In this document: positions 1 through 40,454 of the stretch, piece after piece | How positions within the stretch are numbered: the stretch's first letter is position 1 | How the letters are laid out: each line of letters starts with the position of its first letter | Source: a virus | Virus record (IMG/VR): IMGVR_UViG_3300045118_000261 | Span: 1 to 40,454 of that record | DNA: 40,454 nucleotides | Strand: one strand, 5' to 3' | The notes under the pieces: generated by a model | Told to the model about the DNA's origin: nothing | What the model saw: the letters and a program-made list of their open reading frames with translations, nothing else | Database searches by the model: none | Position numbers and translations under genes: made by a program

Positions 1-94
1 CTAGTGTGTCCTCATGTTTCCACTTACCAATTTCCCATTTAGAGAGATTGCCGTTGTCACTTTGCAGACTCGAACGTAAGAATTTGTATTTCAT
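1..94 (-). CDS. DUF7666-like protein, N-terminal fragment at window edge
   Basis: This is the first 31 codons of a leftward gene that runs off the left edge. The ATG at 94-92 overlaps the upstream stop as ATGA and follows a good ribosome-binding site (GGAGG). All 94 bases are identical to the start of the gene at 36736-37425, so this is a paralogue of that protein. Its C-terminus is probably the partial gene at the right edge (40167-40454), which would make the molecule circular with a gap at the window ends. The function of the family is unknown to me. Confidence 0.8.
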   Translation of the reverse strand, partial: MKYKFLRSSLQSDNGNLSKWEIGKWKHEDTL

Positions 95-429
95 AGTTCC
101 TCCGTTATTTTTATATATTGAATGATTTTACTTCCCTTGATCTTGATTCCCTTCTCTTGTAGTTTCCTCAACATCCCCATGTCTACTACTTCCTTCTGCG
201 TGGTTGCCCCAAGCTCTTTGGCGGTAGATAATTCTACGCCGGAAAAACTTGTAGCAATGACGCGCTTCACAAAATACCCGTTTTTTGTTTTTATCCCGTC
301 CATTTTCATTTTTTTGAGCCTATCAAATAATTCATCTCTTAGTACCTCAAGACTTGCCTGAGTCTCTTCTATTGCTCCTTTTGCTTTGTTATAACTTTCT
401 ACAAGTTCCTCAAGTGTTGGTTTTTCCAT
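91..429 (-). CDS. Hypothetical coiled-coil protein
   Basis: This 112-residue protein begins with a charged heptad-like helix (about residues 5-42) and ends in a mixed lysine/isoleucine-rich segment. It lies directly downstream of the likely annealing protein, overlaps its 3' end by 20 bases, and ends in an ATGA overlap with the next gene. The position suggests an accessory role in recombination or replication, but that rests on context only. I do not recognise the family. Confidence 0.75.
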   Translation of the reverse strand: MEKPTLEELVESYNKAKGAIEETQASLEVLRDELFDRLKKMKMDGIKTKNGYFVKRVIATSFSGVELSTAKELGATTQKEVVDMGMLRKLQEKGIKIKGSKIIQYIKITEEL

Positions 430-970
430 GATCCTCCTTTATTGCGTTTGCGATAAGTTCCTTCGCCTCCTTTTGCGTTTTCGGTACAGCGTCAATCTTC
501 ATGCCCCTCAAAACAGCCACCTGTTGCGCTGTGGGTTCTTTAGAATCGTTCTCCGATACCGGTAATGCTTTTTCTCCTCCCGTGTCCATTTCTTCTATGC
601 TTGCATAAGCGCAAGCGGTAGCCATGCGCAACACCCTACACTCTGCTCGTGTAACCGCAAGATGAAGCAGGTGCTTGAGCATCATGGGATTAGATACATT
701 TGCGGTGCTTGCTTCTCCATAATTTGAATATTCTATGCCGGACAGTGTTTTGAACATGGCTTTTGCTAGTACATAATCTTTTTGTCTATCTACGACCTCT
801 GTAGTGATCCCGAACGCCCCGCCACCGTATAGGTGCATTGCTTTCCATTCTAGCGCCGCTTTAGTTGCGTAGGGCTTCCCTTGATACGTTATGATGAGAT
901 CACGAGGTATTTTTTTGTCCATCTCGTGTGCGTCCTTAACTATCAATTTAGAAGTTGTACCTTGATCCAT
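410..970 (-). CDS. Possible single-strand annealing protein (Rad52/DdrA-like pattern)
   Basis: A 186-residue protein. Residues 50-130 carry a pattern I associate with phage annealing proteins: an enzyme-like strand-rich segment, then SNYGEAS, then a helix with TRAECRVLRMAT and an acidic turn (SIEEM). Such proteins coat single-stranded DNA and pair complementary strands for homologous recombination. The C-terminal 55 residues look flexible and low in conservation signals. A RecB/Cas4-type exonuclease lies in the same leftward operon across the probable circular junction, which would be the usual partner. The assignment is by pattern only and could be wrong; another ssDNA-binding or replication role is possible. 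Confidence 0.5.
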   Translation of the reverse strand: MDQGTTSKLIVKDAHEMDKKIPRDLIITYQGKPYATKAALEWKAMHLYGGGAFGITTEVVDRQKDYVLAKAMFKTLSGIEYSNYGEASTANVSNPMMLKHLLHLAVTRAECRVLRMATACAYASIEEMDTGGEKALPVSENDSKEPTAQQVAVLRGMKIDAVPKTQKEAKELIANAIKEDHGKTNT

Positions 971-1106
971 ATTTTTCCTTTCTGCTTTTCAGCAATGTTT
1001 TTATCGCTTTGTTTGCTTCTTTTTTGGTACACCATCCCCTAATTTTTGCATTAACAATAAAGTGAAGCTGAGAGTCAAAAGCTGTCAGTGGGATTAAATT
1101 TTTCAT
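948..1106 (-). CDS. Small basic hypothetical protein
   Basis: A 52-residue ORF reading MKNLIPLTAF at the start and ending KYGSRYNF. It overlaps the annealing-like gene by 23 bases in another frame, and a GGAT ribosome-binding site precedes its ATG. It fills the space between two genes of the same operon and contains a lysine-rich helix. No family is recognised. Confidence 0.5.
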   Translation of the reverse strand: MKNLIPLTAFDSQLHFIVNAKIRGWCTKKEANKAIKTLLKSRKEKYGSRYNF

Positions 1107-1107
1107 G

Positions 1108-1266
1108 TTATCCTATAATTCTATCTTTTATTGTTCTTATATATTCGTCTAGCTTATCTTCTAATAAATCCTCTATGTCTTGTGTTGTTTCGTCTAATTT
1201 TTTTTCTTCTACTATTAAAATAGATTCATCCTGAAAATCTTTTAATAAATCTCTTAGGTTTGTCAT
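1108..1266 (-). CDS. Small acidic hypothetical protein
   Basis: A 52-residue protein starting MTNLRDLL. I chose this start because a GAGG ribosome-binding site sits just upstream and the ATG overlaps the stop of the preceding small gene as ATGA. A longer reading frame exists upstream but would overlap that gene completely. The protein is rich in Asp/Glu (about 19 of 52) and probably helical. Together with its neighbour at 1263-1379 it is among the first products of the strong promoter at 1401-1434. Confidence 0.6.
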   Translation of the reverse strand: MTNLRDLLKDFQDESILIVEEKKLDETTQDIEDLLEDKLDEYIRTIKDRIIG

Positions 1267-1379
1267 ATTTCCTCGCTTTCTGCATACGTGTCGTATGCCA
1301 AATCCCAATAATAGCTATCATATTCTTCCTGATCCTGTATGCTCAGACTATCATATTCTTCTTTTGTATATTTATTCAT
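1263..1379 (-). CDS. Very acidic 38-residue early protein
   Basis: This short ORF is the first gene behind the strong promoter at 1401-1434. It has a ribosome-binding site (AAAGGA) about nine bases before the ATG and ends in an ATGA overlap with the next gene. The protein is dominated by Glu, Asp and Tyr, has EEYDS twice, and contains only one basic residue, a Lys. Such composition is seen in DNA-mimic or inhibitor proteins made early by phages, but here that is only a suggestion from composition and position. Confidence 0.6.
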   Translation of the reverse strand: MNKYTKEEYDSLSIQDQEEYDSYYWDLAYDTYAESEEI

Positions 1380-1400
1380 ATTTTTTATCCTTTCTTTATT

Positions 1401-1434
1401 ATTCTATCATATTGCACAATATGTGTCAAGAGGG
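1401..1434 (-). promoter_or_regulatory. Strong sigma70-type promoter with palindromic operator (copy 1)
   Basis: On the minus strand TTGACA (1429-1424), a 17-base spacer and TAGAAT (1406-1401) form a near-consensus promoter. The spacer contains the palindrome CATATTGTGCAATATG (1423-1408). All 34 bases are repeated exactly at 39246-39279. The palindrome is well placed for a repressor that blocks RNA polymerase. It drives the leftward early operon beginning at 1379. Confidence 0.85.
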
Positions 1435-1465
1435 AAAAACTCTTATCTATTATAGGCTTTTTTCC

Positions 1466-2950
1466 TCATAACTCGACCATCTCTGGTACTCCGTTTTCAT
1501 CCAGACGTGTCGCAAATTCCTCCTGATGTGTCGCAACGTGTAGCGTTTCTAAGGCTGGTGCGACACTTGCGACACTTGCGACACTTGCTACAGATACGGA
1601 ACTTATACCAAAATATGATACTAAATCTTCTAATCTTTCCGGTTTTTCGCTAACAAATACCGTACTTGTGTTCTCGTGACCATATCTTTTTATATCAAAA
1701 TGTAGTATCTGTCTTATAATATTTGCTACCCTCTTTTCTGTTATAGGCTTTCTTCCTCTGTCTGTGTTTATTTTTTCTGTTATTTGCTTGATTGTTGGAT
1801 CAGTTGGCAAAAAATCATATATGCACTGAAACACCTCTCCCTCAAGGCTATCAAGCCTTTCTCTTTTTGTTTCAGCTTCCTGTATTGTCGCAAACTCGAA
1901 TATCTTTGCCCTGGATGCGTCATCAGATAAATAATATATAGGTGTAAGTACCTGCTGCACTCGTCTATCGAATGCAGAAAGCTCTGGAAATCCAAACTCT
2001 ATCTCTCCTAGGTCTATTTTATGTAGGTTTCTTAATCTCCATAATAATAACTTGTTTCTGAGAGAGAGAGATTTGTCATAAAATGATTTTTGCTTAATTA
2101 AAGGTATTCTTCTTGTACTCTTTTCCATTTCTATTACGAACATACGAGATCGTAATCCCGCGTTGGTTATGGGGCGCTCTGAGGTAAATATCTTCATTGA
2201 CTTAATGAGATATGCCTGTACCTCTCTCTTTGTGTCGCCTTCTGTACGTAAAACAGCCCTATTCCCTACTCCACTTTTAAGGAAAGATATCATCTCCTTA
2301 TAGTTATCTCCTTCGGGCTCAAATTCATCTAAAAACAGCGTCCCTCGCCATGAGCTAGCCATTCTAAATATAGGCGACATGGTTATGGAACCTGCCGCAT
2401 CTATTGGCTTGTAACATATACTTGTTACAGCCTCAGCAGCAGTAGTTTTACCTGTGCCAGTAAGACCAACGAAATGTAGGTAGGGGACAAAAGGAAATGG
2501 CTCATACACCCATGAAAACAACACTATATATGGTAAAAATCTTTGATAAAATGACGGAACCTCAAAATTATCATATAAAAAGTCATATATCTCTTGTACT
2601 AATTGCTCTGTCGTCCCATATTCCTCGATACCCGAAGGCAAAACGATAACACCAGACCGGAGGAGATTATCTTTTATAGGTCTATACTCCTTATCTTGGT
2701 ATATAAATGAGTCTAAGTAGTCAATTGAGGCTGTTTGTTTATCGTATATAATATAATTGGTATCTGTAGCATCATTCGCATGTGTTGCACGTGTCGCAGA
2801 TTGATTTCCTATAGGACATATCTGCTCTAAGATAGACTTTTCTGTTTCTAGGTATGAAGTATATATCACATTTTTATCGTTTTCCTTCATTTCTTTGTTT
2901 ACCTTACGGAGTATAGATTTTTCTTCTCTGGTTAATTCTTTAGAAGCCAT
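1466..2950 (-). CDS. P-loop ATPase / putative replication helicase
   Basis: A 494-residue protein with a Walker A motif GLTGTGKTT (residues 162-170), a Walker B-like strand TLFLDEFE (204-211) and an arginine-finger-like LRSRMF (266-271). The spacing fits an AAA+ or superfamily 3-like phage replication ATPase. Residues about 385-450 look like a winged helix. Near the C-terminus a nine-base tandem repeat encodes SVASVASVASV. The start has a good ribosome-binding site (AAAGGA). It is preceded by a small gene at 2932-3111 that overlaps it, and lies next to the control region. Its exact role, helicase or primase-helicase, cannot be settled by eye. Confidence 0.75.
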   Translation of the reverse strand: MASKELTREEKSILRKVNKEMKENDKNVIYTSYLETEKSILEQICPIGNQSATRATHANDATDTNYIIYDKQTASIDYLDSFIYQDKEYRPIKDNLLRSGVIVLPSGIEEYGTTEQLVQEIYDFLYDNFEVPSFYQRFLPYIVLFSWVYEPFPFVPYLHFVGLTGTGKTTAAEAVTSICYKPIDAAGSITMSPIFRMASSWRGTLFLDEFEPEGDNYKEMISFLKSGVGNRAVLRTEGDTKREVQAYLIKSMKIFTSERPITNAGLRSRMFVIEMEKSTRRIPLIKQKSFYDKSLSLRNKLLLWRLRNLHKIDLGEIEFGFPELSAFDRRVQQVLTPIYYLSDDASRAKIFEFATIQEAETKRERLDSLEGEVFQCIYDFLPTDPTIKQITEKINTDRGRKPITEKRVANIIRQILHFDIKRYGHENTSTVFVSEKPERLEDLVSYFGISSVSVASVASVASVAPALETLHVATHQEEFATRLDENGVPEMVEL

Positions 2951-3111
2951 AAAATCCTTTCTGCTATACCAATAAATAGCCGGTTATATGTACTTGATTC
3001 ATTTTCATAATAAGTTTTCATGTTTTTTGAAAAAATAGACAAATATGCGTATTCATCTGCGGTTTCTCCATATCTATCTAAAAGATTTGACAATATAGTT
3101 ATTTCATTCAT
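2932..3111 (-). CDS. Small hypothetical protein upstream of the ATPase
   Basis: A 59-residue ORF beginning MNEITILSNLLDRYGE. It overlaps the ATPase gene start by 19 bases, and the ribosome-binding site of the ATPase lies inside it, so the two are probably co-translated. It is mostly helical and has mixed charge. Its own start lacks a clear ribosome-binding site and follows directly after a GC-rich hairpin with a short T-run, so it may be controlled by attenuation in that leader. Confidence 0.65.
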   Translation of the reverse strand: MNEITILSNLLDRYGETADEYAYLSIFSKNMKTYYENESSTYNRLFIGIAERILWLLKN

Positions 3112-3228
3112 ATATCAAAAGCCCCCCGCGCTCTCAGATGAGATTGACCGTCTGGTTAGGGATGGTGGCGCGGGGGACTACCGATGTGCACAAAAAATCT
3201 CGTCTTTTTTACCATTTCCCTAACCTAA
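3111..3228 (-). promoter_or_regulatory. Structured leader RNA / possible attenuator or pseudoknot
   Basis: Between the leftward promoter and the first leftward gene lies a leader of about 118 bases. In the RNA, region 1 (3225-3211, GGTTAGGGAAATGGT) pairs with region 3 (3166-3154, ACCATCCCTAACC). Region 2 (3178-3167, GTCCCCCGCGCC) pairs with region 4 (3131-3121, GCGCGGGGGGC). The two helices cross, so they can form a pseudoknot. The second helix is followed by TTTTG, like a terminator. This GC-rich block stands out in AT-rich surroundings. Confidence 0.55.
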
Positions 3229-3235
3229 TATCAAC

Positions 3236-3262
3236 ACTATACCCTATTTTTGAATCTGTCAA
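3236..3262 (-). promoter_or_regulatory. Leftward promoter for the leader and replication genes
   Basis: The minus strand has TTGACA (3262-3257) followed after 15 bases by TATAGT (3241-3236). Shifting the -10 by two bases to TAGTGT gives a 17-base spacer. Its -35 is only seven bases from the -35 of the rightward promoter, so the two are back to back and could compete or share a regulator. Confidence 0.55.
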
Positions 3263-3269
3263 TAGGCAG

Positions 3270-3298
3270 TTGTACAATATGAATAAATGGTATATAAT
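3270..3298 (+). promoter_or_regulatory. Rightward promoter with overlapping operator-like site
   Basis: TTGTAC (3270-3275), 17 bases, then TATAAT (3293-3298). The predicted start of transcription is at or within a base or two of the ATG at 3306, so the message is probably leaderless. The stretch TTGTACAATATG (3270-3281) matches 11 of 12 bases of the palindromic operator in the two strong leftward promoters, and it covers the -35. This would allow the HTH product to regulate itself. Confidence 0.65.
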
Positions 3299-3305
3299 GT
3301 ACACT

Positions 3306-3515
3306 ATGAAAGAAGAAACAATCAGAAAAATGACAGAAGCAGAAAATAGAAGAAAGTTAATAATTTCCCTTGCCAAGAGCATGAGCAATAATGCACTTGC
3401 GAAACACTTTGGAGTTTCGGTTCAGAGAATTCAACAGATTAAGCAACGCGAAAAACTTGGATATTATCTGCATAATAAAAAATATGTTAAAAAATCCAAA
3501 AAGCAAAGGAAATAG
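3306..3515 (+). CDS. Small helix-turn-helix regulator (possible repressor)
   Basis: A 69-residue basic protein with a helix-turn-helix around residues 27-47 (SNNALAKHFGVSVQRIQQIK) and a lysine-rich tail. I chose the ATG at 3306 because the promoter -10 ends only seven bases before it; a longer reading frame upstream would run through the promoter and the GC-rich leader. It is transcribed away from the replication genes, the usual place of a phage repressor or Cro-like protein. That it binds the CATATTGTGCAATATG palindromes is an inference. Confidence 0.7.
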   Translation: MKEETIRKMTEAENRRKLIISLAKSMSNNALAKHFGVSVQRIQQIKQREKLGYYLHNKKYVKKSKKQRK

Positions 3516-3912
3516 ACACGAAAGACACGTTGCAGAGCTTCTCAGAGGATATGGATTTGATGCCAAGAGAACTCCAATGAGCGGAGCAATTGATTGGATG
3601 AAGGGAGATATAACATCCCGTGACTTCCCTTTTTTTATTGAAGCAAAGAATACTGAAAAAACAAAGTTTTTAGAATGGTATAAAAAAGCAGAAGATCAAT
3701 CAGGAGCAATGCCACCGATTATAGTGTGGACATCAAACAATGAAAACATATACTGTTTTTTATTATTTACGGACATGTTGAGCCTTATGACTGGAGGAGC
3801 CATGATAAAAGAAAAAATAAAAAAGCCAGAAAAGCCAAAAAAATTATCTCTTGAGGAAACGACGAGATTGAAATTTAGTAAAATTAAACAAGTACGAAGA
3901 AAATTTAAGTAG
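3484..3912 (+). CDS. PD-(D/E)XK nuclease, Holliday-junction-resolvase-like
   Basis: A 142-residue protein. The likely active site is E13 (in RHERHVAELL), D42 (KGDIT) and E53-x-K55 (FIEAK), the order expected for archaeal-type resolvases and related phage nucleases that cut branched DNA. The C-terminus is basic. The start at 3484 overlaps the 3' end of the HTH gene by 32 bases, and there is no clear ribosome-binding site, so translation may depend on the upstream gene. A role in resolving recombination or packaging intermediates is inferred from the fold signature. Confidence 0.65.
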   Translation: MLKNPKSKGNRHERHVAELLRGYGFDAKRTPMSGAIDWMKGDITSRDFPFFIEAKNTEKTKFLEWYKKAEDQSGAMPPIIVWTSNNENIYCFLLFTDMLSLMTGGAMIKEKIKKPEKPKKLSLEETTRLKFSKIKQVRRKFK

Positions 3913-4192
3913 AGTTTATTGTTTCCTCTAGGTCCGCCGCATCTTCATCGGAAGAGACGAGTATAACAACATCGTTCCCATTTTGGACCTCAGCAAGCAC
4001 TACTCCTGCGGTTATAAAATCATCGGCAAGTGATCCGCAATTTTCGTAAATCGTATTCAGTCCCGTTACCAATTGTTCACCCGTTTTTATGTCCTCTGTA
4101 TTTCCTGTCATTACCGCAGATGCGCCGGACGGAATTTGATCGCTTACAGCTAAAATTATTTTACCCACTGGTTCTTCATGTTCTACTGACAT
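3905..4192 (-). CDS. Hypothetical protein
   Basis: A 95-residue acidic protein starting MSVEHEEPVG. It alternates short hydrophobic strands with polar segments (KIILAVSDQ, VVLAEVQNGNDVVILVSS) and ends in an acidic helix. Its 3' end overlaps the rightward nuclease gene tail to tail by eight bases. The first five residues are shared with the protein at 4771-5007, but the rest is not clearly related. It is the last gene of the leftward lysis-region run. The function is unknown. Confidence 0.65.
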   Translation of the reverse strand: MSVEHEEPVGKIILAVSDQIPSGASAVMTGNTEDIKTGEQLVTGLNTIYENCGSLADDFITAGVVLAEVQNGNDVVILVSSDEDAADLEETINST

Positions 4193-4204
4193 ATTCTCTC
4201 TATT

Positions 4205-4768
4205 TTACTCTTCTCCTATTATATTTCCATCTCCATCATACATAAAAAGTACCTTTTTTTGTGGCATTTTTCTTTTTGGTACAGGTTTTTTATCTTCAGG
4301 ATGTTCTTGTCTATATTTTGACTCTATTCTGCGTACTCTCTCGCGTTCATGTTCTGTCACTCCCCAGTCATCATTGGTTATTCTCTCTCCACGCAATACT
4401 GCCTCATGGTGTTTTTTCGCCGCGCTCTTAAATGCTCCTGTATCGCCGTTTCTGTAATCTTGTCGTGCCTGCCCCATATCTGGGTGTCTACTCCATCCGT
4501 CCTCTCCATAAGAAGCAAGCCGTAATTCCCCGCTATCATCATGGATAATACCGTCCCCTGTATGATGTTTTTGACATCTGACTATAGCATCAGTATTGTT
4601 TGGATCTAGCCCGTGTTCAATGAGTTCGCTCTCAGGTGTTAAATGATCTACCTCAAGTCTCTGTGTTGATCCACATGGCTTATATCCTTCTTCTTCGCCA
4701 TAGATAAGCGTCTGGCAAAACTGTTGTGCTCGTATATGCCAGTTGCGGAGGGATTCAGAAAACGGCAT
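4205..4768 (-). CDS. HNH-family endonuclease-like protein
   Basis: A 187-residue protein with a Cys/His pattern of the HNH fold: a Cys at residue 32, LEVDHLTPESELIEHG (about 38-53), an Asn-rich turn (DPNNTD) and RCQKHHTGDG (64-73). The second half is charged and ends in KKVLFMYDGDGN. HNH nucleases near phage structural genes often assist packaging or act as homing enzymes; here the gene lies in the small-gene lysis region. GGAG precedes the ATG and overlaps the stop of the upstream gene. The nuclease fold is fairly likely, the role is open. Confidence 0.6.
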   Translation of the reverse strand: MPFSESLRNWHIRAQQFCQTLIYGEEEGYKPCGSTQRLEVDHLTPESELIEHGLDPNNTDAIVRCQKHHTGDGIIHDDSGELRLASYGEDGWSRHPDMGQARQDYRNGDTGAFKSAAKKHHEAVLRGERITNDDWGVTEHERERVRRIESKYRQEHPEDKKPVPKRKMPQKKVLFMYDGDGNIIGEE

Positions 4769-4770
4769 TG

Positions 4771-5007
4771 CTACTCCAGGGGTTTAGGCGCTGTAGAATA
4801 TGTGTATACGATGATTGTGTGATCGGGATACAGCGCGTTATGCGCTTCTGCTTTTTCGAGAACCTCTTCTGCAATTGGATTAAATGGCGCGATGGTGTAA
4901 TGATCTACGTCCTTGTTCATATCTTCCACTTTTCCCGTTTCCATGGTACAGACTGCGGCAAATCCAGCTATAGATGATCCTTCTACCAGTCTATGTTCTA
5001 CGCTCAT
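4771..5007 (-). CDS. Hypothetical protein
   Basis: A 78-residue protein starting MSVEHRLVEG and containing a Cys in a hydrophobic stretch (GFAAVCTM) and an acidic helix. Its last residues overlap the ribosome-binding site of the next gene. The N-terminal MSVEH is shared with the protein at 3905-4192, and the TIIVYTYSTAPKPLE ending recalls the IVIYKYTGSPKAE ending of the protein at 5113-5340. These may be small related proteins, but the similarity is too short to be sure. Confidence 0.6.
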   Translation of the reverse strand: MSVEHRLVEGSSIAGFAAVCTMETGKVEDMNKDVDHYTIAPFNPIAEEVLEKAEAHNALYPDHTIIVYTYSTAPKPLE

Positions 5008-5116
5008 ATGCTTCTAAAAAATCATTATTCAAGAGTGTGTACCCGATAAGCGTACCGAGAATAAATCCTACAACAAAAGTAATAAAAGAAAATACAATAG
5101 TTATAATCATAATCAT
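4991..5116 (-). CDS. Small single-helix membrane protein
   Basis: A 41-residue ORF whose first 30 residues form one strong membrane helix (MIMIITIVFSFITFVVGFIL and onward), followed by a charged tail. Its ATG overlaps the upstream stop as ATGA, and its 3' end overlaps the next gene start. Position near the amidase and other membrane proteins suggests a holin or spanin-like role, but nothing specific identifies it. Confidence 0.55.
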   Translation of the reverse strand: MIMIITIVFSFITFVVGFILGTLIGYTLLNNDFLEAYERRT

Positions 5117-5340
5117 TCTGCTTTAGGCGATCCAGTATATTTATATATCACTATATCATGGTTTCCATGATATAAATCATCATGTCGAACAGCCAGATAT
5201 TCTGCATACCCGTTTTCCTCAACAATTCTCTGTGTATCTGCAAGATAATAAAGACTATCCCCAGGCTTTGTACACGTTCTGCACGCGACTGAAAATCCTG
5301 GTCTGTATCCTCCCTCTATAGATTCTCTCGATATTGTCAT
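5113..5340 (-). CDS. Hypothetical protein with CxxC
   Basis: A 75-residue protein starting MTISRESIEG. I chose this start because AGGAC precedes the ATG and the ATG overlaps the upstream stop as ATGA; a longer frame adds seven residues. It contains CRTC (about residues 20-23) but no second pair, and ends in a strand-rich segment (NHDIVIYKYTG). The C-terminal pattern resembles the protein at 4771-5007. The function is unknown. Confidence 0.6.
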   Translation of the reverse strand: MTISRESIEGGYRPGFSVACRTCTKPGDSLYYLADTQRIVEENGYAEYLAVRHDDLYHGNHDIVIYKYTGSPKAE

Positions 5341-5600
5341 TTTGGCTGTCCTGCGTACCATCGCCGCAAAAAGTCAGTAAAACGGTTTAAGATAAAAAGC
5401 GTTACTGTACCATACGCCCATTCTCTCGGCACTTTTTCGATTATCACCGGCATCAGAGCCAGAATAAACGGCGTAAGAAATATAATTGTCTGCATACACC
5501 AATTATATGTATCTGTATAATTCCAACTCCACCTCGGGGATTGATCCACCATTTGCCACGATATGTGCGGTATTTCTACTGATTTTCCTGATTTTCCCAT
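5337..5600 (-). CDS. Holin-like membrane protein
   Basis: A small protein of about 87 residues with two likely membrane helices, around residues 37-55 (TIIFLTPFILALMPVI) and 63-76 (WAYGTVTLFILNRF), separated by a short charged loop and followed by an Arg-rich tail. This is the build of many phage holins, which open the membrane for the endolysin. I prefer the ATG at 5600, about eight bases after GGTGGG; a GTG at 5609 would add three residues. The gene follows the amidase and a 32-residue basic peptide. Confidence 0.55.
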   Translation of the reverse strand: MGKSGKSVEIPHISWQMVDQSPRWSWNYTDTYNWCMQTIIFLTPFILALMPVIIEKVPREWAYGTVTLFILNRFTDFLRRWYAGQPK

Positions 5601-5618
5601 ATAATTCACCCACCTTTC

Positions 5619-5717
5619 TTATCTTCCTGTATTGCCTCTTTTTCTTCCACCCTTGCCACCGTAGAGCTTCCTTCTGCCCCACTTATTTTTGTTCATATCA
5701 GAACGCTTCGTACTCAT
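5619..5717 (-). CDS. Very basic 32-residue peptide
   Basis: A short ORF starting MSTKRSDMNK and rich in Lys, Arg and Gly. Its ATG overlaps the amidase stop as ATGA, and it fills the gap between amidase and holin-like genes. Its composition is that of a nucleic-acid-binding or membrane-active peptide. No family is recognised. Confidence 0.45.
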   Translation of the reverse strand: MSTKRSDMNKNKWGRRKLYGGKGGRKRGNTGR

Positions 5718-6634
5718 TTGTCCCCTCTCCAAAATTTTTTCCATCCGAGAACCATAAGCTCCCATCCTGTAATTTTTTCAATAGGATTGACTGTCTGTAT
5801 TTGTTTTATTCTCTCCTCAAGTGATTGTATGATCGTGTCTCGTTTGTCTAAATCCTTTTTTAAAGATATAAGGGCATTTTGAGCCACTGTATTAGCCCTA
5901 GAAAGCTCTGAAATCTGAACACCTAGGTCTACAGCCTCTTTTTTAGCATTTTCTATCTCCACAGCCTGAGATGATATAGATTTTTCTTTCTCTCTGAGAA
6001 TATCCTCAAGTTTTTTAAGTTTATCTATCTCGACAAGTGCAATATCCTGATTGTGTGAAACGCCTATTCGATCATAAATGGCAATAAGATCGTTCCAATG
6101 ATTATCTCGATCCCTCCTGCATGAGTCAAGATCAACCTGAAGTTTAGCTAGAGGATTTACCGCCCCGCTTGCCTCTCGAACAATCCGCTCTATATCCAGT
6201 GCATCGGGACACCCCGTAGCTATTATTTGCGAATGTTTTAATATGTGGTCACGGTCAATCGGAATTTTATAAAAATTACATATATCTTTTACCAATTTTG
6301 CTGATGTAGCATAAAGAGCATCAGTTCTCACTCCGTTATAATCACCGTTATCCTCATGTTCTATTCCTATACTCCTTTGGTTCATTACATAATTTCCTGA
6401 ATGATACGCCGTATTATCTTCATCTACCCAGTGCCATAGAGATCCATCAAGAAGTATGCCGTAATGAGCTGAAACTTTAGAAGCAGGATTGTAAAATCTT
6501 GAGGCGGCGGAAGCGGCTGTACCGACCATTGTGTGGATAATTATTCTATCTATTGTAGTTCTAGACTCATCCCAATTTCCCTGACCTACATTCTTTTCTG
6601 TTACAGGAAGTGAAGTTACCTGTCTTTGAGCCAT
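5714..6634 (-). CDS. N-acetylmuramoyl-L-alanine amidase (endolysin)
   Basis: A 306-residue protein. The first 155 residues are an Amidase_2 domain that cuts the bond between muramic acid and the peptide of the cell wall. Likely zinc ligands are H34 (IIIHT), H134 (LKHSQ) and C142 (GCPDA), with HYG, HSGNY and IGIEHE in the expected places. Residues about 190-285 are a long coiled coil, and the tail is Trp/Lys-rich (GWKKFWRG), possibly wall- or membrane-binding. It has no signal peptide. An extended -10 promoter (6643-6653) sits eight bases before the ATG, so the message may be almost leaderless. Confidence 0.9.
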   Translation of the reverse strand: MAQRQVTSLPVTEKNVGQGNWDESRTTIDRIIIHTMVGTAASAASRFYNPASKVSAHYGILLDGSLWHWVDEDNTAYHSGNYVMNQRSIGIEHEDNGDYNGVRTDALYATSAKLVKDICNFYKIPIDRDHILKHSQIIATGCPDALDIERIVREASGAVNPLAKLQVDLDSCRRDRDNHWNDLIAIYDRIGVSHNQDIALVEIDKLKKLEDILREKEKSISSQAVEIENAKKEAVDLGVQISELSRANTVAQNALISLKKDLDKRDTIIQSLEERIKQIQTVNPIEKITGWELMVLGWKKFWRGDK

Positions 6635-6642
6635 AGGGTTAT

Positions 6643-6653
6643 ATTATATCACT
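6643..6653 (-). promoter_or_regulatory. Extended -10 promoter before the amidase
   Basis: The minus strand reads AGTGATATAAT, a TGn-extended -10, with TATAAT at 6648-6643 and the amidase ATG eight bases further. No good -35 is visible. The same core occurs before the genes at 11194, 15984 and 32701. Confidence 0.5.
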
Positions 6654-6663
6654 GAAAAGCAAA

Positions 6664-6918
6664 TTATTTTATTTTACTTTCAATTACAGAAACTCGTATT
6701 GCTATTTCACCATATCGAGCTTCTACATCACTATATTTAGTAAGTAATTTATCCTGATTTGCAATCAAAATATCCATTTTATTTTCGAGTACAGTAATCC
6801 GTGTATTTAATCCGGCATAAGAAATAACAATCGTCACCAACATCCCGACAAAAGTAACAAGATGAGGGAAAAGATTTGACAGTTGACTCCATGTAATCTG
6901 TTGTTTTTCTTTGCTCAT
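6664..6918 (-). CDS. Membrane-anchored coiled-coil protein (holin/XhlA-like)
   Basis: An 84-residue protein with a polar start, one membrane helix at about residues 17-37 (HLVTFVGMLVTIVISYAGL) and a heptad-rich coiled coil after it. This layout recalls XhlA-type hemolysin/holin partners and other small phage lysis proteins. It starts with an ATGA overlap with the tail gene upstream and lies directly before the amidase. The lysis role is inferred from layout. Confidence 0.6.
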   Translation of the reverse strand: MSKEKQQITWSQLSNLFPHLVTFVGMLVTIVISYAGLNTRITVLENKMDILIANQDKLLTKYSDVEARYGEIAIRVSVIESKIK

Positions 6919-7853
6919 ATTTCTTGACTCATTATAGTTCCACCCTCCAGAGATGTATAGGTGACAGTCAATTGTGGTCTGTTTGCCGGTGTAGCATTTT
7001 CAGCCATATTTATAGAACAACGATTATCAACTGATCCAGGATCGCTGTTTTGTTGGTCTCCTTGCTCTACTAATCCAAACATGGAATAGCCCGTGAGAGA
7101 AATCCATCCCCTCCCTGTTGCGTTAAGCGTAATAGTTTTTTGACCTGTACTTGACGCACTTGCACTACCACCGGACGTAATAACTCCTCCAGGAAGTCCT
7201 GTAAAATTATCATAATCTCCTGCCGCAAGAGACGTTCCAGATGCCTGATTGCTTTGTGCGGAATGGATCGTTGGCGTCCCCGCCACAACTGACGATACGG
7301 TAAAAATATGATCGGCGGAGGAAATCGTTGCTCCAGCACCAAGAGAAGAGGTATCAAATGGAGTAAAACCTCTGCTTATGGAAAAACTTGAAAGTAACGA
7401 GGCGTAAAGATTAACAGGATCAGTCGATGGTTGTGCGGTTCCCGTTGTCAATGCACGCACTGTTGCGTAGCTTCCACCATTGTCGTTATAGATATTCCCA
7501 TCCCCGCCCGCTGTTGATGTGAATGTTGTTGTTGCTAAATATATTCTAGGAAGAAACTCGGGGTATCTTGAAAGTCCGAGGTTGCCAACTAACGCTGTCT
7601 TTAAATCTTCAAAATGTTGTATGTATTGAAGTAACTCATCTATTCTTTGCAGTGACGGCAAAAGTTTTTCCTCGTAATAGTTTCGTGTAAAAAATGTTGC
7701 CTTTATCTGTTTTCCCCCATCAAATCTGTGATATCCATTAGGGACAAGAAGTCTAATGTCTTTATAGTCGTTTGAGATACCAAGATAGTCCCGTCCTAAC
7801 TGAGTCTGGGAGAACCAGGTAAGAAGAGGAGCATATTTCTTAAATAAAATCAT
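6915..7853 (-). CDS. Tail fibre / virion surface protein (paralogue of 16046-17056)
   Basis: A 312-residue protein starting MILFKKYAPLL. I chose this start because it overlaps the upstream stop as ATGA; a longer frame adds 11 residues. Residues 8-45 carry the segment LLTWFSQTQLGRDYLGISND, which is shared with the protein at 16046-17056. The middle is Gly/Ser/Thr-rich beta structure with RGFTPFDTSSL, like DNRLRE-type beta-sandwich domains found in surface proteins. It is probably exposed on the virion. The shared N-terminus may be a common attachment domain. Confidence 0.65.
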   Translation of the reverse strand: MILFKKYAPLLTWFSQTQLGRDYLGISNDYKDIRLLVPNGYHRFDGGKQIKATFFTRNYYEEKLLPSLQRIDELLQYIQHFEDLKTALVGNLGLSRYPEFLPRIYLATTTFTSTAGGDGNIYNDNGGSYATVRALTTGTAQPSTDPVNLYASLLSSFSISRGFTPFDTSSLGAGATISSADHIFTVSSVVAGTPTIHSAQSNQASGTSLAAGDYDNFTGLPGGVITSGGSASASSTGQKTITLNATGRGWISLTGYSMFGLVEQGDQQNSDPGSVDNRCSINMAENATPANRPQLTVTYTSLEGGTIMSQEI

Positions 7854-8485
7854 ATTATATTTTTGCTTTGTCCCTGATATTCCCATCTAGACGTTATACT
7901 ATTATATCTCCATGCGTAATAATTCCATGTAACTCCAGTTCCAAGTGCAGGTGTTCCTATATCTTGCGAAAAAGTAAATGCACCAGACGACCATACAAGA
8001 GTAGCGTTTGTGCTCCCAGAGGTTTTGAATGCGTAAAGCAATGATTGCCATGCGGTAGGATTATATGGTGTCCCTATGGTTCTATTTCCTGCTGTAGTTC
8101 CAAGAACAGAATAAAAAATCTGACCTGACTGTGCATTTATTGTCATTGTCCCGCTTGGAGAATCTGCAATACTGCCGCTTGCAGGAGAAAGTGCGGCAGA
8201 AGGAGTTAATGGTATAACCGTTCCAGGGACAGTTATCGTTCCTATTGTAGGAGTTCCAAGAATAGCATTATCCCATTCTGTCCCCCAAATACTTGTCCCA
8301 TTTCCACTGCCGATAAGAACCTTATTTGCCGTAGGCGTTCCTGAACCAATACCAAGTTTTTGTTCCAATGCGTAAGCTGCTGATCCAAGAGTCCTATGAT
8401 CTGACGCATGATCCGGTGAAGAAATAAGGCTTGTCCCCTGTGCTACCGTTCCTGGAAATGTATCGAGTGAGGTTGGAAATGCCAT
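7850..8485 (-). CDS. Tail fibre-like structural protein
   Basis: A 211-residue protein. The start (MAFPTSLDTF), a helical LEQKLGIG segment around residues 40-47 and a following VLIGSGNGTSIW stretch are typical of phage fibre or appendage proteins with a trimeric shaft. The rest is Gly/Ser/Thr-rich beta structure with repeated GTP/GTV/GTI steps and an aromatic C-terminal domain. It lies between other virion genes and ends in an ATGA overlap with the next fibre gene. The role in host attachment is inferred. Confidence 0.65.
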   Translation of the reverse strand: MAFPTSLDTFPGTVAQGTSLISSPDHASDHRTLGSAAYALEQKLGIGSGTPTANKVLIGSGNGTSIWGTEWDNAILGTPTIGTITVPGTVIPLTPSAALSPASGSIADSPSGTMTINAQSGQIFYSVLGTTAGNRTIGTPYNPTAWQSLLYAFKTSGSTNATLVWSSGAFTFSQDIGTPALGTGVTWNYYAWRYNSITSRWEYQGQSKNII

Positions 8486-8588
8486 AATTGTTGACTTATT
8501 AAAGTATAATTATATATATGTTTTTATTTATTCTAGGTATAGTTTCTTTGTATTGTATTTTATTATATTGGAAAGAAGACTACGAAAA

Positions 8589-9542
8589 TTAAAATCCGTG
8601 AGCCGCAATTCCAAGTTTTGCCAATAACCATGCTGCTTTTTGTATTGTGTTTGGAGCGGTTAGAAGCTGTCTCATTCCGCTTGTATATTTTGCAACATCA
8701 GGAGCTTGTTCTTTCATAATATTTTTTCCTGATTTATATAAAATATCAAATAGCTGCGCCTGATCTGTTGGTCTTGGTGTTCCACCTTTAGTATATGCAT
8801 TTCCGAAAACGTCAACCATTTTTCTTAATAAGTCTTTTGCAGGCATATTTTTTTTAATTGTTGGTTGAAATAAGTCCCACGTTTCTTTTGCAAGAGGATT
8901 GTCTTTAACAAACTGGTTTGCTGCTTTAATAAGACCTTGAGTGTCTACATTTCCAGCCTTATCCGCTGCCTGATTTCTTAAGTATCTTAATATATTTACT
9001 GGATTAACATTTTTCGATTCAATTCCACCTTTTATAATATTTGTCCCTTCTTTTAATGCTTTTCCTCCAATGGATGCCCCAACATCTGTAGCGCCTGCAA
9101 TTGCTCCAGTTTTTAATATATTTTGTTTAGTTTCTTCATTTTGCTCTAAACTCGGAATTATCATTTTTAGTGCTGCCATTGGACCACCCTCTGCAAGAGA
9201 CTGTTTTACTCTTTCTCCTGCCATTGATCCAATTGCACTACTTATAACAGGAACAGAAACCGCCGCTCTTGCTCCCGCTCCTGCAAGTATTGGTAATAAT
9301 GGCGAATTTCCTAAAAATTCCTGCAACTTTCCTGCACCCTCTAAAACTGGATTTGGCTTATACTCTGCCGATCCAGAAACAGGAACCTGTTTTGATAGTG
9401 CCTGTTCCCGTGTCATTTTTGGAACATTTCTAATTCCAGATTGATTAAATAATTCTTCTGCCTCTTGCTCTGTGGGAGGATTTTCTCCTGATATAACAAG
9501 AGTTTTCCCTGACTGATTGTCTGTTATTCTATATTTTGCCAT
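8589..9542 (-). CDS. Putative internal virion / ejection protein
   Basis: A 317-residue protein with a short N-terminal domain (MAKYRITDNQSGKTLVISGE), then a hydrophobic Gly/Ala-rich region at about residues 80-170 with segments such as LPILAGAGARAAVSVPVISS, and a helical C-terminal half. Proteins with such membrane-active segments are carried inside short-tailed phages and injected to form the channel for DNA. It lies in a row with two other mid-size virion genes. I see no enzyme motif. Confidence 0.55.
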   Translation of the reverse strand: MAKYRITDNQSGKTLVISGENPPTEQEAEELFNQSGIRNVPKMTREQALSKQVPVSGSAEYKPNPVLEGAGKLQEFLGNSPLLPILAGAGARAAVSVPVISSAIGSMAGERVKQSLAEGGPMAALKMIIPSLEQNEETKQNILKTGAIAGATDVGASIGGKALKEGTNIIKGGIESKNVNPVNILRYLRNQAADKAGNVDTQGLIKAANQFVKDNPLAKETWDLFQPTIKKNMPAKDLLRKMVDVFGNAYTKGGTPRPTDQAQLFDILYKSGKNIMKEQAPDVAKYTSGMRQLLTAPNTIQKAAWLLAKLGIAAHGF

Positions 9543-9543
9543 A

Positions 9544-10416
9544 TTATTCTATTGATTCTATAGAAAATTTTGTTTTTGATTTATTTGTGTTTTTTGGTTT
9601 AGAAATTACTAATTTATTATTTTGTATTTTTGCATACTTATCGTATGCCTCATTTGTTGTCAAACCTTCTCGTTTTGCTATTTCAAATAATTGAAAATTT
9701 GTATCAATTCTGTCTTGAAGTCGTTTCATGTCTTCTCTGTTTTGTGTTTCTGATTTGTTTCCACTCGGAAGAAATGTCTGTAATCGCTCAACTTCTTTAT
9801 CAGAGACAACCTTGCCAGAAATCATTTGTTGATAGAGAGCCATTATATTTCCGGCATTTCTCCTTTTTTCTCTTGTTTCTGGTGAAGCAAGGCTTTGCAG
9901 TAATCCTCCTATAATGGGGGCGTCAAAAATTCTTCCTGCAATTGGTCCTGTTCCACCAATCACATCTTTTTCAAATCCTGGTAAAGATGCTGCTATTTTT
10001 GCTTTAAGATCGGTAGAAGCAGTTAGTCCTTCATTTTCTTTTTCTGTCACAAGGTCTTTTAAAGGAAGGACATTTCTATATTCTGAAACTCCTCCCATTC
10101 TCATAATTTCCTGAGCTATTGCAGATCTTGCGTCTTTGTCGTTTCCTTTATTTACAAATTCCGAGCCACCCTGTTTCATGACTTCTGCAATAGCCTGCAT
10201 TGGGCTAATTTTTCCTTCTTCTGTTCCAGAAACACCAAGGCTAATAGCAACCCTTTGCGCCATAGGAATATCCGTTATTTTTAATTGTCCTGATTTAACA
10301 GAAGATATGGCACCACCATACTTTTTAAGATAACTTGTTCCAAGTTCTTCTTCGTCTCTATTGGCATATTGTGGATACGCTTCTTTAATCTTTTTTCCAA
10401 TTTCTATTGGTTCCAT
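9544..10416 (-). CDS. Putative internal virion protein
   Basis: A 290-residue, mainly helical protein starting MEPIEIGKKI. The ATG at 10416 is preceded by a strong AAGGAG; a longer frame upstream is unlikely. It contains a Gly-rich central stretch (GGTGPIAGRIFDAPIIGGLL, about residues 160-180) that could touch membranes and a charged helical second half ending in a basic tail. It lies between two other candidate ejection proteins. The function is unknown beyond a likely virion role. Confidence 0.55.
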   Translation of the reverse strand: MEPIEIGKKIKEAYPQYANRDEEELGTSYLKKYGGAISSVKSGQLKITDIPMAQRVAISLGVSGTEEGKISPMQAIAEVMKQGGSEFVNKGNDKDARSAIAQEIMRMGGVSEYRNVLPLKDLVTEKENEGLTASTDLKAKIAASLPGFEKDVIGGTGPIAGRIFDAPIIGGLLQSLASPETREKRRNAGNIMALYQQMISGKVVSDKEVERLQTFLPSGNKSETQNREDMKRLQDRIDTNFQLFEIAKREGLTTNEAYDKYAKIQNNKLVISKPKNTNKSKTKFSIESIE

Positions 10417-10426
10417 AATTTCTCCT

Positions 10427-11194
10427 TTATAATCCAAGAGGATTATCATCTTGAAGTAATGTTGCTTTATATGACTTTGGTGCAGTTGCAATTATTTTTC
10501 CAGTAATAGGATCATATATTGAAGAACCCTCTCCCATAACTTGATATCCTGTTTTTTGTTTAGCCTGCAATTTTTCTATTTCATTTTTAATTTCATTTTG
10601 TTTTTGTGTTTCCTTAAGTGTCTGTTCAAACTGATTTGCCGCCTGAATGGCATTGGCTATTCCCGTCGCGCTACTTATAGAGGCTTCAGGATTGCCAGCT
10701 CGAAGCTGTGCAATAGCTCTGTCTATACTTGCAAGATCGATATTCTGTTGATTTGTTATATCTTTTTGAAGTTGAGTATATTGCTGTGTTATAGGATTGA
10801 GAGCACTCGTCATTTCCTGTTGAGCAATACCAGAATCTGGTGATAATCCTCGTCTTCCGAGCTCATTCTGAGTTGTAACCGTTTGCCTATTTTCTGCTGT
10901 CTGTTGATTTCCTTTTATACTAGCAAGAAGATCAGAATATCTCTGTTTTAGAGGATCTTTTGATGACTGATAGCTTGCAATAGCCGGTTCATTCTGCTTT
11001 TTATAGAAGTCCTGCATTTTTTGAGCATTTGCAAGTATGTCTGTGGTATTTAATCCTCCCGTTAATCCTGAAGAAGATATTAAGTTTGTAGGATTTACCT
11101 GACCTCCATTTTGTCGCAAAAGCTCTTGATATCGCGTCTCTTGTACGGGATTCCTATCAGTTTTGGCTAGCTGTTGAAGTTCTGTGTCTGCCAT
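10427..11194 (-). CDS. Putative internal virion protein, Gln-rich
   Basis: A 255-residue, Gln/Asn-rich helical protein starting MADTELQQLA. I chose this start because it follows a 9-base hairpin with GAAGG in its loop and a promoter; a longer frame would start inside the hairpin. The repeated QQ/NQ-rich coiled segments (residues 95-200) recall phage ejection or tail-needle proteins. The last 40 residues contain SSIYDPITGKIIAT. No enzyme motif is seen. Confidence 0.55.
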   Translation of the reverse strand: MADTELQQLAKTDRNPVQETRYQELLRQNGGQVNPTNLISSSGLTGGLNTTDILANAQKMQDFYKKQNEPAIASYQSSKDPLKQRYSDLLASIKGNQQTAENRQTVTTQNELGRRGLSPDSGIAQQEMTSALNPITQQYTQLQKDITNQQNIDLASIDRAIAQLRAGNPEASISSATGIANAIQAANQFEQTLKETQKQNEIKNEIEKLQAKQKTGYQVMGEGSSIYDPITGKIIATAPKSYKATLLQDDNPLGL

Positions 11195-11225
11195 AGTGTT
11201 TACTGTGTGCCTTCTAGTAAACACT
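11195..11225 (-). promoter_or_regulatory. Hairpin directly before the start codon
   Basis: A perfect 9-base inverted repeat, AGTGTTTAC and GTAAACACT, encloses a 13-base loop. The loop holds GAAGG, the only ribosome-binding-like site for the gene starting at 11194, and the hairpin ends at the ATG. It could control translation. A similar arrangement is found at 15991-16013. Confidence 0.5.
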
Positions 11226-11255
11226 TGCCAGCCTTATTGATCTGGTGTTTGTATT

Positions 11256-11282
11256 ATTATATCACTTTTTATCTTATATCAA
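11256..11282 (-). promoter_or_regulatory. Promoter within the virion gene block
   Basis: The minus strand has TTGATA (11282-11277), a short 15-base spacer that includes the TG of an extended -10, and TATAAT (11261-11256). The core AGTGATATAAT is also present before the genes at 6634, 15984 and 32701. It would drive the ejection-type genes leftward. Confidence 0.5.
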
Positions 11283-12176
11283 AGGATCAATGAATACATA
11301 TATATATGCTCCTTGATCGGGAAATAAAACCACATTTGTTGAATCTGCTCCAACATATGGCTCTGTGCTGATAACGTTAGATGGAAAATTCATAATTACT
11401 ATATGACCACTTGAATCTATATTATACCCAAGAGTGCAAGGAGCATAAGATAATCCATGAGAAAATATTGTTGCAGTTCCAATAATTCTTTCTTCATTTA
11501 CCCTCATTTCTTTTTTTCTTGTTGTAAAATAAAGCTGAGATTCATTTGCAGTTTTTACATCTATTCCTGATTGAGATATACGAATTCCATAATCTGTAGA
11601 AGCAGGAAACGATGGTGCTGATACTGTTCCTGGTGTAGGAGTAAAATTTGGTTGAGCAGAAACACGAATGAGTAATTGCGTTTTTAATGACTCATCGCCG
11701 ATAAACGCTCCAGAATCAGAAGAATTATCAAAAGAAAAAAATCCCATTGCGTTTCCACTTGTCCATCCTCCTTGACCTAAAATTTCATTAACTTGAGAAG
11801 TAACATCAACACCAATAAATGCACCAACACCGGGTCTCCCGCTTGTTTGCGTTGTAACCGCAGTGGTTTTTGTTCGTCCAAAAGGGTTTGATGAAAATGT
11901 AGAAGTATTTACCTCTTTAATACCATATGTTTTCATTTTTATACTATCTGCAGTTCCTTGATACTGAGAATAAAGACGAAGCTGTGCATAATTTACTGAA
12001 ACACCTTGACCTATCCCAATTCCTGTAAATCTTGCTGCTCCATCATAATAATTTCCAGGTACAGAAACAGATTGACCTATATAATATGCCCCTTGCGCTT
12101 CTCCTGAAGAAACTCCGTGAAACTGAGTATAACTATTTTGAGATGATGATAATGAATAAAAATCTTCGTTAGCCAT
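11274..12176 (-). CDS. Tail fibre / surface protein with DYGI repeat
   Basis: A 300-residue protein starting MANEDFYSL; a longer frame adds eight residues that overlap the upstream gene. Residues 30-170 look like a DNRLRE/carbohydrate-binding-type beta sandwich. The C-terminal 110 residues begin DYGIRISQSGIDVKTA and match a module found twice in the neighbouring protein (12178-13116). The start follows the upstream stop as TAATATG, so reinitiation is likely. It is probably a virion surface protein; the receptor is unknown. Confidence 0.6.
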   Translation of the reverse strand: MANEDFYSLSSSQNSYTQFHGVSSGEAQGAYYIGQSVSVPGNYYDGAARFTGIGIGQGVSVNYAQLRLYSQYQGTADSIKMKTYGIKEVNTSTFSSNPFGRTKTTAVTTQTSGRPGVGAFIGVDVTSQVNEILGQGGWTSGNAMGFFSFDNSSDSGAFIGDESLKTQLLIRVSAQPNFTPTPGTVSAPSFPASTDYGIRISQSGIDVKTANESQLYFTTRKKEMRVNEERIIGTATIFSHGLSYAPCTLGYNIDSSGHIVIMNFPSNVISTEPYVGADSTNVVLFPDQGAYIYVFIDPLI

Positions 12177-12177
12177 A

Positions 12178-13116
12178 TTATTGTGATAAATCTTCTGCAA
12201 AAGGGAAACATTTTACTGTTATTGTTCCAGCGGGAAAATATGGACCATTATTTGCACCAGTTGTTACTGATCTTTCGACAAAAGAAACACGAATGCGAGT
12301 TGCATCACAAAAAGCATCAACCACTCTCATTCCGCCTGTATTTGAAGCAAGAAGTCCAGGATAATTGCCATTTGGTATAAATATATTATATCCTAGAAAA
12401 TTATTGAATGGAATATTGTATCCATATACTAAAAAAAATGGAGGATATCCAAGCCCATGTTCAAAGTCAACATATGTTCCTGTTTTTACATCTGAATCTA
12501 TTGGAGACGCATACATTATGGGAAGAGATAAATTAGCAGTTTTATAGCTAACATCATAATATTGAAGAGATTTGTACCTATTGCTATATACAAGTTCATA
12601 CTCTTTTGCGGTTTTAACATCTATTCCAGATTTAGACACCTTCATTCCATAATCTCCAGTCAAAGTTATCCCTTGTGTCCCTGAATATGATTGTGCTAAA
12701 TCAACAAAAATATAATACTTAAAAACATAATTAGTACTTGGAGTAGCACTTCCAGCTGTCACAATAAGATTTGTTCCATCTGTATATGAATCAAACATTG
12801 ACAATGAATTTAAACTATTATCTTCAAGCCATGTAGATGGTGTTTTTGTGACAGGAGCATATGAACTTCCATAAGAAGAAGCATCTAAAAAAGAAAAATT
12901 TGCAGTTCCTTTTCTAAAAACATAATATGCCGGAGCATATCCTAAATTATGAGCAATAGTTAGTGTCCCATTTCCAGACCCATTTGTTGTAATAGTTCCT
13001 CTCCCGCTTGATAATATTTTAAGTGTAGAAAATTTACTTGAAAAATTTACAGCTGTTCCACTTCCACTACTAACGTCAACTCCGGGAGGAGTTGCTTTAA
13101 TACCATAATCTCCCAT
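12178..13116 (-). CDS. Tail fibre / surface protein with two DYGI modules
   Basis: A 312-residue protein built of two similar halves. Each starts with DYGIK or DYGMK, then GVDV/GIDV, a strand-rich segment and a HNLGY or HGLGYPP turn. The same module is at the C-terminus of the protein at 11274-12176, so three copies lie in tandem. The aromatic and Gly-rich content fits a beta-structured fibre part. The start follows the upstream stop as TAATATG, with GGAGG nine bases before it. Confidence 0.6.
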   Translation of the reverse strand: MGDYGIKATPPGVDVSSGSGTAVNFSSKFSTLKILSSGRGTITTNGSGNGTLTIAHNLGYAPAYYVFRKGTANFSFLDASSYGSSYAPVTKTPSTWLEDNSLNSLSMFDSYTDGTNLIVTAGSATPSTNYVFKYYIFVDLAQSYSGTQGITLTGDYGMKVSKSGIDVKTAKEYELVYSNRYKSLQYYDVSYKTANLSLPIMYASPIDSDVKTGTYVDFEHGLGYPPFFLVYGYNIPFNNFLGYNIFIPNGNYPGLLASNTGGMRVVDAFCDATRIRVSFVERSVTTGANNGPYFPAGTITVKCFPFAEDLSQ

Positions 13117-13117
13117 A

Positions 13118-13399
13118 TTAAAATCCTCCCGACAAATACCCTATTAAAATTCTATCAACTGTACCATCATTTACAATAATTCTGTTATTTGCACCATCTA
13201 TGGTTATATTTGAACCTCCTACATTAATTGTTGTCGTTATTGTTCCAGCTTGAATAACATCAGCGATAAGATTTTTTATTTTTGTCGCGGTTATTGTATT
13301 TCTTTCGTTCTGTGAGTCAAAATTAAATGAAGAAACTTGACCTTGATTAAGATCAATTGGAGAACCTTTTGGCATGAGAGTATCAGTAAGATTTACCAT
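13118..13399 (-). CDS. Small virion-associated protein
   Basis: A 93-residue protein. The second half (NVGGSNITIDGANNRIIVND and onward) is the sort of short beta-helical repeat found in phage fibres and fibre-attachment proteins, ending ILIGYLSGGF. The gene overlaps the beta-propeller gene by seven bases and precedes the DYGI proteins, so it probably builds or attaches the same appendage. Confidence 0.55.
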   Translation of the reverse strand: MVNLTDTLMPKGSPIDLNQGQVSSFNFDSQNERNTITATKIKNLIADVIQAGTITTTINVGGSNITIDGANNRIIVNDGTVDRILIGYLSGGF

Positions 13400-14817
13400 A
13401 CCGTATTTGGTATAAATGACAATTCCTGACCATAAAAAGCAGTTCTTGAATTTTTGCTTGATTCATATATACGAACAAACAAAAATCTTGATCTTGCCGT
13501 AGGGAATCTATGCTCTACAAATCCCGAAGAACAATCGCCAACCTCTTTCCATATAAGACTCTGATAATCAAAAACATTCGTACATGCTACTTGAACTTTT
13601 GCCTCGCATCCAGGATTGAAAAATCCTCTCCACCATCGCCATTGTTTTTCTATATGAGGCATTTTTCCGGTAAAGAAAAAAACCATTTCCATAGGAATAG
13701 CTGATCCTGCATCCGTAGTGGAGGTATCCATTTTATAGCATTGGCCGCTTGAATCGCCGAATATAAGCTGTTGGCTTCCCGAAGTGTCTTTATAAGAACA
13801 ATACGCAGTAGGATTGTTTGCAAAACTCCAGTTAAGATACTCATTTTTTTTATAATCATATTTTATAATGGCATTTGATATGGTTCTTGAAGTAAAATCA
13901 TCAACAACAGTCCCAACTGACGCGAGATAATCATACACATGAGCTACTCCTGGAATCGTTGAGAATGCCGTTCCTGCGATGCCGGAATTTTGGACATTAT
14001 AAAACTGCTTTTGAATAGGATTTGACAGAAGCTGAGGCATTGCTCCATTGAACCCAAAGTGACCCATCTGATTTACAAAAAATTTATATCCTTCAACTCC
14101 TGCTATTGAATATGGTGATGATGGTCCATAATTCGTTGCCATGTCTATAAGAGAATATCCGTCCCATTTAATCATAATTCCGCTTGTTTTTGTTGTAACA
14201 AGCTTATCTGCAACCTTTATCATTTTTCCTAATTTTCCTGCTCCAGGAATTGTAAATGAGCTTGAGTCTGAAGTTCCTGATATATTCCAGTTCGTCGCAT
14301 CATTTGTTGTAGAATAAAAAAGAGTTGATGCTGTACCTCCTATATATATTCTTCTTTGATATTGTTCAAAAAATTCACCAATAGGAGCAAGTGTTGCATT
14401 GGTGAACGAAGTTCCATTTGTCGTATACCTTGTCGATCCTGATCCATCACCGCCTATAAGAGTATTATCAAGAATTGCATTGCCAAAATGAGCCCCAGAG
14501 GCAATTGTTCCATTTCCGCAAAGAGTCCATGCTCCAGTTCCTTGAAGCGAATAATAAAGTTTAGTTCCTGATGCTCTATAAAGATTTACTGATCCTGAGT
14601 TATTTCCTATATTTTGAAAATCAAAAAGAGACTGAATCTGAGAAGCATCTGGAGCTCCTAAAAATGAAGAATATCCGTTTCTTTTTGTTTTTGCTCCATA
14701 CGGGTCAGATGTAACATTTACGGCATGAATAAGAACACCATCTTGAAGAAGAGGATTTACGTATGTATTAATTCCACCTGTTTGATAGTATTCAAGTTCA
14801 ATATTTTGTCCAGCCAT
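13393..14817 (-). CDS. Tail protein with beta-propeller-like repeats
   Basis: A 474-residue protein with repeated strand-turn-strand blades: segments like LYRASGTKLYYS, NAILDNTLIGGDGSG, QYQRRIYIGGT, LFYSTTNDATNWN and QLIFGDSSGQCYKMD. This is the pattern of tail tubular (T7 gp12-like) and related propeller proteins in short-tailed phages. A final beta-sandwich part (residues 380-474) ends in RTAFYGQELSFIP. It sits beside the adaptor gene, which supports a tail-tube or nozzle role. The exact family cannot be proven by eye. Confidence 0.6.
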   Translation of the reverse strand: MAGQNIELEYYQTGGINTYVNPLLQDGVLIHAVNVTSDPYGAKTKRNGYSSFLGAPDASQIQSLFDFQNIGNNSGSVNLYRASGTKLYYSLQGTGAWTLCGNGTIASGAHFGNAILDNTLIGGDGSGSTRYTTNGTSFTNATLAPIGEFFEQYQRRIYIGGTASTLFYSTTNDATNWNISGTSDSSSFTIPGAGKLGKMIKVADKLVTTKTSGIMIKWDGYSLIDMATNYGPSSPYSIAGVEGYKFFVNQMGHFGFNGAMPQLLSNPIQKQFYNVQNSGIAGTAFSTIPGVAHVYDYLASVGTVVDDFTSRTISNAIIKYDYKKNEYLNWSFANNPTAYCSYKDTSGSQQLIFGDSSGQCYKMDTSTTDAGSAIPMEMVFFFTGKMPHIEKQWRWWRGFFNPGCEAKVQVACTNVFDYQSLIWKEVGDCSSGFVEHRFPTARSRFLFVRIYESSKNSRTAFYGQELSFIPNTVW

Positions 14818-14826
14818 ATCATAGCC

Positions 14827-15984
14827 CTATATATACCAATCGGTTCCTAAAGACATATCATCATTTCGTCCGGAAAGACCGTCAAGAAAATCTATTGTTT
14901 TTACTCCTGTTTGATCTCTTGGTGTTATCTCTCCTAAAAATACTTTTTGAGAGACTAAATATTTATTATAATACTTGTCTGCCTGTTCCCCTTTATTGTC
15001 ATTATCATATGCCCGATAAAGAACATAATTGACGCATGAAGTTGTATAAGATCGCAATGTAAACGATAACTCATCGGTATCATTTACAAGCGGTGTATTG
15101 CGTGCAGCAAAAGTTATTTTTGCTGTCCCTAATGATCCATATGGCAATATACCAAATATTATGTCCCCCATCCAATAGTGTCTCGGAGCAACTGATGAAT
15201 AAAATTCTTTTGTCGACCATTGATTTATGGGTATTTCACGAGAATTTACATATATTGTACCATCCCATGTAAGTTCAATTTTTATTGGTTGCTTAAAAGT
15301 TGAATCTGTAATTGTTCCAAGTCCAGCTGTTCCGAATGCAACATTTACCGTACCAACTGAATATGCCTGGTTTACTTTTATGGCTGAATTTGTCATTTCT
15401 TCTATCCATTCGTTTATCCAATCAGTAATAACCGTATCGTCTTTAAGATAATTTGCATTATATAAAGCGCTTTTTGCTCTTTGACGTACTTTTTGTAAAG
15501 AATAATAAGTAGGTCCTGAAGGAGTAAACCAGTCACTTTCGCTTGATGTATCTCCACTTATAGAGTTTCTGTAAAACGTTTTATACGCATATGTTGATGC
15601 TCCGCTGGAGTCGTTGTATTCTGTATATAAAGAGTCTGGAGTTATGCTTACCGTTGCCAAAGCTGTAGCTGTTCCAGCGGTCCCGCTTGTTGATCTCTCA
15701 AAAACTATTTGGTCATAATGGATTTGATATACTGGTGTATCAAGATTATGACTATAAACAAGAGTTCCAGAATAGAGAGGAATCGCTGTTCCTGACGGTG
15801 TATTTATGACAACAATTTCCGACTGCTCTTCGCCTGTTCTTCCTAGCTGAACGGCATACTGAGCAGTAAATCCGTTAAGATTTCTTACAGGAATTGTCGT
15901 GCCACCAGAAGAAATATTACTTGTTACAAAAGAATTAAGAACTTGTGGAAGAGATTGTAAATTATTTTCTACAGACAAAAGCAT
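14827..15984 (-). CDS. Head-tail adaptor / tail tubular-like protein
   Basis: A 385-residue protein. The first 150 residues are beta-rich. A middle helical part (VRQRAKSALYNANYLKDDTV, about 167-186) and a C-terminal helix (CVNYVLYRAYDNDNKGEQA) are the sort of core seen in phage adaptor proteins that sit below the portal (gp6/gp11-like). It is next to the propeller tail gene. A hairpin (15991-16013) lies seven bases upstream of the start. Confidence 0.55.
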   Translation of the reverse strand: MLLSVENNLQSLPQVLNSFVTSNISSGGTTIPVRNLNGFTAQYAVQLGRTGEEQSEIVVINTPSGTAIPLYSGTLVYSHNLDTPVYQIHYDQIVFERSTSGTAGTATALATVSITPDSLYTEYNDSSGASTYAYKTFYRNSISGDTSSESDWFTPSGPTYYSLQKVRQRAKSALYNANYLKDDTVITDWINEWIEEMTNSAIKVNQAYSVGTVNVAFGTAGLGTITDSTFKQPIKIELTWDGTIYVNSREIPINQWSTKEFYSSVAPRHYWMGDIIFGILPYGSLGTAKITFAARNTPLVNDTDELSFTLRSYTTSCVNYVLYRAYDNDNKGEQADKYYNKYLVSQKVFLGEITPRDQTGVKTIDFLDGLSGRNDDMSLGTDWYI

Positions 15985-15990
15985 ATATCT

Positions 15991-16013
15991 TTTGACTGCC
16001 TCTGATAGTCAAA
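15991..16013 (-). promoter_or_regulatory. Leader hairpin before the adaptor gene
   Basis: A 7-base perfect inverted repeat (TTTGACT and AGTCAAA) surrounds a 9-base loop. The loop carries AGAGG, the only ribosome-binding-like sequence for the gene starting at 15984. It resembles the hairpin at 11195-11225 in placement. Confidence 0.4.
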
Positions 16014-16036
16014 TGCTGGTTCTTTTGACCACAATT

Positions 16037-16047
16037 ATTATATCACT
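16037..16047 (-). promoter_or_regulatory. Extended -10 promoter before the adaptor gene
   Basis: The minus strand reads AGTGATATAAT with TATAAT at 16042-16037. A -35 is not evident. The transcript would start around 16030 and include the leader hairpin before the adaptor gene. Confidence 0.45.
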
Positions 16048-17056
16048 AATTTCCTATACCCATCATATTAAGTGATCCAAGTTTTCTTACTGATGTATCC
16101 GGCAACGTAAAATTTACAACTAATTTAGCAGGATTCGCTCCTGCTTCGCTTTGCCATACATAATTGCCATTTACAGTATTTTGCCATGTTGGTTGAGCAT
16201 TATTTATATCCGAAAGATACCGTGCTCCAAATTTTGTTATTCCTGTTTTTGATATATTCCCATCTCCTGTTGTATTGAGAGTAAGATTATTATATGCACT
16301 TACAGTCATGCTTGCTAATGTTTTTTCAGTAGCAGATTGAGCCGTTGTACCTACTTGTGCATAATCAGAATTTGCAAGAGATGTTGCTGATGCAGGAGTA
16401 CTTTCAACCATCCGTATAGTTTGACTATATAAATCTGTTACTGATGATATATATAATCCCCAAGTATTCGATCCCCCTGTAATCGTTGCGCTTGAAGTAA
16501 GAGAAGATGTATCAAATTGTGTTATTACACGACGAAGATATTGCCATTGATTTGTTGTGCCGCTTGATAAAAGTGCATGAGTTACTGATGCAGTTACTTC
16601 TGTTTCATTTCCTGCTCCTGATCGTATAGTAGCCCATGTTTCATTGACTGCTCCTCTTCCTACTCCTCCTGAAACAGCACTTGCATTCGGATAAAATGTG
16701 GACTGATTGAATTTAAGTAATAGTGCTTCTTTTGGAAGTAATCCTAATCCTCGAAGGTTTAATCCGAATAAAAAGGCTTCTTTAATCTGTTCTATTGAAT
16801 CAAACCATATTCTATATTTTTCTATTGTTGCAAGAGCAGGATAGAGCTTTTTTTCAAATTTATTACCCGAATAGATTATCCCCTGATATGTTTTTTCATC
16901 TTTTCTGTGATATCCATTTGGTAAAAGGAGCGCTATATCTTTATGGTCATTTGAGATTCCTAGATAATCTCGCCCCAGTTGAGTACGGGAAAACCAGGTA
17001 AGCAACTTAGAATATCTCTTAAAAAGAGAGTTTGAATTTGTATAACAATATTCCAT
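16046..17056 (-). CDS. Tail fibre / surface protein (paralogue of 6915-7853)
   Basis: A 336-residue protein. Residues 12-55 carry LLTWFSRTQLGRDYLGISND and PNGYHRKDE, nearly identical to the N-terminus of the protein at 6915-7853. The middle has a helical neck, then a Ser/Thr-rich beta domain with RVITQFDTSSL, matching the FDTSSL motif of the other copy. The two probably share an attachment domain and differ in the exposed part. This would suit alternative or paired appendages. Confidence 0.65.
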   Translation of the reverse strand: MEYCYTNSNSLFKRYSKLLTWFSRTQLGRDYLGISNDHKDIALLLPNGYHRKDEKTYQGIIYSGNKFEKKLYPALATIEKYRIWFDSIEQIKEAFLFGLNLRGLGLLPKEALLLKFNQSTFYPNASAVSGGVGRGAVNETWATIRSGAGNETEVTASVTHALLSSGTTNQWQYLRRVITQFDTSSLTSSATITGGSNTWGLYISSVTDLYSQTIRMVESTPASATSLANSDYAQVGTTAQSATEKTLASMTVSAYNNLTLNTTGDGNISKTGITKFGARYLSDINNAQPTWQNTVNGNYVWQSEAGANPAKLVVNFTLPDTSVRKLGSLNMMGIGN

Positions 17057-17059
17057 ACA

Positions 17060-17875
17060 TTATGCAGAAATTAAATAACTAATTGACAGATCAATAGTTC
17101 CTGCTGCTCCAGTAGAAAATACAAGGTCTTGATTCGTCATTCCTGCATTTACAAGTTTTGGAAATTGTTTTTCAATTCCTACTCCGGTTTGAGTTCCTAA
17201 TATTCCTCGAAGCAGAACATTTGTTCCCTGCTGTGCTGTTCCGAATCCAATAACACAAAGCACTGATCCATATGGATTTATAATAGATATATCATTTACC
17301 CACAATGATGTTCCTGCGCCCACCGAAGCCGAACCAACAATTGTTGCTACTAACGCCGCAGTTGCAGCTATTTGAGTACCAAATGTTATGATGTTTTGTG
17401 TCGTTCGAGCATCAATTCTTACTGTTCCCGCATCTATTGTTCCATGAGTGATTGTTCCAATGCCAACAACAACTGTTCCAGCTGATATTGTTGCCACATT
17501 TATTGTCCCAGAGTTTAGAACAACTGTAGCGGCATTAATGGTTCCACCCTCAACTCTTGTAATTGTACCCGCTGAAATTGATTGTACGACCCCCAATGTA
17601 CCTCCTGGAATGTTTGGTAAACTAGATATGGTCCCAGATTCCAAAGTGCCAAGATTTCCTACTCGAGTAATCAATCCTATGGTTCCTCCCTCTACTTTTG
17701 TTATCGTTCCTGCGGAGAGAGAAGAAACAACACCTATTGTACCGCCTGGAATATTTGGAAGAGTTCCCAATGTGCTTACCGTACCATATCCAATAGCGAT
17801 CACCTGAGTATTAATCGTTCCAGAAAGATCAAAATTAACTGCGCTATTTGTTCCTTGATTGATAAGTAGTGCCAT
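17060..17875 (-). CDS. GT-repeat beta-solenoid virion protein
   Basis: A 271-residue protein very rich in Gly, Thr, Ile and Val. Two copies of a unit of about 30 residues (LPNIPGGTIGVVSSLSAGTI and LPNIPGGTLGVVQSISAGTI, each followed by T[KR]VEGGTI) stand at roughly residues 38-118, and GTI/GTV steps continue to 155, which suggests a beta-solenoid or shaft. The C-terminal 100 residues look like a jelly-roll (NQDLVFSTGAAGTIDLSISY). It is probably a fibre or decoration protein. The start follows the upstream stop as TAATATG. Confidence 0.6.
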   Translation of the reverse strand: MALLINQGTNSAVNFDLSGTINTQVIAIGYGTVSTLGTLPNIPGGTIGVVSSLSAGTITKVEGGTIGLITRVGNLGTLESGTISSLPNIPGGTLGVVQSISAGTITRVEGGTINAATVVLNSGTINVATISAGTVVVGIGTITHGTIDAGTVRIDARTTQNIITFGTQIAATAALVATIVGSASVGAGTSLWVNDISIINPYGSVLCVIGFGTAQQGTNVLLRGILGTQTGVGIEKQFPKLVNAGMTNQDLVFSTGAAGTIDLSISYLISA

Positions 17876-17876
17876 A

Positions 17877-18191
17877 TTATGGGTATGTTAATCCGAGCAT
17901 TCCTATAAGCATACCAGAATTTCCGATTGTCGGGACAACTGTACCCGAAAAATCGATCCCGGAATAAATCATTGACTTATCCTGTATTGCTCTCGCAATA
18001 ATGGGATATATATCATATTCATATAATCCGCCATACATAACTCCTGATTGGTTATATGTCAATCCTGATTCATTATATGTATATCCCTGATTTTTTACAT
18101 TACTATTTGTCCTTCCAATAAGCATAGAAGGAACAGGATTAAGGCTGTTTGTTCTTCCTGCCCGAAGAACAGGCTTGATAGAATCTCTCAT
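17877..18191 (-). CDS. Small virion-associated protein
   Basis: A 104-residue protein with a basic start (MRDSIKPVLRAGRTNSL), a Tyr/Asn-rich middle with repeated YNESGLTYNQSG steps and a hydrophobic end. A strong AAAAGGAG precedes the ATG and overlaps the end of the 50-residue gene upstream. It sits among fibre genes. The function is unknown. Confidence 0.6.
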   Translation of the reverse strand: MRDSIKPVLRAGRTNSLNPVPSMLIGRTNSNVKNQGYTYNESGLTYNQSGVMYGGLYEYDIYPIIARAIQDKSMIYSGIDFSGTVVPTIGNSGMLIGMLGLTYP

Positions 18192-18343
18192 TACTTACTC
18201 CTTTTTGCAGCTGATTGTATAGCCTTTTTTTTAATGTGTTCAGGAAGGAAACTGAAATCCATTGTTTTTTTGGCAAACTCTTTCGCCACTTGAGGATGAT
18301 GGATAAACATATATCCCACTTGTGCCTTAGATTGAAATGGCAT
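18191..18343 (-). CDS. Small conserved phage protein (MPF-SKAQ family)
   Basis: A 50-residue ORF starting MPFQSKAQVGYMFIHHPQVA and continuing with a lysine-rich LPEHIKKK segment. This pattern (MPFxSKAQxxYM..HHPxxAK....LPxxVKK) is one I recognise as a recurrent small phage protein of unknown function. The start follows the upstream stop as TAATATG, and its end carries the ribosome-binding site for the next gene. Confidence 0.75.
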   Translation of the reverse strand: MPFQSKAQVGYMFIHHPQVAKEFAKKTMDFSFLPEHIKKKAIQSAAKRSK

Positions 18344-18344
18344 A

Positions 18345-18671
18345 TTATACTCCCCAAACAATAACGGCTCCTAAATTAGATGAATTTACCGCAGTAAGTC
18401 CATTTTTAGTTCTTACATCATAAACATATGGAGAAGGAGGATCGTCAGTTATATTCGTTCCTAATGCAATCGTATCTATAATTGTTCCAGATGTGCCAAT
18501 ACTATCATAAAGGACAATTGATCCACTTGCCACTCTATTACCAATAATTACTGAATGAAGAAGTCCTGGTTTCGAAATAATCGTCGTTGTTCCAACGGCT
18601 GTTCCTACTCTCGTATAGTCATAGACTAATGGATTTTTTGTAGTGAGTCCTGATGCGCTTAAATCTGGCAT
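18345..18671 (-). CDS. Small beta-structured virion protein
   Basis: A protein of about 108 residues starting MPDLSASGLT, with strands such as GLLHSVIIGNRVASGSIVLY and IDTIALGTNIT and a final GLTAVNSSNLGAVIVWG. This looks like a small beta-sandwich decoration or fibre protein. An in-frame TTG at 18779 would add 36 residues and overlap the glycosyltransferase gene. I prefer the later ATG, though the nearest ribosome-binding site (AGAAGG) is rather far from it. Confidence 0.55.
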   Translation of the reverse strand: MPDLSASGLTTKNPLVYDYTRVGTAVGTTTIISKPGLLHSVIIGNRVASGSIVLYDSIGTSGTIIDTIALGTNITDDPPSPYVYDVRTKNGLTAVNSSNLGAVIVWGV

Positions 18672-18741
18672 ATATAGATATATGCCTTCTGGTAGCAAAT
18701 TTGACAGTCCTATTGCCTGTAAAATAATTTTATTCTTATTT

Positions 18742-19908
18742 TTATTCTTTTGCAACTGTCGGATATATATCATTCTCAAGATTTTCTAAATACGGCTTCC
18801 AGTATGTATCAAACACCATATCGGTATCATAATTTTCTACAACAAACTTTCGGGCATTTTTCCCCATCTCTATTCTATTTTTCTTATATATTTTTACCAT
18901 ACACTCATAAATAGATTGAATAGATGGTATTGCCATATATGACCCCATGCCGGTAAATCTTTTTTGGCTTATATCTACAAGATATCCAGTGTCATCATCT
19001 CTTATGAGTTCAGTCATAGATGTCCACCTGCTTGTAATTACCGGAACTTCACAAGCCTGAGCTTCTATAATGGGAACACCAAAACCTTCAGAAGTAGACG
19101 GAGCAATAAAAACATCAAATGTTGAATAAATATTTGGCATGTTTTCTTTTGGAGTATTAAATGTCATATGATATGAGTCTGGAAATAATAATTTATTTCG
19201 TATTCCAAGAAATTGTGCGTATGCTTCAAAATCAAATCCTCCTGGAAATTTTGGATTACTATGAATATATAGAAGCGATTTTGGCTCATCTTTGAGAAAC
19301 ATTATAAAAGCATCCATAACCTCTTGGAATGATTTTCTTGGAGGATTATCTTTATTTGCCGCTACCATTCCAACAAGATAGCAATCTTCAGGAAGTCCTG
19401 AGGCTCTTTTTCTTTCTTTTTTATCTTGTGCCTTAAATATCTTTGTATTTACCGTATGCGGAATATATGTAGAAAATATGCCGTTTTTCAATAATTCATT
19501 TTGACCAAATTTAGAATATGTTATCGCTTTATAAGCAAACCGTAATCTATCCAATACGATCCTCGGTGCAGGATCGTGATCTATCGGAAGATACGGAATC
19601 CACTTCGGAACTTTTTGCAAATCTTCAGGATTTAGAACCCATATATCCTGCAAGGTAAGAACTACATCAGCATTAAAATCTTTTCCATGAAGAAAAAGTG
19701 CGTCAGAACCATATACATGATTAACAATCGGATAATGGAGAATTCCATCTAATATAAATTTACCGCCCTGTAATCCAAAAAAATCGCATATAGCAAGAGG
19801 ATATCCTTCATCTCTCATTCTTGGAAGCAATTCTGCCATCTGCTGACTATATCCGCTTGTCGCCCACGGAGCGTTTGAACTCCAAAGTATTCTAAGTTTT
19901 TTATTCAT
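18742..19908 (-). CDS. Glycosyltransferase, GT-B fold, family 4-like
   Basis: A 388-residue enzyme that would move a sugar from a nucleotide donor to an acceptor. The N-terminal Rossmann half has SNAPWATSGYSQQM (residues 11-24). The C-terminal half has the donor-binding EGFGVPIIE motif (274-282), the E-x7-E hallmark of GT4-like retaining enzymes. It is the third gene of a cassette with a second glycosyltransferase and an FkbM methyltransferase. Substrates are unknown; it could modify host surface sugars, phage fibres or DNA. Confidence 0.85.
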   Translation of the reverse strand: MNKKLRILWSSNAPWATSGYSQQMAELLPRMRDEGYPLAICDFFGLQGGKFILDGILHYPIVNHVYGSDALFLHGKDFNADVVLTLQDIWVLNPEDLQKVPKWIPYLPIDHDPAPRIVLDRLRFAYKAITYSKFGQNELLKNGIFSTYIPHTVNTKIFKAQDKKERKRASGLPEDCYLVGMVAANKDNPPRKSFQEVMDAFIMFLKDEPKSLLYIHSNPKFPGGFDFEAYAQFLGIRNKLLFPDSYHMTFNTPKENMPNIYSTFDVFIAPSTSEGFGVPIIEAQACEVPVITSRWTSMTELIRDDDTGYLVDISQKRFTGMGSYMAIPSIQSIYECMVKIYKKNRIEMGKNARKFVVENYDTDMVFDTYWKPYLENLENDIYPTVAKE

Positions 19909-20683
19909 ATTCCTCAGACACTAAATAATCTATTCTTTTTGATACTTTTTCATTTACCCATATATGATAATTCATTTTATTTTGTATATTTCCTCCACCG
20001 GCATGAATGACTTTTATCGTCATATCCTTATCTGGAAACGGCGTATCACCAAATCCTTTTGGAACAACAATCTCATCTTCTCTTAACTCTGCTCGAGTAA
20101 GTTCTCCTTTTGAAATAAGACCCCACCATGAGTGCATATTTGCTGGACCGTCACCATGATCGAAACATCGGACATTCCAATTTCCAAAATATATCATTGC
20201 ATTTAGTAAGTCCTGTTCTTTAAACTGAAGCCTATCAAATTGCGGGGTAAAACAAATATTTTTCCAATCATGAGTAAATTTTTCACTTCTCATGGAGACA
20301 AATCCACAATTCATGTATTCAATTGGAAATATACCCCATCCCTGAACAAATCCGTATGTTTTTGGATCAATTCTATTCCAGTTTATAACTGTTCCTATAT
20401 CATAATCTTTTGTATTCCATATATATGACAATTCTCCGCAAACAATGGAATCTGAATCAATTTTTACGGCAAGATCATATTCCTTGAGATATCTCTCTCC
20501 TAAAATAGGAGTTGCACGATAGTAGAACATCTTATCGGCACTAAGATATCCCTCAAGCTCCTGTCCTTGTATGATAAAAAAATCTATATCTTTGTGGAAT
20601 TTCTTAAAAGAATTTTCAAGAGATTTTGCATACTTCAGGTTATTCTGATCTGCTATAGTGAAAAAGCAAACATTTTTTTTCAT
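19901..20683 (-). CDS. Glycosyltransferase, GT-A fold (GT8-like)
   Basis: A 260-residue enzyme with a DxD-type metal site (KIDSDSI, D76-S-D78) and a late HAGGG segment, the usual histidine of GT8-like enzymes. The middle part (QGWGIFPIEYMNCGFVSMRS) would bind the acceptor. It overlaps the next glycosyltransferase by eight bases, so the two are made together. Its donor sugar cannot be told from sequence. Confidence 0.8.
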   Translation of the reverse strand: MKKNVCFFTIADQNNLKYAKSLENSFKKFHKDIDFFIIQGQELEGYLSADKMFYYRATPILGERYLKEYDLAVKIDSDSIVCGELSYIWNTKDYDIGTVINWNRIDPKTYGFVQGWGIFPIEYMNCGFVSMRSEKFTHDWKNICFTPQFDRLQFKEQDLLNAMIYFGNWNVRCFDHGDGPANMHSWWGLISKGELTRAELREDEIVVPKGFGDTPFPDKDMTIKVIHAGGGNIQNKMNYHIWVNEKVSKRIDYLVSEEYE

Positions 20684-20687
20684 ACTT

Positions 20688-21341
20688 TTATTTTTGAGCA
20701 GAAAATATAGTTGCGTTTGATGGTATCTGCCTAATGGTAAACCCCATATCGCGCAATCCTGAATTTATAATGTTTGGATTTGCGTTACTCCATGAATGCC
20801 ACTCGTATATAAAAGAATCAAGAATCGGTACTATATTTTTGAATGATTCTGAAGTAAACAATTTATCTTCTGTTCCCTCTATATCAAGCTTCATGAAATC
20901 TATATGATCTATCTTATTTTCCTTTACAAATGTATCTAACCGTATTGTCTCAACTTCTTCAGATTCCCTATTATCATTTATTCGTTCATTTAGACTATAC
21001 ATAGTTTTGTTAGTTGAATGATATAGGGTTGTTTTTCCATCTTCCGGTGCTATTGCTTTTTGAAATAAAGAAACATTTGTTATTTGATTCTCGTCGAGGT
21101 TTTTTTGAGCAATCTTACATATATCTGAGGCTGGTTCAAAAGAAAAAACGGTTTTTACTAAAGGAGAGGCATAGAGTGACCATAATCCTATATTACATCC
21201 AATATCAAGGCACAAAGAGTCTTTTTTCCCAATAAGAAATTGAGAATATATTTTCTGGAGATAAATTTCCTGTAAAATCTCTGAAATATGAGAGTTATTC
21301 CAATCGTTAAAATGAAGGACGTGCAACTGACTTGTTTGCAT
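20688..21341 (-). CDS. FkbM-type SAM-dependent methyltransferase
   Basis: A 217-residue methyltransferase. The SAM-binding motif I is CLDIGCNIGLWS (44-55), followed by VFSFEPAS (65-72) and FMKLDIEGTE (about 149-158), the hallmarks of FkbM enzymes that methylate hydroxyl groups, often on sugars. It starts the cassette with the two glycosyltransferases, so methylation of a glycan cap is plausible. It has its own promoter at 21363-21391. Confidence 0.85.
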   Translation of the reverse strand: MQTSQLHVLHFNDWNNSHISEILQEIYLQKIYSQFLIGKKDSLCLDIGCNIGLWSLYASPLVKTVFSFEPASDICKIAQKNLDENQITNVSLFQKAIAPEDGKTTLYHSTNKTMYSLNERINDNRESEEVETIRLDTFVKENKIDHIDFMKLDIEGTEDKLFTSESFKNIVPILDSFIYEWHSWSNANPNIINSGLRDMGFTIRQIPSNATIFSAQK

Positions 21342-21362
21342 TCTTACCCGTTAACCTTTTTT

Positions 21363-21391
21363 ATTATATACCAATAAAAAGGGAAAGCGCA
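21363..21391 (-). promoter_or_regulatory. Promoter of the sugar-modification cassette
   Basis: The minus strand has TTGCGC, an 18-base spacer and TATAAT (21368-21363), then AAAAAAGG and an ACGGG ribosome-binding site before the FkbM ATG. The -35 lies within the terminator hairpin of the preceding gene, so termination and new initiation are overlaid. Confidence 0.45.
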
Positions 21392-21402
21392 ATAGCTTTC
21401 CC
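21373..21402 (-). terminator. Intrinsic terminator
   Basis: On the minus strand GGGAAAGC and GCTTTCCC form a perfect 8-base stem with a 6-base loop, followed by TTTTTATT. It ends the head-gene transcript after the protein at 21429-22112, before the sugar cassette. Confidence 0.85.
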
Positions 21403-21428
21403 AATTTATATAAAACAATTATCTAATT

Positions 21429-22112
21429 TTATAATGCAGCCATGTTTGCTTTATTTGTATTCCTCCATGTCGTTCTATACCAAGCCTGAATCCAAGTTGT
21501 ATTTGCAGCCGGAGTTGTAATAGTATTTGGAGCTTTTATTGCATGGACAGTAGTATCAATAAATGCACCAATTGTTCCGCCGTTAACCGCTTTTGCAACA
21601 CCAGTTGACCCCATTGTAAGCATTTTGAGATCAGTTGATCCTGCAACCTTTGTCGGAAGACCAAACAATGCTGTCGTTCCAGTTGAAGCTGGATAAACGG
21701 TAACAGTACCATTTCCTGCATCGCCTGTTCCCATAGTTCCGGTTCCTGCTGTAAAATTAGCAAACACTTTTGTTCCTACCGCAGTTCCACCATTTGCCGC
21801 TGAAGCAATAGAGAATGTTTCACTTATCACTTCACCGAATTGATTTTTTCCTGAAAGTACGAAGGTTCCTCCTGCCACTGATCCGCTTGCTGGAAGAATT
21901 TTAACTTCAACATTTCGAGGATAATCTGCTAAAACCTGATCAAACACAAGAGTTTTTGCTTGAGTTTGAGTTCCAACTACAGTCCCCCAAGAGAAAGTCC
22001 CCATCATTGGTCCTATAATGGAATATACTTCATATCTATCAATATCTACTGGAGTTACTGCTGCATCGGCTCCTTTTTGAAATTCTGGAAAATGTTCACC
22101 TAAACCGCTCAT
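21429..22112 (-). CDS. Head decoration / virion surface protein
   Basis: A 227-residue protein with many Gly/Thr steps and short strands. A segment with NVEVKILPASGSVAGGTFVL (about 68-87) and another with GNGTVTVYPASTG suggest an Ig- or jelly-roll-like fold. It lies directly after the major capsid gene and a small gene, the usual place of capsid decoration proteins. No enzyme motif is seen. An AAGGAA ribosome-binding site precedes it. Confidence 0.55.
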   Translation of the reverse strand: MSGLGEHFPEFQKGADAAVTPVDIDRYEVYSIIGPMMGTFSWGTVVGTQTQAKTLVFDQVLADYPRNVEVKILPASGSVAGGTFVLSGKNQFGEVISETFSIASAANGGTAVGTKVFANFTAGTGTMGTGDAGNGTVTVYPASTGTTALFGLPTKVAGSTDLKMLTMGSTGVAKAVNGGTIGAFIDTTVHAIKAPNTITTPAANTTWIQAWYRTTWRNTNKANMAAL

Positions 22113-22471
22113 AATAATATTCCTTTCTTGAATCGGCTATTTCCGTTCAATCTATTTATAGTTTCTGCTATTCTTATTTTTGACAATACTTTTTCTCCTA
22201 TAAGTGCCTCGTATGCTTTTTTTCCTACAAATTTTTTCAGGCTTTTTGACATTCCTTTTCCTATGGTATTTACTGCATAGCTTGAAAGAATATCTTTTAG
22301 CTCTCTCCCTTTTTCATCCATTGCCTGACGCCATTGGTTATGAAAAAGCTCCGTTTCTTTTATAGTTTCGTTTATTATCGCCTGATTGCGTTCAGGACTA
22401 AAATCTGGATCAGGATTTGGATTTATGTACCTGTAGTCCTTCGGATCAAGCCCTGAACGCACATCTGGCAT
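22109..22471 (-). CDS. Hypothetical head-region protein
   Basis: A 120-residue, basic, mainly helical protein with an N-terminal Pro/Asn-rich segment (YINPNPDPDFSPE) and a lysine-rich helical tail. It overlaps the decoration gene as ATGA and follows the major capsid gene. It may be a small head completion or scaffold-accessory protein, but I do not recognise the family. Confidence 0.6.
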   Translation of the reverse strand: MPDVRSGLDPKDYRYINPNPDPDFSPERNQAIINETIKETELFHNQWRQAMDEKGRELKDILSSYAVNTIGKGMSKSLKKFVGKKAYEALIGEKVLSKIRIAETINRLNGNSRFKKGILL

Positions 22472-22488
22472 ATATTATTCCTTTTTAA

Positions 22489-23757
22489 TTATTTCGTCCT
22501 TCTAAGCATACGACCATTTGCTGCCGGACATCGGCAAGCAAGATTTGTGTACCAAGAGAATACTTTCTGAAAGGTGATATAATCACTCCTTCTGAGAAGA
22601 TTATCCTGTACGAATCCCATGTCGGCGACCTGACAGACAGTCCAAGTGTCAAGATTTACGAGAATTGCTTCCCCATCCGGACAATCAAAGTCAAGATAGA
22701 CTCCTACCTCTCCCTTTCCTGCTTCATATGCAAGTCCGCTCCATCCGGAAACAAGTTCCGTCTTGTTTACTGTTCTTCGCAGAGCAGTCATAAGTTCTCC
22801 ATATTTTGCATAAAGAGACTTATTGACGAACCACGCATATCGGTCACCTTCTTGCGCATACTCAACCGCTGCCATATAGATTGTGTCCATATCAGCAACC
22901 GTAAGCGCTGCATTTGCTGCTGTCCCCATATACTGAGGAGCCCAAATATCATTACCCGTTGAGATACCTGCGTATGTCGTTGCTGTTCCGACTGAAAGAG
23001 CTGCACGGATACCCTGAATATCAGAAGTTCCCGCCGCTGTTTCATCTCCGTCTACGATATATAACGCATCAGCGTTATTTATCGCAGGAGCACCAGTCAC
23101 TACGAGAGTTCCTTGTGCTGTTCCACCTGTTACAGTAGTAACTGTTCCAACATCCGCTGCCGCAGTTCCAACACCGATTGCCATTCCAGGAGCGATATAT
23201 TTCGTTGGCTTTATATCATAATTGATAGGGCCATACCATCCTGAAATATCGCCTCGCGTATCATCTAGATTTGAGTCCGGATATACAACGGCAATTGTTC
23301 CAGCTCCAACTGATCCAGATGTAGGGACTTGACCTACGACTCCGACTCCATCAGAAAAATACTGACGGTTCAGATTCTTTGAGAAATCTGATGTCAATGT
23401 TCTCATCTGAAAATCCATTGCACTCTCAACTGCTCCTTTATTTCCTTCAGATGCTTTCATAACAACATCAGAAAGATCAAATGTTGCAGTAACATACTTC
23501 GGGGAAACAGTTCCTTGAGTTGTCGGTGCATAACCAGTCCGAAGTTTTGCCGTTGGACTCGACAAGTTTACAACCCCACCATGCCTATTGCTTCTCACGG
23601 CAAAATAAAAGTTGTTATTAAAAAATTCCACACTATCGTTCTTTTTAAGAACTTTAAGCAATTTCGTCTGTGATGGCACGTTATCTTGTATGTACGGTTG
23701 GATAACCTGCTTGAATGCAGCTGTATAATTGCCTATGTCAAATGCTGTAGTAGCCAT
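22489..23757 (-). CDS. Major capsid protein
   Basis: A 422-residue protein. It begins with a helical part (TAAFKQVIQPYIQDNVPSQT) and then SVEFFNNNFYFAVRSNRHGG, typical of HK97-fold coat proteins of the larger N4- or P22-like type. A long Ala/Gly/Thr-rich insertion is at about residues 190-260. The end (LLRRSDYITFQKVFSWYTNL) fits a capsid P-domain. The gene has the strongest ribosome-binding site here (AAAGGAGG), as expected for the most abundant virion protein, and lies next to the scaffold-like and portal genes. Confidence 0.75.
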   Translation of the reverse strand: MATTAFDIGNYTAAFKQVIQPYIQDNVPSQTKLLKVLKKNDSVEFFNNNFYFAVRSNRHGGVVNLSSPTAKLRTGYAPTTQGTVSPKYVTATFDLSDVVMKASEGNKGAVESAMDFQMRTLTSDFSKNLNRQYFSDGVGVVGQVPTSGSVGAGTIAVVYPDSNLDDTRGDISGWYGPINYDIKPTKYIAPGMAIGVGTAAADVGTVTTVTGGTAQGTLVVTGAPAINNADALYIVDGDETAAGTSDIQGIRAALSVGTATTYAGISTGNDIWAPQYMGTAANAALTVADMDTIYMAAVEYAQEGDRYAWFVNKSLYAKYGELMTALRRTVNKTELVSGWSGLAYEAGKGEVGVYLDFDCPDGEAILVNLDTWTVCQVADMGFVQDNLLRRSDYITFQKVFSWYTNLACRCPAANGRMLRRTK

Positions 23758-23779
23758 GATCCTCCTTTAATATTTTTAA

Positions 23780-24484
23780 TTACGATCCAATAAGCGCTTC
23801 ATGCAATAATTCCTTCACATTGTCATTCGTCACCCTTACATCAGTTGGAGATTTTTTTCCTCCTGTAGCTAATGTTTTAAGTGATTGACTCTTTTTAGAA
23901 GCTATTTGAGCCTCTTTCCAGGGTCCAAGAATATCAGAATTCATTTCTTCATATGCTTGACGCAGATCTGAAATACCATATGCACCTGCATACGCAAGAA
24001 CTGCCTTTTTGTTAAACTTTACTGGAGCATCAGATTTGTCTATTTCATCTTTTAATCTGTCAGCTTCAGCAAGAACGCTTTTTACAGACTCTTGTTCTTG
24101 TATTTTTTTATTGAAATATTCATCAAGTTCGTCTTTTTTTATATATTCTTGACTTGATAAATCCTCACTTAATACAAGACCAAGATTTCTGGCAGCTTCT
24201 TTTGCTTTTTTTATGTCTTCAGGAGTTTCTACACCTTGAGTTTGTTTTTTCTCAAATTCGGCAATTTGAGATTCATATTTTTGTTTCTCGGTTTGCCATT
24301 GAGATTTTTCCTGCGAAAGTCTTGTATAATCAGGCCAAATATTCTCAAATTTTGTATTGTATTTCGTCTCATAGTCATGAGTCTTTCGACCTGTTTCTAT
24401 AAGCTCCTGAGCCTCTTCTGATGAATATTCTTTTCCATTAATGACAATATTTGAAGGTGCTATTGTTCCATCTGTGGCGTCCAT
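23780..24484 (-). CDS. Putative scaffolding protein
   Basis: A 234-residue, highly charged and helical protein. The N-terminal NGKEYSSEEAQELIETGRK is a common start of phage scaffolds, followed by long coiled-coil segments (residues 45-95 and 120-150) and a basic C-terminal part. It lies directly upstream of the major capsid gene and downstream of the portal gene, the classic place. The role is to guide capsid assembly; position and composition are the evidence. Confidence 0.65.
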   Translation of the reverse strand: MDATDGTIAPSNIVINGKEYSSEEAQELIETGRKTHDYETKYNTKFENIWPDYTRLSQEKSQWQTEKQKYESQIAEFEKKQTQGVETPEDIKKAKEAARNLGLVLSEDLSSQEYIKKDELDEYFNKKIQEQESVKSVLAEADRLKDEIDKSDAPVKFNKKAVLAYAGAYGISDLRQAYEEMNSDILGPWKEAQIASKKSQSLKTLATGGKKSPTDVRVTNDNVKELLHEALIGS

Positions 24485-24557
24485 ATGGTTATATCGCCAG
24501 TCTCAAGAGCTGTATATTTCTATCAGTCTCCAAGCTGTGCGCTCCTGTATTATCCAC

Positions 24558-24595
24558 AAAAAAACGGCTTCTTGATGTTTTTACATCTTGAAGCC
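24558..24595 (-). terminator. Intrinsic terminator after the portal gene
   Basis: The minus strand has GGCTTCAAGATGT, an AAAA loop and ACATCAAGAAGCC, a 13-position stem with two mismatches, followed by G and seven T (24564-24558). It lies between the portal and scaffold genes. The region 24485-24557 holds a direct repeat (CAGTCTC-x-AGCTGT type) and no evident gene. Confidence 0.75.
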
Positions 24596-24663
24596 TTCTA
24601 ATTCGCTTTTTGTGACAGACATTTTATCTGTTGCCTAAATAATATTCTTATCAAATGAAAATG

Positions 24664-26829
24664 TCAACTTTTTCCTATATTTTTTCTAAATTTTGATATA
24701 GGAAAACTACTCATATCAGGTTTTATTGAATCAACATGTTTGGATATTTGATCTGAACCTGCAGGAGAAACACTTTTAGGCTCTGGTAATCCAAGTTGAA
24801 CTATAACCGCCTTTTTAGTATCTTCAGGCAAATCTTTAAATGAAATATTAAGCGACTCTGCAAGAGACTTTTGCGGTTTATCAATCATTCCAGCTTCCTT
24901 CATGCTCTCGAGAACTCCTACTTTTGTTGAGTCTACAAGCCTTTGTTCCATTTCCGATCCCACAGCTCCTGCATCGCGTAAAGCTTCTATAATAGCAACT
25001 TTCATCTTTATAATATCCTCATCGCTTTGTTGATTCATAGTTGCAGCATTATCAAGAACTTCCATAAACTCCTGTGTATTTCCATATCCAAATACTTCCA
25101 TGAATCTTTTTGTGACTTGTTTAATAGCTTCCATAGGTATTGCACTTATGGGCGGAGATGCAAGTTTTATCATAAATTCAATAATTTGCTGCATCGCCTG
25201 TTTCTTTCCGTCCATAGTAAGTCCAAGCCCAGGTTCTATTTCAATTCTCACTTTTAAATCTTTTTTAAGAGGAACTACGTCTTTCGGCAATGGTTTATTT
25301 ACCTGCATAGACATATTCATTCCTTTTTCTCCAATAACATCAAAATATTCGGGTTGAGCATCTTCTATAAATGATATCTCATGAGGTTCCATATAATCTT
25401 TGCTTGCTCGCTCAAGCATAAGCTCTGTTATCCGTTTCATTGTTTTTTTAAGCATAAGCGTTGAGACTTTAAGGTTTGCATATTCTGTTGATTTAATAGA
25501 CTCTATAGCAACGCCGCTTTTTACCCCTTGAGGAACATTCATACCGCCTGCTGTAGTAGCACCTTGTTCATCAATGTACTTATCAAGCATCTCAATAACA
25601 TTAAAGGGAGTATTGCCTACTGACCCATTCTGCATTTGTGTTAAAGGAGTTGTTTCATATTCTACAACTTGCCCGCCGGGAAAATTAGAGAGTTGAAAAT
25701 TCTCTCCTTTCCGTTTTTGATAAACTCCAACCACCATTGCATTAACCCATTTTTCTAATCGTGTTACTATCACATCTATTGATTTATTTTGCGGTATAAA
25801 CCGTTCAATAAATGGGGTCTGGTAAAGAACACCTGGCTCAAAACGAAAATCTGCAAATGGATAGTCATCATAATCAATATATTCATCCCTAAGTGTGACT
25901 GCTCCTGCCGAAAAAATATGTCGCATAACACCATCCCCTTTGCTTTTTCCATCCATAACGCCACCAGTATCGCCTTTCATAACCTGCTTCCAGTTTTCAT
26001 CAGTCAGAACTTCCTTTAAAAATGTCTCTTTTACAAGGATGCTTCCGTCTTTTTGGTCTGAAGGAACTTTACTTCCAAAACGCACGCGCATATACGCATC
26101 TTTAATTTCGCTTGTCGCATATTTATTATCAGGAGTAAGTTTTTTTACCTTATCAGGATCAAAAAGAGGATTTTTCATTACATCTACCAAATCCATAGGA
26201 CATATTTTTGATATAAATGGTTCTTCTTTTAACTCTCGTCTGTCTCCGTATGTGACAATATCAAAAGCATCATAAACATTTGTGCGTATTTTTTCCTTAT
26301 CCGTATCGGAGTACACCTGAAGATAAGCGACTGAATTCTTTGCTGCATTGATGATCATATCTATAAGTTTTAGTGATAATTCTTGTTCTACCCATTCATT
26401 TGATATCCAGTTCCCTTGCAATTTTGCTGTTTTTTTTGAAACATCCATTGCCTCTTGATATTTAACTTGGTCCAATTGACGTGTTTCAGGATTTATAAAT
26501 TGTTCTTGTGTAATTCTTTGAGGATATACAACAGGATAAGGTTCTGCTGCAAAAAGAAGATTTGTCACTCCTCGTATTTGTCTTGAGGCTCTCGGTATAG
26601 CACGTTCTATATATCCATTTGAATAATTTACATGATCAATAACTCTGCCAGTTCTTTTAGAAACAACCCGAAAGTGATATCCATCATCAAAAAAGTTATT
26701 GTCAAACCATCGACGTTCATGCTGTTTTCTCATGCGGATAGCAGTGCTTACCATTTCTTCTACCGCTTGCCCTATGTGTTCTGAGTTTGTCTGAGAAAAT
26801 TTTTCTTTTAAATCATCGAATAAACCCAT
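24664..26829 (-). CDS. Portal protein
   Basis: A 721-residue protein forming the ring through which DNA enters the head. Evidence: its size, its helical C-terminal half, a wing-like central part (DEYIDYDDYPFADFRFEPGV) and a FIERFIPQNKSIDVIVTRLE stretch typical of podovirus-type portals, plus its position between terminase and scaffold. The C-terminus after residue 600 is charged and helical, like a barrel. No ribosome-binding site stands out before the ATG. The length fits the large P22-like portals better than the small lambda type. Confidence 0.75.
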   Translation of the reverse strand: MGLFDDLKEKFSQTNSEHIGQAVEEMVSTAIRMRKQHERRWFDNNFFDDGYHFRVVSKRTGRVIDHVNYSNGYIERAIPRASRQIRGVTNLLFAAEPYPVVYPQRITQEQFINPETRQLDQVKYQEAMDVSKKTAKLQGNWISNEWVEQELSLKLIDMIINAAKNSVAYLQVYSDTDKEKIRTNVYDAFDIVTYGDRRELKEEPFISKICPMDLVDVMKNPLFDPDKVKKLTPDNKYATSEIKDAYMRVRFGSKVPSDQKDGSILVKETFLKEVLTDENWKQVMKGDTGGVMDGKSKGDGVMRHIFSAGAVTLRDEYIDYDDYPFADFRFEPGVLYQTPFIERFIPQNKSIDVIVTRLEKWVNAMVVGVYQKRKGENFQLSNFPGGQVVEYETTPLTQMQNGSVGNTPFNVIEMLDKYIDEQGATTAGGMNVPQGVKSGVAIESIKSTEYANLKVSTLMLKKTMKRITELMLERASKDYMEPHEISFIEDAQPEYFDVIGEKGMNMSMQVNKPLPKDVVPLKKDLKVRIEIEPGLGLTMDGKKQAMQQIIEFMIKLASPPISAIPMEAIKQVTKRFMEVFGYGNTQEFMEVLDNAATMNQQSDEDIIKMKVAIIEALRDAGAVGSEMEQRLVDSTKVGVLESMKEAGMIDKPQKSLAESLNISFKDLPEDTKKAVIVQLGLPEPKSVSPAGSDQISKHVDSIKPDMSSFPISKFRKNIGKS

Positions 26830-26887
26830 ACATTTCGGAGGCTTTCTTGTTCATCCGATGCCGGTTCGTTTGTCCGGGTAATTTATT

Positions 26888-27142
26888 TTACATTCTTTTT
26901 AATGCCTTATCAAACGTCTCATCATCTGATTCGCTTAAATCAATCTCCTCATTTTCTTTTTTTGAATCTTGAATACTTTTAGGAATATTTGTTGCGGCTA
27001 TATATTCATTTATGTTTCTACTCATGACTGCTTTTATGGCATCATTAAGCTTATTCGTCATATCTTTTTGATATACATATCGCTCGATAGATTGAAAAAT
27101 ACATAAAATACCTAGGATTGATAATCCTACTATGTCGTTCAT
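26888..27142 (-). CDS. Small membrane-anchored hypothetical protein
   Basis: An 84-residue protein with one hydrophobic segment at the N-terminus (VGLSILGILCIFQSIERY), then a charged helical part and an acidic region (NEEIDLSESDDE). It overlaps the next gene upstream as ATGA and precedes the portal gene. It has no recognisable family. The space to the portal gene (26830-26887) has small CCGG inverted repeats only. Confidence 0.55.
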   Translation of the reverse strand: MNDIVGLSILGILCIFQSIERYVYQKDMTNKLNDAIKAVMSRNINEYIAATNIPKSIQDSKKENEEIDLSESDDETFDKALKRM

Positions 27143-27456
27143 GGAAATACCTCTAAAAATCTTTTATATGGATTAGGTAACATAAAATATTCATTTTTAT
27201 AGAAAATTTGTTGAGTATTTACTATACAAATATCTTCTGAAAATATATATACATATATTGGAACTTCATTAAATGGATTTTTAAATATTTCATACTCCTT
27301 TGTTTTTTCAAGCGGTTCACCAGTGAATGCTTTTAATATAGACGTTGATCCGCTTATCCATTCATTGTTTCTAATTCCAACCGTTACTCTTTCTCCTTTA
27401 AGATCTACATTATCTAAAACACTTTGAGCAGTATCATACACAAGAAACATTCCCAT
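27139..27456 (-). CDS. Hypothetical protein after tRNA-Asn
   Basis: A conventional start (ATG at 27456) gives 105 residues beginning MGMFLVYDTAQ. The reading frame stays open upstream through the whole tRNA gene to 27672, and the 25 codons just before this ATG read like protein (LLQALYWTWDAFERSS), so the true start may be a rare codon or lie close to the tRNA. The protein is strand-rich and shows no known motif. It lies between the terminase/tRNA and portal genes, so a head-related role is possible. Confidence 0.5.
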   Translation of the reverse strand: MGMFLVYDTAQSVLDNVDLKGERVTVGIRNNEWISGSTSILKAFTGEPLEKTKEYEIFKNPFNEVPIYVYIFSEDICIVNTQQIFYKNEYFMLPNPYKRFLEVFP

Positions 27457-27527
27457 GCTTGACCGCTCAAAGGCATCCCACGTCCAGTAAAGAGCCTGAA
27501 GAAGTTTATCGTGAGAAAACGATATTG

Positions 27528-27599
27528 CTCCAGCAGAAGGAATCGAACCTCCAACCTCATTCTTAACAGGAATTTGCTCAACCGTTAAGCTATGCTGGA
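27528..27599 (-). tRNA. tRNA-Asn (GUU)
   Basis: The minus strand folds as a cloverleaf of 72 bases. The acceptor stem is a perfect 7 bases (TCCAGCA with TGCTGGA) with discriminator G73. The D arm is GCTT-AACGGTT-GAGC. The anticodon loop CTGTTAA has T33 and anticodon GTT, with a stem of four pairs plus an A-G mismatch at the top. The variable loop is AGGTT, and the T arm is GGAGG-TTCGATT-CCTTC. CCA is not encoded. It lies two bases after the large terminase stop. Confidence 0.88.
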
Positions 27600-27601
27600 T
27601 T

Positions 27602-28915
27602 TTAGACTTCTTCGTATTCTGTAAATTCAATGTTTTCTTCTTTTGTATCTTGGAGTATTTTTGTTTTCTCATATAAGTCTCTTTGTACGATGGTCATCGT
27701 CTTTTCTTTCGATGATTGTATTATAGGAGATAATCCCCAAATTGCAAGGGAGTGACTAAAACATATATCGTCTTTGAACCCTGGAGGAGCACCATATATG
27801 ACTCTGCCGGTCTTTTCTGAATAATCATAAGTGAATGAGTTGAACTCTTGTATTGTTTCTTCAAGATTAAGCATTTTTATATTTTTAAGCTCTATCCAAC
27901 TACTTAATTTTTCAATCAGTTGTTTTTTCATTTCATTTGTAAAATGGATAGGCTCACATGCCACACCGGACCGAACCAAATCCTCGTATATCGGCTCTCC
28001 AAGCCCAGTTGAATCTATATAGACAAGCGCATGGTTAAATTTTACTGCCAAGTCTTTGATTTTTGATTTTTGGAATGGCCATTCAAGTTTGTTAAATCTC
28101 ATTTGGTATACCTGATGATTATTTTTTCTGTCATATACCGTAAGAACAGTATAATCCTGTACTTTTGCCAGATCGCATCCAATAACATATAAATGATTTT
28201 CCTTTGGTTCTTCTGGTTGCAATACACAAATTTCTCTTACTCCTCTAAATACTACACCAGTATCATCAAGAAATTCTGCGTATATTTCCTGTTTTACTAC
28301 ACGCTCTGGCATATCTTTCATATCTTGCATAATAATTTCATGCGGTATATAGGGATTATCAAAAGAAGTAAACCTGAAAGATCGATAATTTACCTGATCT
28401 TTATCAAGTCCACGATTATAAAGTTGTTCAAATAATCCTTTCCCTTTTGGTGTTCCGCCAATAACACCATGAGTATGGTCTGTCCATAACATTGGCTTAA
28501 TTGCATTATTGTATAGATATTCATTTTTTAGAATAATTCCAGCCTCATTGAGAAACCACTCATCATATTCAAATCCTTCTATGTTTTCAGGATTATCGGC
28601 ACTCCTAAAGTCTATATAGGAGTTTTTAATTTGAAGAATTTTCTGCTGTTTTCTCCAGTTAAATATATTTTGAGGTAGTTTTGTAAGTGCAGGAAGAAAA
28701 TACCGCTCAACATATCGCTCTATGTTTGCGTTTACCGTGTCCACCCATAAACCGCGCTTAAACTCATTTTTTAGCGCTTTTTTAATAAAATTATTTGCAG
28801 CACCACGAGTAAGTCCAAACCGTCGTCCTTTTGGTACGATAATAAACCGAGTAGGACAAGTGAAAATAGAATCCTGACTAGAAAAATTCTTAATTGGAAG
28901 CTGAATAACAGACAT
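27602..28915 (-). CDS. terL: Terminase large subunit
   Basis: A 437-residue packaging motor with an ATPase and a nuclease. The ATP-binding region is VPKGRRFGLTR (27-37): the usual lysine of GRRxGKTR is Leu35, while K29 stands before the loop, as in some other terminases. Walker B and the catalytic carboxylate are YDEWFLNEAG (117-126). GGTPKGKG (153-160) is the coupling motif. The RNase H-like nuclease has D248 (GCDLAK), D301 (YIDSTGLGEP) and D382/D383 (KDDI). A DUF5681-like gene, possibly the small subunit, lies separated by sugar genes. Confidence 0.9.
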   Translation of the reverse strand: MSVIQLPIKNFSSQDSIFTCPTRFIIVPKGRRFGLTRGAANNFIKKALKNEFKRGLWVDTVNANIERYVERYFLPALTKLPQNIFNWRKQQKILQIKNSYIDFRSADNPENIEGFEYDEWFLNEAGIILKNEYLYNNAIKPMLWTDHTHGVIGGTPKGKGLFEQLYNRGLDKDQVNYRSFRFTSFDNPYIPHEIIMQDMKDMPERVVKQEIYAEFLDDTGVVFRGVREICVLQPEEPKENHLYVIGCDLAKVQDYTVLTVYDRKNNHQVYQMRFNKLEWPFQKSKIKDLAVKFNHALVYIDSTGLGEPIYEDLVRSGVACEPIHFTNEMKKQLIEKLSSWIELKNIKMLNLEETIQEFNSFTYDYSEKTGRVIYGAPPGFKDDICFSHSLAIWGLSPIIQSSKEKTMTIVQRDLYEKTKILQDTKEENIEFTEYEEV

Positions 28916-28923
28916 ATATCATA

Positions 28924-29400
28924 TTATTTCGATACATTTATAAAACTTGGCCTTTTATCTTTTACCATGCGGTCTATCATATTATTCATATCATTTACCG
29001 TTTTCGGATAAAAATGTATTATATTTCTTAGCGTATATAGAATATTCGGTATGTCACATGCCTCATGGCTAAATCCATCATGACGGCTATATTGATCGTC
29101 TACACCAGCACCAATCATTTTCACGTTTAGGTTTTCATAGTTAATATATGTTCGTATTGTCTCAAATCCACGAAGAAGAAATGGCGTTATTGTGTAGATA
29201 AACGGTATTTTTTCTGAATATGCAAGTCCTACTGCTATATCCATTGCCGTTTGTTCGGCTGCCTCTGTATTGATGGCTCGATCTCCAAATTTTTCCTTAA
29301 ATTCCTCAAGTCTTGGATATCCTAATCCAACAAAAATAAGATAAACCTTTTTGTTTTTTCTCATTACTTCAAATAGCTTATCAAATAATTCTTTTTTCAT
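28924..29400 (-). CDS. Transketolase-like subunit, pyrimidine-binding domain
   Basis: A 158-residue protein matching the central domain of transketolase / DXP synthase-like enzymes. NTEAAEQTAMDIAVGLA (44-60) holds the catalytic glutamate (E49) that activates thiamine diphosphate, followed by the PFIYTITPFLLRG and HDGFSHEACDIP segments. No third domain is present. It overlaps the gene for the other half by four bases (ATGA), so both halves would be made together and form one enzyme. Two-subunit transketolases of this kind occur in archaea and in some surface-sugar gene clusters; the substrate here is unknown. Confidence 0.8.
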   Translation of the reverse strand: MKKELFDKLFEVMRKNKKVYLIFVGLGYPRLEEFKEKFGDRAINTEAAEQTAMDIAVGLAYSEKIPFIYTITPFLLRGFETIRTYINYENLNVKMIGAGVDDQYSRHDGFSHEACDIPNILYTLRNIIHFYPKTVNDMNNMIDRMVKDKRPSFINVSK

Positions 29401-29969
29401 AACGTCATATAATGACCTTTTAGTCCTTGAAATTGATTTCCGTTGTTTGTCCAGTAAATATATGGATCACTATTAAATGATCTCATTCGTAATTCAAGAG
29501 TTAATCTATCAACCTCTTGAACTGCACTAAATCCATTGAAATTACAATAAATCTTTAGATTTTCAAGTTTTAGACTATCTCTAATTCTTAATGCCTCCCA
29601 GTTGCTCCCCTCCATCATTGACCCGTCACTTACGACACAATGGACTGCTTTAGTTCTATTAGAAATCGCTATTCCTATACCTATACCTATACCATGACCA
29701 AGAGATCCACCAGATACGTCGCACCCTGCCTTTTTATCACAATGAATTCCATGAGCTTTTAATAAATATTCTATATTTTCTAAGCGTTCATATTTTTCTC
29801 TTACTACGAGATGAGCTAGATGTGCATGTCCATTGTCGAGGATAACAATATCTTTTTTGTTTTTGTTGGTATAAATTTCAATAAGAATAGGAAGCACGGA
29901 AATATTTGACCCTATATGGGAGAGATTGTATTTTTTGCTTATTTCGATAACCCGATCTTCAAGGCTCAT
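29397..29969 (-). CDS. Transketolase-like subunit, thiamine diphosphate-binding domain
   Basis: A 190-residue protein matching the N-terminal domain of transketolase. Conserved pieces include LSHIGSNISVLPIL (16-29), ILDNGHAHLAH (43-53), SGGSLGHGIGIGIG (86-99) and the metal/diphosphate motif SDGSMMEG with a later Asn (D115, N143/N145). The domain is shorter than in full enzymes. It would pair with the protein at 28924-29400. Its ATG lies inside a 14-base hairpin without a ribosome-binding site, so translation is probably controlled or coupled. Confidence 0.8.
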   Translation of the reverse strand: MSLEDRVIEISKKYNLSHIGSNISVLPILIEIYTNKNKKDIVILDNGHAHLAHLVVREKYERLENIEYLLKAHGIHCDKKAGCDVSGGSLGHGIGIGIGIAISNRTKAVHCVVSDGSMMEGSNWEALRIRDSLKLENLKIYCNFNGFSAVQEVDRLTLELRMRSFNSDPYIYWTNNGNQFQGLKGHYMTL

Positions 29970-30004
29970 AAAAGGCGGGGGTTAACGAATCCCGCCTTTT
30001 ATGA
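29966..30004 (-). promoter_or_regulatory. Long hairpin covering a start codon
   Basis: A perfect 14-base inverted repeat (29966-29979 with 29991-30004) has an 11-base loop. One arm contains the ATG of the transketolase gene (29969-29967). A second inverted repeat, GGTTAACG (from 29979) with CGTTAACC (to 30012), shares part of this sequence and cannot form at the same time. It may be a terminator, a translation switch or both. The stem is followed by no long T-run. Confidence 0.6.
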
Positions 30005-30006
30005 CG

Positions 30007-30813
30007 TTAACCAATCATTTCAAGAATAATATCTTCTATTGTTTGCTTTGGCTTCCACCCTAAAAAACTAAGAACTTCTATATTCGATACCCATTTTTTC
30101 GTGTCATATGGACGTAAAGATTCAACCTCTTTAATATTCGCTTTTTTATGAGTGATTTTCTCTACAATTTCTTTTATTTTTTTATTGCTTATACATTCTC
30201 CTGAGCCTATATCAATGATTTGTCCCTTTAACTTATCAGCATATTGCATAAGACATAGAACCGCCTCACATAAATCTTTAACTCCTATAAAATCATGAAC
30301 AGGATTAGAAACAAAAGGAATTTCTATTCCCAATTGACAGCTTTTTATAAGTCTGGGTATAAGATGCTCTTCTTGCTCTCCTTTTCCTATGACTGTAAAT
30401 GGACGAACAGAAAAAACAGGCTTATTGTATTTATTCACAAACGCTCTTACTATTCTCTCCCCCGATGCTTTTGTTGCGCTATAAAATGTCTCATGTGAAA
30501 GCATAACACTTGAGGAACTAAAATTTATAAATCCTTGATAATCTATATTTCTTGTCATTTCAAGAAGATTTGCTAGTCCAATAATATTTGCATAAATAGT
30601 TTCAAAATCATTGTCTTGACTATATTTGTTTCCATATGCTGCGGTATGGATAATAAAATCAGGTTTATTATAATTAAAAAATTCCGTTATTTTTCTAAAA
30701 TCATAAAGAATATCACGAGGCATTCCGAGAACGGAAAACTCAGACCCTTTAAGAGTCTTTTCGAGATTTTGTGCTATAAAACCATTCCAGCCGGTCAAAA
30801 CGCATTTAACCAT
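30007..30813 (-). CDS. NAD-dependent epimerase/dehydratase (extended SDR)
   Basis: A 268-residue sugar-nucleotide enzyme. The Rossmann motif is TGWNGFIAQN (7-16), with a Trp where Gly or Ala is usual. The active site has S99-S100 and Y111-x3-K115 (FYSATKAS). The middle resembles GDP/UDP-sugar epimerases (RPFTVIGKGEQEEHLIPR). It is shorter than typical 310-residue members. With the transketolase halves downstream, it probably makes or changes an activated sugar. Confidence 0.8.
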   Translation of the reverse strand: MVKCVLTGWNGFIAQNLEKTLKGSEFSVLGMPRDILYDFRKITEFFNYNKPDFIIHTAAYGNKYSQDNDFETIYANIIGLANLLEMTRNIDYQGFINFSSSSVMLSHETFYSATKASGERIVRAFVNKYNKPVFSVRPFTVIGKGEQEEHLIPRLIKSCQLGIEIPFVSNPVHDFIGVKDLCEAVLCLMQYADKLKGQIIDIGSGECISNKKIKEIVEKITHKKANIKEVESLRPYDTKKWVSNIEVLSFLGWKPKQTIEDIILEMIG

Positions 30814-31033
30814 ATTTTTCTATTGATGTTCCAACAATTGTCGTTCCTTGTATTTGATATCTAAATCCACACCCACACTGAAGTTCATATGTGTCTGAAT
30901 GAATGATAGTTGTCCCAGAATGAAATCGAAGAACCAATAGATCGCCATTTTCTAAAATTCTCCCTAAAACTTGAGGCTTTTCGGGGTGTTCATGACTTTG
31001 GCAATAGAGTAATAGCCCGGTGGCATTCATCAT
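30806..31033 (-). CDS. Hypothetical protein with CGC motif
   Basis: A 75-residue beta-rich protein with LQCGCGFRYQIQG (52-64). Its ends overlap or abut its neighbours. The strand pattern (GRILENGDLLVLRFHSGTTI) looks like a small barrel. It lies between the DUF5681-like gene and the epimerase. The function is unknown. A second Met follows the first; the start is uncertain by one codon. Confidence 0.55.
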   Translation of the reverse strand: MMNATGLLLYCQSHEHPEKPQVLGRILENGDLLVLRFHSGTTIIHSDTYELQCGCGFRYQIQGTTIVGTSIEKYG

Positions 31034-31035
31034 AT

Positions 31036-31380
31036 TTATGAATCTTCTTTTTGTTTATCTTCAATTATTTTTACCTCTATTTGATTTCCATCATTACCAG
31101 AAAACTCATTTTTTTGGACTGGCATACCATCTATGTAATTCCATAAGGTCTTAATTGCTGTTATATCACCTTGAAGAGCCATGTGAAGTATTTTTTGTCC
31201 TAGAGCTTTCTTTATCTCTGGCTTTTCATCCATCATGGCTTTAATTGTCTCTGTAATAGAATGACCTTTCTTAGGTCTGCCAGTTGGATTAAGAACGCCA
31301 GAAACGACTCGTCCATTTTCATCACGCACCAATTCTCTACCATTATTCTCTACTTGATTATTGGTGTTATTGTCTTCCAT
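31036..31380 (-). CDS. DUF5681-like, possible small terminase
   Basis: A 114-residue protein containing NPTGRPKKGHSITETIKAMM (31-50) and ILHMALQGDITAIKTLWNYI (64-83) with DGMPVQ after it. This is the pattern I associate with DUF5681-type phage proteins that lie close to the large terminase and may recognise DNA as the small subunit. A strong AAAGGAGG precedes the start, and the gene overlaps the methyltransferase gene by 31 bases. The terminase role is inferred. Confidence 0.65.
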   Translation of the reverse strand: MEDNNTNNQVENNGRELVRDENGRVVSGVLNPTGRPKKGHSITETIKAMMDEKPEIKKALGQKILHMALQGDITAIKTLWNYIDGMPVQKNEFSGNDGNQIEVKIIEDKQKEDS

Positions 31381-32102
31381 TCCGCCTCCTTTCCAATAAA
31401 TTTAGCATAGCGTTTGCGGATTACATCGGCGTAATGCTCGTAGATCTCCATTATATAGCAAATACGGTTTGTTTGTTCACAGGCGATAAGAAATGAACCG
31501 CTACCACCGTATGGGTCAAATATAATATCGTTTTCCTTACTAAACTTCTTATAAAACCATGAAGCTAGTTGTATTGGTTTTTGCGTAGGATGCTGTCTAT
31601 TACTTCCTTTCTCTTGTTCAGTTCCAAATATACCAGCCCATCTAATTCTTACTATTTCTCGTTTATGTTTTTGTTTACTCCACACTAACTCAAATGTAGA
31701 ACCAAACATTCTATCCATATTTTCTTCAACACGTTTATCCCATACAAACCAACTACCATCATTAGGAAGTGTTTTAGAATAATAATCCCCACCAAAATAA
31801 AATTGCTCTTTAATACCATAATCCATATAAATAAATGGTTTATCATCACCTATTATAGAATTGTATTTCTTGCCGCTTTTCACTCCTTTTTCAAGAGCAA
31901 ACCGCGGCTTGCTCTTCATGCCGCTATAATCCGTATCTAAATCCATCCCATACGGTGGGTCAGTAAACACCATATCCGCTTTCTTCCCGTTCATCAACTT
32001 CTCTACATCCTCAATCTTTGTCGAATCACCACACATTAAAAAGTGAGATTTTATATCCGCTTCAGTATATCCAAACTCATGATCGCCACATTTCTGTATC
32101 AT
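31350..32102 (-). CDS. DNA adenine/cytosine-N4 methyltransferase, C-terminal part of a ParB-MTase
   Basis: A 250-residue methyltransferase with TDPPYG (47-52) before the SAM-binding FDPYGGSGSF (195-204), the beta-class order, and HPTQKP in between. DPPY favours N6-adenine. The start (MIQKCGDHEFGYTEADIKSH then FLMCGDSTK) looks like the middle of a longer protein: in many phages a ParB-like domain is fused just upstream of LMCGDST. Here the ParB part is a separate gene (32728-33303) and an HNH gene lies between them. It probably modifies phage DNA against restriction; the target is unknown. Confidence 0.8.
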   Translation of the reverse strand: MIQKCGDHEFGYTEADIKSHFLMCGDSTKIEDVEKLMNGKKADMVFTDPPYGMDLDTDYSGMKSKPRFALEKGVKSGKKYNSIIGDDKPFIYMDYGIKEQFYFGGDYYSKTLPNDGSWFVWDKRVEENMDRMFGSTFELVWSKQKHKREIVRIRWAGIFGTEQEKGSNRQHPTQKPIQLASWFYKKFSKENDIIFDPYGGSGSFLIACEQTNRICYIMEIYEHYADVIRKRYAKFIGKEAEWKTITPIIK

Positions 32103-32701
32103 ATTTTATTATTCTTTGAACAATTACAACTTATACATAAAGGCTGTAAATTATCTATATTGTTTTTCCCACCTTTTGAAAGTGGAATTATATGATCTAT
32201 TGTAATTTTTTCTTTAGTTTTACACATTTGACATTCTCCATTTAATTCTAATAATTTAGCTTCCCATAATTTCTTATCTATTTTACCGCTTTTATTGTTT
32301 CTTAACCTATATTTATAAGTTTTTAATTGCCATTTACCTTTTTCAGTTTTCCTATATTTTTTAGTTGCTTTATTATTGTTTTTTCGTCCTAATTTAGACT
32401 TACTATAATTTTTATCTCTTATTTTTTTAGCTTGCTGACACTTAATACACTTTTCTAAATGCTTCGTTGCCCTTAATACCGCTAAATGCCTTGCTTTAGG
32501 CTTTGATCTATATTTTTTCTCATTTAACCATCTTTTATTACTTTTTATCCATCTATTATTTGTTTTTATTCCTTTATTGGTTTTTTTATATTTAGCCTTA
32601 ATTTTTCTTATATTTATAATCTTGCAATCATTACAAAGTCCCCATTTATGATGCCAATGTGGATTAGGAATAAAGTTTTTTTTACAATCTCTACATAACA
32701 T
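32099..32701 (-). CDS. HNH endonuclease inserted between ParB-like and methyltransferase genes
   Basis: A 200-residue, very Lys/Asn-rich protein. The C-terminal HNH domain is CQMCKTKEKITIDHIIPLSK with NNIDNLQPLCISCN, which carries the metal-binding His and Asn plus two CxxC pairs. The N-terminus has CRDC and CNDC, another zinc site. Its composition is more AT-rich than its neighbours. It has its own promoter and overlaps the methyltransferase start as ATGA. Free-standing HNH genes like this are usually homing elements. Confidence 0.85.
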   Translation of the reverse strand: MLCRDCKKNFIPNPHWHHKWGLCNDCKIINIRKIKAKYKKTNKGIKTNNRWIKSNKRWLNEKKYRSKPKARHLAVLRATKHLEKCIKCQQAKKIRDKNYSKSKLGRKNNNKATKKYRKTEKGKWQLKTYKYRLRNNKSGKIDKKLWEAKLLELNGECQMCKTKEKITIDHIIPLSKGGKNNIDNLQPLCISCNCSKNNKI

Positions 32702-32707
32702 GACTTT

Positions 32708-32735
32708 ATTATATCACCACACATCAATTATTCAA
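32708..32735 (-). promoter_or_regulatory. Promoter of the HNH gene, probably leaderless
   Basis: The minus strand has TTGAAT (32735-32730), a 16-base spacer ending in TGA, and TATAAT (32713-32708), an extended -10. The ATG at 32701 starts seven bases after the -10, so the message would have no leader. The same region reads in frame as LMCGD, a remnant of the methyltransferase motif. Confidence 0.6.
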
Positions 32736-33303
32736 GATGGTGTTTCTTTCCACATTTTGGACATATTATCCATTTTCCAAGTTGATATACTTCACCCAGC
32801 CTCGATATAGGCTCTCCCCCTGCTACCTCCGGCACTTCATCTTCTTTAATTTCTTTGAAACCGTCTATTAGCTGATCTAGGGTTTGTGGTTGTTTCAGGT
32901 CAACCGCGTAATCCTCCCAGGTAAAATCAGAAAACTCCCCAGACAAGTTAGCTAGCAGGTCCTCATCATAGAACCCCGCCCTGTCATTATCGGACAAGGC
33001 ATATTCTAACTTCTTCTCCGCTGTATCGGCCCTAACTACAGACACCCAAACATTCTCTATGCCCAACTCTCTGTATGCCCGCAACCTCATGTTGCCGCCT
33101 AATACTATACCGTCTTCGGTAATCACAAGCGGCTTGTATTGCCCCAGCTCCTGTATCTGTTTCTTTAGTCGCTCGAAATCTTTCGCCTTAATAGATCGAG
33201 GGTTCTTGTCCCACTCCCGTAAAGACAACAAAGATCGTATTATTTTCCTACCAGATTCCTGCCTCTGTACTGCCTTAGGATGGCTTGTTTTTGTGTTAGT
33301 CAT
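32728..33303 (-). CDS. ParB/Srx-like nuclease domain protein
   Basis: A 191-residue protein. Residues 25-95 are a ParB-like domain: LREWDKNPRSI, QELGQYKPLVITEDGIVLGG and NMRLRAYRELG carry the usual GGxxR-type motif. The end (ISRLGEVYQLGKWIICPKCG) is the linker that in fused proteins leads into an LMCGDST methyltransferase. It stops shortly after, at a TAA, where the HNH insertion starts. It may help the methyltransferase find or hold DNA. GAATAAGGC precedes the ATG. Confidence 0.8.
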   Translation of the reverse strand: MTNTKTSHPKAVQRQESGRKIIRSLLSLREWDKNPRSIKAKDFERLKKQIQELGQYKPLVITEDGIVLGGNMRLRAYRELGIENVWVSVVRADTAEKKLEYALSDNDRAGFYDEDLLANLSGEFSDFTWEDYAVDLKQPQTLDQLIDGFKEIKEDEVPEVAGGEPISRLGEVYQLGKWIICPKCGKKHHLE

Positions 33304-33564
33304 GCCTTATTCTCCCATCTCATCTGCCGACCATTTACCCAATTCTAGCACTTTCAAGTCTTAGATGCGAACGACCATATTGATCTAGTTTGTTCTATAT
33401 ATTGACCTATTATCAACGCAAACAGCTTGAGTAAAGTATTGGTTATGATTATACCTATTTATACTCTCCTCTATCGGATTGGTACGTTCGGGTAATTACC
33501 CTCCACGATTTATCATGTTTACGGGACTCAGCATCTCTCCCCATGCCCACCAGATAGAAAAGAG
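33304..33564. other. 261-base stretch without a confident gene
   Basis: On the minus strand there is a 29-codon ORF (33544-33455, starting MGRDAESRKHDKSW) with a weak GGTGG before it, and the end of a frame reading ELGKWSADEMGE just before the ParB-like start. Both look protein-like and may be remnants of a larger gene. A weak promoter-like TATAGA lies near 33395. No RNA gene is recognised. Confidence 0.4.
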
Positions 33565-33774
33565 CTACTCGAGATTATTTTTATTTTGTCCTTGCAAACT
33601 TCCTAAATAATCATAAACTCTAAGTTCAGTTCCCTTTGGTGCATTTTGTACCCATGCAGAAAATATTAAATTCCAAAATAGATCGAATTGTTCTTTGTCT
33701 TTATAGGACGAAAAAATATCAAAATCCAATTTAATACTTGGAATTACAACTCTTCTAATGTAATATTTTGTCAT
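33565..33774 (-). CDS. Hypothetical protein
   Basis: A 69-residue protein with strands and a helix containing several aromatic residues (FDLFWNLIFSAWVQ, about residues 30-43). It ends with a short polar tail (QGQNKNNLE). It follows the cytosine methyltransferase gene by 24 bases and has no recognised motif. It may belong to the modification module. Confidence 0.55.
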   Translation of the reverse strand: MTKYYIRRVVIPSIKLDFDIFSSYKDKEQFDLFWNLIFSAWVQNAPKGTELRVYDYLGSLQGQNKNNLE

Positions 33775-33798
33775 CTCATTCTTCTTTCTACCGGATGG

Positions 33799-34650
33799 TC
33801 AAACATCTGCATATTTTATCGCTCTCATAATTTCAATCGCCACCTGCGGGACTATTGCATTTCCATAGGCTTTAAGTGCTTCTTTCCGCCACCACGGATA
33901 GAATTTATAGTCTTCACGTCCAAGTCCACCCAATCTTGCGGGTATCCCATCATCCATCCTACAAAATCGCTGTGCAACTTCAACCCAGTTTTGTTCCCAA
34001 CTTCGTGATTTAACTTTCCCCTTCCTGCTTTCTTCATATTTACCCCTGCTGAATGAGATTGATAATCGTTGCTTCGTGTTGTAGGCAACAATCCAAACTC
34101 TGTCCCGCCTGTGTGGCGCATTGACGGAAACAGCTGGAATAATGAACGGCTGTACTTCGTAGTTTTCCTTTTCCAAGTCAGTGCACACTTGTTCGAGAAC
34201 CAATCCGTTGTTCCAAGTAACCAATCCCGCAACATTTTCAGCGATGATCCACCGTGGTCGATAGAGTCGAATAACGTCAAACATTGGAGACCAGAGGTAA
34301 CGGTCATCATCCGTTCCTTTTCTTCGTCCAGCATGGCTAAACGGTTGGCAGGGGAAGCCACCAGTGAGAAAATCACATCCGCTATGTTCCTTGAATGTGT
34401 CGTTCCTTTTCCTGATATTCTGCGTCCCGTCTTTGATAACTTTGCTTTTGGATGTTCTACATCCTGACCTGTCGGTGTCGGCAATAAACTGTCTGATGTC
34501 GCCATAAAATTCTCCTTTCGACCAATGTTTTTTCAATACCGCTTGGCAAAACGGGTCAATTTCCACGAAAACATGCTCTGCGTTCTTCCATACTTGGTCT
34601 ACCGCATAACTAAATCCACCAATGCCTGCAAATAAATCTATGTGTATCAT
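33799..34650 (-). CDS. DNA cytosine-5 methyltransferase
   Basis: A 283-residue C5 methyltransferase with the full set of motifs: DLFAGIGGF (5-13), EIDPFC (30-35), GGFPCQPFSHAG (97-108, catalytic C101), IAENVAGL (136-143), APHRRDRVW (178-186) and AYGNAIVPQV near the end. The region between motifs II and IV is longer than usual and rich in Lys/Arg. A GGGGAGGG ribosome-binding site precedes it. A second long frame (33852-34505) lies wholly inside this gene. It probably protects phage DNA; the target site is unknown. Confidence 0.9.
   Translation of the reverse strand: MIHIDLFAGIGGFSYAVDQVWKNAEHVFVEIDPFCQAVLKKHWSKGEFYGDIRQFIADTDRSGCRTSKSKVIKDGTQNIRKRNDTFKEHSGCDFLTGGFPCQPFSHAGRRKGTDDDRYLWSPMFDVIRLYRPRWIIAENVAGLVTWNNGLVLEQVCTDLEKENYEVQPFIIPAVSVNAPHRRDRVWIVAYNTKQRLSISFSRGKYEESRKGKVKSRSWEQNWVEVAQRFCRMDDGIPARLGGLGREDYKFYPWWRKEALKAYGNAIVPQVAIEIMRAIKYADV
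33852..34505 (-). CDS. Gene nested in the cytosine methyltransferase (other frame, same strand)
   Basis: A 217-codon ORF entirely inside the methyltransferase gene. Its ATG follows AAAGGAG with a six-base gap, one of the best ribosome-binding sites in the window. The product reads like a real protein: LLPTPTGQD near the start, then DWLLGTTDWFSNKCALTWK, LLPTTRSNDYQSHS and FVGWMMGYPQDW. I recognise these as recurring in phage proteins linked to cytosine methyltransferases (for instance endings like FVEWMMGYP). I therefore treat it as a true overlapping gene, function unknown. Confidence 0.7.
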   Translation of the reverse strand: MATSDSLLPTPTGQDVEHPKAKLSKTGRRISGKGTTHSRNIADVIFSLVASPANRLAMLDEEKERMMTVTSGLQCLTLFDSIDHGGSSLKMLRDWLLGTTDWFSNKCALTWKRKTTKYSRSLFQLFPSMRHTGGTEFGLLPTTRSNDYQSHSAGVNMKKAGRGKLNHEVGNKTGLKLHSDFVGWMMGYPQDWVDLDVKTINSIRGGGKKHLKPMEMQ

Positions 34651-34689
34651 TTATCTCTCCCTCCCCACCAGCTTCTTATACAAATAAGA

Positions 34690-34740
34690 TTATTCGTCTA
34701 TCATTCCACGTTGAAGTTTTTTATGTAAATCGCTCTTCAT
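34690..34740 (-). CDS. Possible 16-residue mini-ORF
   Basis: A short ORF (MKSDLHKKLQRGMIDE) begins with an ATGA overlap with the gene upstream, a linkage used throughout this genome. It has no clear ribosome-binding site. It may be translated by reinitiation, or be chance. Confidence 0.25.
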   Translation of the reverse strand: MKSDLHKKLQRGMIDE

Positions 34741-34970
34741 ATAACATCTTCTTTCCAACACCATTCTGGTTTTAATGCTCCATGAACCTTACAAAGCCAA
34801 CTTTCAAAATCTATATGGTCAATATCTCCAAATCCGTTTTTCACAAAAACTACATTTCCTTGTTTTAAAAATTTATGGCAGGTTGGACAAACAGGGCAAA
34901 CAAGAATAGCCTCATATCCTTCCCCAAACTCAATCCATTTTCCTTTATATTGAAAATTATCACTGCTCAT
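34737..34970 (-). CDS. Zinc-ribbon hypothetical protein
   Basis: A 77-residue protein with CPVCPTCHKF (25-34) and a later Cys pair (LCKVHGALKPEWC), a plausible zinc ribbon. It overlaps the gene upstream as ATGA. Small zinc-binding proteins are frequent in phage accessory regions. No closer family is recognised. Confidence 0.6.
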   Translation of the reverse strand: MSSDNFQYKGKWIEFGEGYEAILVCPVCPTCHKFLKQGNVVFVKNGFGDIDHIDFESWLCKVHGALKPEWCWKEDVI

Positions 34971-35374
34971 ACCAATTTATTATCCACCAGATACTCAAGC
35001 ATGAGACCTGCGGATTCTGCTAAACTTTTATTTTCTTTACTATCAAAAAGTAATTTATTTTTATATGTATACCCAATTTCCCAATATGCACCCACGTGCG
35101 CAATCGTCAAAAATCCGCATATTTTAGAAAAATCACCTATCTTGTCAGGTAACATCTCCCCAAGCTCACCTGCAGTGTAGGCGGAATAAGAGCTTTCATC
35201 TGCATATTTTGGTGTATATCTCTCTTTATCAATCCATGATATTGTTTTGCTTTTGTCTGGACTGTATGCTGTATTCCACCAAAATATACTCTCCCTCCAC
35301 AATCCCGCCTTCTTTAGTTTGGCATCCATGCGTTTAGCAAGATCAAGACTGATGACAAGGTTAGGTAGGGTCAT
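34967..35374 (-). CDS. Hypothetical protein (MTLPNLV start)
   Basis: A 135-residue protein starting MTLPNLVISLDLAKRMDAKL, with a central WRESIFWWNT segment and a helical end. Its first 22 bases are repeated exactly at 36356-36377. It is linked by ATGA overlaps on both sides. It resembles common phage accessory proteins of unknown function with this kind of LAKRLDEAL start. No active site is seen. Confidence 0.65.
   Translation of the reverse strand: MTLPNLVISLDLAKRMDAKLKKAGLWRESIFWWNTAYSPDKSKTISWIDKERYTPKYADESSYSAYTAGELGEMLPDKIGDFSKICGFLTIAHVGAYWEIGYTYKNKLLFDSKENKSLAESAGLMLEYLVDNKLV
35353..35374. repeat. 22-base direct repeat, copy 1 (other copy 36356-36377)
   Basis: These 22 bases encode the start MTLPNLV on the minus strand and are identical at 36356-36377. 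Each copy lies just after a small zinc-ribbon gene, so a zinc-ribbon-plus-gene-start block seems to have been duplicated. Confidence 0.8.
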
Positions 35375-35520
35375 AAAGAGCTCTCTATTAAATAACTTAC
35401 AATAAAAATGAAAGCAACAGATAATTCAATACTTAACAAAACCAGACAGCTTATTGCCAAATCTTTTTCTTCTATAAAAACATCGTATATCATTCCACAG
35501 TTCTCACATTTTATTCTCAT
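35371..35520 (-). CDS. Half zinc ribbon with membrane helix
   Basis: A 49-residue ORF. The start MRIKCENCGMIYDVFIEE is closely similar to the start of the protein at 36379-36564, but the second CxxC half is replaced by a hydrophobic helix (SCLVLLSIELSVAFIFIVSY). It overlaps its neighbours by ATGA on both sides. The function is unknown. Confidence 0.6.
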   Translation of the reverse strand: MRIKCENCGMIYDVFIEEKDLAISCLVLLSIELSVAFIFIVSYLIESSL

Positions 35521-36053
35521 TTTTCTCTTTTCTCCCTCCTGTGGGGAGGGTTATGGTTAATCAACTTTTTTTTAGTAATCAACTTTAATTTTTTATCAAT
35601 TCCGATAATAGCCAAAGACGAATATGTACTCTCGTCTTCTTCAAGCCATAAAGGTTTGTATTCTTCTATAGTAAAATTTCCGCCTTTATATCCAACAAAC
35701 TGTAAGCCAAGTAAAGATTCTAAAACTTTTGCAAGTTTGTTTGCATTTTGTGACAAACTATCTGCTTTGACTACATTTTCTTTTTCCCATTTTTTATATT
35801 TATCTTGAAAATTATCTCCTCCGTAATCATTAAATTCTTCTTTTTCCGCATGGTATCCAGATGATTTAGTGTATAAAGCAATCTCAATATATGAACCACG
35901 CCACGAACCTATCCCTTTTATTCTTTTATCAAATAAAGCGTTAGGCGGTGCTTCTTTTAATGCTTTAATCAAATTACCATAGGTCAAATGATAACTACTT
36001 CTATCTCTTGCCGTATTTTCATTTATTACATTTACTAAATGTTGCATGTTCAT
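35517..36053 (-). CDS. Hypothetical protein
   Basis: A 178-residue protein starting MNMQHLVNVI. It has mixed alpha/beta pattern with segments such as GIGSWRGSYIEIALY (46-60) and LESLLGLQFVGYKGGNFTIE. The last residues (NPPHRREKREK) are encoded by a 22-base hairpin element that is repeated before the gene. It may be a small phage-specific regulator or accessory protein; no family is recognised. GGAGG of the hairpin lies before its ATG. Confidence 0.65.
   Translation of the reverse strand: MNMQHLVNVINENTARDRSSYHLTYGNLIKALKEAPPNALFDKRIKGIGSWRGSYIEIALYTKSSGYHAEKEEFNDYGGDNFQDKYKKWEKENVVKADSLSQNANKLAKVLESLLGLQFVGYKGGNFTIEEYKPLWLEEDESTYSSLAIIGIDKKLKLITKKKLINHNPPHRREKREK
35534..35555. repeat. 22-base hairpin repeat, copy 1 (other copy 36067-36088)
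   Basis: CCCTCCTGTGGGGAGGG, with TTATG after it, occurs exactly at 35534-35555 and 36067-36088. On the minus strand it reads CCCTCC-CCAC-AGGAGGG, a hairpin whose one arm is a perfect ribosome-binding site (AGGAGG). A degenerate relative is at 36578-36598. It could hide or show the site for the next gene. Confidence 0.65.
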
Positions 36054-36066
36054 ACTCTTCTTTTCC

Positions 36067-36088
36067 CCCTCCTGTGGGGAGGGTTATG
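36067..36088. repeat. 22-base hairpin repeat, copy 2
   Basis: This is the second exact copy of the element at 35534-35555. On the minus strand it lies 14 bases before the ATG at 36053, so its AGGAGG arm could serve the 178-residue gene. Confidence 0.65.
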
Positions 36089-36335
36089 TTTGTTTTAATC
36101 TATAAAACTCTGTTGTTATTTGCATTACCCGTGATTGCTCTACTTTGATTCCAAAAAGCTCTTTTAGTTTTTTCCCATTAGGCATATTATTTTTCATAAT
36201 TTCCCGTTGGACTCGTATGGGTAATCCAATTTTTATTATTCTCTTGTTTTGTATTTTTGCCTCTCTAATAGCATTGAGTACTGCTTTTTCATGTGTTGGT
36301 ATCCAATTAGCTTTCAATGTATATTGTTTCTTCAT
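36084..36335 (-). CDS. Small basic hypothetical protein
   Basis: An 83-residue Lys/Arg-rich protein starting MKKQYTLKANW. I chose this start because of the GGAGG and GGGGGAAG sequence before it. An upstream ATG in the same frame belongs to the repeated MTLPNLV sequence and would add 14 residues (MTLPNLVTGRRGGS). The composition and helices (ERKxx-type, HEKAVLNAIREAKIQNKRII) suggest DNA binding. Confidence 0.55.
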   Translation of the reverse strand: MKKQYTLKANWIPTHEKAVLNAIREAKIQNKRIIKIGLPIRVQREIMKNNMPNGKKLKELFGIKVEQSRVMQITTEFYRLKQT

Positions 36336-36355
36336 ACTTCCCCCTCTCCTCCCGG

Positions 36356-36377
36356 TGACAAGGTTAGGTAGGGTCAT
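36356..36377. repeat. 22-base direct repeat, copy 2
   Basis: This is the second exact copy of the sequence at 35353-35374. Here it encodes MTLPNLV followed by TGRRGGS in frame with the 83-residue gene, so it may be a leftover gene start or a short leader. Confidence 0.8.
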
Positions 36378-36378
36378 G

Positions 36379-36564
36379 CTATTTTTTATCATCTTCATTC
36401 CAATTGGTTGAATTTATACTATATTGCACTGAAACTGGGTTGTGAGCATTACTTCCACACTGAGGACAAATGCCGCTTTGAGCGACTTGTAATGGTGTTC
36501 GCATTTCCATATCGCTTATAAAAATATCATAAATCATTCCACAATTTGCACATTTTGTTCTCAT
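36379..36564 (-). CDS. Zinc-ribbon hypothetical protein
   Basis: A 61-residue protein with two CxxC pairs, CANCGMIYD (5-13) and CPQCGSN (33-39), forming a likely zinc ribbon, then a polar tail. Its N-terminal half is nearly the same as in the protein at 35371-35520. It is a probable nucleic-acid- or protein-binding accessory protein. Confidence 0.65.
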   Translation of the reverse strand: MRTKCANCGMIYDIFISDMEMRTPLQVAQSGICPQCGSNAHNPVSVQYSINSTNWNEDDKK

Positions 36565-36595
36565 ATTCCTACTTTCTCCCTTCTTGCGAGGAGGG

Positions 36596-36739
36596 TCATT
36601 TTCTTTCGTTATACTCCTTCAAAAACTGCTGATAATCACGAGCAACTATTTCTCGCGTCCACTGACGCACGATCCCTTCCGGTATGCTTCCAACATAATC
36701 CAGCATAAGCCAGTCAACTATTGCTTCGAGTTTTGTCAT
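36596..36739 (-). CDS. Small hypothetical protein
   Basis: A 47-residue ORF starting MTKLEAIVDWLMLDYVG and ending LKEYNERK. Its ATG overlaps the stop of the alanine-rich gene as ATGA. It looks helical with a central IPEGIVRQWTREIV segment. No family is recognised. It stands where the other paralogue of the alanine-rich gene is followed by a different small gene (40006-40170). Confidence 0.6.
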   Translation of the reverse strand: MTKLEAIVDWLMLDYVGSIPEGIVRQWTREIVARDYQQFLKEYNERK

Positions 36740-37425
36740 ACCTCATCCAATGTTTTTATTCTTTTGAGCATCCAGGTACGGATTTTAGAGGTGATTCTTG
36801 TGTTTACTCTCGCCACTAAACTCGCCTTCCATTCCGCCGTCTCCGCCGCATTCCATTCCGCCGCCCATGCCAACACCGCCGCCTCCGCCGCCAACGCCTC
36901 CGCCGCCTCCACCGCCTTCGCCGCCGCCCATGCCGCCGCCGCCGCCTTCGCCGCCGCCCATGCCGCCGCCTTCGCCGCCTCCCATTCCGCATTCCATTCT
37001 GCCACCGCCTTCGCCGCCGCTTTCACATTCTTTTCTGTCGGGTGTTTGGTCCACGCTTTTGCCGCTTCTATTGCTTTTCTCGGACGGTCGTCGTTGGGGT
37101 ATTGTTTTTCGTAGATATCTATAACCAGTTCTGCGGCGTAGATTGCTAAAGCAACGCTGTCCTTTTTCTGCCAATGATAGGCTTTCACGATCCGCATGTC
37201 TGACCAACACTCTTTGTTATCCTGTATGATAGACTTGCCTTTTGTTTCCACGATGGCAAGGATTTCGCCCTGGACGTAACTAAATGCCTGGTCGGGGTAC
37301 CTCGAACAGTGAAAACCGAAATGGCACATATCTAGTGTGTCCTCATGTTTCCACTTACCAATTTCCCATTTAGAGAGATTGCCGTTGTCACTTTGCAGAC
37401 TCGAACGTAAGAATTTGTATTTCAT
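36736..37425 (-). CDS. DUF7666-like protein with alanine-rich repeat tail
   Basis: A 229-residue protein starting MKYKFLRSSL; the ATG overlaps the upstream stop as ATGA and marks the exact end of a 94-base repeat shared with 1-94. Residues 1-75 (with MCHFGFHCSRYPDQAF and YVQGEILAIVE) resemble the DUF7666 type. Residues about 100-205 are an alanine repeat with Trp, Lys and Glu at intervals (AKAAAWAAAKAAAAAWAAAK). The tail SKIRTWMLKRIKTL is shared with the edge protein. DNA here is strikingly GC-rich. The function is unknown. Confidence 0.75.
   Translation of the reverse strand: MKYKFLRSSLQSDNGNLSKWEIGKWKHEDTLDMCHFGFHCSRYPDQAFSYVQGEILAIVETKGKSIIQDNKECWSDMRIVKAYHWQKKDSVALAIYAAELVIDIYEKQYPNDDRPRKAIEAAKAWTKHPTEKNVKAAAKAVAEWNAEWEAAKAAAWAAAKAAAAAWAAAKAVEAAEALAAEAAVLAWAAEWNAAETAEWKASLVARVNTRITSKIRTWMLKRIKTLDEV
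37332..37425. repeat. 94-base direct repeat (identical to 1-94)
   Basis: The first 94 bases of the alanine-rich gene are identical to positions 1-94 of the window, ending exactly at the ATG. This is strong evidence for a second, recently duplicated or converted gene copy that the assembly could not cross. Confidence 0.95.
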
Positions 37426-37871
37426 CTTTTCTTCCTTTCTCCAAGGGTAGAAATCCACATTGCAATCTCCTTGTTTGTCACCATTCTGTTTGAATCAGTA
37501 ATCCTGTCTTCGTTAAGCCATTGACGGAGCATGCCTATATCCTGTTTGAGCTGTGCAATCATTTCCTCCCGTTGGTGGGTGAGAAGGGAACGAATAAAAT
37601 CTTTAAGATCATTTTCAAAGACAGATAAATGCTTCTCTTTTCCGTCAACGGTAAAAAACTTGTCAATAATTTTGAATAACCGTTTCTCCCAATCTTCCCG
37701 TTTCCCGTTACAAATATCACAATAATTTGGATAATACAGATGGTCGCAGAAACCACTTGGGTTCCGTATCGACACATCACGTTTACAATGTTTACAAAGT
37801 TTTTTTCCATGACTTGTCCCCTCGTCTGCGGTAACGGTTTTCATTGATGATTGGCAACAGATACTTTTCAT
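37422..37871 (-). CDS. Zinc-finger-like hypothetical protein
   Basis: A 149-residue protein with several Cys/His: CC (5-6), CKHC (26-29) and CDHLYYPNYCDIC (42-54), followed by a long charged helical part (about 60-120). Such proteins are common in phage accessory regions and may bind nucleic acid. It is joined by ATGA overlaps on both sides. Confidence 0.6.
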   Translation of the reverse strand: MKSICCQSSMKTVTADEGTSHGKKLCKHCKRDVSIRNPSGFCDHLYYPNYCDICNGKREDWEKRLFKIIDKFFTVDGKEKHLSVFENDLKDFIRSLLTHQREEMIAQLKQDIGMLRQWLNEDRITDSNRMVTNKEIAMWISTLGERKKR

Positions 37872-38239
37872 AGTTCTCCTTCCTGTACTCTATACATATT
37901 TTCTGAATCCCATCTATACCCGACTTCACGGATAGTAACAAGGCGATTTCTAAATTTTTCATCTATATCTCCTATGTTCTCTCGCAGATTATGAATTGTT
38001 GACCATAGCCTTTCTTTATCTTCCCTAACATCATCGTACCTTCTTCCGGTTCCGTACAGTGTATCCATAAGTGCTTCATATTCTACGACCAAATCTTCGT
38101 CCTGCAATAGTTTCTCAAAGACAATTTTTTCATTCGTTGGAAGTACGCCAACGATCCTTCGACCATCACGTATTTCTCCAGTCTTTCCGTTAAATGTTGT
38201 CCATACATCCAATTCATATTGCGGTTCCCGTTCATTCAT
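37868..38239 (-). CDS. Hypothetical protein
   Basis: A 123-residue acidic protein. It starts with a strand-rich part (YELDVWTTFNGKTGEIRDG, 8-26), then helical charged segments with repeated ExL patterns. It overlaps the zinc-finger-like gene as ATGA. No family is recognised and no enzymatic motif is visible. Confidence 0.6.
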   Translation of the reverse strand: MNEREPQYELDVWTTFNGKTGEIRDGRRIVGVLPTNEKIVFEKLLQDEDLVVEYEALMDTLYGTGRRYDDVREDKERLWSTIHNLRENIGDIDEKFRNRLVTIREVGYRWDSENMYRVQEGEL

Positions 38240-38241
38240 AT

Positions 38242-38316
38242 CTATTTTCTATAAAAAATTAACAATAATGCTATGCAAAGAGCGTAAATAATATAGTATA
38301 AAGCTAAGTCTTTCAT
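38242..38316 (-). CDS. Small membrane peptide
   Basis: A 24-residue ORF, MKDLALYYIIYALCIALLLI then FYRK, forming one membrane helix with a basic end. Its ATG overlaps the upstream HTH-like gene's stop as ATGA. Such tiny membrane peptides are common in phages; the function is unknown. Confidence 0.45.
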   Translation of the reverse strand: MKDLALYYIIYALCIALLLIFYRK

Positions 38317-38465
38317 ATATATTTCCCGCTATCTCTTTTTACTCGTGCTTTGCCAAGAAGGTTCCGTATCCATGAAACGCTTTTTCCAAATGCCATTGCC
38401 ATTTCTTTTCTTGTCATTTCCCCGTCGTATCTTAGGACAAATTTTTCTTGTTTTGTAAGTTTCAT
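38313..38465 (-). CDS. Small HTH-like DNA-binding protein
   Basis: A 50-residue protein starting MKLTKQEKFVLRYDGEMTRK. The pattern (EMTRKEMAMAFGKSVSWIRN, 16-35) fits a helix-turn-helix of the kind found in small phage regulators, followed by a basic tail. It overlaps the next gene as ATGA. Confidence 0.6.
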   Translation of the reverse strand: MKLTKQEKFVLRYDGEMTRKEMAMAFGKSVSWIRNLLGKARVKRDSGKYI

Positions 38466-38466
38466 A

Positions 38467-38634
38467 CTATCTCCACGCTTTTCCTTTTGTTTTTTTTATT
38501 CCGAGTATAGTAAATGCTTTTTTTATTTTTACCTTGCCTATATTAAGAAGCATAGATATAGACGAGTATGTCTCTCCTTTTTGTTCAAGTATTCTTATTT
38601 TTTCTAAAAGTGTTGAATCAAGATTTTTTCTCAT
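38467..38634 (-). CDS. Small basic HTH-like protein
   Basis: A 55-residue protein starting MRKNLDSTLLEKIRILEQKG. The segment GETYSSISMLLNIGKVKIKK (20-39) resembles a helix-turn-helix with a lysine-rich second helix. It precedes another HTH-like gene by one base, so the two may form a small regulatory pair. The region to 38735 contains only a 21-codon ORF of doubtful value. Confidence 0.55.
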   Translation of the reverse strand: MRKNLDSTLLEKIRILEQKGETYSSISMLLNIGKVKIKKAFTILGIKKTKGKAWR

Positions 38635-38735
38635 AATTAACATCTAAAGATTGCCGGTTGTCCAAGATACTTGAACATCGTCCATATAGCCCAAGTTGCT
38701 TTCGCCCATTATATATGTCTTATGACCGGCACTCT

Positions 38736-39236
38736 TTATTTGTTAATTACTCTTCTGCAAACCCACGGATTCCAACCTTGTTTAGCGTAAATTTTCTCTG
38801 CTACACGAACATTCTCTTTCCAATCATGCATAAACTGTTCACCGTATTTTTTGATGTGTACTGAGTTTATCTGAAATACAGAGTAGTCACCTGTCCCGTT
38901 TTTATTGAAATTATATGCTTTTATATTCATCCGACTTTCACAGTTTGCTATATCTATAGCTTGCTTCACTACATTTTTTCCGTGTTTTTCAAATGTCTGT
39001 ACTATATATGCATAAACTTCCTCTATCTCACTTGGTGTACGAACTTTTTTCTTAGATGCCTCTACTGACCATTGTATTGAGCTGTAGGACTCAGGAACTG
39101 GAGAAATAATAGTGGGTTGCGTTTTTTGAAGAATATACATTCCTATTGCAACTACAATGCCTAGTTTTAGTATGCCATGAATGGTGGAGTAGTTAATACC
39201 CCATGAATTTTGATACCTGTTGTGTGTCATTCTCAT
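38736..39236 (-). CDS. Membrane-anchored lytic transglycosylase-like protein
   Basis: A 166-residue protein with a membrane helix (LKLGIVVAIGMYIL, 23-36), a linker, and a lysozyme-like domain with a catalytic Glu in DIANCESRMNIKA (95-107) and NGTGDYSVFQINSVH (113-127), the hallmark of SLT-type transglycosylases. It would cut the cell wall from the membrane side, perhaps during entry or release. A strong promoter with a palindromic operator lies just upstream, and the -10 is only about nine bases from the ATG, so the message may be leaderless. Confidence 0.75.
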   Translation of the reverse strand: MRMTHNRYQNSWGINYSTIHGILKLGIVVAIGMYILQKTQPTIISPVPESYSSIQWSVEASKKKVRTPSEIEEVYAYIVQTFEKHGKNVVKQAIDIANCESRMNIKAYNFNKNGTGDYSVFQINSVHIKKYGEQFMHDWKENVRVAEKIYAKQGWNPWVCRRVINK

Positions 39237-39245
39237 ATTTATTTC

Positions 39246-39279
39246 ATTCTATCATATTGCACAATATGTGTCAAGAGGG
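39246..39279 (-). promoter_or_regulatory. Strong promoter with palindromic operator (copy 2)
   Basis: An exact 34-base copy of the promoter at 1401-1434: TTGACA (39274-39269), a 17-base spacer with CATATTGTGCAATATG, and TAGAAT (39251-39246). It drives the transglycosylase and probably the downstream accessory genes. Confidence 0.85.
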
Positions 39280-39432
39280 GAGATTTTCCAGATGTTTGCA
39301 TTTTCTTGTAAATATAAATTTTGGACATGAGCATAAAATTTTCCCCTTATATATTCTTACGATATATTTTTTATTTGGAACAGTTTTTGATGGCACTTCC
39401 CATTTTTTATACAAAATAGCAATTTTGTCCAT
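39271..39432 (-). CDS. SWIM zinc-finger-like protein
   Basis: A 53-residue protein starting MDKIAILYKKWEV. The end has CSCPKFIFTRKCKHL (35-49), the CxC...CxH pattern of SWIM domains that bind zinc and often DNA or proteins. An upstream TTG in the same frame could add ten residues. It overlaps the exonuclease gene by 26 bases, and its 3' end reaches into the -35 side of the strong promoter. Confidence 0.65.
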   Translation of the reverse strand: MDKIAILYKKWEVPSKTVPNKKYIVRIYKGKILCSCPKFIFTRKCKHLENLPS

Positions 39433-39991
39433 AGATGCATGATCCGTCACAATGACCGTCAACGAGGTCGCTTTTGAAGTCTCCTTTTTCTATAATCGAT
39501 ATGCCTTTTTCAATAAAGTCTTTTGCTTTTTGAATATCGGCATCAGTTATTTCTTTATAAAATACCTTGAAATTGGTCAGCTCTGCCGTGCTTGTTACCA
39601 TAAATACCTTTCTAAAGTTTGTAGCAAGACCATAAAATGGTATTTGAATAAGGTCATCAAACCGTTGCTGGGACCAGGGTTTTGTGCTTGTTTTGTACTC
39701 CATTATGGCTTTTGACTTGAAATTGACTGCATCGCAAAATCCGTAAAGGCTATAATTATCTCTGTAGTCGGTGAAGCACTTATACTCTGGATTTGTAAAC
39801 TCAAGATCAATGGTTACGCGGGAGTCTTTTTTTATTCCGCATACATGGTCGGTGACGATCTTGTGAGCTATTTTTCCGGCTTCCATGTATTCGTTGACGG
39901 GCTGTTCTATACCCATCGCTTTACAAAGATACGTGTGAGGGTGCTTGATAAGTGCGTCAAGCGTAGAGTAGGACAGGAAAAGGTTTTTCAT
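39407..39991 (-). CDS. Cas4/RecB-type exonuclease
   Basis: A 194-residue PD-(D/E)XK nuclease. Conserved residues are H43 (GKIAHK), D87 (GFCDAV), E98-x-K100 (IMEYK) and Q116 with Y120 (QIPFYG). C23 near the start and C181, C185, C191 at the end could hold an iron-sulfur cluster as in Cas4/AddB nucleases. Such phage enzymes trim DNA ends for recombination by an annealing protein. A likely partner (410-970) is in the same leftward unit if the ends join. I chose the ATG at 39991 because MKNLFLSYSTLDAL is the usual start of the family. Confidence 0.8.
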   Translation of the reverse strand: MKNLFLSYSTLDALIKHPHTYLCKAMGIEQPVNEYMEAGKIAHKIVTDHVCGIKKDSRVTIDLEFTNPEYKCFTDYRDNYSLYGFCDAVNFKSKAIMEYKTSTKPWSQQRFDDLIQIPFYGLATNFRKVFMVTSTAELTNFKVFYKEITDADIQKAKDFIEKGISIIEKGDFKSDLVDGHCDGSCIYGQNCYFV

Positions 39992-40005
39992 ATAGGTATA
40001 GATTT

Positions 40006-40170
40006 TTATATTTTTAGCATTGACCGTACTTTTTTGCACCCGAAACATATCTGCGTGATCCCGTCGTGAAATGTAGAATATACTACTTGTTGCACATGAC
40101 GGCCTTCGCATTGTTGTATGTGGTGTCTCAATTCCTCAATGGTTTTATAGTATTCATAGGAAAACGTCAT
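40006..40170 (-). CDS. Small zinc-binding protein
   Basis: A 54-residue ORF starting MTFSYEYYKTIEELRHHIQQ. CEGRH (21-25) and CFGCK (43-47) probably bind one zinc ion. The end is basic. The ATG overlaps the stop of the alanine-rich gene as ATGA, with GGAGGT nearby. It resembles short phage proteins with a HDGITQICFGC-type stretch. Confidence 0.6.
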   Translation of the reverse strand: MTFSYEYYKTIEELRHHIQQCEGRHVQQVVYSTFHDGITQICFGCKKVRSMLKI

Positions 40171-40454
40171 ACCTCCTCCAGTGTTTTTATTCTTTTGAGC
40201 ATCCAGGTGCGGATTTTGGAGGTTGCACTTCTCTTTGCTCTCACCGTCCTCGCCGATTCCGCCGCCACTTCCGCCGCCATCACCGCCGCTTTCACATCAT
40301 ACGCCGCCGACCATGCCGCATACGCCGCCGACCATGCCGCATCATGCGCCGCTCTCACATCATACGCCGCCGACCATGCCGCATCATGCGCCGCTTTCAC
40401 ATTATGCGCCGCTCTCACATCATACGCCGCCGACCATGCCGCATCATGCGCCGC
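40167..40454 (-). CDS. Alanine-repeat protein, C-terminal fragment at window edge
   Basis: A leftward frame open to the window end. It carries repeats of a 14-residue unit (RAAHDAAWSAAYDV) and a partial unit, then a tail SKIRTWMLKRIKTLEEV that matches the tail of the gene at 36736-37425. With the start at 1-94 it probably forms one gene, with the middle missing at the junction. The 42-base tandem repeat explains the assembly break. An in-frame ATG at 40418 is inside the repeat and is not a likely start. Confidence 0.75.
   Translation of the reverse strand, partial: AAHDAAWSAAYDVRAAHNVKAAHDAAWSAAYDVRAAHDAAWSAAYAAWSAAYDVKAAVMAAEVAAESARTVRAKRSATSKIRTWMLKRIKTLEEV

Follow-up and report, generated by a model that had tools for sequence, protein, structure and literature searches.

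A palindrome shared by two early promoters of an uncultured phage, and a different one at matching promoters of a relative, suggest operators with swapped specificity

Introduction

Phage lambda carries three clustered operators. At MerR-type promoters, a palindrome lies between the −35 and −10 hexamers and the spacers are 19–20 bp long. Phages 434 and lambda are described as having homologous circuitry with different operator specificity (PMC6550527). A similar situation is reported for the repressor of the cluster A mycobacteriophages, where heteroimmune relatives have distinct consensus sites at early promoters (PMC6550527; PMC9283540). The phage Mu protein Mor reportedly recognises inverted repeats that lie within an element of 16 bp, the centre of which is at −43.5 (PMC4390567).

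Here we analyse a stretch of viral DNA (“the window”; IMG/VR record G000, 40454 bases, 37% GC, almost all genes on the minus strand), which was compared with four other viral records (G001, G007, G008 and G009), five records in total including the window. The original prediction for this DNA was that one repressor shuts two early operons and its own gene in a lambda-like switch.

Results

Two promoters share a palindrome that fills the spacer

Positions 1401–1434 and 39246–39279 of the window are identical over exactly 34 bases, and the identity stops at both edges (flank identity over 50 bases, 0.42 and 0.26). The exact repeat that had been predicted is therefore present, and it exceeds what 60 dinucleotide shuffles produced, in which the longest exact repeat averaged 15.65 bases and never exceeded 18. 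Read on the minus strand, both copies are CCCTCTTGACA-CATATTGTGCAATATGA-TAGAAT, that is, a −35 hexamer, 17 bp and a −10 hexamer. We refer to these promoters as P1 (1401–1434, minus strand; TTGACA at 1429–1424, a 17-bp spacer and TAGAAT at 1406–1401) and P2 (39246–39279, minus strand; the same 34 bases). The hexamers of each match the consensus at 11 of 12 positions, a TG ahead of the −10 makes it an extended one, and no other site in either region looks more like a promoter. Because 17 bp is the optimum spacer and the hexamers are 11/12, P1 and P2 should fire unless blocked.

The palindrome CATATTGTGCAATATG fills the spacer and begins straight after the −35, so its expected place between −35 and −10 at both promoters holds. 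It occupies 1408–1423 in P1 and, in identical form, 39253–39268 in P2 (both minus strand), with its centre at −21.5 from the inferred start in each. Its arms are 7 bp long (P = 0.0026 for such an arm in random 23-mers). At one mismatch or less, TTGTGCAATATG has four sites in the window versus 0.33 expected, and none of 100 shuffles reached four; these are the two defining copies, one site at 3270 and an intragenic one at 30240. The 16-bp palindrome at up to three mismatches is not rare on its own (its count was reached in 4 of 100 shuffles), nor is the octamer TTGTRCAA enriched by number (three copies versus a shuffle mean of 2.89); what stands out is the placement of the octamer, all three copies in the window being at promoters. 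The exact operator set of the window is present in one genome only. By these sequence statistics, the repeat and palindrome of P1 and P2 are more than chance.

A recently copied promoter cassette in which the palindrome is incidental would fit a genome that has other duplications (DUF7666 paralogues and 22-bp hairpin repeats), but it is very improbable: both flanks are unrelated, a spacer-filling palindrome with 7-bp arms has a P of about 0.0026, and three promoters of G007 have an independent palindrome (see below). Since the 34-base identity ends at the promoter edges and the flanks are unrelated, the constrained unit is the promoter together with its operator.

The two operons lie in tandem across the contig break

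An alanine-rich DUF7666 gene crosses the contig ends: it starts at 106, runs down to 1 and has its end at 40454–40167. A paralogue lies at 36736–37437, on which the match to the family (PF24703) was scored; positions 1–106 are 95% alike to 37332–37437, and 40166–40245 are 85% alike to 36735–36814. By this reading of the sequence, the contig is broken within a repeat gene and its ends adjoin save for a missing stretch, which makes it a near-closed circle interrupted at a tandem repeat. With the DUF7666 gene running across the ends, P1 and P2 point in the same direction, in tandem, separated by about 2.6 kb and the missing stretch, and a layout with the two operons far apart was rejected.

The first genes behind P1 are small ORFs (91–1378, minus strand), two of which (410–970 and 91–429) have homologues in G001, and the end of the operon beyond the contig break holds an exonuclease-like PD-(D/E)XK gene (39407–40111, minus strand). 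Behind P2 comes a transglycosylase/lysozyme-like gene (38736–39236), followed by genes for three small proteins (all on the minus strand). The 58-aa protein (38467–38643) has an HTH look by sequence reading and no Pfam family match. The other two are rival candidate regulators: a 50-aa protein resembling sigma region 4 (38313–38465; PF08281, 20.2 bits, below the cut-off) and a 123-aa protein with a winged-helix Trans_reg_C match (37868–38239; 26.7 bits, cut-off 26.2). The Trans_reg_C match was not recovered in another search, and the model of the 123-aa protein (pLDDT 36) is too poor for use.

Elsewhere in the window, a 22-bp exact repeat (35534–35555 and 36067–36088) is a hairpin, CCCTCC-TGTG-GGGAGGG, and a second 22-bp repeat marks nearby paralogous small zinc-ribbon-like genes. 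A tRNA-Asn (27527–27599) overlaps the ORF at 27139–27672 immediately downstream of the terminase gene (TerL).

The region between the divergent HTH and helicase genes holds a third, partial site

The near copy that had been predicted at the HTH gene, TTGTACAATATG (O3; 3270–3281, plus strand), matches at 11 of 12 bases and overlaps the −35 of that gene. The HTH-gene promoter (3270–3298, plus strand) is TTGTAC, 17 bp and TATAAT; with an inferred start at about 3305 and the ATG at 3306, the message would be leaderless. The gene (3306–3515, plus strand) encodes a trihelical 69-aa HTH protein, a candidate regulator with a homologue in G001, and shares its operon with a gene for a Holliday-junction-resolvase-like PD-(D/E)XK nuclease (3484–3912, plus strand; PF24608, 45.7 bits; phrog_244, 3.4e-18). 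O3 consists of a half-site and the core only (four mismatches across the full 16 bp), and the TTG within it is partly required by the −35 itself. A possible weak fourth site, TATAATGTACACTATG (3293–3308, plus strand), with three mismatches to the operator, lies over the −10 and the start codon.

A promoter absent from the original prediction drives the divergent helicase operon (3234–3262, minus strand; TTGACA at 3262–3257, 17 bp, TAGTGT at 3239–3234), and the centre of O3 is at −46.5 relative to it. A small ORF (2932–3111, minus strand) lies between this promoter and the gene for a primase/helicase-like AAA ATPase (1466–2950, minus strand), which is 72% identical to that of G001. The leader of this operon contains a strong RNA hairpin at the same place in the window (3112–3186, minus strand; z = −5.1) and in G001 (L014 125–195; z = −2.7). 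Its C-rich/G-rich stems precede a run of Ts, and it is possibly an attenuator.

The 69-aa HTH protein is the leading candidate to bind the palindrome

Three features make the 69-aa HTH protein a candidate: O3 at its own promoter, the divergent position of its gene and the conservation of its operon in G001. That record (40458 bases) shares with the window the helicase (72% identity), the nuclease (46%), two P1-operon genes (about 40%) and the exonuclease (38%). It keeps the HTH-nuclease operon divergent from the primase/helicase, with the HTH gene at the same position (39% identical in the alignment; E 0.0014, phmmer). On this genomic evidence, we tentatively regard the protein as the leading single candidate, somewhat short of an even chance; the remaining weight falls on the small DNA-binding proteins encoded behind P2 and on unassigned genes.

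The protein itself gives weak matches. HTH_28 scores 21.3 bits (cut-off 25), and the PHROG matches of the family, also weak, include late activators at 0.0083 for the window and 0.00032–0.00079 for G001. An AlphaFold2 model built from two sequences (pLDDT 76.9) has three helices (3–22, 28–35 and 39–67) with no obvious dimer domain. Foldseek with this model gave no match at E 0.001; in VIA-align, Mu C, sigma region 4 and response-regulator domains tied at Z 6–7.6, values that are not diagnostic. The nearest weak structural matches are activators and sigma region 4.

ATTGYRCAAT has no copies in G001, and no repeated operator was recognised there either. Loss of the palindrome in a relative that keeps the HTH gene had been named beforehand as evidence against the proposal. 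G001 fits that description in form; the recognition helix of its HTH protein differs from that of the window, and it may use another operator. The notion of one repressor for both early operons and its own gene thus divides into two parts: the shared operator-like sites stand, exact at P1 and P2 and partial (11/12) at the promoter of the putative repressor gene, whereas the assignment of the 69-aa protein as their binder is not supported.

It is possible, although less probable than binding by the 69-aa protein, that the 50-, 58- or 123-aa protein is the repressor, in Cro-like feedback on the operon that encodes it, and that the 69-aa protein acts otherwise, for example in late activation or with the nuclease. 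All three genes lie just behind P2, two of their products have the matches given above (sigma region 4 for the 50-aa protein and Trans_reg_C for the 123-aa protein), and the weak late-activator matches of the 69-aa family would suit this division of roles. G001 has the HTH gene without the palindrome, and G007 has palindromes at its promoters without the HTH gene, so operator layout and HTH gene do not travel together, which also favours a repressor from the P2 operon. Against it, neither G007 nor G001 yielded a homologue of any of the three proteins, and O3 lies at the 69-aa gene and not at theirs.

With TerL at 57%, the partial record G008 and G009 stand further from the window, and G008 is without the early region. 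In G009, tandem promoters recur at 46 bp, and TTGTACAA lies at the start site of each (L050 3278–3366, equal to G009 22778–22866). These are the only two copies in the G009 record, and we set the pair aside as operator support since it looks like one 46-bp duplication. By sequence reading, G009 also encodes sugar nucleotidyltransferase, GHMP-kinase-like and SIS-type genes (L049 14329–16503 and L051), with GroEL-like ORFs at the end.

A relative with the same virion genes has another palindrome at matching promoters

G007 (42092 bases, with a 121-base end repeat) has a TerL 81% identical to that of the window, and the two share a virion block, mostly at about 45–80% identity, and a transglycosylase (30%). 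The helicase and HTH protein of the window have no homologue detectable in G007, so a cognate repressor gene in each relative was not found, and the window palindrome has no copies there. G007 instead carries another palindrome, CTATCA-YR-TGATAG, in three early promoters (Pa, Pb and Pc). Besides the end repeat, the longest repeated intergenic word of G007 is a 16-mer found in Pb (17829) and Pc (20033), in opposite orientations and both within TTGACA promoters; the third promoter, Pa (17202), has the perfect palindrome CTATCATGTGATAG. Nowhere else in the G007 record does a listed site come as close to CTATCAYRTGATAG as in Pa, Pb and Pc (0, 1 and 2 mismatches, against 3 for the others). At up to two mismatches there are three sites versus shuffle means of 0.17 and 0.20 (G007 pieces L017 and L018), for a motif found after looking. 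All three palindromes are centred at −16.5, even at Pb, where the spacer is 18 bp instead of 17 bp.

The promoters correspond. Pa drives the homologue of the transglycosylase gene, the first behind P2 in the window. Pb drives a gene for an Erf-like annealing protein (phrog_2324, 1.5e-42), and the place of this operon is taken in the window by the exonuclease-containing operon after P1. The capsid-operon promoter is alike in the two phages (window 24600–24667, minus strand; L017 3272–3341, minus strand), with TTGACA followed by the conserved AACAG-n-TAAAATG-n-CTGT, and has an operator in neither. Differing operator sequences at matching promoters of close relatives are thus found for one genome pair, the window and G007. 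Repressors that differ in specificity would be expected to produce such a pattern, in which the promoters keep their positions and the operator changes. The comparison strengthens the idea of operators at the early operons and suggests that the two palindromes are putative repressor operators whose specificity has been swapped.

Similar promoters occur in unrelated genomes

The exact 16-mer occurs in 25 stretches of viral contigs, mostly intragenic or without promoter hexamers; in L036 and L044, TTGACA overlaps the start of the 16-mer. Scans for promoter plus palindrome returned 3, 12 and 26 stretches (the 12 viral, the 26 from genomes), of which 10 of the 12 and all 26 were inspected; L004 and L005, copies of L003, were inspected separately. 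L003–L005 belong to a single unrelated clade, in which the promoter of a structural gene carries the site. Among the genome stretches, 3 of 26 (L059, L070 and L077), from unrelated bacteria, have TTGACA-n-TATTGTGCAATA with a −10 at one mismatch or less and the site in non-coding DNA. In L077 (1792–1860, a Cloacimonadota contig), TTGACAATATTGTGCAATATAGTATATT lies next to a divergent gene whose sequence suggests an XRE-type regulator, and behind it comes a gene that reads as an ImmA-like protease; genes that read as XRE-type regulators are also near the sites in L044 and L059. As a lead only, this suggests that the same core can serve unrelated regulators.

Such promoters, some near XRE-type genes, would also be expected if a host regulator bound the palindrome and the early promoters of the phage answered to host physiology. 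We consider this improbable: G007 uses another palindrome at matching promoters, which a shared host regulator disallows unless the hosts differ, and a TerL profile scan of bacterial genomes (169 stretches) returned no relative. Named-phage matches to the window TerL are distant only (34% at best).

The helicase profile scan (600 stretches) gave no relatives, and Blast of the promoter against phages and plasmids had best E values of 3 and 0.7 with no convincing coverage. The HTH search of viral contigs gave L006–L008, rejected as chance matches in unrelated genes (L006 and L008 were inspected; L007 equals L006 in length and in the position of the match). The palindrome letters were not found in the literature searched, a limited search after which the site may still prove to be reported, and a literature search for heteroimmune early-promoter operators returned nothing.

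A CI-type lysogeny switch is not supported

The original prediction combined a lambda-like switch with the lack of a visible integrase. The second point is borne out: tyrosine (PF00589) and serine (PF00239) integrases are each found in none of the five records, not all of which are complete. HTH_3 (PF01381) is found in none of the five at E ≤ 0.001 (one candidate each in the window, G007 and G009 was scored and failed), and neither is the S24 peptidase (PF00717), which argues against a CI-type repressor. The divergence of the leaderless HTH gene from the replication operon, the operator-like site at its own promoter and the adjoining contig ends speak for a genuine lysogeny switch like that of lambda, in which the HTH protein would be the CI analogue of a plasmid-like prophage. 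We think it decidedly unlikely, because integrase, HTH_3 and S24 were found in none of the five records and the window proteins scanned gave no sign of a lysogen, a partition system or a maintenance gene. A CI-type switch is hence not supported; an early shut-off circuit explains the anatomy equally well.

Discussion

Sequence identity, promoter anatomy, operator placement and the differing palindrome at the matching G007 promoters are the observations from which we infer protein binding, repression, its timing and the identity of the binder. The palindromes of P1 and P2 are probably operators of a phage regulator that would act as follows. P1 and P2 would be strong promoters of the sigma-70 type, each at the head of one of two tandem early/middle operons in a tailed phage of roughly 40 kb. 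A phage-encoded DNA-binding protein with two-fold symmetry would occupy the palindrome and exclude RNA polymerase from both together, serving in early-gene shut-off or as an immunity repressor. Bound at O3, this protein would obstruct the −35 of the HTH gene, a form of autoregulation; as O3 is centred at −46.5 of the helicase promoter, it could also contact polymerase there.

A far more specific combination is unlikely as a whole: that an environmental phage lineage without integrase or CI runs an immunity/early shut-off circuit on a single in-register palindromic operator per early promoter, that this operator is swapped between relatives with the same virion (CATATTG-TG-CAATATG versus CTATCA-TG-TGATAG), and that the regulator is the 69-aa trihelical Mor/sigma4-like protein, made from a leaderless message, repressing its own gene and activating the helicase operon from one site.

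If binding is real, the window and G007 offer a small natural system for the acquisition of non-interacting control specificities with the virion nearly unchanged. The comparison also provides a cheap, sequence-only way to spot early regulons of uncultured phages, namely to look for a palindrome that several promoters have in common, always equally far from the −10, and that varies among relatives.

Among known systems, MerR-type promoters also have the palindrome between −35 and −10, but MerR-type activation was rejected on the spacer, 17 bp in P1 and P2 against 19–20 bp. Phage Mu C is the nearest fold of the modelled HTH protein by VIA-align (Z 7.6, 57 residues, 2.3 A), a Z below 8 that may mean a common fold only. 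The Mor element is reported to be centred at −43.5 (PMC4390567), compared with −46.5 for O3 at the helicase promoter; P1 and P2, however, have near-consensus hexamers with the site between them, which is not the position of this type of activator. The stoperators of cluster A phages are reportedly asymmetric (PMC9283540) and occur at many sites genome-wide, most of them away from promoters, whereas the window has palindromes, two perfect sites and one partial, all promoter-linked. Closest in logic are the CI and Cro proteins of lambdoid phages, where one protein governs several early promoters and its own, and operators differ among relatives; the window differs in having one in-spacer palindrome, a 69-aa trihelical HTH protein as the candidate and no HTH_3, S24 or integrase found. 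These comparisons suggest that the type of control is ordinary virus switch control and that the novelty lies in the operator swap between the window and G007.

Follow-up and report, generated by a model that had tools for sequence, protein, structure and literature searches.

Two crossing helices in the leader of a phage replication operon: a candidate attenuator

In known attenuators, helices compete for one strand. The H-type pseudoknot leaders preQ1, SAM-II, S15, and T4 gene 32 place two crossing helices in an mRNA leader, with short stems and a conserved core. The CI/seqA-seqC immunity leader of phage P4 stops transcription of a replication operon early by base pairing; one of its segments pairs with two others, and its RNA is processed from the transcript and acts in trans (PMC4825925). 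In pT181, the leader of the replication gene carries an early hairpin followed by one that resembles a terminator. There the antiterminator captures the 5' portion of the terminator stem, and an antisense RNA decides between the alternatives (PMC4878617). The C4 antisense RNA of P1 and P7 (RF01695) is likewise a phage leader RNA, its complementarity lying in two separate segments and its specificity changing fast; it has three stems, is cut by RNase P, and pairs with a distant target (PMC5320573). Gifsy-1 IsrK comprises a phage promoter, a short terminated RNA, a read-through form, and a small ORF coupled in translation to the next gene, and it activates its own long form in trans (PMC4825925).

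The leader described here shares features with all of these. Like the P4 leader it precedes a phage replication operon, but it has two independent crossing pairs. Its arms A and B overlap nowhere, unlike those of pT181, and no antisense promoter is conserved. Its structure and genes differ from those of IsrK, and compared with the H-type leaders its stems are long (9-15 pairs), its loops are of very unequal length (0 to about 32 nt), and a conserved core is absent. A search of the records with RF01695 gave no match; control genomes gave none either, so this result is weak, and a full Rfam scan of the window and five loci found no C4. The kind of element, a phage leader attenuator, is known, whereas a description of the crossing design could not be found in the literature searched.

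The window is the whole stretch of DNA that was analysed, the 40,454-base virus record IMGVR_UViG_3300045118_000261. Its gene direction is mostly leftward, and it carries the tailed-phage genes terminase, portal, and endolysin. The leader and its operon contain the following features.

3236-3262, minus strand: sigma70-like promoter, with -35 TTGACA (3262-3257), a 15-nt spacer, and -10 TATAGT (3241-3236)
3211-3225, minus strand: arm A1 (region 1), GGTTAGGGAAATGGT, containing the AUG (3215-3213) of a 19-codon leader ORF
3156-3215, minus strand: predicted short leader ORF, MVKKTRFFVHIGSPPRHHP, with its AUG within A1 and its stop within A1'
3168-3179, minus strand: arm B1 (region 2), AGTCCCCCGCGC, partner of B1'
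3154-3166, minus strand: arm A1' (region 3), ACCATCCCTAACC, forming 13 pairs with A1 around a 2-nt AA bulge
3137-3145, minus strand: possible third arm, AATCTCATC, with its partner GACGAGATT at 3204-3196, in the window only
3120-3131, minus strand: arm B1' (region 4), GCGCGGGGGGCT, forming 12 pairs with B1, one of them U.G
3112-3119, minus strand: U-rich tail 3' of helix B, assessed by U count against background over eight leaders
2932-3111, minus strand: first gene 3' of the leader, a 59-aa ORF (MNEITILSNLLDRYGETADEYAYLSIF...) read from the sequence
1466-2950, minus strand: P-loop helicase/primase-like protein of 494 aa in the replication operon (PHROG 1139 DNA primase, E 9e-5)

The element runs from 3225 to 3120 on the minus strand with its arms in the order A1-B1-A1'-B1', and the helices cross, which is the arrangement of an H-type pseudoknot. 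The initial annotation had claimed two such helices, and both are confirmed on this strand. The helix of regions 1 and 3 (helix A) has the 13 pairs and the two-base bulge proposed for it. The pairing of regions 2 and 4 (helix B) also stands, but the count of 11 pairs does not, as there are 12 including the U.G. The loops in the window are 31, 1, and 22 nt, and the bases directly 3' of B1' are TTTGATATATG. The possible third helix, GACGAGATT with AATCTCATC, crosses both A and B and is present in the window only.

The promoter TTGACA-15-TATAGT has the top score among sampled sites (0/300 background), its 15-nt spacer being suboptimal, and its end lies 10 nt upstream of arm A1. The predicted transcription start is upstream of region 1, whereas a start downstream of that region would have counted against the initial annotation by its own criterion. 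The 59-aa ORF, for which a Pfam search gave no match, and the 494-aa protein come next. This agrees with the earlier proposal of a structured leader before replication genes. Within the helicase gene, short repeats (TTGCGACAC and relatives) at 1507-1584 and about 2780-2850 encode ATHATH and VASVASVA runs; the relatives L002 and L026 have their own versions, and such repeats could be embedded origin iterons. On the plus strand, 3306-3912 holds a divergent rightward gene pair for a small HTH protein and a PDDEXK Holliday-junction-resolvase-like nuclease, and a promoter-like TGTACA-16-TATAAT (3271-3298) lies a few nt 5' of the HTH start codon, resembling the layout of a leaderless gene. A DXP synthase/transketolase N-terminal-domain-like fragment beside a PHROG nucleotide-sugar epimerase gene (29397-29969 and 30007-30813) is unusual metabolic cargo located between structural and early genes.

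A crossing-helix scan of both strands of the window ranks the leader first, with a stacking energy of -49.3 kcal/mol, and the next independent site reaches about -40.6 kcal/mol. No dinucleotide shuffle of the window leader attains the real value (0/1000), and the same result was obtained for each of five related leaders, six leaders being tested in all. Nested folding of the window leader is unremarkable (z = -1.6) because a nested structure cannot contain both helices. Among 14 loci, or 317 kb of strands, crossing pairs at or below -42 consist of the leaders, their weaker opposite-strand mirrors, and one coding locus, L013, whose site 3' of the helicase gene is regarded as chance. When the scan was extended to 786 kb of strands, the leaders came up again, together with one further strong site outside the leaders, at the edge of L064. 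Since the arms were picked for their complementarity, statistics on the arms alone are biased; the unbiased support comes from position and genome-wide rank, and the shuffles also carry weight. The crossing structure is very likely real and conserved.

The initial annotation recognized no family with this shape, and Rfam 15 covariance models at the gathering threshold likewise give no match in the window leader or five relatives. The best weak match in a loose Rfam search is Spy779816, at 23.8 bits against the 67 needed. An HDV-like ribozyme was considered because it also has crossing P1 and P2 helices with P1 at the 5' end; on general knowledge of that fold, it is ruled out by the arm lengths and variable joining loops.

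Relatives were sought with the 494-aa helicase/primase-like protein as marker and with alignments of it. Its close relatives occur in IMG/VR only. Among annotated phages, only the distant Virus Rctr41k matches the helicase, no relative was found in the plasmids searched, and cellular genomes yielded two distant archaeal proteins that served only as outgroups of the helicase tree. Seven further leaders with the order A1-B1-A1'-B1' are present in relatives, all of them uncultivated phages, that have the downstream helicase.

L002, 83-184: leader
L012, 4109-4189: leader
L014, 1747-1845: leader
L017, 520-592: leader, first allele
L017's contig, about 48,153 (L057 9354): leader, second allele
L026, 3960-4057: leader
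L042, 3840-3910: leader

All of them lie directly 3' of a sigma70-like promoter and directly 5' of the first gene of the replication operon. In eight other relatives (L008, L009, L010, L013, and L018-L021) the element is absent, and a like promoter runs directly into the first gene, which starts at the equivalent place. Roughly half of the relatives thus manage without it. The element is scattered over several deep lineages of the helicase tree, with four gains or losses on the tree as drawn, at least two of which are forced by well-supported branches. Two DNA-pattern scans for additional copies revealed no new leader. L037 contains a weaker crossing element, AGGCGACG/CGTCGCCT and AAAACATAG/CTATGTTTT, directly 3' of a TATAAT upstream of the operon. 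With 8 and 9 pairs and an AU-rich helix B, it is a weaker ninth case that was left out of the count. It precedes a separate leaderless first gene and is possibly a free-standing terminated RNA.

The arms of different phages have almost no letters in common, while their complementarity is kept. Mean pairing energies are -17.1 kcal/mol for true partners of helix A versus -4.7 kcal/mol for swapped ones, and -21.4 versus -10.0 kcal/mol for helix B. The ungapped cores of the two helices (9 and 8 pairs) comprise 136 pair cells, of which 59 are altered on both sides relative to the commonest pair, and each of the 17 core pairs has at least one two-sided change. Compensatory changes, which the initial annotation had suggested looking for in related leaders and whose absence it had named as a refutation, are thus found in both helices. 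The closeness of L042 to the second L017 allele allows a direct comparison, in which three A pairs are replaced on both sides (AT to GC, GC to TA, and CG to GC). The wobbles on the leader strand comprise 11 G.U and no A.C, which points to the leader strand as the functional molecule.

The eight leaders have a common anatomy. In every one of them, 6-10 nt separate the end of the -10 box from A1, which puts A1 at the extreme 5' end of the presumed transcript. A start codon is located at predicted +0 to +4 in seven of them (AUG, or GUG in L014), and that of the window is within A1. Being in or directly beside A1, the start codon is masked by helix A. In six leaders, the ORF from this codon spans the whole element. 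Those of L002, L012, L014, and L026 overlap the next gene; those of L042 and the second L017 allele share its reading frame, and the latter continues into a CHC2-type primase. In the remaining two leaders, the ORF ends inside the element, after 19 codons in the window and 12 codons in the first L017 allele. Counted over the 8 nt that follow the final G/C of B1', the eight leaders average 4.9 U against a background of 2.3 (P < 1e-5), the tract being weak in both L017 alleles (TTTAAGCG). A GC-rich hairpin followed by a U-rich tract 5' of coding genes is the form of a transcription attenuator, but the hairpin loop is long: helix B encloses about 20-57 nt, a size atypical of intrinsic terminators, and a simple terminator scan limited to loops of 3-8 nt detects no terminator at the leader. 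Loop lengths vary overall, but those of four leaders are closely alike (25/10/0, 20/10/1, 19/9/0, and 15/10/2). Neither loop lengths nor loop sequences are conserved among the leaders, so that the ligand-sensing leader that had been offered as one interpretation is not supported.

Folding predictions point to an order of events. In an RNA ending at A1', more than 90% of helix A pairs are predicted in every leader tested, and once the RNA extends through B1' to full length, all eight have helix B as their best nested structure. Rough energies with textbook pseudoknot penalties favour the pseudoknot in the window, L012, and both L017 alleles, narrowly so in the window and the first L017 allele. 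Nested B is favoured in L002, L014, L026, and, slightly, L042. Given this split of four against four, a stable pseudoknot and a sequential exchange of A for B are both possible in the model.

The preferred reading, with a probability of roughly one half, is that the element is a cis-acting, ribosome-gated attenuator at the 5' end of the replication-operon mRNA, and an attenuator is also the best of the interpretations proposed initially. The broader statement that the element regulates the operon in cis is likely to hold. Transcription would begin a few nt 5' of A1. Helix A is predicted to form once A1' is made, masking the start codon in or next to A1. B1' would emerge about 10-35 nt after A1' and pair with B1, giving a long-loop, terminator-like hairpin, and helix A would either persist in a pseudoknot or be displaced by B. 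Helix B and the U-rich tract may then end transcription or close the ribosome-entry region of the first gene. A ribosome that arrives early at the 5'-terminal start codon, ahead of the synthesis of A1', would translate the leader ORF, and neither helix would form. With both helices open, RNA polymerase could read through and the downstream genes could be translated; some signal would presumably set the balance between these outcomes. Leaderless messages are recognized by 70S ribosomes through a start codon lying at the 5' end or close to it (PMC9031893), and the location of the start codon in these leaders is in keeping with that.

Among the alternatives, a protein-bound or ribosome-access regulator without termination is the strongest, although it is clearly less probable than attenuation. 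Here, the fold would serve as the operator of a phage protein, be it a helicase, a primase, or an ssDNA-binding protein, and would close a G-rich ribosome-entry site in B1'. The T4 gene 32 pseudoknot and those of the ribosomal-protein S15 and alpha operons are models for such an operator. The location before replication genes suits autoregulation, and the G-rich B1' is only a few to about 12 nt 5' of the first-gene start in the window, L002, L014, and L042, but this distance is about 20-40 nt in L012 and L026. A conserved loop or core sequence for protein recognition is lacking, and the over-represented U tract also speaks against an operator.

It is unlikely that the leader is a trans-acting immunity or superinfection RNA, in which case terminated leader would accumulate and pair with the leaders of incoming related phages, with arm divergence providing specificity. 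The fully divergent arms of relatives are in line with this idea, as is the premature, RNA-driven termination to which the P4 replication genes are subject (PMC4825925). The contig of L017, IMGVR_UViG_3300022222_000004, contains two replication-module alleles, at its start (L055 3-480) and its end (L057 8794-9271). Over 478 bp the two contig ends are 99.8% identical, and their divergence sets in shortly before the promoter. Both alleles have different leaders with intact crossing helices, followed by different primase and helicase genes. The leader and replication genes of this contig therefore move as one module, swapped within the L017 population, so that a role in specificity or immunity is possible. 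On the other hand, no tyrosine integrase (PF00589) was found in the element-bearing records searched, several of which are fragments. The arms have no second target elsewhere in the window beyond chance 10-11-mers, and the crossing order is not that favouring one continuous duplex in trans.

An antisense-controlled copy-number attenuator as in plasmid pT181 is very improbable. The position in a replication-operon leader and the succession of an early and a later, terminator-like hairpin are similar, and the window has a TTGACA-18-TATATC (3089-3118, plus strand) from which an antisense RNA could be transcribed. A score as good as that of this promoter-like site is reached by about 3% of background sites, and the site is missing in the other seven leaders, so that the copy-control RNA suggested initially is not supported as a family feature if it depends on an antisense countertranscript. 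Moreover, the early hairpin shares no strand with the terminator, unlike in pT181 (PMC4878617). There is equally little to recommend a DNA or ssDNA element, such as origin hairpins or a recombination site, in place of an RNA. The element adjoins replication genes and the L017 module boundary is near, but that boundary is upstream of the promoter and not within the arms, and the fixed promoter spacing, the start codon in or beside A1, and the U tract likewise count against it. Chance complementarity, to which the short arms and the common G/C runs of helix B might lend some weight, can be dismissed for practical purposes on position and shuffling: each of six leaders gave 0/1000, and the crossing pairs that reach -42 or lower in 317 kb of strands are leaders or mirrors except for one coding locus. 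Its probability is negligible.

Very probably, the element is a genuine control device that had not been described before and on which the reading of the replication genes depends. Its helices share no strand and cross, a design of early-gene switch different from that of known attenuators and absent from Rfam, and this layout is kept across phages whose arms share almost no letters. It is conceivable, though the odds are against it, that these leaders represent a new class of phage RNA switch. In such a class, a 5'-terminal leaderless start codon would be locked in a helix crossing a terminator-like helix, ribosome loading on the nascent mRNA would decide operon transcription early, and the arms would be exchangeable specificity sequences of the replication module. 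Leaderless mRNA is common in many bacteria. The element is small and portable, and it may couple the translation of a leaderless mRNA to transcription of a phage replication operon.

Follow-up and report, generated by a model that had tools for sequence, protein, structure and literature searches.

The window analysed here, that is, the whole stretch of 40,454 nucleotides of the IMG/VR virus record IMGVR_UViG_3300045118_000261, carries on its minus strand three adjoining genes ahead of the large terminase gene (TerL; positions 27602-28915, minus strand; Pfam Terminase_6C, 9.7e-10), which served as the anchor of the neighbourhood comparison. The first gene codes for an extended SDR of the nucleotide-sugar epimerase/dehydratase type (268 aa; 30007-30813; Pfam Epimerase, 1.3e-28), the second for a ThDP-diphosphate (PP) domain corresponding to a shortened, transketolase-type N half (TKN; 190 aa; 29397-29969; Pfam DXP_synthase_N, 3.3e-10, and Transketolase_N, 5.2e-6) and the third for a pyrimidine-binding domain (PYR; 158 aa; 28924-29400; Pfam Transket_pyr, 2.5e-12), with the Pfam matches of PYR, TKN, SDR and TerL all lying above the curated cut-off. 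A first-pass annotation of this DNA had described PP and PYR domains in two genes overlapping by ATGA, with an epimerase-type SDR beside them, and the open reading frames and Pfam matches bore out both statements. It had also placed these genes between a DUF5681-like gene and TerL, which held on the TerL side, whereas the gene at 31036-31380 reached 25 bits against DUF5681, under the Pfam cut-off of 27.5 bits. According to the list of open reading frames, the SDR gene is preceded by a minus-strand gene for a cysteine-rich protein of 75 aa (30806-31033), and small proteins resembling it precede the SDR in two related loci, L015 and L024. Folding of the minus strand between SDR and TKN revealed a 14-bp perfect hairpin (29966-30004; -25.5 kcal/mol, z -4.63, with 0 of 200 shuffles equally stable), which is present as a single copy in the window and holds the TKN start codon inside its 3' arm.

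With regard to family assignment, the SDR matched the nucleotide-sugar epimerase family phrog_540 (5.7e-41), and the PHROG matches of TKN and PYR were weak. Its best PDB profile match was 6zl6, described merely as an epimerase-domain protein, and no NCBIfam equivalog was matched at its cut-off. The protein carries the glycine-rich Rossmann start, the Ser/Thr and the YxxxK motif, and G8, G11, F12, S101, S102, Y111 and K115 were invariant in 13 aligned phage sequences. For the other two chains, each folded singly, AF2 models were obtained with pLDDT values of 85.6 (TKN) and 94.3 (PYR), and the comparison with two-subunit transketolases that had been proposed earlier gave a split transketolase as the top Foldseek match in both cases (6yak for TKN, TMq 0.81; 6yaj for PYR, TMq 0.88).

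In order to compare active-site residues, 46 sequences of the short type and 21 long homologues were aligned with E. coli TktA as the yardstick; L056 and L062, which have no PYR, were left out, as were the weak TKN matches L081-L084 and L086-L091, and five rows were taken in from L097-L111. The roles given to the TktA positions (ThDP, catalytic, phosphate) are those usually ascribed to them in transketolase. Residues H18, H48, H76, D115, N145 and H186 of TKN align with TktA H26, H66, H100, D155, N185 and H261, and E49 and H112 of PYR with E411 and H473. Equivalents of D155, N185, E411 and H473, as well as of H100, were present in all 46 short sequences, and those of H26, H66 and H261 in 45 of them, the one gap at H26 and H66 presumably belonging to the truncated L023. 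The residues named as intact by the first-pass annotation were indeed invariant among the aligned phage sequences, namely D115 of TKN in 16, E49 of PYR in 17 and Y111 and K115 of the SDR in 13. The ThDP motif of TKN consists of D115, G116 and N145, and the equivalent of G154 is a serine, as it also is in 18 of the 21 long homologues. We consider it very probable that TKN and PYR form a functional ThDP enzyme.

The site for the donor phosphate was altered. Of the four TktA ligands (R358, S385, H461 and R520), two are lost: S385 is replaced by G, K or other residues, and H461 by G in 45/46 short sequences, although the long homologues vary at these positions too, with G at the latter in 14 of the 21. 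The R358 and R520 equivalents are R or K throughout the 46 short sequences. At position 462, R is found in 43 short sequences out of the 46 and in none of the 21 long homologues; the window departs from the short family in having K at 358, K at 520 and V at 462.

Enzymes made up of PP and PYR domains only do exist, e.g., sulfopyruvate and phosphonopyruvate decarboxylases. The pair might thus be a minimal decarboxylase or another non-ketolase ThDP enzyme that makes a side-chain precursor, and weak NCBIfam matches to both kinds of decarboxylase, together with a match of the TKN model to the phosphonopyruvate decarboxylase RhiEF, point in that direction. However, the RhiEF match was the weaker one (E 3.5e-4, rank 45), sequence and fold are closest to the split transketolase (6yak, 6yaj), and the transketolase histidines H26, H66, H100, H261 and H473 are retained, so that we regard this alternative as improbable.

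The most conspicuous difference from known transketolases concerned the C-terminal domain (TKC). Transketolase_C (PF02780) was absent in all eight phage records searched (the window, G001, G374, G376 and G381-G384), and the control matched 14/14 genomes. The last residue of PYR aligns with R520 of E. coli TktA, i.e., the chain ends where TKC would start, and the PYR profile stops at residue 193 of the 341 of 6yaj, whose chain continues. The window's 158 aa fit the range of ~150-186 aa of PYR chains in the short subfamily. The earlier description of the genes as a split transketolase therefore stands in part: a two-chain protein of ThDP type with intact catalytic residues agrees with our data, but an ordinary split transketolase does not, because TKC is missing and the phosphate site is partly changed.

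Among 281 Microgenomatia genomes, 17 encode a short PYR (at least 199 bits, reading frame of 137-185 aa), and the next match scored 151.6 bits in a frame of 315 aa. A tree of 68 PYR sequences, computed from columns filled in at least 30% of rows and thus including TKC columns of the long rows, separated 46 short from 22 long ones with a support of 100/100 and a branch length of 2.57, and phage and bacterial sequences were interleaved on the short side. As judged from score gap and tree, the PYR chains are a separate subfamily, shared with bacterial genes of Patescibacteria and Omnitrophota polysaccharide loci. The stretch between N185 and H261, which comprises 76 residues in TktA and 73-78 in the 21 long homologues, was shorter in the short family: among the 26 bacterial sequences, it spans 65-69 residues in 19 and 42-43 in the other seven; among the 20 phage sequences, it spans 36-48 residues in 17 and 66-67 in the other three. 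From these lengths, the transketolase fold looks like one that was reduced stepwise across bacteria and phages. Of the 17 Microgenomatia genomes that encode a short PYR, 15, including the lysogen G002 described below, were found to encode a TKC-domain protein too, in each case in a frame of at least 302 aa, which fits an ordinary transketolase or a relative of it.

The three genes recur in other phages. In the first relative, IMGVR 3300005458_000038 (L002), the small cysteine-rich gene, SDR, TKN, PYR and TerL follow in the same order, with ~60% identity to the window in TerL and ~40% in the cassette proteins. Scans of IMG/VR with single proteins had yielded one relative for TKN and none for PYR, and alignments of the window with L002 reached more. 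Phage tblastn matches (1 and 17 records, <60% identity) were set aside; several were apparently cellular sequence under a phage label, e.g., H8, a Salmonella contig. A TerL-based scan resulted in 41 loci. The TKN and PYR profiles matched 10 of the 12 in which TerL is 57-66% identical to that of the window; the other two (L019, L022) were retained as misses in this count despite having just ~1 kb of upstream sequence each. No match was observed in the six loci at a TerL identity of 56% or in the 23 below it, many of which have short upstream parts as well. The possibility raised at the outset, that close relatives might lack the genes or carry them in broken form, was thus answered by their being kept within the group at or above 57%.

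Outside the TerL group, the cassette was also present on the phage contigs L004-L010. Immediately upstream, the SDR profile scored at least 280 bits in 15 of the 20 rows treated as phage; two of the remainder (L004, L023) begin too near the end of the contig or locus, and three (L006, L007, L080) have no SDR or a different one, for which reason its pairing with TKN and PYR is not obligate. In these counts, L003, L011 and L012 duplicate loci from records that were already included, L016 and L017 entered as two loci although they probably stem from a single phage, and L073, L076 and L080 are MAG contigs assigned to the phage group by gene content, an assignment that is uncertain for L076 and L080. 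Across phage groups, the cassette proteins share ~35-60% identity and retain their catalytic residues. Since diverged phages have the three genes in the same order, their association goes beyond chance: SDR-TKN-PYR is a conserved phage cassette ahead of TerL. The occurrence of bacterial homologues in polysaccharide loci and the interleaving of phage and bacterial sequences in the PYR tree would also be expected of passenger genes, recently acquired from a host polysaccharide locus and having no function in the phage; nevertheless, the order and catalytic residues kept at such identities across many phages, and the same site ahead of TerL in 10/12 loci, render this highly improbable.

In several relatives, heptose genes precede the cassette. 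In L024, the SDR is preceded by a GmhA-like isomerase (NF001628, 2.1e-26), an HddA-like kinase (NF049969, 7.3e-41) and a short nucleotidyltransferase matching MurU (5e-24) and HddC (1.7e-16). GmhA, HddA and nucleotidyltransferase genes likewise stand ahead of the cassette in L014 (with L151), and the end of HddA and a nucleotidyltransferase in L015. As all these matches fell short of the curated cut-offs for equivalogs, they do not define the exact sugar, and the short length of the phage nucleotidyltransferase (174-186 aa) leaves both nucleotide and sugar uncertain. In the phages, a GmhB gene did not come to notice. Neither the window nor G001 contains a recognisable heptose gene. Conversely, in the group with 56% TerL identity, the GmhA-HddA-nucleotidyltransferase set occupies the same site without SDR, TKN or PYR (L025, L026 and L029; two of the three genes in L028). 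As each stands without the other in some phages, the heptose set and the TKN/PYR cassette share a site but can occur apart. In bacteria, short TKN/PYR pairs often have an SDR before them in polysaccharide-type loci, and the Omnitrophota locus L060 combines HddA, HddC and GmhA with SDR, methyltransferase-like genes, TKN, PYR and a GT2-like gene, besides GmhB and a transaldolase recognised by eye only.

This neighbourhood bears on a second alternative, namely that a mini-transketolase supplies a precursor by making sedoheptulose-7-phosphate from pentose phosphates and feeding it to GmhA for NDP-heptose synthesis. The direct succession of the heptose trio and SDR-TKN-PYR in L024 and L014, the transaldolase-like gene in L060 and the retained transketolase catalytic residues are all compatible with it. 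Nonetheless, the phosphate site is altered, and the dissociation of the heptose trio from TKN/PYR in both directions, together with the TKC-domain protein in 15/17 genomes, leads us to regard precursor supply as quite unlikely; for these last two reasons, transfer of a ketol unit to a sugar that the SDR has prepared explains the data better.

At a distance of 8 kb from the cassette, the window bears a second group of carbohydrate-related genes, which stands behind the capsid gene on the minus strand (18742-21341). It consists of an FkbM-type methyltransferase, probably acting on a sugar (20688-21341; PF05050, 6.7e-14; TIGR01444, 6.4e-27), a GT8-like glycosyltransferase with a conserved DxD motif (D76, D78; 19901-20683) and a GT4 glycosyltransferase (18742-19908; Glycos_transf_1, 6.1e-18). 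The GT8-like protein itself has no Pfam match and was assigned through alignment with orthologues that match Glyco_transf_8 at 3.4e-6 and 5.6e-5, the latter below the cut-off. Homologues of the FkbM and GT genes are found at the same place in G001, L015/L152 and a Roizmanbacteria prophage, and partly in L016/L157 and L021/L158. A GT8-like homologue was present in 11 of the 20 records searched, and in all seven cassette-bearing records of at least 29 kb (the match in G384 being weak). Furthermore, the sugar genes directly adjoin the GT genes in L008-L010; in L008 and L009, SDR-TKN-PYR is followed in one run by FkbM-FkbM-GT8-like-GT-GT4, which is interrupted in L008 only by a gene of 150 aa and in L009 only by a small ORF on the opposite strand. 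The first-pass annotation had suggested a tie between the cassette and the glycosyltransferases at 18742-20683, and this co-occurrence supports the view that both belong together. Its further suggestion that the sugar decorates DNA did not gain ground, as no supporting gene was found and the FkbM, GT8 and GT4 genes stand behind the capsid gene. On the basis of these gene contexts, a role of the cassette in making a glycan sugar appears likely.

With respect to the host, contig G002:C2 of Roizmanbacteria UBA1450 carries cellular genes (uvrA, uvrB, uvrC and secG, by eye) followed by an integrase (PF00589, 1e-10) and a prophage that contains the cassette. Identities to the window amount to 59% for the portal, 68% for the capsid, 52% for the scaffold, 58% each for GT4 and GT8-like proteins and 36% for FkbM. 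Its TerL is of another type (24% identical to that of the window), and the window TerL had no match in the G002 genome. The portal profile matched one of 372 Microgenomatia genomes, namely G002. The right end of the prophage runs off the contig and, when att repeats were looked for, the 3' end of tRNA-Leu was present only once. Because the capsid, portal and GT genes of this prophage are related to those of the window, the window phage probably infects Patescibacteria, bacteria of tiny size that are uncultured, as judged from a single prophage case.

PMC12911398 counts 46 O-antigen nucleotide-sugar genes among phages of Patescibacteriota and proposes that the host surface is changed by such genes; its main text contains neither the word transketolase nor the word heptose. 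The same idea applied to the present cassette would mean lysogenic conversion or superinfection exclusion via host glycans, and the prophage in a Patescibacteria chromosome and the bacterial homologues in polysaccharide-type loci agree with it. Against it speaks that in the window, as in the prophage, G001 and L015/L152, the GT8-like and GT4 genes belong to the structural operon and follow the capsid gene. Among the genes that came to notice, there was also no membrane polymerase or flippase. We hold modification of the host surface in this sense to be rather unlikely, although it rivals the main reading in the target only and its probability overlaps with it.

Our preferred reading is that of a minimal, TKC-free ketol-transferase which, jointly with the SDR, acts on an activated sugar for phage glycosylation, and we think that it is somewhat better than evenly supported. 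From the computed genes, domains and residues, we infer that the TKN and PYR chains associate, probably as α2β2, with ThDP held between them; the stoichiometry would be expected because the split transketolase is reported to be active only in that form. The TKC-less complex would act as a ketol-transferase of transketolase type and, together with the adjacent SDR, would make or modify an activated sugar, most plausibly through transfer of a two-carbon ketol unit from a ketose phosphate donor to a sugar oxidised or epimerised by the SDR. Two-carbon branching, which the first-pass annotation had suggested, or extension of the SDR's sugar is one option, though less likely than not. In related phages, the substrate route may start at heptose activation by GmhA, HddA and the nucleotidyltransferase. 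Considering the computed conservation of the cassette and its co-occurrence with the second gene group, we infer a product that the phage FkbM methyltransferase and the GT8-like and GT4 enzymes would then use on a virion protein or, less likely, on the surface of a Patescibacteria host: the chances of a virion target seem evenly balanced, and the host surface is possible but has the lower standing. The most far-reaching version, a new class of TKC-free, two-chain ketol-transferases common to Patescibacteria and their phages that converts a nucleotide-activated keto-heptose, made with the help of the SDR, into a two-carbon-extended or branched sugar for the glycosylation of virions, is unlikely. 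When phages carry genes of central metabolism, the usual interpretation is that these enhance the metabolism of the host. In the present case, the transketolase fold seems to have been trimmed down to the minimum needed for catalysis and linked to a glycan pathway. If this is confirmed, enzymology would gain a compact transketolase of two domains that can be expressed, and the cassette would offer a way to an unusual activated sugar that lends itself to testing, as well as a candidate system for glycosylation in Patescibacteria phages.

Among known systems, the split-gene transketolase of Carboxydothermus hydrogenoformans (ChTK; 6yaj/6yak) is the nearest in fold to both window chains and likewise distributes PP and PYR over two separate chains. 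It differs in that its second chain comprises PYR and TKC, the latter lacking in the window pair, and in that its N chain is 309 aa long as compared with 190 aa of TKN; activity is reported only for its reconstituted α2β2 form (PMC7661550). With respect to TktA, the equivalents of S385 and H461 differ. In the GDP-D-glycero-D-manno-heptose pathway (GmhA, HddA, GmhB, HddC), GmhA-, HddA- and HddC/MurU-like genes correspond to those preceding the cassette in relatives, but the pathway's genes are not in the window. For the antibiotics miharamycin and amipurimycin, an oxidoreductase and a split-gene transketolase are proposed, not demonstrated, in section 2.3 of PMC12247030 to add a hydroxyacetyl group to a keto sugar; these split transketolases belong to streptomycete antibiotic clusters, and the likeness is one of proposed function. 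In searches of the open-licence PMC library, no paper on a phage transketolase/heptose cassette came up. By score gap and tree, the TKC-less PYR/TKN pairs of Patescibacteria, Omnitrophota, Elusimicrobia and some marine MAGs are of the same subfamily as the window pair, although most bacterial short TKN have ~24 further residues in the stretch from N185 to H261, which are missing from 17 of the 20 phage sequences. In Campylobacter phage CP21, CP21_041 (192 aa; the top and sole BFVD match at E<=1e-3) and CP21_104 (149 aa), both annotated 'putative transketolase', are likewise a two-piece, TKC-less and phage-borne pair in a genome that encodes an SDR too; the main text of PMC4546147 does not contain the word transketolase. 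Unlike the window genes, the CP21 genes lie ~49 kb apart and are very divergent (37.5 and 50.8 bits to the window-family profiles), with Y at the H66 equivalent and no counterpart of H100 and H261 in the alignment. Judged by its sequence, the window pair is thus transketolase-like, yet lies outside the split transketolases with respect to TKC, and a TKC-free phage pair of this kind is already annotated in CP21.

In the window, the SDR and TKN (ThDP-binding domain) genes of the cassette are separated by an intergenic region that harbors a perfect 14-bp hairpin (29966-30004, minus strand; z of -4.63 for folding versus shuffles), with the TKN start codon lying inside its 3′ arm. This hairpin could function as a translational gate or as an intra-operon terminator. 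TKN and PYR, the pyrimidine-domain gene, are not always neighbours, since methyltransferase-like genes separate them in a related locus (L005:7986-10324) and in a MAG contig placed in the phage group (L073:7980-9728). In two relatives of the TerL group, small proteins that by eye resemble HNH homing endonucleases (L014:3159-3602, L015:2879-3343 and L015:185-688) sit within the TKN/PYR and HddA/nucleotidyltransferase gaps. The 693-aa TerL of a third such relative (L016:3197-5275) seems, also by eye, to be interrupted by a putative intein.

Ahead of the window cassette (31350-33303 and 33799-34650), we also observed genes for an N4/N6 DNA methylase, an HNH nuclease, a ParB-like protein and a C5 DNA methylase, the last with a match of 1.2e-42.

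With regard to glycan genes, the SDR-TKN-PYR-FkbM-FkbM-GT run of the related locus L008 is immediately preceded by a gene (2647-7194) whose 1516-aa product contains long Ser-Pro-Ser repeats and is a possible glycosylation target. In other relatives, a GroEL gene is flanked by FkbM and GT8-like genes, as identified by Cpn60_TCP1 matches at L146:2855-4465 (1.5e-60) and L149:1424-3016 (5e-51), and putatively, from position and size only, at L152 from 1129 onward. The window lacks GroEL between its FkbM and GT8-like genes.

Campylobacter phage CP21 (HE815464.1) carries a divergent minimal transketolase pair, the members of which (25189-25767 and 74423-74872) are separated by approximately 49 kb. 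An SDR and a Cpn10-like gene are found elsewhere in the CP21 genome.

Follow-up and report, generated by a model that had tools for sequence, protein, structure and literature searches.

A gene nested in the +1 frame of a phage C5-cytosine DNA methyltransferase gene and its probable role as second chain of a split enzyme

The alpha/beta locus and its surroundings

The window analyzed here, a stretch of 40,454 nucleotides, is the record of an uncultivated virus and carries on its minus strand a gene for a C5-cytosine DNA methyltransferase, which we call alpha. Alpha matches phrog_363 (E 2.6e-59), PF00145 (E 1.2e-42, with an alignment that covers only positions 3-169 of 324) and TIGR00675 (alignment limited to 2-192 of 329), and the presence of motifs I, IV (PCQ), VI (ENV), VIII and X in alignment A5 places it among the C5-cytosine DNA methyltransferases. 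The original prediction had drawn attention to an open reading frame (ORF) of 217 codons, here beta, that lies on the same strand and entirely within alpha, and to an AAAGGAG six bases before its ATG. We found both in place, with the start codon at 34505-34503 (minus strand) and the frame at +1 relative to alpha, and the shuffles described below show that the ORF is not a product of chance. The features of the locus are as follows:

33799..34650, minus: alpha, C5-cytosine DNA methyltransferase, 283 aa (matches to PF00145, phrog_363 and TIGR00675)
33852..34505, minus: beta, nested +1-frame gene, 217 aa, phrog_1008 family (match to phrog_1008, homologs, shuffles)
34512..34518, minus: AAAGGAG, Shine-Dalgarno sequence of beta, 6 bases upstream of the ATG (sequence and enrichment in the family)
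34612..34638, minus: motif I of alpha, DLFAGIGGF (alignment A5)
34336..34362, minus: motif IV of alpha, GGFPCQPFS, with the catalytic Cys (alignment A5)
34231..34239, minus: motif VI of alpha, ENV (alignment A5)
34084..34119, minus: motif VIII of alpha, APHRRDRVWIVA (alignment A5)
33844..33873, minus: motif X of alpha, KAYGNAIVPQ, which contains the stop codon of beta (alignment A5)
34461..34484, minus: first L-P-T-P motif of beta, LPTPTGQD, N-terminal
34122..34340, minus: conserved N-half of beta, residues 56-128, opposite motifs IV-VIII of alpha (alignment A4, AlphaFold)
34065..34088, minus: second PTP motif of beta, degenerate, LPTTRSND
33924..33974, minus: motif IX-like stretch of beta, SDFVGWMMGYPQDWV (MGxPxxW counts, hhalign)

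Downstream of alpha and beta, the same strand carries a ParB-like and N6/N4 methyltransferase pair as well as a terminase, which supports a setting of phage-DNA methylation. The neighborhood resembles the ParB-terminase loci of Paracoccus prophages, which also hold m5C methyltransferases (PMC6536676). The relaxed-specificity m5C enzymes of these prophages were considered as possible characterized members of the class and set aside; their relatives are about 700 aa long.

Other features of the window were recorded alongside. The ParB-like plus N6/N4 DNA methyltransferase gene (phrog_498; 31350-33303, minus) is present as two ORFs, 32728-33303 and 31350-32102, and an HNH endonuclease ORF (32099-32701) sits between them, an arrangement reminiscent of a gene split by a homing element; Rfam revealed no intron. 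A tRNA gene (27528-27599, minus; 58.9 bits with Rfam) is found directly 3' of the terminase ORF, within the ORF 27139-27672, and positions 36736-37458 form a low-complexity stretch rich in Ala, Trp and Glu in which several frames are open.

Both frames are conserved coding sequence

The +1 frame of alpha is open over 226 codons from stop to stop. When the synonymous codons of alpha were permuted, leaving the protein and the codon counts unchanged, this length averaged 77 codons with a maximum of 218 (0 of 300 shuffles as long as the real frame), and at related loci the +1 frame exceeded all 300 shuffles in 74 of 91 cases. Since these 91 loci had been found via beta, and selection by beta patterns favors beta motifs, the length test was rerun on a fair set consisting of loci found by alpha motifs only, where 100 shuffles failed to match the +1 length in 71 of 78 cases (the contigs being partly shared with the first set).

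Sequence content leads to the same result. Against a profile of the nested family, built for this purpose after removal of relatives above 45% identity, the +1 product of our locus scores 187 bits and its shuffles 84 ± 12 (maximum 116; 0 of 200 as high), and the real beta genes of 21 loci score 163 to 264 bits (z 8.4-12.9), a level that none of 200 shuffles attained at any of the 21. Between pairs of relatives, the substitutions per site at alpha codon positions 1, 2 and 3 are 0.314, 0.220 and 0.368 over the 12,205 codons of the overlap, versus 0.216, 0.151 and 0.517 over the 4,053 codons outside it. In the overlap, the third positions of alpha are thus restrained and the first and second ones freed, as expected if both frames code. 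Finally, Shine-Dalgarno sequences, scored as AGGA, GGAG or GAGG upstream, are enriched at beta starts: in the genome loci, most of which come from Firmicutes, they precede 65% of beta starts and 15% of the remaining internal ATGs, and in the viral loci 21% and 10%, respectively.

One could suppose that the +1 frame is open simply as a consequence of the amino acids and codon bias of alpha and that the nested similarity mirrors the conservation of alpha. Some of this similarity does derive from alpha, since shuffled genes alone reach 58-104 bits against the beta profile, alpha conservation being sufficient to make +1 products alike. Nevertheless, the supposition is already refuted by the shuffle tests on length and profile score, by canonical methyltransferases, in which no such effect is seen (the +1 frame of the Dcm enzymes from 20 bacterial genomes is not longer than its shuffles), and by the motif MGxPxxW, which occurs in beta at 65 of 78 loci against 0.4 expected in a scan that was not selected on it, and at 163 of 168 loci against 1.0 expected in the larger set. 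The two frames of the locus are therefore both conserved coding sequence, as had originally been predicted; homologs that keep the frame open do exist, and selection is not confined to the outer frame.

Distribution and annotation of the nested family

A tblastn search yielded 64 phage records. Over all loci collected, beta is in the +1 frame and inside or overlapping alpha in 92 of 92 viral and phage loci and in 80 of 80 bacterial contig loci (172/172), with no free-standing homolog among these 172; in the scan by alpha patterns only, the profile found beta at each of the 76 loci with a scored alpha ORF. According to record titles, the loci from the IMG/VR and GTDB scans belong to Bacillota, Pseudomonadota, Bacteroidota, Acidobacteriota, Elusimicrobia and Calditrichota, plus one spirochaete and one coriobacterium. 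An overprinted gene of such length had been considered rare, an expectation that does not hold in this methyltransferase class, where a nested beta is the rule.

Beta belongs to phrog_1008 (E 1.7e-22), as do all 58 betas tested; this family is named "DNA methyltransferase," a label that conveys neither a subunit role nor the nesting. We found no Pfam model and no credible NCBIfam model for beta. The arrangement is on record in Paenibacillus larvae phages, whose genes LILY_63 and SHELLY_56 are homologs of beta in the +1 frame inside a C5 methyltransferase gene. They are recorded as "g62 / g55 internal gene," hypothetical protein, with no function proposed in the records, and the internal gene is not discussed in the passages of the P. 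larvae phage papers that we consulted. In the Porphyromonas phage018a record beta is annotated and alpha is not, and the reverse applies to Lacticaseibacillus phage R9.1; gene calling in a single frame hides the other chain. The mycobacteriophages Rhynn and Zerg also carry a C5 methyltransferase with a nested beta (65 and 80 bits); alpha is matched by 463 Mycobacterium phage records, and many more of them may carry beta.

Division of the motifs between two chains

The original prediction took the C5 motifs of the outer frame to be complete. We find instead that motif IX is missing between motifs VIII and X of alpha (alignment A5, TIGR00675), which sets alpha apart from the monomeric C5 type, and that an IX-like motif, FVGWMMGYPQDW, ends the nested chain; alignment A5 revealed no conserved recognition region in alpha either. 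Monomeric enzymes such as Dcm and those of TIGR00675 are homologous to alpha over motifs I-VIII and X, but they contain motif IX within that single chain and lack a nested frame. Both differences recur in the 20 bacterial genomes, where 15 of 15 strong members of the class lack motif IX and possess beta, whereas the canonical Dcm enzymes have no beta and contain motif IX, as scored by eye and by a regular expression that catches few of them.

The C-terminal consensus of the beta family, LNPxWVEWLMGFPxGWTDL, is motif IX-like. When beta was compared to a canonical C5 profile with hhalign, the best stretch was exactly motif IX (LMGfP-gWT on iQsFPd), in a short and weak alignment (P 0.02). The conserved N-half of beta has no known homolog and nothing similar in Pfam or NCBIfam; it consists of a pair of helices plus a beta-hairpin, with LTW..K and LFQL, and the hairpin reaches a pLDDT of ∼90 in AlphaFold. 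Models of beta alone from two alignments (pLDDT 62 and 64, pTM 0.27) are confident only in the hairpin and short helices; Foldseek found no fold match for the model in the PDB, nor did the beta profile match PDB sequences. A weak match to HaeII endonuclease (E 0.37) was dismissed as noise. Beta also contains 0 to 5 copies of a PTP repeat, [WL]PTPxAxD, as counted in loci L001 to L171. At our locus and at two others (L014 and L009), one copy lies at the N terminus of beta and alpha has an insertion at the same place, and it is possible that the repeats are recognition modules open in both frames. PTPTAS in these repeats may resemble the TL motif found in recognition domains.

In relatives, motifs IX and X change frame. 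Motif X is in the frame of beta in L038, L057, L093 and L154, and in the last two alpha ends directly past motif VIII while beta continues through IX into X. Conversely, IX and X both lie in the frame of alpha in L297 and in a group of viral contigs, where the N-half of beta is still nested. In the actinobacterial L298, a single ORF holds motifs I-VIII, PTP repeats, the IX-like motif at almost canonical spacing and motif X, and it still matches the beta profile (E 6e-11). ORFs with both motifs in the frame of alpha have 19-23 residues from IX to X, compared to mostly 19 in canonical enzymes. Motif X was counted with a regular expression that misses some instances, and some of the exchanges seen in contigs from metagenomes (L170, L038 and L057 are examples) could reflect indels introduced by sequencing.

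Based on an alpha chain without motif IX, a beta chain with an IX-like motif, and the switching of IX and X between frames in relatives, we propose, with a probability of roughly 0.8, that the locus specifies a C5-cytosine DNA methyltransferase that is split by nature, with its alpha and beta chains in two frames of the same strand. Alpha would contribute motif X and, with motifs I-VIII, the core that binds AdoMet and carries out catalysis. Beta, translated in the +1 frame from its own Shine-Dalgarno sequence and ATG inside alpha, would bind alpha, complete the small domain by supplying motif IX, and probably also bring the target-recognition region. Only the alpha/beta pair would methylate DNA, the most likely target being the phage DNA, which would thereby be protected against host restriction. 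The physical association of the chains, the need for both in activity, recognition by beta and the protective role are inferred. Since the N-half of beta has no known homolog and no in-frame fusion of it with alpha was found among the loci studied, we can likewise only infer its role.

Two other explanations of a coding beta deserve attention. Beta could be a separate protein, such as an anti-restriction protein, a regulator or an inhibitor of the methyltransferase, that is overprinted on alpha by happenstance, which would agree with its own start and Shine-Dalgarno sequence and with an N-half unlike anything in Pfam or NCBIfam. We consider this improbable given that not a single free-standing homolog appears in the 172 loci, that beta carries the very motif that alpha lacks, and that in relatives parts of beta are found in the frame of alpha, and motif X in that of beta. 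The prediction of an unusual partner or anti-restriction protein accordingly survives in its first half, as beta looks like a partner of the enclosing enzyme. The second half is not supported: at the loci examined, homologs always lie within genes for this class of enzyme, parts of the nested chain are found fused in the frame of alpha, and Pfam, NCBIfam and PHROG yielded no similarity of beta to known anti-restriction families. Still less probable, in our estimation, is a programmed +1 frameshift that fuses alpha to the beta frame to give one full-length enzyme, leaving the internal start unused. In L093 and L154, a +1 shift near the end of alpha would indeed produce a single chain with I-VIII and IX-X, yet such a product would omit the N-half of beta, which overlaps motifs IV-VIII and is conserved beyond the constraint of alpha, and the enrichment of Shine-Dalgarno sequences at the start of beta itself also opposes this explanation.

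A split methyltransferase of this kind is already known, as M.EcoHK31I and M.AquI are both split C5 enzymes. Lee, Kam and Shaw reportedly found in 1995 that the gene for the large M.EcoHK31I chain also encodes the small one, in a different frame, and the small chain beta likewise lies in another frame inside the alpha gene. M.EcoHK31I (YGGCCR) consists of two polypeptides with only motif IX on the smaller one (PMC3404938), that is, I-VIII and X on the large chain and IX on the small chain, the same division as between alpha and beta. M.EcoHK31I is biochemically proven and part of a restriction-modification system, whereas alpha/beta comes from a phage, is known from sequence and is likened to it by motif layout; furthermore, variable PTP repeats are a feature of the alpha/beta family, unlike M.EcoHK31I. 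The M.EcoHK31I sequence itself was not found in plasmids or E. coli genomes, where a DNA search with a divergent relative gave no match. In M.AquI (CYCGRG), the alpha chain has motifs I-VIII and the beta chain IX-X (PMC3404938), a split as in L093 and L154; at our locus, by contrast, alpha has motif X (33844-33873) and encloses all of beta. Of the family, its breadth, the repeats and the frame exchanges, we found no description in open papers.

A broader picture can be drawn, which we regard as speculative and rather doubtful at this stage: a very large, almost wholly unannotated class of two-chain methyltransferases in which a recognition chain is overprinted on a catalytic chain, where the 0-5 PTP repeats (WPTPTASD) would be swappable modules for recognition that stay open in both frames, where phages would add or change methylation targets by duplicating modules, and where motifs IX and X would move between chains by a change of frame.

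Long genes nested on the same strand are usually put down to misannotation, and one of the two frames is often all that a gene caller keeps. Here, a fully nested beta recurs in numerous bacterial phyla and in their phages, its conservation exceeds what alpha can account for, and a role can be proposed for it, in which it would complete the enclosing enzyme. The two-frame, two-chain design has a precedent, but in this large and mostly unannotated family it is the rule. Recognition of alpha and beta would correct many phage annotations, and we predict that such methyltransferases cloned with just one intact frame would be inactive. Together, alpha and beta offer a tractable system for the origin and maintenance of overprinted genes.
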